Assembly: GCA_017621085.1 (NCBI GenBank)
Contig: JAGATW010000057.1
Coordinates: 1-32,101 of the forward strand
DNA: 32,101 bases
From: Clostridia bacterium
GTDB lineage: Bacteria; Bacillota; Clostridia; Oscillospirales; CAG-272
Reading direction: 5' to 3'
Part shown: positions 1-32,101 of the stretch, in pieces
Layout of the letters: every line of letters starts with the position of its first letter
Position numbering within the stretch: the first letter of the stretch is position 1
Made by a program: the position numbers and the translations under genes
The notes under the pieces: generated by a model
The model's database searches: none
Seen by the model: only the letters and a program-made list of their open reading frames with translations
Told to the model about the DNA's origin: nothing

Positions 1-60
1 CGCTTATCATACCTCAAAATCCCCGTCGAAGCCGTTACAGTCCCATATATAAGGTTTTGA
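1..60 (+). CDS. C-terminal tail of an unidentified protein (partial)
   Basis: The first 57 bases read as 19 open codons ending in TGA at 58-60, with the peptide ending VTVPYIRF. A strong hairpin terminator follows seven bases later, as expected for the end of a plus-strand gene. The piece is too short to assign to a family, and the gene body lies outside the window. It converges on the acyltransferase gene at 107-982. Confidence 0.45.
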   Translation, partial: RLSYLKIPVEAVTVPYIRF

Positions 61-66
61 GTTTAT

Positions 67-105
67 CACAGTGGCAAGGCATTCTTGCCACTGTGGTTTT
101 TATTT
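67..105 (+). terminator. Intrinsic terminator of the upstream plus-strand gene
   Basis: A perfect 12-bp stem (67-78 with 84-95) with a 5-base loop is followed by a T-rich run. There is no T tract on the minus-strand side, so it serves mainly the plus-strand gene ending at 60. Confidence 0.85.
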
Positions 106-106
106 T

Positions 107-982
107 TTAGATTTTTACGCCAAGTCCTTCGCCGACCTTGCCACCCTTTTTAAGGTGCTCAACATAGGCGCGACGGAAGGATGTATCTGTTGGGAGCTTA
201 TTTGGGTCTTTTTCGTCTGTGTCAAATAATCTCCATAGGTCATCACCATTATTATCTATTTTTTCAATAACATCATATTCAGACATAAAGCGATATGTAT
301 TGGATTTTGGTGACAAAATGTTTTTGTTTTCCGGATACAAGAGCCATGAGTAGCAAATAAATGGGCAATTTTCACCAACCTCGTCCTTAAAGAACTCTCT
401 TGCTTGTGCGTAGGCTTTATCACAGCTTTCCTTGTCCATTGGTGTGCCTGTTCTTGGAATGTGAACATTGATTACACGGCTATCGGGAGTTAGCTTTACT
501 CCGTTTTTGTCATAATTACGCTCGAATTTTACAATTTCAAACTGCAATCTGCCAAGGGCAAATCTTGTCATATTGAAAAATCCCGGGAACCACCAAGCAA
601 CAAATGCGCCACAAATTCCCTTTACAGCCTTGCATTCCTCTAATTTCCATTTAAGGTCAAGCATACTGTCTTTAAAAATTTGAGCATCAATATTCTTTTC
701 TTCATAAAGTGTTTTTAGGTGCTTAGACATACACATAAATGCTAAAAGCTCAATTGTATATGAATGAATATTTACGATTTCTGCAATTTTTTGCGCTCTG
801 TTTACGATAATTTCATTATAATAGTCAAGGTTAATATTTTCGGCATATACCTTTAAAAGGTCTTCTAAAATTTTATTAGCCTCTTCGTTTGCTACCACTG
901 TATCGTATGCAGAAATCAGGCACTCCTTGTCCTTTTTTTCATACTCGTGGTCGTTCATTAAATTAAGCAAATACTCTCTCAT
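107..982 (-). CDS. Acyltransferase-domain protein (NAT_N / GNAT_C type)
   Basis: This 291-residue soluble protein resembles the Firmicutes family that pairs an N-terminal helical acyltransferase domain with a GNAT-like C-terminal domain. Supporting signs are [10 protein letters not shown] near the middle, then [10 protein letters not shown] with a Pro-Met-Asp turn, [12 protein letters not shown], and a C-terminal helix plus glycine-rich end ([12 protein letters not shown] ... GLGVKI), all typical of that family as I recall it. The substrate is unknown; transfer of an acyl group from a CoA donor is inferred from the fold. Its ATG overlaps the smpB stop by four bases (979-982), so it is probably translated by coupling from smpB mRNA. 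No clear terminator for its own direction was seen. Confidence 0.6.
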
Positions 983-1446
983 ATATCGGAGCCTCCCTTA
1001 GTTACGCGTTCTATTGTTCTTTTTGCGCTCTTTTTTGCATCAGCCTCACGCTTGTCATAAAGCTTTTTACCCTTGCAAACGCCAAGCTCTACCTTTACTC
1101 TTGAGCCTTTAAAATATAAGGACAAGGGTATTAAGGAATAGCCATCCCTTGTTAATAAGCCATTTAGCTTCATAATTTCCTTTTTGTGCATTAGCAAGCG
1201 TTTATGCCTTAATGGGTCTTTATTAAAGATATTTCCTTTTTCATAAGGGCTTATATGAATACCTAAAGCCAAAAGCTCACCATCATAGACCTTACAAAAG
1301 GAATCCTTTAAATTAACCTGACCTTGACGGAGAGATTTTACCTCTGTGCCGAAAAGCTCAATTCCCGCTTCATATTTTTCTATTACAAAATAGTCGTGAA
1401 AGGCTTTTTTGTTTTGTGCTATTGTTCTTGTGCTTTTTTCAGCCAT
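979..1446 (-). CDS. smpB: SsrA-binding protein SmpB
   Basis: SmpB binds tmRNA and delivers it to stalled ribosomes for trans-translation. The 155-residue length fits the family (about 150-160). Diagnostic segments are an N-terminal [35 protein letters not shown], and [12 protein letters not shown] with LIPLSLYF, followed by a basic C-terminal tail ([14 protein letters not shown]). The reading frame stays open upstream to 1533, but the ATG at 1446 is chosen because AAAGGAGAG sits just before it and the protein then begins at the conserved region; the upstream part overlaps the promoter. The tmRNA gene itself is not visible in this window. The stop overlaps the start of the acyltransferase gene. 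Confidence 0.95.
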
Positions 1447-1479
1447 ATGATTTCTCTCCTTTCTTGGTTTTGCTATGAT

Positions 1480-1508
1480 AGTATAACATATTATTACCAA
1501 TTTTTCAA
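1480..1508 (-). promoter_or_regulatory. Sigma-A-type promoter for smpB
   Basis: On the minus strand, TTGAAA (1503-1508), a 17-bp spacer and TATACT (1480-1485). It lies 34 bases upstream of the SmpB ATG at 1446. Confidence 0.75.
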
Positions 1509-1526
1509 TAGCATATATTGTCGTAA

Positions 1527-1555
1527 TTGACAAAATATCGCTAATATGTTACAAT
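1527..1555 (+). promoter_or_regulatory. Sigma-A-type promoter for the YgjP-like gene
   Basis: A consensus TTGACA (1527-1532), 17-bp spacer and TACAAT (1550-1555). Its -10 box overlaps the in-frame ATG at 1546, which argues against that ATG as the start and for the GTG at 1573. Confidence 0.8.
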
Positions 1556-1572
1556 TATCAAGAGGTGATTTT

Positions 1573-2085
1573 GTGGAATACGAAATTATTTACGCAAAAA
1601 GGAAAAGCTTAAGTCTGCAAATTAAGCCTGATTTATCTATTGTTGTGCGCGCTCCATTTGGAACAAGTAAAAAATATATTGATGATTTTGTGATAGGTCA
1701 TAATGATTGGATTAACAAAAAAATAAATGAAATTAGCTCACGCTCAGTTAATCCATATAGCTTTTCGGGTAAGGAAATTAACGATTTAAAGAAAAAAACC
1801 TTGGAAATTGTTTTGCCAAGAGTTGAATATTACTCAAGGCTAATGGGTTTTTCACCAAATAAGGTTAGTGTAAGCTCGGCAAAAAGGCGATTTGCAAGCT
1901 GTAGCTCCTGTGGACACTTGAATTTTTCCTTCAGGCTATGCTTATACCCCGATAAAGCTATTGACTATGTTGTAGTACACGAGCTTGCACATTTAAAGGA
2001 AATGAACCATTCAAAAAGGTTTTGGGCTATTGTTGAAAAATTTATGCCTGACTATAAGGAAAGGCAAAAGCTACTTAAGGAGTAA
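1573..2085 (+). CDS. YgjP/DUF45-family zinc metallopeptidase-like protein
   Basis: A protein of about 170 residues with the SprT/M48-like signature VVHELAHLKEMNHSKRFW near its C-terminus: HExxH supplies two zinc ligands and the His five residues later the third. Upstream, the SCSSCGHLNFSFRL segment matches the conserved SCSxxGxLxxxxRL motif of the YgjP (DUF45) family. Its cellular substrate is not known; the E. coli member sits near nucleotide-pool enzymes. The start is taken as GTG at 1573 because AGAGGTG lies five bases before it, whereas the upstream ATG at 1546 lies inside the promoter. The next gene starts five bases after the stop, so the two form an operon. Confidence 0.85.
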   Translation: MEYEIIYAKRKSLSLQIKPDLSIVVRAPFGTSKKYIDDFVIGHNDWINKKINEISSRSVNPYSFSGKEINDLKKKTLEIVLPRVEYYSRLMGFSPNKVSVSSAKRRFASCSSCGHLNFSFRLCLYPDKAIDYVVVHELAHLKEMNHSKRFWAIVEKFMPDYKERQKLLKE

Positions 2086-2089
2086 TTTT

Positions 2090-3037
2090 ATGAATATTGT
2101 AATACTTGATTATAAAACCCTTGGTGATGACCTTGATTTAAGCGGTGCTTCAAGGTTCGGAAATGTAATTAAATACCCTGTCACAAGTCAAGAGCAAGCG
2201 CCTAAGCGAGTTAAGGATGCTGATGTTATTATTGTTAACAAGGTTAAAATGAATGAGTCCGTTTTAAAGGATGCAAAAAGCCTTAAATTGATATGTGAAA
2301 CTGCAACGGGATATGACAATATTGATATTGAATATTGTAAAAAGAGGGGGATACGTGTGGCTAATACCCCTGCATACTCCACAAGCTGTGTTGCGCAGGT
2401 AACTGTTTCAATGGTATGCTCCTTAATGACACATTTACACGAATATAGGCGTTTTGTTCACGATGGTGAATACCAAAAAAGCATTAGTGCTAATATGCTT
2501 GAGCCTATATATCACGAAATGGACGGGCTTACTTGGGGTATTATTGGATTTGGTAATATTGGCAGGGGAGTGGCTAAAATTGCCGATGCCTTTGGCTGTA
2601 ATGTTATTGTAAACAAGCGCACTCCTGTTGATGATTTTGAGTGTGTTACATTAGAGGAGCTTTTAAAAAGGTCCGACATTATTTCTATACATTGTCCTTT
2701 AACCGACAAAACAAGAGGTATGCTTGGCAAGGAGCAATTTGAAATGATGAAAAAGGGTGCTATTGTGGTAAATGTTGCCCGTGGTGCTGTTTGGGATGAG
2801 GAGGCTGCTACCGAAGCTATAATTAACGGTCATCTTGGTGGGCTTGGTTGCGATGTTTTTTCATATGAGCCTATTGATGAAAATCACCCATTTATCAAGC
2901 TTCTTGGCTACGATAATGTGCTTATAACTCCTCATATGGCTTGGGGGTCATTTGAGTCAAGAACAAGGTGCTTTAATACTGTTCTTTCCAACATTGAAGG
3001 GTATTTAAATGGCACGCCTAAAAATGTTATTGTTTAA
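2090..3037 (+). CDS. D-2-hydroxyacid dehydrogenase (NAD-dependent)
   Basis: A 315-residue enzyme of the D-isomer-specific 2-hydroxyacid dehydrogenase family, which interconverts 2-keto acids and D-2-hydroxyacids with NAD(P)H; glycerate/hydroxypyruvate-type substrates are possible but cannot be fixed from sequence. The Rossmann motif GFGNIG is at 153-158. The catalytic triad appears complete: Arg231 in NVARGAVWDEEA, Glu260 in DVFSYEP and His282 in ITPHMAW. The ATG at 2090 follows AAGGAG, whose last bases abut the stop of the YgjP-like gene. The frame is open from 2030 but that extension overlaps the previous gene. A terminator hairpin follows at 3046-3070. Confidence 0.9.
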   Translation: MNIVILDYKTLGDDLDLSGASRFGNVIKYPVTSQEQAPKRVKDADVIIVNKVKMNESVLKDAKSLKLICETATGYDNIDIEYCKKRGIRVANTPAYSTSCVAQVTVSMVCSLMTHLHEYRRFVHDGEYQKSISANMLEPIYHEMDGLTWGIIGFGNIGRGVAKIADAFGCNVIVNKRTPVDDFECVTLEELLKRSDIISIHCPLTDKTRGMLGKEQFEMMKKGAIVVNVARGAVWDEEAATEAIINGHLGGLGCDVFSYEPIDENHPFIKLLGYDNVLITPHMAWGSFESRTRCFNTVLSNIEGYLNGTPKNVIV

Positions 3038-3045
3038 TTGAAATT

Positions 3046-3070
3046 AAGCCTCACAGCATTTGTGAGGCTT
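3046..3070 (+). terminator. Intrinsic terminator after the dehydrogenase
   Basis: A perfect 10-bp stem (3046-3055 with 3061-3070), five-base loop, nine bases after the dehydrogenase stop. The following T run is weak (TTTGTTATAT). Confidence 0.7.
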
Positions 3071-3083
3071 TGTTATATAAAAG

Positions 3084-3111
3084 TCAGCCACACCGATTTT
3101 GGTGTGGCTGA
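3084..3111. terminator. Bidirectional terminator between convergent genes
   Basis: A perfect 11-bp stem (3084-3094 with 3101-3111) and 6-base loop, with T-rich sequence on both sides. It ends the minus-strand lipoprotein gene at 3122 and backs up the dehydrogenase terminator. Confidence 0.8.
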
Positions 3112-3121
3112 AATTTTTAAA

Positions 3122-5029
3122 TTATGATGCTTTGAAGAAGGATACTGACGCATCGTTTGTAGCAGTAATTACTACCTTGCAAACTGTATCGTATTGATAT
3201 AGGTCTATCATTGCGCCCTGTCCACTTACTTCAAAGGTTTTGAGAGCTTCGCCATCTACGGAGCTATAAATAGTTACTGTAAAGGATGTTTCTACATCGC
3301 TATAAAGAACAATAATGCCACCACCGATAGCTATTGGAGCTTTACCTGTTGAAAGCTCGATTTCAGACATTTCAAGGTTAACGCCTGCTGTAATTGCAAA
3401 TGGTGCTTTTGGCTCAACGTAGCCCTCTAAATCTGCGCTTGTGCCTTCACAAGTACAAGGGTCATTACCACAGCCTAAGCAAATTACGTCACTTTCCGTT
3501 ACCTTTTCTGCTGTTATATCAATATAACTATTATTGCATACTAAGCAAGTAGCAACTCCACGGTCTGATATTTCAGAAAGTGTATGTGCTGCAAGCTCCT
3601 TAAAATCTCTGTTTTCTGTTGTGTTACAAGCTCCAGCTGAGCAACCGTAAACTGTATAGCCCTGCTTTGAGCAAGTGGATGCTACATCATCTACTATAAT
3701 ATCATATGAGTGTATGCCTGTTGCCTGTCCGTATTCATCGCCATCATATGCAGTAAATTCTGTGTTACAATTCTTACATACAAACTTACCATTATCTACA
3801 CAGGTTGGAGCAACAACCGGCTCGTTGCTTGCATATTCGTGTCTTATTTCTTGACCTGATGGCTCTTTTGTTGTATATGAGCATCTTACACACATTTTTT
3901 CAATTTGAGCATCATTTCCACACCAAGGCTCAACAACTACCTTCATATCGTGACCAAGCTCAGGAATTTCACTCTTACCATCTGCCTCCTCTGCTAACTC
4001 ATCGCAAACTGTACAGTAATATGTACGCTCGCCCTTTGTATCACAGGTTGGAGCAAGAGAAACAATGTAGTCCTCATTTTCAACAGCAGTTTCTGTTTTG
4101 TTATACTTATGACCTACAGCACTTGTTGGGTCCTTTGTTTCATAAAGGTCACATCTCGAACAGGTTACCTCTGTAATACCACCATTTGTACAATCAGGTG
4201 CTTTAACTGTTTCCTTATAGTCATGACCTAATGCCGGAATTTCTTCAATATTGTTTGCTCCGTCTATTGGATAACGACCGCAAACCATACACTTATACAT
4301 CTTTTCGCCAGCCTCGTCACAGGTTGGGTCCTTGCTTACTCTGTAATGTGTACCCTTTTCAGCATCTGCTTCCTTATAATATGTATGTGGTAGTGCCGGC
4401 ACAATATCCTTTTCCTCTCGGTAATCACACTTTGAGCAGGTTACAATTGTTTTACCATCTGACTTACAAGCATCAACTTCTATTTTTTCTTCCTTATAGT
4501 CATGGCCTGTTGCTTCTGTTGGATTCTTTGTTTCGCTATAATCGCATCTTGTGCAGGTAATAGCTGTGTATCCAGCCTCCTCACAAGTAGGTGCTACTAC
4601 ATTTTCCTTTAAGTCATGATTAAGTGCAGGAGTTGTGTTCTTTTTCTCGCTATACTCACAGCCCTCTCTCTTACAGGTTACATTTGTGTAGCCCTCCTCT
4701 GTACAAGTAGGAGCTACAATCTCTTCACTGTAATCGTGTCCGATTGCTTCGATTTCAGTTGTTTTTTCATAACCACAAACTGTACATTGCTCTGTTTTTG
4801 AGCCCTTTTGTGTACAGGTTGCGCTAACCTCTGACTTTATTTGGATTGTATGCGCTGCTTTATCTGAAACCTCAGTACAAGCTTCACCATCTACATTACA
4901 GCTATGCCAGTGATTTGTATCATCACCATCCCACTCTGTTTTAAATGAATGCTCATGACCACAGGATGCAAGTGAAACAATCACAAGCATACATAGAATT
5001 GACATGGCAATTACTACTATTTTTTTCAT
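3122..5029 (-). CDS. Cys-rich repeat surface lipoprotein
   Basis: A 635-residue secreted lipoprotein. The signal peptide has a KK n-region, a hydrophobic core and a lipobox ending LASC at about residue 23. Residues from about 25 to 520 are roughly eleven degenerate units built on the pattern GHDY ... APTC ... GYT ... CxxC(D)Y, each with a CxxC or near-CxxC pair (CTVCGY, CTRCDY, CSKCDY, CMVCGR, CSRCDL, CTVCDE and others); some units are longer with an ALPHTY or EIPALGHDY linker. Such units recur in clostridial surface proteins and look like small metal- or disulfide-stabilised knuckles; their ligand is unknown. The last 100 residues lack Cys repeats and look beta-rich. AAGAGGTAG precedes the ATG. 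It is last in a minus-strand cluster with the 51-residue ORF and the LRR protein. Confidence 0.75.
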   Translation of the reverse strand: MKKIVVIAMSILCMLVIVSLASCGHEHSFKTEWDGDDTNHWHSCNVDGEACTEVSDKAAHTIQIKSEVSATCTQKGSKTEQCTVCGYEKTTEIEAIGHDYSEEIVAPTCTEEGYTNVTCKREGCEYSEKKNTTPALNHDLKENVVAPTCEEAGYTAITCTRCDYSETKNPTEATGHDYKEEKIEVDACKSDGKTIVTCSKCDYREEKDIVPALPHTYYKEADAEKGTHYRVSKDPTCDEAGEKMYKCMVCGRYPIDGANNIEEIPALGHDYKETVKAPDCTNGGITEVTCSRCDLYETKDPTSAVGHKYNKTETAVENEDYIVSLAPTCDTKGERTYYCTVCDELAEEADGKSEIPELGHDMKVVVEPWCGNDAQIEKMCVRCSYTTKEPSGQEIRHEYASNEPVVAPTCVDNGKFVCKNCNTEFTAYDGDEYGQATGIHSYDIIVDDVASTCSKQGYTVYGCSAGACNTTENRDFKELAAHTLSEISDRGVATCLVCNNSYIDITAEKVTESDVICLGCGNDPCTCEGTSADLEGYVEPKAPFAITAGVNLEMSEIELSTGKAPIAIGGGIIVLYSDVETSFTVTIYSSVDGEALKTFEVSGQGAMIDLYQYDTVCKVVITATNDASVSFFKAS

Positions 5030-5067
5030 ATTCTACCTCTTTATATTAATTTTATTAGCCTAATTAA

Positions 5068-5223
5068 TTATCTTATTCCCAAAACATCAAGTGCGCTTAC
5101 GCTTACCTTTGCCTCGGTTTCGCTAATTTCTTCCATAATCGCATTTGAACCTAAGGATAAAAGTATTATATCATTTACTTCGATGCTTTCCGCACTATAA
5201 AGCGGGCATACATATTTCTTCAT
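5068..5223 (-). CDS. Small 51-residue protein, possible peptide family
   Basis: An ATG at 5223 preceded by GGAG opens a 51-codon frame beginning MKKYVCPLYSAESIEVND and ending SALDVLGIR. Its first 29 bases overlap the end of the LRR protein gene in a different frame, and it stops 38 bases before the lipoprotein ATG, so all three could share one mRNA. The pattern MKKY-x-x-P, acidic middle and VNDIILLS resembles short MKKYxxP...EDVI(T/L)xS proteins that I recall being common near clostridial surface genes; their function is unknown. No signal peptide or glycine leader motif is obvious. It could also be chance coding, but the ribosome site and placement favour a real gene. Confidence 0.55.
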   Translation of the reverse strand: MKKYVCPLYSAESIEVNDIILLSLGSNAIMEEISETEAKVSVSALDVLGIR

Positions 5224-7105
5224 TTACTTTTTCTCCTATCTTACTAATTATTTCATTATAGCTTATTCCCGATACTGTATCAGAGCTATTATCTTGAACA
5301 TAGTTAATTGTTTTACCATCATACACATATGCTGAAATTACAAATGGATGGTCATATAAATCCGGTGTTAGGTCTGTGATAATAACATCGTATATTAAGT
5401 AGCCTTTATCTCTCAGACTCGTTTTTATTACCATACCAACATCTAATTTTGTTGGATTACAAGCTTCATCAAGTGGATTTTTACCATCAAGGAGCTGATA
5501 TGATGCAAATATAACACCTATATCTGCCTTTATTCCATTTTCCTTTTCAAACATTTCTAAGAGTAGATGGTCAATTGAGAAGCCTGCTGATACCATATCA
5601 CCATTGCTTGAATATCCTAAGAAGGTAAACGCTCTTGATAAATCGAGCTTGGCATTCCATTTAATCGTATGATTATCAACATTCCACAATGTATTCCAAT
5701 TTTCACCAGATGCTGAAGCTTCGCAATAAACCGTTAGTTCAGGGGAACTTATGAATGCATTTTCACCAATATATGATATTCCCTTTGGAATATAAACAAA
5801 TTTCAATTTGTCACAGTAACTAAAGGCAGCATCTCCAATATTTTTAATTGAGCTTGGCAGTACCACGCTTGTTAGGCTATCACAATCTTGAAACACATTG
5901 GCACCTATTGTTGTAATTGTTGATGGAAGTGAAATGCTTTCAAGTGAAAAGCACGAAACAAATGTTCCAAACTGAATTTCAGTAACACCACTTGGTATTT
6001 TAATTGATTTTAAATCGTAACAATTTTGGAATGCGCCTTCGCCTATACTTTCTAATGTGCTTGGCAAATCAATTGATTTAAGTAAATGACACTCATTAAA
6101 TGCTAATCCCCCTATTTGTGAAACACCCTCGGGAATTTTAATGGATTTTACATTTGCGCAAAATTCAAATGCATAAGCACCGATTACCGTTATTCCTGTG
6201 CCTAAATCAATTTTTTCAAGGCTTGTGCGATTAACAAAAGCAAAATGATTAATTATATATTTGCTTCCGTTGAAGCTACTTGGAAGTACAAGCTCGGTTT
6301 CCTTACCTATTTGACTAACTAATAAATTTACGCCATTCATTGTTGCGAATACATAGCCATCCTCGGTCCAGGTAAGAATACTCGGCTCATTACTTGTATG
6401 TACCTTTACTGCATATGCGCCGGCACCTCCTGCCTCAGTACCGCCAAAATACAAGTCATATTTTGAATAATTGTAAACCTCAACTATTTTATTACATTCT
6501 GCAAAGGCATCACTTGCTACCAAATCAGCATTATTGCTTTCATCCTTAGATATACCTAAGACCTCGCCTAAGGTAAGCTTTACGATATTGCTGCAATACT
6601 TAAATGCAGCTTCCTTTAATTCTCTTGTGGTATTTGGAAGGGTTAGCACATCAATATCTACGCAGCTATAAAAGGCATACCTTTCTACTGTTTCTAAATG
6701 CTCACCCAAATTAACGTTTGTTAATTCTGTACAAAAATAAAATGCACTGTCTTCAATGATTTCAACTTGATTAAATGTAATGCTTTCAAGAGATATACAA
6801 TAGTGAAAAGCAAGGTCACCGATTGATTTAACGCTTGGAGCTGTAACACTTGTAATTTCTGTATTATCATAAAATGCCTTGTCTTCAATTCTCGTAACGG
6901 AATAACCGTTATATACTGAAGGAATTACAATATCGGTTCCTTCATAAGAACCTATACCAATAACAGAGCATGTTCCATCGTCATTAAAGGAATACTCTAA
7001 TTCGCCTACACTCTCTTGCTGTGCATAGACACCAAGAGCAAGGACAAGAGCTATTAAAATACCTATTAATATTTTAGGCGTTTGCCTAATTAGCCTCTTT
7101 CTCAT
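5195..7105 (-). CDS. BspA-like leucine-rich-repeat surface protein
   Basis: A 636-residue secreted protein. An N-terminal signal peptide (MRKR then a hydrophobic run to about residue 28, ending VYAQQ) is followed by a short beta region (YSFNDDGTCSVIGI) typical of BspA-like proteins. LRR_5 repeats of about 23 residues follow in two blocks, with the pattern I-x-x-x-A-F-x-x-C-x-x-L-x-x-I-x-L-P, interrupted near 205-285 by a non-repeat segment. Residues 492-636 form a C-terminal module (FLGYSS ... GVIFASYQLLDG ... VISAYVYDGKTINY) also present in the proteins at 15233 and 30007. No LPxTG motif or membrane anchor was seen, so attachment is unclear. Roles in adhesion are known for BspA-type proteins; here that is inference. 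AGGAG precedes the ATG, and a strong promoter lies upstream. Confidence 0.9.
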   Translation of the reverse strand: MRKRLIRQTPKILIGILIALVLALGVYAQQESVGELEYSFNDDGTCSVIGIGSYEGTDIVIPSVYNGYSVTRIEDKAFYDNTEITSVTAPSVKSIGDLAFHYCISLESITFNQVEIIEDSAFYFCTELTNVNLGEHLETVERYAFYSCVDIDVLTLPNTTRELKEAAFKYCSNIVKLTLGEVLGISKDESNNADLVASDAFAECNKIVEVYNYSKYDLYFGGTEAGGAGAYAVKVHTSNEPSILTWTEDGYVFATMNGVNLLVSQIGKETELVLPSSFNGSKYIINHFAFVNRTSLEKIDLGTGITVIGAYAFEFCANVKSIKIPEGVSQIGGLAFNECHLLKSIDLPSTLESIGEGAFQNCYDLKSIKIPSGVTEIQFGTFVSCFSLESISLPSTITTIGANVFQDCDSLTSVVLPSSIKNIGDAAFSYCDKLKFVYIPKGISYIGENAFISSPELTVYCEASASGENWNTLWNVDNHTIKWNAKLDLSRAFTFLGYSSNGDMVSAGFSIDHLLLEMFEKENGIKADIGVIFASYQLLDGKNPLDEACNPTKLDVGMVIKTSLRDKGYLIYDVIITDLTPDLYDHPFVISAYVYDGKTINYVQDNSSDTVSGISYNEIISKIGEKVNEEICMPAL

Positions 7106-7118
7106 TAATGTCTCCTAA

Positions 7119-7145
7119 GTAAACTATTAGTCATTATTAGTTTAC
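7119..7145. promoter_or_regulatory. Imperfect palindrome over the LRR gene -10 box (operator candidate)
   Basis: Arms GTAAACTATTA (7119-7129) and TATTAGTTTAC (7135-7145) are inverted repeats with one mismatch around a 5-base centre. The site covers the -10 box and start region of the promoter for the gene at 5195-7105, so it could bind a repressor, or form a 5'-UTR hairpin. Confidence 0.5.
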
Positions 7146-7167
7146 CATTATTTATACAAAATGTCAA
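7139..7167 (-). promoter_or_regulatory. Sigma-A-type promoter for the LRR protein operon
   Basis: On the minus strand, a consensus TTGACA (7162-7167), 17-bp spacer and TAAACT (7139-7144), about 34 bases upstream of the ATG at 7105. Confidence 0.8.
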
Positions 7168-7215
7168 TCTTAAATATTAAATATTTTTAAATATTGGCTA
7201 TTTTTCACAAAGAAG

Positions 7216-7251
7216 AAGAGCTATTCAGCTCATTAAGTCTGAATAGCTCTT
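7216..7251 (-). terminator. Terminator of the ABC transporter operon
   Basis: A perfect 13-bp stem (7216-7228 with 7239-7251) with a 10-base loop lies just past the stop of the ATPase-permease gene ending at 7255. The following minus-strand sequence is moderately T-rich. Confidence 0.75.
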
Positions 7252-7254
7252 TGT

Positions 7255-10161
7255 TTAAATGTCGTATTTTGACAAAATTTCGCTTGGGGTTTTGCGTAAA
7301 AGCGACAAAATCGGTAAAGTACCGAAGAACAAGCTTATTGCAAAAAGAATTAATAAATCAATTCCCGCAAGCCATACAGGATAGAAAAAGATTTCCGAAA
7401 CTAATGGTGAGATAGACAAGCAAGCATACAAGAATATGCTAACTAAGATATATCCCACAAGCACTGTTAACAACGTTAAGACCACAGCCTCAATGAAAAA
7501 TTTAAAAATAAGGTTTTTCTTGGTAACTCCTATGGCTCTGTATATGCCGACCTCTTTAATTCTATTCATAAGAGATGAACGCATTATGAAGTACATACAA
7601 AGGCTCATCAGGGCAAGAATAACAATCATTGTGATTATGCTTGTTATTATTTCTTCCACATTATCATATATCACGTTTTCAAATAAGTCATTTGGGGTAA
7701 TCAACGTTTTCCAATATTCATTTGGTGGCTCGATTTCTGAAAATTCACCTTTTAACCACTCTTCGGTTAACTTTGGATTAACTGAATGAATTACTGTATA
7801 TAGGTTGTAATCCAAATTATTATTTACAATTGCATCGGTTTTGCCATACATTTTTGTTGTATTTATATAATCCTCGTCACTTAACAAATATGTACTATCA
7901 TTAAATACATCCTTGCTCAAGGAATAAAACTCGTTTTCGTATGCTATAAAATACTGCTTTAAATCAAGATATGGCAGGTTGCCATACATATTTTCAAGCT
8001 CCAATATGGTTGGGTAATGTCCGTATAGCTTTTTGTACTCGTTAGCTTTATAAAATTGCTCCGGTAGTAGCGCGTATTTTGCATCCTCTACTCCCTTTTC
8101 AGCATAAAGCCACATTTCAAAATAATACGGGTCAAAGAAAAGTGTATCCCTGCAATATTGCTTAAAATCCGAATAGAAATATTCGTAATATTCGAAATAT
8201 CTTTCCTCGAATATTTCGTTATATACCTTAAAAAACTCGTCGGTGCCTTCCTCAAGCTGTGGGTTTTGTTCCATTACAAGATTTGTAAAATATTCATAAT
8301 CGGTAACCTTTTTAATTTTATTGCCAACAAGCCAGCTTTCATAATCGTTGTAGGAGTACATTATTTCTCTAACCGTTAGGTTCATTCCTTGAATTGTTGC
8401 TACATCGCCAACGCTTGGATATTCTCTGCCTTCAAGCATATTTCTTTGTACAAGAATAGCTTCGCCCTTTGAAAGATTAAAGCCGAATTTTGATGCTAAG
8501 AAGGTTCTTGACATAGCTATGCTTGAGCGTGTGTATCTTGCCATTGCAAGCCGAGTAAGGTAAATTGCCGACTCATTTGATTCTACAACTCCTGCTATGC
8601 GAACACTTTTTCCATCAATTGTAAAGGCTGTACAAATTAAGCCTAAAAGGTCCTTTCTGTCTTCTATGTAGCCAAGATTTGACTTTTCTAAAAGTGCGTC
8701 TGCAACCTTTGTTGAAATTAAGATTTCATCGTCTGACAAATTATCCTTTTTACCACAGATAAGCTTATAGTCCTTTGCAACGGACACATCAAGATAAGCT
8801 GCATTTGTGCCAAAGGAATCGGTCATTCCTGCTTGCATAAAGGTTTCAAAGCTTCCTGTATGGAAATACACCTCTCCATCCCCATACGGATAATCCTCTG
8901 TCAGCCTTACAAAATCTATTCCTGTTTCGCTATTATTTATCGCATCGTTTAGCTTTTTGGACACCTCATAATTCGGGGTGTACAGATAAAATACATTTTG
9001 GTTATTTGCTCTTTTTGCTTGAATTATATCACCAATAGCAGTACCGAAAAACGCACTCATAAAAACAATTACTGCGGCAAACATTCCCATACATCTACGC
9101 AAAATGCTCTTGCCTCTTTTGCCATTTTTAAAGTTAGATGCATATCCGCTTTTTATTGATGATTTTAGGTTGAACAGTTTTCCGTGATGTGTGCCTGTTA
9201 CAGGTGGCAAGGATGACATATCAATGCTGCCTGCTTTTTCACTTATATGAGCTTTTTCCTCATATACTCCGTCCTTTAGCTTAATCTCGCTAAATTCATC
9301 AATAATTTGAACCTTTTCCGTTCCTATTTGAACATAAAGCTTTCCACCACTGTTGATGATTTTTAGCTTAATCGGTGCTTTTGGCACATCCCCATAATAC
9401 TCAATTTGAGCACTTTCGTTTTTAAGCTCACTTTTTTCAAGCTCACCTAAGTAAATGTGGTTTTTATCTCTTGCTAAAAAGCCCTCTGCGCTTTCATTAT
9501 TCTTGATGCTTTCAATCTTGCCATCTGACAATTCAACAACTGTGTCACAATAGAAATCAACAAGGTTTGCTTCGTGTGTTACAAGTACAACAAGATGGTC
9601 CTTTGATATTGCCTTTAATAGGTCCATTATCATAACCGTATTGGCTTCGTCAAGGTTACCTGTTGGCTCATCAGCTAAGATAATGCGTGGGTTTTTAACA
9701 ATAGCACGAGCTATTGCTATTCTTTGCTGTTGACCACCTGACAATGTGTCCGGTGTGCGCTCCTTGAACTTTTCCATTCCAACATTGGAAAGGGCTGTTA
9801 TTACACGCTTTTCTATCTCCCCTTCATCTGTCATTCCACAGAGATAAAGGGCATCTGCTACATTTTGGAAGCAGGTTTCATTTTTATTAAGATTGTAGTT
9901 TTGGAAAATATAGCCTATGTATTTGTTTCTTATTTCGTCAGTGTTTTCTCTTATGCTTTGATTTTCAATGGTTAATTCACCACTTGCATATTTGTCAAGA
10001 CCACCGATTACATTGAGTAATGTTGTTTTGCCACATCCGCTTTTACCAAAAATGGCAACCATTCCCTTTTCCGGAAGGTCTAAGCTTACGTCGTTAATTA
10101 CGTGTATTTCATTTTGCTTGCCTTGATTGAAGAACTTGTTTAGATTTTTAATTCTAATCAT
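7255..10161 (-). CDS. ABC transporter ATPase-permease fusion, 968 residues (FtsX/MacB type)
   Basis: An N-terminal ABC ATPase (residues 1 to about 225) carries Walker A GKSGCGKT at 39-46, Q-loop YIFQNYN, signature LSGGQQQR at 140-147, Walker B ILADEP at 161-166 and an H-loop in VVLVTHEANL. A linker leads to one transmembrane helix near 355-380 and then a large outside domain of about 450 residues, rich in Tyr and acidic residues. Three C-terminal helices form an FtsX-type permease (IITSIITMIVIL, then EVGIYRAIGVTKKN, then the last two helices). This is the type VII (MacB/FtsX) architecture, which works by mechanotransmission rather than ordinary solute import; the substrate is unknown. Its ATG overlaps the stop of the preceding gene by four bases (ATGA), and GGGAGG precedes it. 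Together they probably form a heterodimer. Confidence 0.88.
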   Translation of the reverse strand: MIRIKNLNKFFNQGKQNEIHVINDVSLDLPEKGMVAIFGKSGCGKTTLLNVIGGLDKYASGELTIENQSIRENTDEIRNKYIGYIFQNYNLNKNETCFQNVADALYLCGMTDEGEIEKRVITALSNVGMEKFKERTPDTLSGGQQQRIAIARAIVKNPRIILADEPTGNLDEANTVMIMDLLKAISKDHLVVLVTHEANLVDFYCDTVVELSDGKIESIKNNESAEGFLARDKNHIYLGELEKSELKNESAQIEYYGDVPKAPIKLKIINSGGKLYVQIGTEKVQIIDEFSEIKLKDGVYEEKAHISEKAGSIDMSSLPPVTGTHHGKLFNLKSSIKSGYASNFKNGKRGKSILRRCMGMFAAVIVFMSAFFGTAIGDIIQAKRANNQNVFYLYTPNYEVSKKLNDAINNSETGIDFVRLTEDYPYGDGEVYFHTGSFETFMQAGMTDSFGTNAAYLDVSVAKDYKLICGKKDNLSDDEILISTKVADALLEKSNLGYIEDRKDLLGLICTAFTIDGKSVRIAGVVESNESAIYLTRLAMARYTRSSIAMSRTFLASKFGFNLSKGEAILVQRNMLEGREYPSVGDVATIQGMNLTVREIMYSYNDYESWLVGNKIKKVTDYEYFTNLVMEQNPQLEEGTDEFFKVYNEIFEERYFEYYEYFYSDFKQYCRDTLFFDPYYFEMWLYAEKGVEDAKYALLPEQFYKANEYKKLYGHYPTILELENMYGNLPYLDLKQYFIAYENEFYSLSKDVFNDSTYLLSDEDYINTTKMYGKTDAIVNNNLDYNLYTVIHSVNPKLTEEWLKGEFSEIEPPNEYWKTLITPNDLFENVIYDNVEEIITSIITMIVILALMSLCMYFIMRSSLMNRIKEVGIYRAIGVTKKNLIFKFFIEAVVLTLLTVLVGYILVSIFLYACLSISPLVSEIFFYPVWLAGIDLLILFAISLFFGTLPILSLLRKTPSEILSKYDI

Positions 10162-12449
10162 TCTGTGCGTCCTCCCTTCAAGGATTTTTTAACACTGCTT
10201 GAAAACAGCTTATCTATTTGCTTGTGAGTTATACGTACTGTCAAAATAAGCATTCCTATTACGATTAGTGCATATTGCCAAGCATATAGATATACGAAAT
10301 ATTCATTTAATTGTGGGGTTACAAATACTACGATTGCTGTTATTGCAAGAAGAATAATTGCCGGAATTAAAGAAATTAACATTCTTACATACATTGCTGT
10401 ACGAATAACCTTAACTTGAATACCCATTGAACGCATTATTGCCATATCCCCCTTAAAGGCGCTAAGTGCTCTTGAGGAGCATAGGTTAATAAAAAATGCT
10501 AAAAATACTACTGATAATATCCAAGCAATTCCCATCATTATGCTTGCCATTACATTTAATATTGTTTCTTCTGCGCTGGGCTCATAGGTTGTATTTGATG
10601 GCACAGCTAAGTAGCCTAAGTCCTGTAGCTTTTCGGCTACCTCTTTTGCTTCCTTATCATTTTTAAAGAATAAGGATGCTTGCTTATAGGAATTATTTAA
10701 AACCTCCTCGGCAATTTCGCATAAAAGCTCATCACTTATGTATAGACAGTTATACGAGTCATACATTCCGTATTGATTGTATTGTGGCTTTTTGTCTGTT
10801 AAATAATCTTCATCAAAGGTTTTTGAAAAGGTCATGCTTGTCGATGAACCATAGCCATAATTGAAATTATAATTGTAATACATGGCAGAAAAATCTATGA
10901 CTGTGTCGTATTCCTTTTGATTATATTCCATTTCCTTTTTGAGATTATCATACATTTGTGAGCTCATGTATATTTTATCTGAAGGCATATCATAGGAAGG
11001 AATGATTTGATAAAGTCCAAATACGTGTGAGGAGCTGCCGTCCTTTGCAGTTACTCTTACATCTATTTTAGTTTCAGCATAGTGAAGAAGATAGTAAATT
11101 GCTGTTGCTGTGCGAAAGCCATCTTCTGTAAATAAGCACTCGGGAGAAATATTATTATCGTAGTAGTACTTAACGCCTACAAGCTTTAGGCTCATTGAAT
11201 TTACAACTACCCTATCAACTAAAATCGAGTCCTTGCCAACAGAAGGCTGATAATGAATTGGTAAATATAAAAATACCTCATCCCCTTTTGTTGGGTATCG
11301 TCCTACGATATTATCACCATAGTTTTTTCCGTAAACAAAATTTGCGCTTGCATATTCATAATCACGTTGAATATCGCCTGATGGAATTGTTATTTGATTA
11401 TTTGCTCCTCTATCAAGCAAAACATCATATCGCAAATAGCCATTTGCACCGTATTCTTGGGATAGCTCCTTTACCTCATTTTCAGTTACAACCTGGGAAT
11501 TTGGCTTAGCTATTACTACTCGACCATCAATATGGTTAAACATATAGTGGGGTTCGAAAAGGTCAAGACCTTCACCACACAATGTTGTAACGCCGAAAAT
11601 GCCCAAAATTCCTACTATCATTAAAAAACATAAGAATACTGATAGCTTTGGCTTGGCTGTGAAAATTGTTTTGCCAAGAGTAAGTCCGTTTTTAACCTGC
11701 TTTTTAATCTCTTGCCTTTTGCTTAATGGCTCATAGGATGCAGGGCTTTGGCTCTGTTTAGCTTGCTCTTGCTTTATTGTGTGGTCTGACTCTATTGCAC
11801 CATCAAAAACACGAATGTGTCTTGTTGCGTGCTCACAAACCTCATCGAAATTGTGAGTTACAACTATTAAAAGCTTATCCTTTGATACCTCTTTTAATAG
11901 CTCGATTATTTCCTTTGAGGTGGCTGAGTCAAGATTTCCTGTTGGCTCATCTGCTAAGATAATCGGACTATCCTTGGCAAGTGCGCGAGCAATTACTGTT
12001 CTTTGCTTTTGACCTCCCGATAGCTTACTTCCCTTGTGATTTATATGGGAGTTAAGTCCTACGCGAGAAATAAGCTCTATGGCTCTGTTTCTTCTCTCCT
12101 TTTTGTCCTCAATATGCATAAGGGCAAGCTCCACGTTTTGCAAAACCGTGAAGCTTTCTATTATATTGTAATCCTGAAATATGAAGGAAATATACTTTTC
12201 TCTGTATTGCTCCCATTCGGGCTGTAGATAATGTGAGGTTGTTTGTCCCTCTATGTACATTTCGCCCTCTTCATAGGAGTCCATACCGGAAATAACGTTT
12301 AAAAGAGTTGATTTACCCGAGCCTGATTTACCTGTTACGGCAACAAACTCGCCACGCTCAAAGCTTAGGTTAACGCCTCTTATACCAACTGTTACATTTC
12401 CGTCAGAAACATATATCTTTCCTAAGTCCTGTAATTTTAAAAGACTCAT
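10158..12449 (-). CDS. ABC transporter ATPase-permease fusion, 763 residues (FtsX/MacB type)
   Basis: The partner of the downstream ABC gene, with the same order of parts: an ATPase with Walker A GKSGSGKS at 40-47, IFQDYNI Q-loop, signature LSGGQKQR, Walker B ILADEP and LLIVVTHNFDE. One membrane helix follows near residue 265-290 (FLCFLMIVGILGIFG), then an outside domain of about 350 residues and a C-terminal three-helix FtsX-type permease (MASIMMGIAWILSVVFLAFF, MAIMRSMGIQVK, then two more helices). Both ATP sites look intact. Two fused half-transporters encoded back to back suggest an obligate heterodimer. It is the first gene of the operon, with AAGGAAG before the ATG and a promoter at 12483-12512. 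No two-component system lies beside it, so the BceAB-type sensing role is not supported. Confidence 0.88.
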   Translation of the reverse strand: MSLLKLQDLGKIYVSDGNVTVGIRGVNLSFERGEFVAVTGKSGSGKSTLLNVISGMDSYEEGEMYIEGQTTSHYLQPEWEQYREKYISFIFQDYNIIESFTVLQNVELALMHIEDKKERRNRAIELISRVGLNSHINHKGSKLSGGQKQRTVIARALAKDSPIILADEPTGNLDSATSKEIIELLKEVSKDKLLIVVTHNFDEVCEHATRHIRVFDGAIESDHTIKQEQAKQSQSPASYEPLSKRQEIKKQVKNGLTLGKTIFTAKPKLSVFLCFLMIVGILGIFGVTTLCGEGLDLFEPHYMFNHIDGRVVIAKPNSQVVTENEVKELSQEYGANGYLRYDVLLDRGANNQITIPSGDIQRDYEYASANFVYGKNYGDNIVGRYPTKGDEVFLYLPIHYQPSVGKDSILVDRVVVNSMSLKLVGVKYYYDNNISPECLFTEDGFRTATAIYYLLHYAETKIDVRVTAKDGSSSHVFGLYQIIPSYDMPSDKIYMSSQMYDNLKKEMEYNQKEYDTVIDFSAMYYNYNFNYGYGSSTSMTFSKTFDEDYLTDKKPQYNQYGMYDSYNCLYISDELLCEIAEEVLNNSYKQASLFFKNDKEAKEVAEKLQDLGYLAVPSNTTYEPSAEETILNVMASIMMGIAWILSVVFLAFFINLCSSRALSAFKGDMAIMRSMGIQVKVIRTAMYVRMLISLIPAIILLAITAIVVFVTPQLNEYFVYLYAWQYALIVIGMLILTVRITHKQIDKLFSSSVKKSLKGGRTE

Positions 12450-12482
12450 AATTAGGCTTCCTTTCTATAACATTATAAGTTA

Positions 12483-12512
12483 AGTATATCATATTCTGTA
12501 TACACAATTCAA
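12483..12512 (-). promoter_or_regulatory. Promoter for the ABC transporter operon
   Basis: On the minus strand, TTGAAT (12507-12512), an 18-bp spacer and TATACT (12483-12488), 33 bases before the ATG. Confidence 0.6.
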
Positions 12513-12553
12513 TAATGTGCTATTTTTTTCACAAACATGTCACATTTTTAAAA

Positions 12554-12575
12554 GAGGTGGAAAAATTTCCACCTC
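12554..12575 (-). terminator. Terminator of the potassium uptake operon
   Basis: GAGGTGGAA pairs with TTCCACCTC around a 4-base loop, three bases past the ktrA stop. On the minus strand TTTTAAAAATG follows. Confidence 0.75.
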
Positions 12576-12578
12576 CTG

Positions 12579-13229
12579 TTATTTTAGCTTTGCAAGCTTA
12601 GATGTGTTTATAATTACTACAAGCTTCATGCTTTTGTCTAAGTGCTCTGTTGGGTCAACATTAGTTTGTAAGCTATCTCCCTTTTTAATTGCTATTACGT
12701 TCATTGCGTATTTTTTTCTAAGGTTTAATTCTATTAATGTTTTGCCTACCCATTCCGGCTTTACATCAATATCTACTAACGATACCTCGTTTGATAGCTC
12801 AATTACATCTACAAAGCCTGAGCTTAATAGATTTTTTGCAAGTCGTCTTCCTGATTCGCTTTCCGGAAAAACAACCTGATCTGCTCCTACTCTGCTTAAT
12901 ATTGCTTCATGCATTTTAGTGGAGCTTTTTGCTATTACTGTTTTAACTCCTACCTCTTTACATAGCATAACTGCCATAACGCTTGCTTCTAAATTATCTG
13001 CCATGGCAATTATTACAGTGTCCATATTTGCAATTCCCAATTGCTTGATTACGTCCATATTAGTTATGTCTGCACACTTGCAATACGGAATGTCCACGCT
13101 GGCTGAATTAACTATATTTTCGTTTATATCAACTGCTAATACATCCGCACCATTATTAACAAGCTCCTTAGCAACGGCTGTGCCATATTTTCCTAAGCCA
13201 AATACCGCATATGAATTATTAATACCCAT
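12579..13229 (-). CDS. ktrA: TrkA-family potassium uptake regulatory subunit KtrA
   Basis: A 216-residue cytoplasmic RCK protein that gates the membrane subunit encoded just upstream. The N-terminal Rossmann domain has GLGKYG at 11-16 and Asp34 at the end of the second strand, which is the usual nucleotide-ribose contact (NAD, ATP or ADP). The region around IIAMADNLEASVMAVMLCKEVGVKTVIAKS-like sequence is typical RCK_N; from about residue 130 an RCK_C domain follows (DVIELSNEVSLVDI ... MNVIAIKKGDSL). Length matches Bacillus KtrA/KtrC (about 220). The ATG follows AAAAGGAG, 11 bases after the ktrB stop, so the two genes are cotranscribed. Confidence 0.92.
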   Translation of the reverse strand: MGINNSYAVFGLGKYGTAVAKELVNNGADVLAVDINENIVNSASVDIPYCKCADITNMDVIKQLGIANMDTVIIAMADNLEASVMAVMLCKEVGVKTVIAKSSTKMHEAILSRVGADQVVFPESESGRRLAKNLLSSGFVDVIELSNEVSLVDIDVKPEWVGKTLIELNLRKKYAMNVIAIKKGDSLQTNVDPTEHLDKSMKLVVIINTSKLAKLK

Positions 13230-13240
13230 AATTACTCCTT

Positions 13241-14599
13241 TTAACCTACACTTATTTCCTCTGTTGGATTTTTTATGCTGTTTATATTCTCTTTTTTAGA
13301 TTGAAACGCTATAGCAAGGGAAATTGGTCCTATTCGTCCAAAATACATCGTTGCAATAATAATAAGCTTTCCCCATACATTTAAAAACGGCGTTATTCCT
13401 TTTGATAGTCCTACGGTTGCTGTGGCACTTACTGTTTCGTACATAATATCAAGAGCTGAGGCATTAACTGCAACTGACAAAAAAATAGTTGACAGTGTCA
13501 CTATTGCAAATGACATACAGGTAACTGCTACTGCCTTTGAGGTAATTTGTCTTGATAAGCTTCTGTTAAATAAGGAAACCTCTGTTTTATTGCGAATGGT
13601 TGAATATGCTGTTGCAAACAATGCTACGATTGTTACTGTTTTAACTCCACCTGCCGTTCCAACAGGAGAGCCTCCTACGAACATCAAAAGTAATGAAACT
13701 ATTGATGAGGCATTGGTCAGATTTTCTTGAGGAATGGTCATAAATCCTGCTGTTCTTGTGGTTATCGATTGAAAAAACGACATTTGAATTTTATCAAATA
13801 CCGAATATTCTTTTATAGTTAATGGATTATTGTACTCAAACGCAAAAATCAAAGTTGCTCCGCCTACAACTAAAACAAATGTTGACACAAGCACGATTTT
13901 ACTGTGAAGGGTCAGCTTGCTGAGGCAGTTGAATTTCATTTTTTTAAATTCCTTGAAAACTCGAATAACATCCCACCAAACTATGTAACCAAGACCACCC
14001 AAAATGATAAGTGAGCTTGTTACAATGTTAATAAGAGGATTTGTTGCATAGTTACATAGGCTATTCTCACCTACTATGTCCATACCTGCATTACAAAAGG
14101 CTGAAACAGAATTGAATATTGCCACCCATACTCCTCTTGCCCCGAGCTCAGGGACAAAAACAAGCATATACAAAAGTGCGCCTATTCCTTCTACGATAAA
14201 TGTGCCTATAATTACTTTTTTAACAAAGGCTGCAAGTCCTGAAAGTGAGTTAATATTAAAGGCATCACCAATTAGCTGACTTTCCTTTAAGCCTAATTTA
14301 TGATGCAGTGCTACCATTACTCCTGCCATTATGGTAATGATTCCAAGCCCGCCAATTTGTATTAGTACTAAAATAACAATCTGTCCAAAAATGCTCCAGG
14401 TTGTGGCTGTTGGGAGTGTGACAAGACCCGTTACACAGGTGGCTGTGGTTGCCGTAAACAGGGCATCAATGTATGAAACACTCTCGCCATTTTTAGCACT
14501 AATAGGAAGTGATAATAATGCACTGCCCACTAATATGGCTATTAAAAAGCTTAGCATAATGATTTGCGTGGTAGATAAGGTAATCTTCCTTTTTTTCAT
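13241..14599 (-). CDS. ktrB: TrkH/KtrB-family potassium uptake membrane subunit
   Basis: A 452-residue integral membrane protein of the superfamily of K+ transporters, importing K+ (in some members with Na+). Four pore-loop repeats are visible, each with a conserved glycine: TCVTGLVT, FCNAGMDI, TRTAGFMT and TATVGLSKG. Between them are pairs of hydrophobic helices, as in KtrB. It is the first gene of the operon with ktrA; TTGGAGAAG precedes the ATG and a consensus promoter lies upstream. The two-gene layout and length point to a Ktr rather than the larger TrkH/TrkA system. Confidence 0.92.
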   Translation of the reverse strand: MKKRKITLSTTQIIMLSFLIAILVGSALLSLPISAKNGESVSYIDALFTATTATCVTGLVTLPTATTWSIFGQIVILVLIQIGGLGIITIMAGVMVALHHKLGLKESQLIGDAFNINSLSGLAAFVKKVIIGTFIVEGIGALLYMLVFVPELGARGVWVAIFNSVSAFCNAGMDIVGENSLCNYATNPLINIVTSSLIILGGLGYIVWWDVIRVFKEFKKMKFNCLSKLTLHSKIVLVSTFVLVVGGATLIFAFEYNNPLTIKEYSVFDKIQMSFFQSITTRTAGFMTIPQENLTNASSIVSLLLMFVGGSPVGTAGGVKTVTIVALFATAYSTIRNKTEVSLFNRSLSRQITSKAVAVTCMSFAIVTLSTIFLSVAVNASALDIMYETVSATATVGLSKGITPFLNVWGKLIIIATMYFGRIGPISLAIAFQSKKENINSIKNPTEEISVG

Positions 14600-14634
14600 A
14601 AATGCTTCTCCAAAATGATTTACTATGATTACTT

Positions 14635-14663
14635 ATTATAACACATATAATGTGCAATTTCAA
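14635..14663 (-). promoter_or_regulatory. Sigma-A-type promoter for ktrBA
   Basis: On the minus strand, TTGAAA (14658-14663), 17-bp spacer and TATAAT (14635-14640). It is back to back with the plus-strand promoter at 14666; the two -35 boxes are two bases apart. Confidence 0.8.
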
Positions 14664-14665
14664 GA

Positions 14666-14694
14666 TTGTGTATTTTGATTTAATGTGATATAAT
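14666..14694 (+). promoter_or_regulatory. Sigma-A-type promoter for the small membrane protein
   Basis: TTGTGT (14666-14671), 17-bp spacer, TATAAT (14689-14694), with AGAAGGGAGAGG and the ATG about 30 bases downstream. Confidence 0.75.
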
Positions 14695-14724
14695 TAAATT
14701 AAAATATTAGAAGGGAGAGGTAAT

Positions 14725-15159
14725 ATGTTTTTTATAAAGACAAGGAGTACAATAGAATCATCTCTGACTAAGCAAGAGGTTGTGCAAAGATTATGGGAAA
14801 TTACAAACACAAATGACCTTTTTGTAGGTCAAATAGGCGATAGTGAATTTAAAATACATAAAAGACCAAAGGAAAATGTAAGAAACGCATTTTCTCCCGT
14901 TTTAATTGGAAAAATAGAAGCTAACAACACCGGTTGCAATATAAGCATTACAGCAAGGTTAAATACATTTGTATCTATTTTCTTTCTCATTTGGTCCATA
15001 GGAGCAATTATTATTCCAATAATAGTAGCATTAGTAGAGCCTCTTGCCCTTTTAGGTGCTTTGGGTTTTGCTACATTACTTATGCTATTAATTTATTTTG
15101 CGTTTTATAAGCCTGCTAAAAAGGCTATTGCATTATTAAGCTCTTTATTGCGAAAATAA
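14725..15159 (+). CDS. Small membrane protein, unknown function
   Basis: This 144-residue protein has a soluble N-terminal half (FVGQIGDSEFKIHKRPKENVRN ... GKIEANNTGCNISITARL) and two adjacent transmembrane helices near residues 82-128, ending in a short basic tail. The soluble part, with a GxIGxxxFKIxKRxxxRNxF-like pattern, resembles small uncharacterised membrane proteins seen in many clostridia; I cannot name a domain. A strong ribosome site and its own consensus promoter mark it as a genuine monocistronic gene. It is divergent from ktrBA, which says little about function. The stop codon forms the outer end of the terminator stem. Confidence 0.75.
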   Translation: MFFIKTRSTIESSLTKQEVVQRLWEITNTNDLFVGQIGDSEFKIHKRPKENVRNAFSPVLIGKIEANNTGCNISITARLNTFVSIFFLIWSIGAIIIPIIVALVEPLALLGALGFATLLMLLIYFAFYKPAKKAIALLSSLLRK

Positions 15160-15204
15160 AATTAAAATCAAGGTCTGATGAAAAAGACCTTGATTTTAAT
15201 TTTA
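15157..15204. terminator. Bidirectional terminator with a 20-bp perfect stem
   Basis: Bases 15157-15176 pair perfectly with 15185-15204 around an 8-base loop. The 5' arm begins with the TAA of the small membrane protein. A/T-rich ends supply a T tract on both strands, so it also ends the convergent surface-protein gene whose stop is at 15233. Confidence 0.88.
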
Positions 15205-15232
15205 TGTCAATATTCTATTAGTCTGCCATTAC

Positions 15233-16918
15233 TTAGTCAGCTGTTGTAGGAAATGCTATATCATTATATGAAACATAATGATAATTATCGCCATCTGCCG
15301 GTATTCCACCCTGCATATATGAATATTCTGTTGCTTCACCATCTGTTACAGATACGTATGCTCCAATTGCAAATTTGGCGTTTTTGTGTTCGTCTGCAAA
15401 GCCAACCACCTTAAGATCAAACGCAACAAACTCGTAATTTGTAATTTCTGCATTAATAACGCCCTCTGCAGCTATTCCATCCTTGCCAAATATATTCTTA
15501 TCGCCAAGCTTGCTTTGCGATACCGCAAACACGCCATATTTTAAGTCCTTACCGGATGCTTCCTCATATTCAATAATAGCCTTGTTATTTACGTTAAAGC
15601 CTATCGCAATTCCACCTGTGCCATTTTCAGATGCTGAGTAGCCGAGACATACAAAGAGGGCAGACGCCTCAAGAACACCGTTTTCACCACATTTAGGACA
15701 AGTAACTATTTTTTCACCATCAGCTGTATAGCTTGTGTATGAAATTGAAACAAGCGTTGCATTTCCATTCAAATAATCATAATCGTGTGATAAAGCTGTT
15801 CCTTCAACTGCTTCTTTCGACATTTCACAACCACAGTAGCAATATGTTACCCTTCCTGCATCAACTCCACAGCTCGCAGGAATGTTAACTTTCCTTTCTG
15901 CAATATGAGGAACAAGCTTATATGCTTCGTTAGGATTTGATTCAGCAGTTGATTCAAGAGCGTTTGCATCGTATGTTGCAAAATATCCTTTTGTCCATCC
16001 TCCGCTTAAAATATCTGTACGAACAACATAGGAAACCTTGTTCTCCTTGCAGAAATAAATCCTATCCTGAGATTTATTTACTCGTGAATATTTAACATCG
16101 TTTATTGTCGCTTGTGGGGTGTTGGAATTTTGATTGTTATTGGAAAGCAAAAATGTGAGTGTTCCGTCGGTTTTGGTTGTGTATTCGCCCCTTACATTTT
16201 TAAAATAAGGTTCATTGTTGTATATGGTTGTATCATTTACATAATCGCCGTTTAACTCGCTAATTGTATTATTGCAAAGATAGATATTAAATCCGCCGAG
16301 GGATTCTTTTTTGCTGTATTTAAGATACACGTGTGTCATTTTTCCAAGGAAAACAAGATTATACACGCCTGAGCTTTGTATGTTGGTGTCGGTGTTGAAA
16401 TATGTAAATGTTTCAGGGAAAACAAGCGTTGTCATTCCTGTGCAATTTTTAAATTGATAAATGCTGGAAAATTCTTGGAAGGCTACGGGGAGCTTGTTAT
16501 CCTTGAATACAAGCTGCTTTGAATTTGAAAAAGCCTCTTCTCCAAGTGTAGTAATTTGCGCCTGTCCGAAATCGATCAGTGTGAGAGAGTCGCAGCTGGA
16601 AAACGCTTGCTTTGGAATAACCTTTATACCGCAATTATCATCAAAGCGCACAGTTGTAATATTACTGTTCTTGAATGTGTATTCTGCCATTTTTGTTACA
16701 TAGTATCTTTCGCCCTCATATTCTATATATTCGGGTATTACTATGTCTGTGTTTGAAAAAGTATTGCCTTCGTGCTTTTTGATTGTAGCTGTCTTACCAT
16801 CCTCAATTAATGTGTAGGATAGCTCGTTTACTGTTACATCAACAGCAAATACACTTATTGCAAGCAATAATGCAAGAACTGCTACCATTGAAAGAATTAA
16901 TAAAATTTTTTTCTTTAT
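15233..16918 (-). CDS. Secreted BspA-like surface protein, apparent ATA start
   Basis: A 561-residue secreted protein if started at the ATA codon at 16918. AAGGAG at 16925-16930 is six bases from that ATA, and the peptide then begins (M)KKKILLILSMVAVLALLLA, a classic signal peptide matching MKKKIFLMLSM of the paralogue at 30007. The first ATG in frame (16888) has no ribosome site and would drop the basic n-region; no ATG, GTG or TTG lies between the upstream stop and it. After the signal come LRR_5-like segments (VTKMAEYTFKNSNITTV; ALTLIDFGQAQI-like), a poorly conserved middle, a Cys-rich stretch (CYCGCEM, CPKCGENG), and the shared C-terminal module from residue 421. A mutated start (pseudogene) is the alternative, but the frame is otherwise intact. 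Confidence 0.75.
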   Translation of the reverse strand: MKKKILLILSMVAVLALLLAISVFAVDVTVNELSYTLIEDGKTATIKKHEGNTFSNTDIVIPEYIEYEGERYYVTKMAEYTFKNSNITTVRFDDNCGIKVIPKQAFSSCDSLTLIDFGQAQITTLGEEAFSNSKQLVFKDNKLPVAFQEFSSIYQFKNCTGMTTLVFPETFTYFNTDTNIQSSGVYNLVFLGKMTHVYLKYSKKESLGGFNIYLCNNTISELNGDYVNDTTIYNNEPYFKNVRGEYTTKTDGTLTFLLSNNNQNSNTPQATINDVKYSRVNKSQDRIYFCKENKVSYVVRTDILSGGWTKGYFATYDANALESTAESNPNEAYKLVPHIAERKVNIPASCGVDAGRVTYCYCGCEMSKEAVEGTALSHDYDYLNGNATLVSISYTSYTADGEKIVTCPKCGENGVLEASALFVCLGYSASENGTGGIAIGFNVNNKAIIEYEEASGKDLKYGVFAVSQSKLGDKNIFGKDGIAAEGVINAEITNYEFVAFDLKVVGFADEHKNAKFAIGAYVSVTDGEATEYSYMQGGIPADGDNYHYVSYNDIAFPTTAD

Positions 16919-16984
16919 AAAAATCTCCTTTAAATAATTTTTTAGTGTTTTAATATGTTAATGTTTTGCATTATAAACAGTGAA

Positions 16985-18796
16985 TCATATTAATGGTAAT
17001 TCCGTCATTCTAAGCTTTGCACATCCATAAGGATACAATGCAATCTTTTCGGCTTTACCAAGAGCTGTTCGTGATTCAGGCGTTTTTGCACAAACATTTT
17101 CATAACCTGTTTCCAAACCCCACGATATTTTCTTCATCTCAGCCATAACCACCATAGGAGGCTCTTGTGAGCTGAAGGGGATATCAGATATTTGGCGTTT
17201 TTCTAATACAAATAGTGGGGACGAAAGTGCATAATTCCAGTCGGATTTTGGAATATATTCATAGTCGCAATATGGATATTTTCTTTCTACACCATTCTTT
17301 TCATATTCATGTATAATTTTTTCATATTTAATAGGAAGGGAGAAGACAATTGAACCACAACGCACACTTTTTAGATTGTGTGGACGGTCAAATATCGTAG
17401 GCTCAACTTCAAACTCAATGACAATATTCGAATGCTTATTAGATGGAATGTCAAAATCGAGTTCTTGACAAAAAACATGTTCTTTTCCGTTTATACGAAG
17501 CTTTTTTGCAAAGGATGGAATTCTAATCTTTAATTGCACATCCTTCTCTGCATCTACTGAATATTCAAGCTTGTTTTCAAATGGATATTGAGTTTTTAGT
17601 GTAATATGTATTCCATCTGCCTTAAGCGTTGAGGGAAGTGGAATTGCTGAAAATATAGTATTATTGCAGTACATAAAAGAAGATAGTGTAAATTTAGGCC
17701 AAGCTTGATTGAAATTTGCGGTACAACAACCAAAGAATGGCTCTAAGCCAAACAAATGTGCATCATTTCCATTAACTCCAAAAATAGGTTTATTCGGAAA
17801 TTCTTGACAAGCAATTTGGTTGCTCATTTGATCATATTGATGTGTCCACATATCGTCGCTTATAGCTGCGGGAAGTGCATTGAAAGCAAGTAATTCTAAG
17901 CGTTCTGCCCACTTCGCATCTCCTGTGTAAGCAAGAAGGTGTTCATACGAATACATTTGCTCCACAACTGCACATAGTTCAGTCCCCTGTATTGGGCTAA
18001 GTCCAGAAAGGCATTCATCACCCGTAAAAAGACCTACAGGAGTGCCATTGTACTCTTTTAGTATTGTGACCAATCGCTCTGCCATGTCGGTATAAGGTTC
18101 ATTCAAGATATCACAACTTATTGCTTCGGATTTTAACATCATAACAAGATTAACAATGTGTGTATCAAAAGTGCATTTGTTAAGTGGTCTTTTCCAAAGT
18201 TCAGTTAGCTGTCGATAATCTGTACCCTGTGATTTTAAAATTTTAGCAAGATCAATTATCCAATCTTCTTTGTACCTTTCCCACAAGAAATTAAGAGCAA
18301 TAAAGCTTTCAAACCAGCGATACCGTCCCCAATAAAAAAGCTTGATTTTTTCTTTCAAAAGCAATTCGTAATAATTCTTCATAGCCTTGTATATGACCAA
18401 AGGCACTCGCTCATCAGACGAACACTCATAATAAACGACCAAAACCTTTGATATAAGCTGTAGTGCCCAAGTGTCATAAGCTGATATTTCATCATCATTA
18501 CAGGGGCATATCCACCCACTTGGTTTTTGATGTTCAATTATAGCATTAACATACCTTTTAGCTCTTGAAATTAAATCATCATTTTCTAAAAGATAAGCAA
18601 GAGGTATAAAACCATCTAACCAATAAGGAACTCTTTCCCAGCCCTCAGCTTTTCCACCTATCCACGCACTATCCTTAACATCCTTCCAAACCTTATCAAG
18701 GTTTCCGCTTAATCCCTTGGCTTGAATTTCAAGTTGACGTTTGAGCCATCCTTTGGGCTTTATTTCTTGTGCTGTATAAAAATTCCATGTGTGCAT
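16985..18796 (-). CDS. GH127/DUF1680-like beta-L-arabinofuranosidase
   Basis: A 603-residue cytoplasmic glycosidase (no signal peptide). The N-terminal alpha-barrel has VPYWLDGFIPLAYLLEND at 57-73, the hallmark of DUF1680. Glu273 and Cys275 (GTELCAV) and the Cys pair 357-358 (FFGCCTAN) match the E-x-C and CC zinc ligands known in GH127, where one Cys of the pair is the nucleophile; Glu261 (TGDECLSG) is a possible acid/base. From about 380 a beta-sandwich region follows (LKIRIPSFAKKLRINGKE). The family releases L-arabinofuranose from plant or glycoprotein glycans, but related GH families share the fold, so the substrate is not certain. GGAGG precedes the ATG. It is divergent from an AraC regulator, which probably controls it. 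Confidence 0.82.
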   Translation of the reverse strand: MHTWNFYTAQEIKPKGWLKRQLEIQAKGLSGNLDKVWKDVKDSAWIGGKAEGWERVPYWLDGFIPLAYLLENDDLISRAKRYVNAIIEHQKPSGWICPCNDDEISAYDTWALQLISKVLVVYYECSSDERVPLVIYKAMKNYYELLLKEKIKLFYWGRYRWFESFIALNFLWERYKEDWIIDLAKILKSQGTDYRQLTELWKRPLNKCTFDTHIVNLVMMLKSEAISCDILNEPYTDMAERLVTILKEYNGTPVGLFTGDECLSGLSPIQGTELCAVVEQMYSYEHLLAYTGDAKWAERLELLAFNALPAAISDDMWTHQYDQMSNQIACQEFPNKPIFGVNGNDAHLFGLEPFFGCCTANFNQAWPKFTLSSFMYCNNTIFSAIPLPSTLKADGIHITLKTQYPFENKLEYSVDAEKDVQLKIRIPSFAKKLRINGKEHVFCQELDFDIPSNKHSNIVIEFEVEPTIFDRPHNLKSVRCGSIVFSLPIKYEKIIHEYEKNGVERKYPYCDYEYIPKSDWNYALSSPLFVLEKRQISDIPFSSQEPPMVVMAEMKKISWGLETGYENVCAKTPESRTALGKAEKIALYPYGCAKLRMTELPLI

Positions 18797-18817
18797 GTTA
18801 GTACCTCCGTTACATTT

Positions 18818-18846
18818 ATTATATCACACTATATTTAGATTGAAAA
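18818..18846 (-). promoter_or_regulatory. Promoter for the glycosidase gene
   Basis: On the minus strand, TTTTCA (18841-18846), 17-bp spacer and TATAAT (18818-18823), about 20 bases before the ATG region. The opposing AraC promoter starts 22 bases away, so one bound regulator could control both. Confidence 0.65.
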
Positions 18847-18868
18847 TTGATGAAAAAAGCATATTATA

Positions 18869-18897
18869 TTGACAAAATCACACAGCGGTGTTATTAT
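18869..18897 (+). promoter_or_regulatory. Sigma-A-type promoter for the AraC regulator
   Basis: A consensus TTGACA (18869-18874), 17-bp spacer and TATTAT (18892-18897). It lies inside the open frame that extends upstream of the chosen ATG, which shows the extension is not coding. Confidence 0.75.
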
Positions 18898-18930
18898 AAT
18901 TATAACAAACATCATAAATTGGAGAAGAGT

Positions 18931-19698
18931 ATGATAGGAATAAATTTTAATATGCCTATAATGTATAAGCATGCATCGTTGAGAATTTTTAAAAAAAACG
19001 AATGTCATGTAACGAGAATTTGCCTCGATAATGTATTGCTTTTAGTGTATGAAGGGATTCTACGATTTTCTGAAAACGGAGTTCAAAAAGAGGTCTGTGC
19101 AGGAGAATATTACATACAGAAAAAGAATTCGCATCATTCTGGAGAAATAGTTAGCGATGCTCCAAAATATCTTTATGTGCATTTCGATGGTGAATGGACA
19201 GAAGGACAGGATGCCTTTCCAAGCAGAGGAGTTTTTAGTTACGACTCTCTTTCCGAGCTTATTCAAAGAATTGATACGGCAGCACATCAATCTGTGCCAT
19301 ATAACGAATTGCAGTTTTTATTTTTAAAACTACTAATGAAGTTAAAGGAAAAGCCTCAAAAAAACGATATTGCAAAAATCTTTTCCCAATATATTAACGA
19401 AAATCTTTGTAATATATATTCTCTTTCTGATATTTGTAATGAGTTTCATTATAGCAAGAATTATGTTATACGCATCTTCAACAAAGAATTTGGTGTTTCT
19501 CCTATTCAATATATTAATGAAGTAAAAATAAAACGAGCTATGTATTTACTGGAAACCACCTCAAGACCTATTAAGGAAATTATGGAAGAATGCTGCTTTC
19601 ATGATTATCCTTATTTTTACAAGAGATTTATTAATAAAACCGGTATATCTCCCCAAAAATGGCGTAAAAAGAAGCAAATGAATCCATCGAATTGTTAA
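18931..19698 (+). CDS. AraC-family transcriptional regulator
   Basis: A 255-residue regulator. The N-terminal part is a cupin-like sensor (LLVYEGILRF, EVCAGEYYIQKKNSHH, YLYVHFDGEW), usual for sugar-responsive AraC proteins. The C-terminal 100 residues hold two helix-turn-helix motifs: LSDICNEFHYSKNYVIRIF and IKEIMEECCFHDYPYFYKRF, ending GISPQKWRKK. The ATG at 18931 is chosen because GGAG lies six bases upstream; the frame is open back to 18847 but that part covers the promoter. Likely target: the divergent GH127 gene, with an arabinose-type inducer by inference. It is monocistronic and ends in a strong terminator. Confidence 0.9.
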   Translation: MIGINFNMPIMYKHASLRIFKKNECHVTRICLDNVLLLVYEGILRFSENGVQKEVCAGEYYIQKKNSHHSGEIVSDAPKYLYVHFDGEWTEGQDAFPSRGVFSYDSLSELIQRIDTAAHQSVPYNELQFLFLKLLMKLKEKPQKNDIAKIFSQYINENLCNIYSLSDICNEFHYSKNYVIRIFNKEFGVSPIQYINEVKIKRAMYLLETTSRPIKEIMEECCFHDYPYFYKRFINKTGISPQKWRKKKQMNPSNC

Positions 19699-19722
19699 AA
19701 TGTAATTATGCATTATAATTAG

Positions 19723-19754
19723 AAAAGCAAGGCTGAAAATTCAGCCTTGCTTTT
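19723..19754. terminator. Bidirectional terminator between AraC gene and the TIR operon
   Basis: A perfect 14-bp stem (19723-19736 with 19741-19754) and 4-base loop with T runs on both strands. It ends the AraC gene and the minus-strand operon whose last stop is at 19769. Confidence 0.88.
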
Positions 19755-19768
19755 TATGAGTAATATTT

Positions 19769-20392
19769 TTAATTTAATCCAAAGCCTCTTCTGTTAAGCA
19801 CCATTTTATAACAGTCCACAGGGGGAAGTAAATGCCCACCATAATCCTTAAAGGCTTCACCTACTATTTTAAATCCAAACTTTTCATATAGCTTTATGGC
19901 TGCTATGTTGTCGGATAAAACAGTGAGTTCAACAATCTCATTGGTAGATATATCAAGAAGGCTTGCTAACAAAAAAGATGCAACACCCTTTCTTTGATAA
20001 TCGCTTCTAACAGACACATTACACATGGAATTTCCTAATTTACAATAATTATAGGTCTTATCCATATATGCTGATACTGAGGAAAAGGATTCCGGTGGTT
20101 GTAGCTCTGCTTTTTCAAAATCCTCGAGCAAAGCATTGGGATCCCAGTGAAAGTCATTAGCATGGTAAAGAGCTACTCCTATAACCTGTTCCTTTGCTCT
20201 TACTATGTAAATGGCTTTTTTATAAAATACACATTTAGGATTTTCAAAGGATCGGTATAACACTCTATGTGCATTTTCTATATTTCCAAACAAATCCTTA
20301 TATATATATGGATCGGTTTGATATATTAGTTCTATCACCTCTCTATAATCACTTCGGTTAGAGAGAATTTCAAATGTATATTCATTATTCAT
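19769..20392 (-). CDS. GNAT-family N-acetyltransferase, last gene of the TIR operon
   Basis: A 207-residue acetyltransferase. Motif A is VRSDYQRKGVASFLL (the Q/R-x-x-G-x-A acetyl-CoA loop) and the C-terminal part has VLSDNIAAIKLYEKFGF, the usual GNAT motif B. The N-terminal region is longer than in minimal GNATs. The substrate is unknown: small molecule, protein or tRNA are all possible. Its ATG overlaps the stop of the 754-residue gene by eight bases and has no ribosome site of its own, so translation must be coupled to that gene. This ties it to the operon rather than to the AraC gene beyond the terminator. Confidence 0.85.
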   Translation of the reverse strand: MNNEYTFEILSNRSDYREVIELIYQTDPYIYKDLFGNIENAHRVLYRSFENPKCVFYKKAIYIVRAKEQVIGVALYHANDFHWDPNALLEDFEKAELQPPESFSSVSAYMDKTYNYCKLGNSMCNVSVRSDYQRKGVASFLLASLLDISTNEIVELTVLSDNIAAIKLYEKFGFKIVGEAFKDYGGHLLPPVDCYKMVLNRRGFGLN

Positions 20393-22649
20393 ATGTATCT
20401 ATTATTATAAAATTGCTATATGCAATAACCGTTGGCTCTATCCAAAGCTTTATATCGTTACTGCAACACATTCTGTTGGGTAAACAATAATATTTACTAT
20501 TTATGGAATATCTAAATTCAGAAATGACTTCGATATCCATATCTCTGTTATATCCCGGAGAAAATACAGAAAAATGAGAAATCTTGTATCCGTCACGAGT
20601 TTCGTGCGAATATTCATATGTTCCTACATAAGGATATATTCCATCCAGTCCCTTCGCGTCATCCTTGCCGTTTTGAAGATATTTATACACCTCAAGAATA
20701 GCATCTATTCTTCCATCTATTCTTTCTTCAGTAACATCATCGAATTTACAAAGGTATTCGAGACGTTGTATTTCTGAATAATCTAAAAGCTGATATCTGC
20801 CAAGCATTTCGCGTAAAACCTTATTCTTAATTTTGCCCTCCGGAGTATTCGCAAACATACACTCGTCATTAAGCTCTTTTATTTCTACCAAAAGCTTATC
20901 TATATCCTTCGAGGTAAGATCGGCTAAGCGTTTATTTTGCGCCTTAACCTCTTTGCGTAGCTCTTCGTTTGCCCGTCGTTGAAAATCATCAACCTGTCTT
21001 GATGTAAACACATTTTCGTTAGTTTGTTTCTTGTATCTGTATTTTTCATTTGCATATCTGAAAAAACCACAATAGAAAATATAGAGAAACTTAAGCGTTG
21101 TGAATACAATTCCAAGTATGCGCTCCTTTTTTCTTTGTAAAGGGAAATCAGGGTTGTTTTTCAAAAGCTCAAGCATTTTCATATGTGAACCTATATTCAA
21201 AGGATACTTGTTACGTAGTTTCCTTTCAGGCATATCATCGGCAAAAACAATATCAGACAAATATGTTATCAAATGAAGAGCTCTTAATTCAGCGGTTATT
21301 GCGACACGCTGTTCTTCGATAACTGTATTTACAATTGCGTTATTATAATTGTTTTCCCATACATATTCGCAACACCATCTGTTAAATGCAGATTGTATCT
21401 CTTCATTAGTTTCGTTCTCAAGCTTTGTTATATCGAAAATATCTGAACCAAATCTTGATTGTAAGCTATTCAAAAGTTTACGATAAATCTCATTTGAGCG
21501 TGAAAACAGGAATTGCAAAATATTAGTTGCACTTTCCTTAACCAACAAAATAACAATTATTGTATCCCAAGAATGACCCATAAATAAATCATTATACTTT
21601 GAGGAATACTGTACTGTTAGTTGTCTTTTATTTTCCTCGGTTAAGCAATCCGAAATTGACATTGCAAGTTGTTTTATATATCTGTAATCTATGGCGTATA
21701 GGTCACGAATATATGAGTTGCTATCTGACTCTTCCCCTATGTCATTTAGACGAAGCTCTCTTTTAATCGCACGCCTTCCTCTTCTTGATGATAGTAAAAG
21801 TTCTCCGTCTTTTGCAACATAATCGTCCCCTTCAGATGAACAAAGACGCAAGTCGCAATCCTCTATACCAAGTGAAGAATAATTTAAATACAAGCAATCA
21901 CTTGTTTTTGTGTTGTCAATAACGTCTTGAAGATAATAATACTTATCATATAGCTTAACAAGTGTAAAACAAGTATCATATGTTTCCTTGCCACGAGGGC
22001 TTCTTATTTCTATGCTTACTTTTTTGAGTTCGTTGAACTCGTATTTTTCTCCGTCCTCGCAAACAAACAGACTTCCATAGTTATCACCGGCTATGTCAAC
22101 ATCTTTGAGTGATATATTTCTGATATATGGAAATAAATTTATAAGTTCCAATAGCTCATCATATTTTGATGTTATATCCTCTCTCATATCAATAGCTCTT
22201 GATGATGTACGTGCTATCTCAGCACATCTTGCGAAGTACGCAAAACGGTTGTTGTTATCACGATTTAGATACGCATCCATACCCATATCCTTTGATATTA
22301 TGCCATTGTAGAAAATATCCAGTTGTGCATCTATAATTGTCGGCTCAATTGTAACAAAGCGAAGCGGTCTTTTTCTATATAGCTCACTAAAGGTTTTGGT
22401 AATTCGCATATAAGAATTGAATCTTTCAGCATCTGTTGGATTCATATTAGAGTTATTTGCTTTCCAATCACGATATTTTGCATAAATAAGTGCAAATGTT
22501 AAATTCAAAATTCTTGAATAACATTCATATATTTGTTTGTTAGTAGTCAAAAAGCTTGAGGTTCCAAACTCTCCATCGAAAAGCAAGTCCTTCACTGTTT
22601 TGTCCGGAATATACCATTCAATTTGACTAATACACTCTTCTCTTGTCAT
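20385..22649 (-). CDS. 754-residue unknown protein, fourth gene of the TIR operon
   Basis: I do not recognise any named domain. The protein looks soluble and mostly helical from about 320 on. Residues 175-300 look beta-rich (GSLFVCEDGEKYEF, VSIEIRSPRG, CFTLVKLYDKYYYL) and end in a basic cluster SSRRGRRAIKRELR. A hydrophobic stretch at about 511-530 (ILGIVFTTLKFLYIFYCGFF) might be a membrane helix or a buried core helix. A charged helix near 548-600 (VDDFQRRANEELRKEVKAQ) may be a coiled coil. GAGGGAT precedes the ATG, 11 bases after the ATPase stop. By position it is a core part of the system, but its role cannot be read from sequence. Confidence 0.7.
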   Translation of the reverse strand: MTREECISQIEWYIPDKTVKDLLFDGEFGTSSFLTTNKQIYECYSRILNLTFALIYAKYRDWKANNSNMNPTDAERFNSYMRITKTFSELYRKRPLRFVTIEPTIIDAQLDIFYNGIISKDMGMDAYLNRDNNNRFAYFARCAEIARTSSRAIDMREDITSKYDELLELINLFPYIRNISLKDVDIAGDNYGSLFVCEDGEKYEFNELKKVSIEIRSPRGKETYDTCFTLVKLYDKYYYLQDVIDNTKTSDCLYLNYSSLGIEDCDLRLCSSEGDDYVAKDGELLLSSRRGRRAIKRELRLNDIGEESDSNSYIRDLYAIDYRYIKQLAMSISDCLTEENKRQLTVQYSSKYNDLFMGHSWDTIIVILLVKESATNILQFLFSRSNEIYRKLLNSLQSRFGSDIFDITKLENETNEEIQSAFNRWCCEYVWENNYNNAIVNTVIEEQRVAITAELRALHLITYLSDIVFADDMPERKLRNKYPLNIGSHMKMLELLKNNPDFPLQRKKERILGIVFTTLKFLYIFYCGFFRYANEKYRYKKQTNENVFTSRQVDDFQRRANEELRKEVKAQNKRLADLTSKDIDKLLVEIKELNDECMFANTPEGKIKNKVLREMLGRYQLLDYSEIQRLEYLCKFDDVTEERIDGRIDAILEVYKYLQNGKDDAKGLDGIYPYVGTYEYSHETRDGYKISHFSVFSPGYNRDMDIEVISEFRYSINSKYYCLPNRMCCSNDIKLWIEPTVIAYSNFIIIDTYE

Positions 22650-22660
22650 TTTTATCCCTC

Positions 22661-23581
22661 TTATTCAGATGCAAGGCAATCAACTATTAGCTTGTATGCT
22701 ACAATTGCCTTTTTTTCGTCATCAGAAAGTTTTTCCGGTGCGATTTTAAATAAAATATCTTCTTGAATTTTAAATCTCTTTACTTCGTTTACACCAAAGA
22801 AATCCTTGTCCATACCAACCATTGTTAAATCAACCTTGTTGTTGTTGATTTCTATTTCACCAAAGGCATCTACTATAAGCTTTTTAATACTGTCATAGCT
22901 TACTGACATACCATCGATTTTTATATCGTCTATTGGAACAGCATTAGGGATTATCACAAACTTCTTTTCACTGAAATTCCTTAATTTGTTGTTAAGGAAC
23001 TCCTCAGTTCCTATACGGAACTGGTATGTTATTCTCATACAGGTTGCCACAGTATCAGAAAGCTCAAGTGCCCATTGTGCTGTTGCTTGATTTCCTGCCG
23101 GTGTATCAAATATAACTCCTGCAAAATCAAACTGCTCACAAGCTCTTATAATGTCCTTGAAACGGTTTTCCTCAACTCCGCCAATAGCAAAGTTACTATT
23201 AGATTCTCTATTAAGTCCCTCATCACGCTTTGTTGGAACGAAAAGAATTGCTGAATTACTGTCGTTATCGAGACCAAAGCATTTTCCTACCGGTATGCAA
23301 TGCTGGAAAATAGCATGATGTGCAATATCAATTCTCGAAGGATGATTCAATACCTTTGAGAAATTGGATGCTAAAGCATCCTGTAATGAGTATGACTCAA
23401 TATCTGCTCCATTCTTTTTAAGTAGAAATGTTAATCCTGCACTATCAAGGTCCAAGTCGAATACCAAAATTGGTCTTTTGGGGGTTGCATTTAATTTTTT
23501 TGCAAGATAAGGAATGGTATTATATGCAATTGAGCTTCTACCTGCACCACCCTTGTATGAAAAGTAGGATATTTTCTTCAT
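22661..23581 (-). CDS. ParA/MinD-fold ATPase with KGGAGR P-loop
   Basis: A 306-residue SIMIBI-class NTPase. The deviant Walker A reads YKGGAGRSS: the signature Lys is at 10, but Arg15 replaces the second Lys of the usual KGGxGK(S/T). Switch region VFDLDLDSAGL (Asp42, Asp44) and Walker B VIFDTPAG (Asp159) are intact, so nucleotide binding is likely; turnover may differ from ParA. Such KGGxGR ATPases occur next to TIR and other effector genes in predicted bacterial conflict systems, as I recall. They are not plasmid partition genes here, since no ParB or parS is near. The ATG follows AAGGAG, 13 bases after the coiled-coil gene. Confidence 0.85.
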   Translation of the reverse strand: MKKISYFSYKGGAGRSSIAYNTIPYLAKKLNATPKRPILVFDLDLDSAGLTFLLKKNGADIESYSLQDALASNFSKVLNHPSRIDIAHHAIFQHCIPVGKCFGLDNDSNSAILFVPTKRDEGLNRESNSNFAIGGVEENRFKDIIRACEQFDFAGVIFDTPAGNQATAQWALELSDTVATCMRITYQFRIGTEEFLNNKLRNFSEKKFVIIPNAVPIDDIKIDGMSVSYDSIKKLIVDAFGEIEINNNKVDLTMVGMDKDFFGVNEVKRFKIQEDILFKIAPEKLSDDEKKAIVAYKLIVDCLASE

Positions 23582-23594
23582 TTAAATTTACTCC

Positions 23595-25745
23595 TTAAGA
23601 ATTCTGTGCTTTTTTCTTGCGTATTTCGTCACTAAAGAAATCAGAAATAGTTTCTACGATGAGTAATTCTGCATCATCAACGTTTTCATTTGTAATATCT
23701 TTAGAGTTGAAAATTTCAAGTGATGTGTTAAATAGTTCCGGGAAACTGCTAAGTACTGCTCTTCTAAATAGCATTCCATACTCTTCACTCTGAGGAAGCT
23801 TTGTTCCGCTTTCGCAAATAATTCCCGTTAACATTGCCTTAAGCTTTTGGTCAAGAGCCTTGCTAACCATATCGTTAACTACGCTTTCAACCGCTTCTTC
23901 AAGCTTCGACTTTTGTGCCATAAGCATTTCGCTTTGTTCCTCAAGCTCCCTTGCATGCTGCTCTTCTAACGCTATAAGCTCCCTTTTGACATTGTCTATC
24001 TTTTCCGTATAGTCATCCTTGAGCTTTTTCTTTTCTTCCTCTATCATGACTATCTTCTTCTCAGCCTCATCCATATATTGCTTTTGACTCATTGCATATG
24101 GTTGCTCATATGTTTCATAGTAGTCATAAAATGCACGTAATACGAATACATAGTTGAAGTTGTTTATAAGCTGATATCCCTCGGAATCCCAAAGCCACTC
24201 ATTAGGCATTTTCTTTTTCAAAATTTCGTCCTTGTACGTTCTCATCTCATACTGTGGATACAAAATGATGTACTTGGAAATTGTTGAATAAGTCTTAATG
24301 ATAAGTGGAGTTAACTGAAGAGCAATGACTCTTTGTTTGCGTATAGCTCTAACCTGCTTAAATAGAGATTTTTCTGCTTCTTGATCATCCGTTGGAATAG
24401 CTGAAGGGATTTTTAACTCATATTGGTCAAACGCCTCACTTTTACCAAGTCGAATAAGCTTTTTATTGAAACGTTGAATGTTAGGTACAGTGTACTGTAC
24501 TCTATCATAAAATTCGTCTCTCATATCATTTTCTACATAGTCAATATCGACACCTGATGCCATCAAAATATTAATCGCGAACAGAACATTAAACATCGCA
24601 TCGTTGGAACTACTGTTTTCGATATCATCCATAGTTACTATTTTGAAGTTATAGTTGAAAAAGTCCTTAGCAATATCAATTCCTGAGAATTGCATATCAA
24701 CATAGTGACCTGCATCAAGCATTGTTTTATTGAATTTTCTATAGGATGCAAAGCTTCTCTTCAAAAATTCGAAATTTCTTAAAAGCTCTTTGTTGTTTTG
24801 TTTAATTGTTATGTTGTATTCTTCGGGATTTGCATTCACAACCATATCAATTAGCTGTTTAGTTGTAATGCCTTCTTCCTCAGACACATTCTCATTTTGT
24901 ACTGAGGCAATGTTTGCACGTAACTGACGCACTAATGAAATAGCCTCTTTAAAAGCTTCATAGAAAGTAAGGTATGCTTCAGACACTAAGTATGTGTAGT
25001 ATAGTGAAATGCCTGTTTTTGAATGCTTTTCTGTTGGAACATAGGCAAAGCTCCAACCCTTATATTTCAAATTTTCACCATCAATATCCGGTGTCGGCTC
25101 TTCGCTTCCACTAAGGTAATAATCTATTCCTTCTTCGCCGTTTACACGCAACGCAGAATCACTTATAAAGTTCATACACTTAACAATCAAGTTTTCAATA
25201 AATGAAATTTCTGCAAGTGAATGCTCAGTTGATAGCATATCCTCGTTTTTTTCCACAAATCTTGAAGAAATATTTATGGTGTTTGTTTCGTTATCATAGT
25301 CTTTAGAAAGAAGCTTACGTATTTCTACAAATACACGCAATGTTATTGCTGCAGTTTCTACGTATTTTGTTATTAAGCCCTCTTCCTTTACATATGGAGT
25401 TGCATCAAAGCAAAGCTCTTCTTCGTCTGCGTGCAAGCGACATAAAATGTCATCAAGCGTTGCATTGATTTTGTCCATTAGTCCCTCATATGAGGAAAGA
25501 TCTACATTAAAGTTTGCATATTCAAGGAGTGTAAGTAATCCGTAGCACTGAGATATTGTTCCAACATCTGTATTGTTTTCACTTAACACAAAACCCGATT
25601 CATTTTTGTTCAACTCCAAATTCAAGAAACTTCCTATTAATTTTTCGCCTATAAATTTTCTACTCGCATAGGTTTTAAAAAGTCCCTCGGATGCTGCATC
25701 AGATAGTGGGTCTATAAAAGTATTTTTTTTCTTTCTCTTTGCCAT
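23595..25745 (-). CDS. 716-residue unknown with C-terminal coiled coil
   Basis: No named domain is recognised. The N-terminus is very basic (MAKRKKKN). Residues about 55-290 carry helical segments with patterns such as VGTISQCYGLLTLLEY and LKYKGWSFAYV, loosely recalling alpha/alpha-toroid repeats; this is only a guess. Residues about 558-625 are strongly heptad-like (KKIVMIEEEKKKLKD through ELEEQSEMLMAQKSK), so oligomerisation is likely. The last 80 residues are helical and acidic with a basic end. It sits between the TIR gene (20 bases away) and the ATPase, GAGGAG precedes the ATG, and its size suggests a scaffold or sensor. A Cys-free core and lack of signal peptide place it in the cytoplasm. 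Confidence 0.7.
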   Translation of the reverse strand: MAKRKKKNTFIDPLSDAASEGLFKTYASRKFIGEKLIGSFLNLELNKNESGFVLSENNTDVGTISQCYGLLTLLEYANFNVDLSSYEGLMDKINATLDDILCRLHADEEELCFDATPYVKEEGLITKYVETAAITLRVFVEIRKLLSKDYDNETNTINISSRFVEKNEDMLSTEHSLAEISFIENLIVKCMNFISDSALRVNGEEGIDYYLSGSEEPTPDIDGENLKYKGWSFAYVPTEKHSKTGISLYYTYLVSEAYLTFYEAFKEAISLVRQLRANIASVQNENVSEEEGITTKQLIDMVVNANPEEYNITIKQNNKELLRNFEFLKRSFASYRKFNKTMLDAGHYVDMQFSGIDIAKDFFNYNFKIVTMDDIENSSSNDAMFNVLFAINILMASGVDIDYVENDMRDEFYDRVQYTVPNIQRFNKKLIRLGKSEAFDQYELKIPSAIPTDDQEAEKSLFKQVRAIRKQRVIALQLTPLIIKTYSTISKYIILYPQYEMRTYKDEILKKKMPNEWLWDSEGYQLINNFNYVFVLRAFYDYYETYEQPYAMSQKQYMDEAEKKIVMIEEEKKKLKDDYTEKIDNVKRELIALEEQHARELEEQSEMLMAQKSKLEEAVESVVNDMVSKALDQKLKAMLTGIICESGTKLPQSEEYGMLFRRAVLSSFPELFNTSLEIFNSKDITNENVDDAELLIVETISDFFSDEIRKKKAQNS

Positions 25746-25765
25746 TGTTTTTTCTCCTCATAAAA

Positions 25766-26962
25766 TCATTTATTAAATTTAATCTTTATCATAGGTAATA
25801 TGCCGGCTATAGAATCGATAAATTCGTAATCAATATCAGCTTTATCGTTCCATACACCACAGTAGGTTTTCCTGTGAGGTCCATTACAATTTGCAAGCCA
25901 TGCCATATCCACCTGTTGCCCCACGAGCTCGGTAGCTTCGAGCTTAGGTAATTTTGCACCATAGTGCTCGACAATATCAACGCTCATCAAATCTACATCA
26001 CATATCATATCAAGCTCTTCTTCAGAAAATGCCTCTTTCTTAAATCTGCTTAGCCATCCATTGATTGAGTCCTTAGTACCAACACATATGTCCAAAACAT
26101 ATTTACTGACGAGTAGGGCTTCTTTGCCATCAGTATCCAAAAGCTTCCATTCAATAGGAGCGAAATCGTATCGATTCTTGTTTTTTAATAAATACTTTAC
26201 TCCATCACCTGTTTCAAATATACTGTTAACACTTTCGGTAGTCTTTCCTGTACACTTTTGTGGATATAAGCCGAGCTTAACTTCTTTAATCCCGTTTTGT
26301 CCTTTGGCACCTCCAAAGGAGTTTTGAAACTCCTCTAATGCACTCTTGCTATCGGTGATAGCATATGGACTCCATTTTCTAATTGTATCGGCTATTTGTT
26401 TTATATAGTCGTCATTTCTCAATATGTATAATTTGTCTTTATTGAAAGAATCTATCACTGTTTTAATTCGTTTTTCCGGTAATACCTCTTTTAAACGAGC
26501 ATCGCTTAAATCCTTACATTTGACAAAAGCCTGTCGGACTATGGAATACACAGACTTGTCTTCAGAATTGAGGACACATAATGCTCGCATATTGGGTTTG
26601 CCTATTTTTACTCTTTCGAATATTTCAATTTCCCGTTCAACAGCATCTCGCCCTGTCATTTCGTCATTCGATATTGTTTCGTTGTTCAGCTCATCGGACC
26701 TAACCAAGCAATTCACATCAAAAAAAAATACTATACCACAACACTTAGGGTCAATCAAGCGCTCTTCAACTATTTTATACCAAATGTCACCACCAGTCAG
26801 CTCTTTATCGTACCAAAAATTCACTCCCTCGTCATATAGCAAGTTTAAATCAGGATAAACCTTACTACTATTAGCATGAGCGTAGGAAACAAGCACATAC
26901 TCAGCATTTGGTAAAACGTCCGGTCTTTCGACATATATTTTGGGTATATCCATTTTTGACAT
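25766..26962 (-). CDS. TIR-domain protein with DUF6273-like C-terminal domain
   Basis: A 398-residue protein that leads the operon. The TIR fold spans about 21-130: strand EYVLVSYAHANSS (the FVSYxHxD box), GVNFWYDKEL with the BB-loop (TGGDIW), and GIVFFFDVN. Glu111 in VEREIEIF aligns with the catalytic Glu of NAD-cleaving TIRs (C-x-x-E-I/L box). Residues about 225-398 resemble DUF6273: GLYPQ, PIEWKLLD, ALLVSKYVLD, AFSEEE and a WLANCNG segment near the end. The frame begins at TTG 26986, but ATG 26962 is preferred: AGAGAG lies upstream and the TTG lies only about 15 bases from the -10 box. TIRs can hydrolyse NAD or make cyclic ADP-ribose signals; whether this one does is inference. A scaffold role is also possible. 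Confidence 0.85.
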   Translation of the reverse strand: MSKMDIPKIYVERPDVLPNAEYVLVSYAHANSSKVYPDLNLLYDEGVNFWYDKELTGGDIWYKIVEERLIDPKCCGIVFFFDVNCLVRSDELNNETISNDEMTGRDAVEREIEIFERVKIGKPNMRALCVLNSEDKSVYSIVRQAFVKCKDLSDARLKEVLPEKRIKTVIDSFNKDKLYILRNDDYIKQIADTIRKWSPYAITDSKSALEEFQNSFGGAKGQNGIKEVKLGLYPQKCTGKTTESVNSIFETGDGVKYLLKNKNRYDFAPIEWKLLDTDGKEALLVSKYVLDICVGTKDSINGWLSRFKKEAFSEEELDMICDVDLMSVDIVEHYGAKLPKLEATELVGQQVDMAWLANCNGPHRKTYCGVWNDKADIDYEFIDSIAGILPMIKIKFNK

Positions 26963-27001
26963 ATTAAAACATCTCTCTTTGCACAATATTTAAACAATTT
27001 A

Positions 27002-27030
27002 ATTATAACATATAGTTTAAAAAAATACAA
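27002..27030 (-). promoter_or_regulatory. Promoter of the TIR operon
   Basis: On the minus strand, TTGTAT (27025-27030), a 17-bp spacer containing a run of T, and a consensus TATAAT (27002-27007), about 40 bases before the TIR ATG. It implies one transcript of about 7.2 kb down to the terminator at 19723-19754. Confidence 0.7.
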
Positions 27031-27184
27031 TATAAAGACAGAAAAATTGCGAATATGCGATAATTTTGGCATATTTTGAAGTTTTTACCTTTTTGTACTT
27101 TAGTTAATTAAGACATTCAAGAAAAAAACAAAAACAGATACGTCTTTCGACTTTTTCGTTTCATTTGAGATTTAGCTAATATTG

Positions 27185-27230
27185 CACACAAGCAAAAAGG
27201 ACACTCACGAGTGTCCTTTTTGCTTGTGTG
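27185..27230. terminator. Terminator with 21-bp perfect stem after the ADP-ribosylglycohydrolase gene
   Basis: Bases 27185-27205 pair perfectly with 27210-27230 around a 4-base loop, 13 bases past the stop at 27243. It separates that gene from the TIR operon promoter downstream on the same strand. The sequence after it on the minus strand is not a clean T tract, so some read-through is possible. Confidence 0.75.
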
Positions 27231-27242
27231 ATTATAAATTAA

Positions 27243-28586
27243 TCATATATGCTCTAATGTTTTCTTTGCCATTTCGGAGATTTTTACCTTATCGTATCCG
27301 AAAAGCGTTGTTTGAAGTGTGTCATTAAATGGCTCACTCCATTTTTTGTCAATTCCGTCAATTCCGTTTGTAATACCTAAAATCGAGCCGACTGTTGCAC
27401 CGTTGCAATCAGTATCAAAGCCTGCTTGAACTGCCATACAAATTGACTTAGAATAGTCACCTTCTCCGTAAAGAAGGCTGGCGACAACTATCATTGCGTT
27501 TGAAATGGTATGACACCAATCAAAGGAGTTATGGTCGTTCCATTCCTCGTAAATTTTATTAAAGCATTCCTCACAGCTAACACCGGACTTATACCAGTCT
27601 AAAACTGCGTTTAATCTTTCATAAAGGCGTGAGGTATATGGAATTTCAGCAAGACCACCTCTAATAATGTCCTCCATATTATCAGTTGAGAACGCACAGG
27701 CAATCATAGCGCTTGCCCACATTTCGCCATAAATTCCGTTTTTAACATGAGAAATTGAAGCATCGTTAAATGCCATTTTTGCAGCTGCTTCCGGCTTTTG
27801 TGGGTTGATGTATCCAAAATAGTCGCCACGGATTTGTGCGCCAATCCACTCTCTGAATACATTTTTATATGTAGCAGAATGTGGTGGTACAAAGCGATTT
27901 GTAAAGTTGATAAATGCACGTCTTTCAGCAGTACAATATGATTCCTTAGGCTGTAATGCTTGCCAAGCGTGGGCTACATGCCATGGTGCAAAATCTCTAC
28001 CATAGCGCTTTACAATTTCATATCCCATTACCATATAGTTAGTATCATCATCATATGGTGCAAATCCACTTATTTTGTCAATAAATGGATTTTTCTTTAT
28101 CCAAGCAATGTGACCCATATCGTTTGGAATATCTGTAACCTTAATATATCTATTTAGTGGAAAATTGTCAGAGGACTTAAGGATTTTCCAAATATCCTCC
28201 TTCCAAAGGCATTCAATCGGTTTACCAAGCATACAAGCGCAAATTCTGCCAAGCCACGCACCTTGTATTTTCTTTTCAAGAGCTTTTTTGGATAGGCGAG
28301 TCTTTTTTATTTGATATTTCTTTCTTAGCTTCTTAATTTCCTCAAGGCTTGATGGCTCGTTATACTTAAAGTCCTCTCTCATTTTTGCTTCGCAAACCAT
28401 ATTGAAAAGTGTGTCGCAAATTGCTTCCTTGTGCGCACTTCTCTTCATTTTTGATACTGCCTCAAAAACATCCTTTAAGCTTTCTACATCGAGTCCCTCG
28501 TCCATTGATTGACGATATTCATGCATAATATCATCTGAATAAAATTCCCACCATGCCGGGCTTTCATAATCAATAGTTGGTTTCAT
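27243..28586 (-). CDS. ADP-ribosylglycohydrolase-family protein
   Basis: A 447-residue protein of the DraG/ARH fold, which uses two Mg2+ ions to remove ADP-ribose from proteins or other acceptors. The first metal site is DDDTNY at 179-184 and the second GFDTDCNGAT at 389-398, which matches the family's D-T-D-x-N/A motif. KIQGAWLGRICACMLGKP at 106-123 is the typical start of the domain. About 100 residues precede the catalytic domain (AWWEFYSDDI ... SAHKEAICDTLFNMVCEAKM) and form a helical extension. The ATG at 28586 is chosen over the open frame to 28616 because AAGGGAG lies upstream. The target is unknown. Proximity to the TIR operon may be coincidental or linked through ADP-ribose chemistry. 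Confidence 0.9.
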   Translation of the reverse strand: MKPTIDYESPAWWEFYSDDIMHEYRQSMDEGLDVESLKDVFEAVSKMKRSAHKEAICDTLFNMVCEAKMREDFKYNEPSSLEEIKKLRKKYQIKKTRLSKKALEKKIQGAWLGRICACMLGKPIECLWKEDIWKILKSSDNFPLNRYIKVTDIPNDMGHIAWIKKNPFIDKISGFAPYDDDTNYMVMGYEIVKRYGRDFAPWHVAHAWQALQPKESYCTAERRAFINFTNRFVPPHSATYKNVFREWIGAQIRGDYFGYINPQKPEAAAKMAFNDASISHVKNGIYGEMWASAMIACAFSTDNMEDIIRGGLAEIPYTSRLYERLNAVLDWYKSGVSCEECFNKIYEEWNDHNSFDWCHTISNAMIVVASLLYGEGDYSKSICMAVQAGFDTDCNGATVGSILGITNGIDGIDKKWSEPFNDTLQTTLFGYDKVKISEMAKKTLEHI

Positions 28587-28673
28587 ATTTTTCTCCCTTC
28601 GGCGACCTTGTGTCACATTTGTGTTTTTTTAATGAATTTACAATTTTGCGTAGCAAAACCATAACTCATACAA

Positions 28674-28702
28674 ATTTTATCATACTAAAGACTATTAGTC
28701 AA
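28674..28702 (-). promoter_or_regulatory. Sigma-A-type promoter for the ADP-ribosylglycohydrolase gene
   Basis: On the minus strand, TTGACT (28697-28702), 17-bp spacer, TAAAAT (28674-28679). It gives a leader of about 80 bases that includes a small perfect hairpin (TTTTGC / GCAAAA, 28644-28658). Confidence 0.7.
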
Positions 28703-28778
28703 TAATATGAATGAGGAAAAATTAAAAAATCCCCCTTGGAGAGTATAATTGTACATTAATCCAAAAATAAAATGGTTA

Positions 28779-28807
28779 TTGAAATTGTCTATATGGGGTG
28801 ATATAAT
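28779..28807 (+). promoter_or_regulatory. Sigma-A-type promoter for the lipoprotein-metalloprotease pair
   Basis: TTGAAA (28779-28784), 17-bp spacer, TATAAT (28802-28807), 32 bases before the ATG at 28840. Confidence 0.8.
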
Positions 28808-28839
28808 TAAATTACGATAGTCAATTGAGAGGTACAAAT

Positions 28840-29307
28840 ATGAAAAGAATTTTATATATAGCTACAATATTGATTTGTTTTATTTTTTTGTTTAGCTGTA
28901 CAAATACGCAAAAAACATTGGATGAAGAATTTGAATTTTCTAAAGATGATTTCGTTGTTATTGAAGAATTAGATACACACGGTGGTTTTCATGGCGATGG
29001 TGCATATTATTTAACACTTGATTGTTCTAAAAATCAAGAAAAGGTTAACGAATTGATAAAAGATTGGAAGCCACTTCCGCTTACCGAAAATTTAAATGAA
29101 GCTTTATACGAAAAGCATTATGGAGCTTATGAAGAAAAAAGTCTTCCTAAAATTGAAAATGGCTTTTATAAATTCTTGGATAGACACAGAGAAGCTTCAA
29201 ATGCTTCTGACGATAGTAATATTTTTAATCGTTACTCATACAATTACACGATAGCCATATACGATTTAGATACTCAGATAATGTATTATTTTGAATTTGA
29301 TACATAA
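28840..29307 (+). CDS. Lipoprotein of unknown function
   Basis: A 155-residue protein with a lipoprotein signal: basic start (MKRILY), hydrophobic core and lipobox LFSC with Cys20 as the predicted lipid-attachment site. The mature part is acidic with FVVIEELDTHGGFHGDGAYY and a C-terminal strand region (YNYTIAIYDLDTQIMYYF) and no recognised domain. The ATG at 28840 follows GAGAGG; the frame is open five codons more to a TTG with no better site. It heads a plus-strand pair with the HExxH protein 12 bases downstream, suggesting an outer-surface partner for that enzyme or just a common transcript. Confidence 0.75.
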   Translation: MKRILYIATILICFIFLFSCTNTQKTLDEEFEFSKDDFVVIEELDTHGGFHGDGAYYLTLDCSKNQEKVNELIKDWKPLPLTENLNEALYEKHYGAYEEKSLPKIENGFYKFLDRHREASNASDDSNIFNRYSYNYTIAIYDLDTQIMYYFEFDT

Positions 29308-29319
29308 TGCGTCAGGTGT

Positions 29320-29841
29320 TTGATTACCTTAAATTCATTAAAAAGACTTGCGAAAGAGGATGTGAAAACGAATGTATGGAAGAATATACCCATTGATGAT
29401 TATAAAAATTGCAGGTCGGGAATAAGACTTGTATCTCAAACAAGCATTGACAGAGATTTAAATAATGCAATCAAAGAAATGTTAAAATGGTTACGAAAAA
29501 ATTATGTATTTCCTATAAGATGTCCTATTTATTTGTTTGATTGTCCATATTTAATTTCTCGAAAAGGGAAACAGGTATCTGCCTCGTTCATAGCACCTTA
29601 TGATAGATTTGAAGAACCATATATAAAAGTTGCAGTTGGAGATTACAACGAAGAAAAGAAAACTCGAGGTAGAGACAATGCCATAGCATCTATTCTTGTT
29701 TCAATTTTTCATGAGGTAACACATTATTATCAATGGATACACGATATATTAGACGACAAGCCTCAAGCCAATGAACGACAGGCTGTTTATTATGCAAATA
29801 AAAGATTACAAGAATATGCTGCAACGAGAGAACATCCATAA
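29320..29841 (+). CDS. HExxH putative zinc metalloprotease, start uncertain
   Basis: A protein of up to 173 residues with FHEVTHYYQWIHD near residue 130 and a Glu about 20 residues later (ANERQAVYYA), a layout like gluzincins and the ImmA/IrrE-type family with HExxH plus downstream Glu. The frame opens with TTG at 29320, which sits only a couple of bases from AGGTG; a GTG at 29362 behind AGAGGA is an alternative but also close. No ATG is in frame near the start. An ATG overlapping the upstream stop at 29307 is in another frame and gives a 29-residue peptide, so a frameshift at the 5' end is possible. No signal peptide; it looks cytoplasmic. The target is unknown. Confidence 0.65.
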   Translation: MITLNSLKRLAKEDVKTNVWKNIPIDDYKNCRSGIRLVSQTSIDRDLNNAIKEMLKWLRKNYVFPIRCPIYLFDCPYLISRKGKQVSASFIAPYDRFEEPYIKVAVGDYNEEKKTRGRDNAIASILVSIFHEVTHYYQWIHDILDDKPQANERQAVYYANKRLQEYAATREHP

Positions 29842-29891
29842 AATATGCATTTTCTATGAAATGACATGTGGCATGTGCTTTTATACAACAG

Positions 29892-29952
29892 AAAAGGGGC
29901 TGTTGCAAATAGCTGATTTGAAAAGAATCAGTTAAGAGCAACAGCCCCTTTT
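29892..29952. terminator. Long hairpin terminator between convergent genes
   Basis: An outer perfect 15-bp stem (29892-29906 with 29938-29952) encloses a second, smaller hairpin (29911-29918 with 29926-29933). A and T runs at the ends serve both the metalloprotease and the LRR protein gene ending at 30007. Confidence 0.8.
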
Positions 29953-30006
29953 ATTATGCTTTTTTGCTTTTAGTTACACACCTAAATCACTTAACTGTTA
30001 AGTGCT

Positions 30007-31653
30007 TCACTGTACCACACCTTCATCGATTGAAGGAGCGCCTACAATATCGTTATATGAAACGAAATAATATTGTTCATTTTCGTCAGGTGTACCGAAT
30101 TGGAGATAAGAATATTCAACCTTATCGCTATCTGTAGTAGCTGCATATGCACCCATTGCAAGCTTTACATCCTTCTGTGTGCCGGTAAAGCCAACTATTT
30201 TAAGCTCAAATGCTGTAAACTCGTGATTTTTAATTTCTGCATTGATAACACCCTCTGCCGTCGTGCCATCCTCACTGAATACATCATTATTACCAAGTTT
30301 ATCTTGCGATACCACAAATACACCGTATTTTATGGCTTTGCCTGTTGCTTTTTCATATTCTGCAATAGCTTTATTGTTTACAGTAAAGCCTACTGCAATT
30401 CCATCAACACCTGTCTTAGATGCTGAGTAGCCAAGGCAGGTAAAGAGAGGTGGTATTTCCTCTGTTGTTTTATGTGTACAGCCCTCGTTTGTGCAACCAA
30501 CTGTTTTTATTCCTGTCACATCATAGGAAGCATATGTAATTGTTGTCGCTATGTTATGAGTAGGATTTGCTTTAGGAATGTTTACTGCGCCACAGTAAGT
30601 GCAATCGGTTACGCAAGGATTATCTGTATCGGCAAGTAAGCCGTTACAAATAGAACAAGTGTTGTCTGCGCCATAGAAAATGGTATTTGTCTTATATGTT
30701 GTTCCCGGAACATAATTTTCAAATGGCTGTGCATCATATGCTGACAAAGAGCCAAACTGACCCTTGAAGAAGTCAACGTTATCGCCAGAATAAATAATTA
30801 CGTTAGGTCTTGTTGAATACAAAAAGTTTGCGTTAATCTTGTGTGTTTCGTCAATTGCAGGCATAATCAAAACCTTGATTTTGCTCTGGTGCGCAAGTGT
30901 GTCTTGACCCACACTGTTTACATTGTGTGGAAAAACATATGTTTCAACAGGGCAATAAAGGAAAACGTTGTTTCCAATAGATGTTAGCGTGCTTGGAAAT
31001 TTAATTGAGGTTAACGCATAACAAACACCGAATCCCCATGGGCCAACCTCTGTTATTTCTGTGTTTGATAAGTCTGCGGTTGTGAGTTTCTCGCATTGTC
31101 TGAAGCAGTTTTCACCAATTCTTTTTAGTGTTGTTGGATACTCAACGGTTACAAGATTTTTACAAAGCCAAAAGCAATGATCACCGTATTCTTGAATTTT
31201 TGCATTTTTTGCCTCTACACTTACAAGGCTTGTGCAATTATAAAATTGTGCATTGTAAAATGAAATTGGGGATGCTGCGTCTGTGTTCTGAATTTTTACA
31301 GTTTCAAGCGTTGTTATATTTCTGAATGCGTGTTCACCAACTACTGAAACATTAGCGCCGATTACAAGATGCTTAATCTTGCCGTTTACTTCACCGTTTA
31401 CCTGTCCAAAGGCGTTATTTGCAATTTCGGTTACCTTGTAAGTAACTCCGTCAACCTCGATTGTTGCAGGAATTACCACTGTTTCAAGCGTGCAGCTTGA
31501 ACGGTTTTCTGTGCTTACAATCGCGTATGCATTTTCACCTGTGCCGTTTAAAGTATAGTATATGCCATCCTTTTCAACTGCGGAAGCCGAAATAGCAAAT
31601 ACGCACACGAGCAAGATAGCCATTGAAAGCATCAAAAAGATTTTCTTTTTCAT
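30007..31653 (-). CDS. BspA-like LRR surface protein with shared C-terminal module
   Basis: A 548-residue secreted protein. The start ATG at 31653 follows AAAGGA and gives a signal peptide MKKKIFLMLSM ... ISASAVEKD. The open frame extends to 31725 but that part is the leader terminator. LRR_5-type repeats span about 55-290 (HAFRNITTLETVKI, NCFRQCEKLTTADL, NVFLYCPVETYVFP), followed by Cys pairs (CSICNGL, CTYCGAV, CTNEGC) similar to the repeats in the protein at 3122. The last 145 residues (from LFTCLGYSAS) are the C-terminal module shared with 5195 and 15233. The function is probably surface binding, by analogy with BspA. No sortase motif was seen. The gene sits under its own promoter and a structured leader, downstream of a paralogue that continues off the window. 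Confidence 0.88.
   Translation of the reverse strand: MKKKIFLMLSMAILLVCVFAISASAVEKDGIYYTLNGTGENAYAIVSTENRSSCTLETVVIPATIEVDGVTYKVTEIANNAFGQVNGEVNGKIKHLVIGANVSVVGEHAFRNITTLETVKIQNTDAASPISFYNAQFYNCTSLVSVEAKNAKIQEYGDHCFWLCKNLVTVEYPTTLKRIGENCFRQCEKLTTADLSNTEITEVGPWGFGVCYALTSIKFPSTLTSIGNNVFLYCPVETYVFPHNVNSVGQDTLAHQSKIKVLIMPAIDETHKINANFLYSTRPNVIIYSGDNVDFFKGQFGSLSAYDAQPFENYVPGTTYKTNTIFYGADNTCSICNGLLADTDNPCVTDCTYCGAVNIPKANPTHNIATTITYASYDVTGIKTVGCTNEGCTHKTTEEIPPLFTCLGYSASKTGVDGIAVGFTVNNKAIAEYEKATGKAIKYGVFVVSQDKLGNNDVFSEDGTTAEGVINAEIKNHEFTAFELKIVGFTGTQKDVKLAMGAYAATTDSDKVEYSYLQFGTPDENEQYYFVSYNDIVGAPSIDEGVVQ
30041..30119. repeat. 79-bp exact repeat, first copy
   Basis: Identical, base for base, to 32023-32101; both copies encode the end of the shared C-terminal module of the two tandem surface proteins. 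The identity runs to the window edge, so the true length is unknown. Confidence 0.95.
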
Positions 31654-31681
31654 AATTTTTCCTTTCATAATTTGTTTTACT

Positions 31682-31730
31682 AAAAAAAGCCGTTTAACAA
31701 TAGGGTGCAGAAAGCCCTTTATCAAATGGC
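31682..31730 (-). terminator. Leader terminator upstream of the LRR gene (attenuator candidate)
   Basis: On the minus strand a long stem (arms at 31715-31730 and 31689-31704, with one mismatch, two G-U pairs and a bulge) is followed directly by seven T (31682-31688). It lies only about 20 bases before the ribosome site of the gene at 30007-31653 and far downstream of that gene's promoter. A full terminator in this place would stop transcription before the coding region unless something prevents it. Confidence 0.6.
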
Positions 31731-31835
31731 AAATTTAACTATTTAGCCGGGAATAAAGAGCCATGCTCGGTTTGTAAAAGGTTGTCGCATTTTTATTCAT
31801 TGTATATAAATACTTTTTGGCAAATAAATTCCATT
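31731..31835 (-). promoter_or_regulatory. Structured 5' leader of the LRR gene, unrecognised RNA element
   Basis: About 105 bases of leader between the predicted start of transcription and the leader terminator. Visible pairing includes an AAATAAAT/ATTTATTT hairpin at 31822-31840 and GAGC/GCTC with a 3-base loop, flanked by CCG/CGG, within 31745-31772. A CCTTTTAC segment (on the minus strand) could pair with the terminator arm GATAAAGGG. No known riboswitch consensus matched by eye. Confidence 0.45.
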
Positions 31836-31841
31836 TATTTA

Positions 31842-31870
31842 ATTGTATCACGAAACAATATAGATTTCAA
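31842..31870 (-). promoter_or_regulatory. Sigma-A-type promoter of the LRR gene
   Basis: On the minus strand, TTGAAA (31865-31870), 17-bp spacer and TACAAT (31842-31847). It gives a leader of about 180 bases before the ATG at 31653. Confidence 0.75.
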
Positions 31871-31902
31871 GTATTAATTATAAGTTTTAAGTATTAATTA
31901 TA
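31869..31902. repeat. Two direct repeats with a 20-bp period at the -35 box
   Basis: AAGTATTAATTATA occurs at 31869-31882 and 31889-31902. The 20-bp period is about two helix turns, and the first copy abuts the -35 box, as in tandem activator sites or UP elements. AT-rich chance repetition is the alternative. Confidence 0.5.
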
Positions 31903-31914
31903 GATTACAAAACA

Positions 31915-31950
31915 AAAAAGCTATATAGATTTTACTCTATACAGCTTTTT
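31915..31950 (-). terminator. Terminator of the upstream paralogue
   Basis: A 15-bp stem (31915-31929 with 31936-31950) with one mismatch and 6-base loop, 39 bases past the stop at 31989. Its T-rich end follows on the minus strand. Confidence 0.75.
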
Positions 31951-31988
31951 GTTATTATGAATATTATACGCTTTTGGCGTTAACTGTT

Positions 31989-32101
31989 TTATTGTACTGC
32001 GTCCTCATTTGTTGAAGGTGTTCCTACAATATCGTTATATGAAACGAAATAATATTGTTCATTTTCGTCAGGTGTACCGAATTGGAGATAAGAATATTCA
32101 A
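31989..32101 (-). CDS. C-terminus of a second LRR-type surface protein (partial)
   Basis: The last 37 codons of a minus-strand gene that runs off the window. The protein ends SYNDIVGTPSTNEDAVQ, the same kind of tail as SYNDIVGAPSIDEGVVQ in the protein at 30007. It is a tandem paralogue, and 79 bp are identical between the two. Only the end of the shared C-terminal module is visible. Confidence 0.85.
   Translation of the reverse strand, partial: EYSYLQFGTPDENEQYYFVSYNDIVGTPSTNEDAVQ
32023..32101. repeat. 79-bp exact repeat, second copy (truncated by the window edge)
   Basis: Matches 30041-30119 exactly. Downstream of it, toward the stop, the two genes diverge at once. This suggests recent duplication or gene conversion. 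Confidence 0.95.

Follow-up and report, generated by a model that had tools for sequence, protein, structure and literature searches.

A conserved gene module with a TIR protein, a KGGxGR ATPase, two large proteins of no known family and amine-type enzymes is a plausible bacterial conflict system

ATPase-based searches with a five-gene operon from a Clostridia bacterium identified 17 further loci from 16 other genomes, giving 18 loci in 17 genomes when the window (the 32,101-nucleotide stretch of DNA analysed here) is included. The operon encodes a TIR protein, a large protein A, a ParA/MinD-type ATPase, a large protein B and a GNAT acetyltransferase. A adjoins the ATPase in all 18 loci, B is found in all 17 readable loci (counting shortened or TIR-fused forms), and TIR is present in 17 of 18, the exception being locus L070. 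The five genes are not chance neighbours, and the view of a first-pass annotation that they work together as one functional unit is supported by this conserved core, along with one TIR-B fusion. An occurrence of the two large proteins mostly apart from TIR and ATPase, which that annotation had named as contrary evidence, did not appear in the other genomes. Our favoured interpretation, to which we give about an even chance, is that the five genes are one module moving between genomes as a unit, most likely as a TIR-based conflict (immune) system.

All five open reading frames lie on the minus strand; three of their junctions are gaps (20, 13 and 11 bases), and the fourth is an 8-base overlap. 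A likely promoter, TTGTAT-17-TATAAT (27002 to 27030, minus strand), was read from the sequence; its -10 element is perfect and its -35 element matches at three of six positions, which is why a consensus scan does not list it. Then follow the genes for the TIR protein (25766 to 26962, approximately 398 aa), A (23595 to 25745, 716 aa), the ATPase (22661 to 23581, 306 aa), B (20385 to 22649, 754 aa) and the GNAT (19769 to 20392, 207 aa). The ATG start of the TIR gene has a fitting ribosome site, as judged by eye; an alternative TTG start at 26986 would give a reading frame of 25766 to 26986 (406 aa). The strong intrinsic terminator hairpin (19723 to 19754, minus strand) is absent from the output of a pattern scan; the 81-nt stretch that was folded has an energy of -23.1 kcal/mol (z -7.0), equalled by none of 200 shuffles. 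Layout, promoter and single terminator thus agree with the first-pass annotation. Upstream of the operon is an ADP-ribosylglycohydrolase gene, with an inverted repeat in between (by eye, approximately 27230 to 27185). All 20 genomes of the genus that were searched carry relatives of this gene, but its neighbours differ in the four contigs compared, so that no empty site is definable.

Close spacing recurs across the 18 loci: when accessory genes and pieces of genes are included, 78 of 80 gaps or overlaps fall in the range from -30 to 50 bases. Locus L043 carries the complete five-gene set in identical order, at 38-58% identity, and A and B stay with TIR down to approximately 15-20% identity to the window sequences. 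The trees of A, ATPase and B are concordant (distance correlations of 0.91, 0.93 and 0.98 over 13 loci, with 0 of 5000 permutations as high), a pattern that in adjoining genes can also stem from plain linkage. Presence is patchy: within the window's genus, the module was found in four of 30 genomes, and in wider samples it was found in two of 245 (order) and one of 139 (phylum), the last being the window genome itself. Between the window and L043, ATPase identity is 58%, whereas the compared copies from the window's own genus share 33-38% identity with the window ATPase, which argues for horizontal movement.

Two of the three constant proteins, A and B, match no family. A is predicted to be helical with a C-terminal coiled coil (approximately residues 527-645), and B has a predicted helical middle and a conserved C-terminal region, YYCLPN...WIEP. 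Searches of Pfam, NCBIfam, PADLOC and PHROGs gave no credible match for either (in PADLOC, with 13 members of A and with the window B), and their profiles of 13 rows each found nothing credible in the PDB. AlphaFold2 models from two-row alignments are not usable, A having a pLDDT of 38.0 and B one of 42.7, and a fold search of the low-confidence B model against the PDB gave a best E-value not below 0.33. The roles of sensor and scaffold that the first-pass annotation gave to A and B are a guess. As the loci were collected via the ATPase, free-standing copies of A or B would go unseen among them; single-protein searches found none, in 196 genomes of the family for A and 391 of the class for B. 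A was positive only in the window genome. B was positive in three genomes, the window's and two with three matches, which we rejected as chance because they are located on PilT/PilC-like genes (by eye).

The ATPase carries the motif KGGAGR, with the signature Lys10 retained and the P-loop Lys replaced by Arg15. Arg occupies this position in 18 of 18 ATPases (KGG[AS]GR, or KGGACR in L050 and L051), and ordinary hydrolysis cycles are therefore doubtful. The best NCBIfam model for the window protein is AAA_KGGVGR (NF047398), at 53.9 bits against a cut-off of 90 (55.2 by DNA search). Among 291 genomes, 289 match this model, almost always with the scores of ordinary ParA/MinD proteins; L039 and L040 alone exceed the cut-off. 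These two share the altered Walker A and the ParA/MinD fold family with our ATPases, but are larger, are paired with a partner of approximately 190 aa and lack A, B and SpeD, and were set aside as a different subfamily. Two PADLOC models named PDC-M28B, from the candidate system PDC-M28, match the window ATPase weakly (E 3.5e-7 and 9e-6); the matches are confined to residues 2-58 and 2-72, whereas the profiles are 438 and 327 positions long. A search of 391 class genomes with the ATPase was positive in three and gave no convincing relative, the two matches outside the window having 28% identity over approximately 90 residues. Remote PDB matches of the ATPase profile are led by MinD and ParF/ParA (E 0.01-0.06), and the PHROGs match of the window protein is a ParA-like partition protein (1.5e-5). 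Together with the coiled coil predicted at low confidence for A, these matches would suit a positioning or assembly machine of ParA/MinD type, in which the ATPase brings a large assembly of A and B to the membrane or nucleoid, with TIR and the enzyme encoded after B as cargo or accessories. We consider this unlikely given the invariant Arg and the retention of TIR in nearly every locus.

The window TIR protein, with an N-terminal TIR domain and a C-terminal part without a named family, matches the Pfam TIR model weakly (E 0.16) and has no PADLOC match. Its assignment nevertheless stands, as the TIRs of relatives are clear in Pfam (4e-17 in L072, 2e-15 in L050) and the alignment supports that of the window. 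One column, which we take to be the catalytic one (E119 when the 406-aa form is numbered), holds Glu in all 17 aligned TIRs and also in two extra TIR-methyltransferases. The final profile was built from TIR domains only; matches of the first profile to window positions 5195-7105 and 30007-31725 were artefacts of leucine-rich repeats. The C-termini diverge among loci, with leucine-rich repeats in L050 and, by eye, L051, and additional TIR genes adjoin the module in L068, L069 and L094. The place of TIR differs in L071 and L072, and this, with its absence from L070 and the exchange of the gene after B, might indicate that A, ATPase and B alone are the system, with the genes for TIR, GNAT and SpeD-like proteins as exchangeable passengers under its promoter. 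Such an arrangement seems improbable, however, since all other loci keep a TIR, a single L072 protein joins TIR to B's C-terminal domain (E 2e-15 for that piece alone), and an enzyme of one of three families follows B in every readable locus.

Every one of the 15 loci readable at this point has such an enzyme: a tandem SpeD-like protein in ten, an Orn/Lys/Arg-decarboxylase (OKR-decarboxylase) homologue in one (as the second gene downstream of B) and a GNAT of the window's type in four. The first-pass annotation was correct in naming a GNAT in the window (Pfam 7.5e-12), but this does not extend to most relatives, where a SpeD-like or other decarboxylase takes its slot. All GNAT-bearing loci are on one side of one branch, so the swap may be a single event. 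Against an amine role of the window GNAT, its best NCBIfam model is the protein acetyltransferase RimI (39.5 bits, cut-off 86.4), whereas the polyamine acetyltransferase model SpmdActasePaiA gives 20.5 bits (cut-off 250). Three of the ten SpeD-like proteins were scanned with Pfam and have the AdoMet_dc domain (1.6e-24 in L092, 1.9e-23 in L046, 4.9e-21 in L050), the remaining ones being assigned by profile; the profile finds AdoMetDC in the PDB (3e-8). The pyruvoyl-forming Ser before His is present in the C-terminal repeat of all ten and lost from the N-terminal repeat in eight. TIGR03330 matched below cut-off in the three proteins tested (L046, L066 and L092). An agmatine-deiminase-type gene occurs in L070, L092 and L094, with TIGR03380 scores of 307.6, 318.7 and 305.6 bits (1.1e-91, 4.2e-95 and 4.3e-91), all under the cut-off of 381.8. 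Judging from their families, the slot enzymes may act on amines, their substrate most likely being arginine, agmatine or polyamines, and the window GNAT could share this theme.

The recurrence of such enzymes in every readable locus opens two further readings. The first, possible but about half as probable as a conflict system, is a physiological amine or stress module, in which the core would respond to the state of the cell (polyamine, arginine or envelope signals) and the amine pool would be tuned by the decarboxylase, the agmatine-deiminase-type enzyme or the GNAT, with TIR serving as a regulated component for NAD binding or scaffolding. Housekeeping-looking surroundings, where read, and the lack of a credible defence-database match for A are consistent with this; however, strong patchiness inside one genus, horizontal movement, divergent TIR C-termini with leucine-rich repeats and extra TIR genes are more typical of conflict genes than of housekeeping pathways. 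The second, which we regard as a long shot, is that TIR joins an operon-made amine to ADP-ribose by NAD+ base exchange, forming a new amine-ADPR messenger that is timed by A, ATPase and B and read by RyR/TrkA-like neighbours. Indirect support comes from the slot enzymes of the 15 readable loci, and there are precedents in the His-ADPR made by TIRs (PMC12847820) and in a Thoeris TIR that uses histamine, not histidine, for base exchange (PMC11204291), but the exchange bases named in the available text of these papers are heterocyclic, unlike agmatine or putrescine. RyR/TrkA-like proteins adjoin some of the loci.

The claim of a defence system fares less well than that of a unit. No clear defence island surrounds the loci where flanks were read, by eye: those of L043 contain smc, ftsY, ffh, rimM and trmD, and those of L050 ABC-transporter and murG-like genes. 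Possible defence neighbours are a Cas9-like ORF in L072 (by eye) and the extra TIR genes noted above. Viral contigs yielded no tblastn-confirmed relative and no match in a strict KGGAGR DNA pattern scan, plasmid collections no relative, and phage records searched with the window ATPase no copy. An immune function of the five-gene module is nonetheless plausible.

Comparison with known systems places the module apart from each. Like Thoeris, it is a small operon whose TIR has the catalytic Glu and may use NAD+, and membrane-type proteins adjoin it in L043, L069 and L092; unlike Thoeris, the window operon has no ThsA (SIR2-SLOG or macro/TM-macro; Pfam, PADLOC), and has instead a ParA-type ATPase, two large proteins without a family and a GNAT or decarboxylase. 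Some vWA-MoxR-VMAP ternary systems have MinD/ParA-like domains, which their authors predict to be inactive (eLife 2020, PMC7159879); there, as described, MinD/ParA is an effector domain, whereas here it belongs to the constant core, and the window proteins have no vWA or MoxR Pfam match. Tandem SpeD fusions, described along with pyruvoyl arginine/ornithine decarboxylases, likewise have two SpeD repeats per protein and a link to agmatine deiminase (JBC 2023, PMC10407285), but the SpeD-like proteins here adjoin TIR and ATPase, and the main text of that paper does not mention TIR.

If the module is a conflict system, A, the KGGxGR ATPase and B, whose co-occurrence and matching trees are observed, would form a complex acting as a nucleotide-loaded switch. 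A trigger, perhaps phage, would release this switch, upon which TIR would split NAD+, either to deplete it or to make a signal, both of which are described for bacterial TIR NADases (PMC12847820). A second arm would alter a cellular amine through the SpeD-like or PLP decarboxylase (joined in three loci by the agmatine-deiminase-type enzyme) or the window GNAT. Phage replication needs spermidine (PMC9992855), and the combined change in NAD and amine pools would halt growth and starve the invader.

The novelty of the module is judged by gene content, and its function is a proposal. If immune, it would represent a new architecture and, as far as open-access literature listings go, the first TIR tied to dedicated amine metabolism. 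The idea that polyamine or arginine-derived amines may serve as weapon or messenger in bacterial defence can be tested with this module.

One ATPase scan of genome contigs yielded a single locus, L043, from an uncultured Clostridia bacterium; it carries the window's five genes in identical order (TIR, large protein A, ATPase, large protein B and GNAT, at 38%, 43%, 58%, 46% and 56% identity, respectively). Further relatives were identified via profiles built from L043; every match passing the profile-search thresholds (1e-10 or 1e-20) was kept and its surroundings retrieved, for a total, with the window, of 18 loci spread over 17 genomes. Positive genomes make up 4 of 30 in the window's genus (its own counted, and one genome with two copies), 2 of 245 in the sample of its order (its own counted), 3 of 41 in the family to which L043's genome belongs (that genome counted) and 11 of 219 in the corresponding order sample (two already known), while the only positive among 139 genomes of the phylum sample is the window's own.

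The core of A, ATPase and B is the constant part of these loci. Adjacency of the core genes in other genomes, proposed as a check in the first-pass annotation, was borne out: A adjoins the ATPase in 18/18 loci, and B adjoins in all 17 readable ones, the B side of L095 being truncated by a contig end. In L072, A is split in two. B is full length in 14 loci and takes a 230–239 aa form in L092 and L094; its counterpart in L072 is an 873-aa protein with a mid-protein TIR domain (TIR_2, 4e-17). Taken by itself, the C-terminal piece of this protein scores 2e-15 against the B profile, whereas its N-terminal part matches only marginally. TIR occurs in 17 of 18 loci (none in L070), upstream of A in 13 (by first start, 282 bases from it in L068); in L092 and L094 it precedes an agmatine-deiminase-type gene, then A, and the exceptions in position are L071 (downstream of B) and L072 (fused). 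Accessory genes and gene pieces included, 78 of 80 gaps or overlaps fall within -30 to 50 bases (median 9.5). In the same-genus copy L093, the ATPase gene (2364–3251, minus strand) contains an internal stop, which may reflect either decay of the system in that genome or an error in the draft.

In the window itself, whose contig is one of 128 in a draft genome 65% complete, re-derived open reading frames agree with the five-gene minus-strand layout, gaps and overlap described in the first-pass annotation. A perfect -10 box lies upstream of the first gene and a hairpin (z -7.0) follows the last; the TIR start is probably the ATG at 26962. Immediately upstream of the operon is an ADP-ribosylglycohydrolase gene (27243–28616, minus strand; PF03747, 4e-45). 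Since relatives of it occur in all 20 genomes of the genus that were searched, and the stretch separating it from the operon contains an inverted repeat (by eye), it is probably unconnected to TIR.

Only the GNAT has a plain Pfam assignment; its best NCBIfam model, RimI, scores below cut-off, and its profile matches one solved acetyltransferase, PA1377, at E 1e-8. The window TIR is weak in Pfam (E 0.16), and that of several relatives is clear. BspA-type leucine-rich-repeat proteins are encoded on the minus strand at 5195–7105 and 30007–31725 (by eye) and 15233–16888 (Pfam); the first two were rejected as TIR candidates, being false matches to a polluted early TIR profile. The ATPase is ParA/MinD-like, carries KGGAGR, reaches 53.9 bits against NCBIfam AAA_KGGVGR (cut-off 90) and matches two PADLOC PDC-M28B models (3.5e-7 and 9e-6), in both cases confined to its Walker A end. 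A and B have no credible match in Pfam, NCBIfam, PADLOC or PHROGs (best among 13 members each, in both cases in a single member: E 0.017 for B in NCBIfam, 0.064 for A in PADLOC), and searching the PDB with their profiles gave nothing credible.

The TIR column that we take, from known structures, to be catalytic holds Glu in 17/17. In 18/18 ATPases the signature Lys is kept and the P-loop Lys is replaced by Arg, residues whose roles we assume from ParA/MinD work; Asp42, Asp44 and Asp159 are invariant in 14 aligned sequences.

Trees of A, ATPase and B from 13 loci are congruent (Mantel r 0.91 for A-ATPase, 0.93 for A-B and 0.98 for ATPase-B, reached in 0/5000 permutations), which is not proof of interaction, as linked genes share history. 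In L050 and L051, the leucine-rich-repeat TIR branch, A is homologous to that of the window and L043 (hhalign probability 92, E 6e-7), as, more weakly, is B (77, 2e-5). The window ATPase is nearest to that of L043 (58% identical), against 33–38% for the own-genus copies L092, L094 and L095 (the broken L093 copy omitted), and the flanking genes of window and L043 differ, so that the operon has probably moved horizontally. Viral contigs, plasmids and phage records, the last queried with the window ATPase, gave no relative. Upstream of the L092 operon, a type IV secretion coupling-protein-like ATPase (16614–17921, minus strand; TrwB_AAD_bind, 3.6e-40) hints at a conjugative element.

The gene after B is readable in 15 loci (L071, L093 and L095 end before it). 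It encodes a tandem SpeD-like protein in ten (L046, L050, L051, L064–L067, L070, L092 and L094) and a GNAT in four (window, L043, L068 and L069); L072 has a PLP Orn/Lys/Arg decarboxylase homologue (OKR_DC_1, 1e-69), separated from the TIR-B fusion by a 160-aa gene. The pyruvoyl-forming Ser is present in 10/10 C-terminal SpeD-like repeats and missing from 8/10 N-terminal ones. The GNAT loci form one side of a single branch of the ATPase tree (98/97), and the exchange of SpeD-like and GNAT genes may therefore have been a single event. Three loci, L070, L092 and L094, carry the agmatine-deiminase-type gene directly before A (PAD_porph; E 1.1e-91, 4.2e-95 and 4.3e-91 against TIGR03380, all under cut-off). 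SpeD homologues have repeatedly evolved into arginine or ornithine decarboxylases (PMC10407285), a switch that fits the deiminase-type gene and PLP decarboxylase at these loci. The GNAT may act on the same kind of amine as the SpeD-like and related enzymes.

Other genes join particular loci. TrkA/RyR-like proteins with N-terminal membrane-type segments (by eye) adjoin L043, L069 and L092 (RyR match 1.3e-9 in the L069 neighbour, 0.0067 in L092), and fusions of TIR to a class I methyltransferase adjoin the operons of L069 (5022–6425, minus strand) and L068 (4788–6101, minus strand). An SPFH/Band-7 and TIR fusion lies downstream of the SpeD-like gene in L094 (12791–13987, plus strand). In L050 and, by profile, L051 the operon is extended by a PEP-synthase-like gene and a radical SAM gene (variant_rSAM, with a relationship to the MSMEG_0568 family); these additions lie on the plus strand at 13362–16538 in L050 and 13535–16719 in L051. 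The defence-island setting raised in the first-pass annotation did not emerge in the four flanks inspected by eye: the other neighbours in L043, L046, L050 and L051 resemble genes for housekeeping or transport, and this counts against that argument. In L072, a Cas9-like N-terminal reading frame (75–794, plus strand; by eye) overlaps the decarboxylase gene end beside the TIR-B fusion. Two other KGGVGR ATPases, each with a partner of ~190 aa (L039, 442–3454, and L040, 7006–9717, both plus strand), lie beside HerA/SIR2-like genes in L039 and type I restriction genes in L040, both by eye; each pair may be a distinct two-gene unit with defence genes around it.

Searches of the open-access literature, bioRxiv preprints lying outside as a collection, turned up no title or abstract opening that describes this gene set, though an earlier description may exist. 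The best supported reading, backed by composition, gene order, conserved residues and congruent trees, is a TIR conflict system joining a nucleotide-loaded A-ATPase-B switch to an amine-altering arm. A, ATPase and B would form a complex, a trigger would act on this switch, TIR would cleave NAD, and the second arm would alter a putative amine substrate. Published work allows both the TIR and the amine arms of a module that may serve in immunity: TIR NADases of phage defence act by NAD depletion or signal production (PMC12847820), and spermidine is required by phages (PMC9992855).
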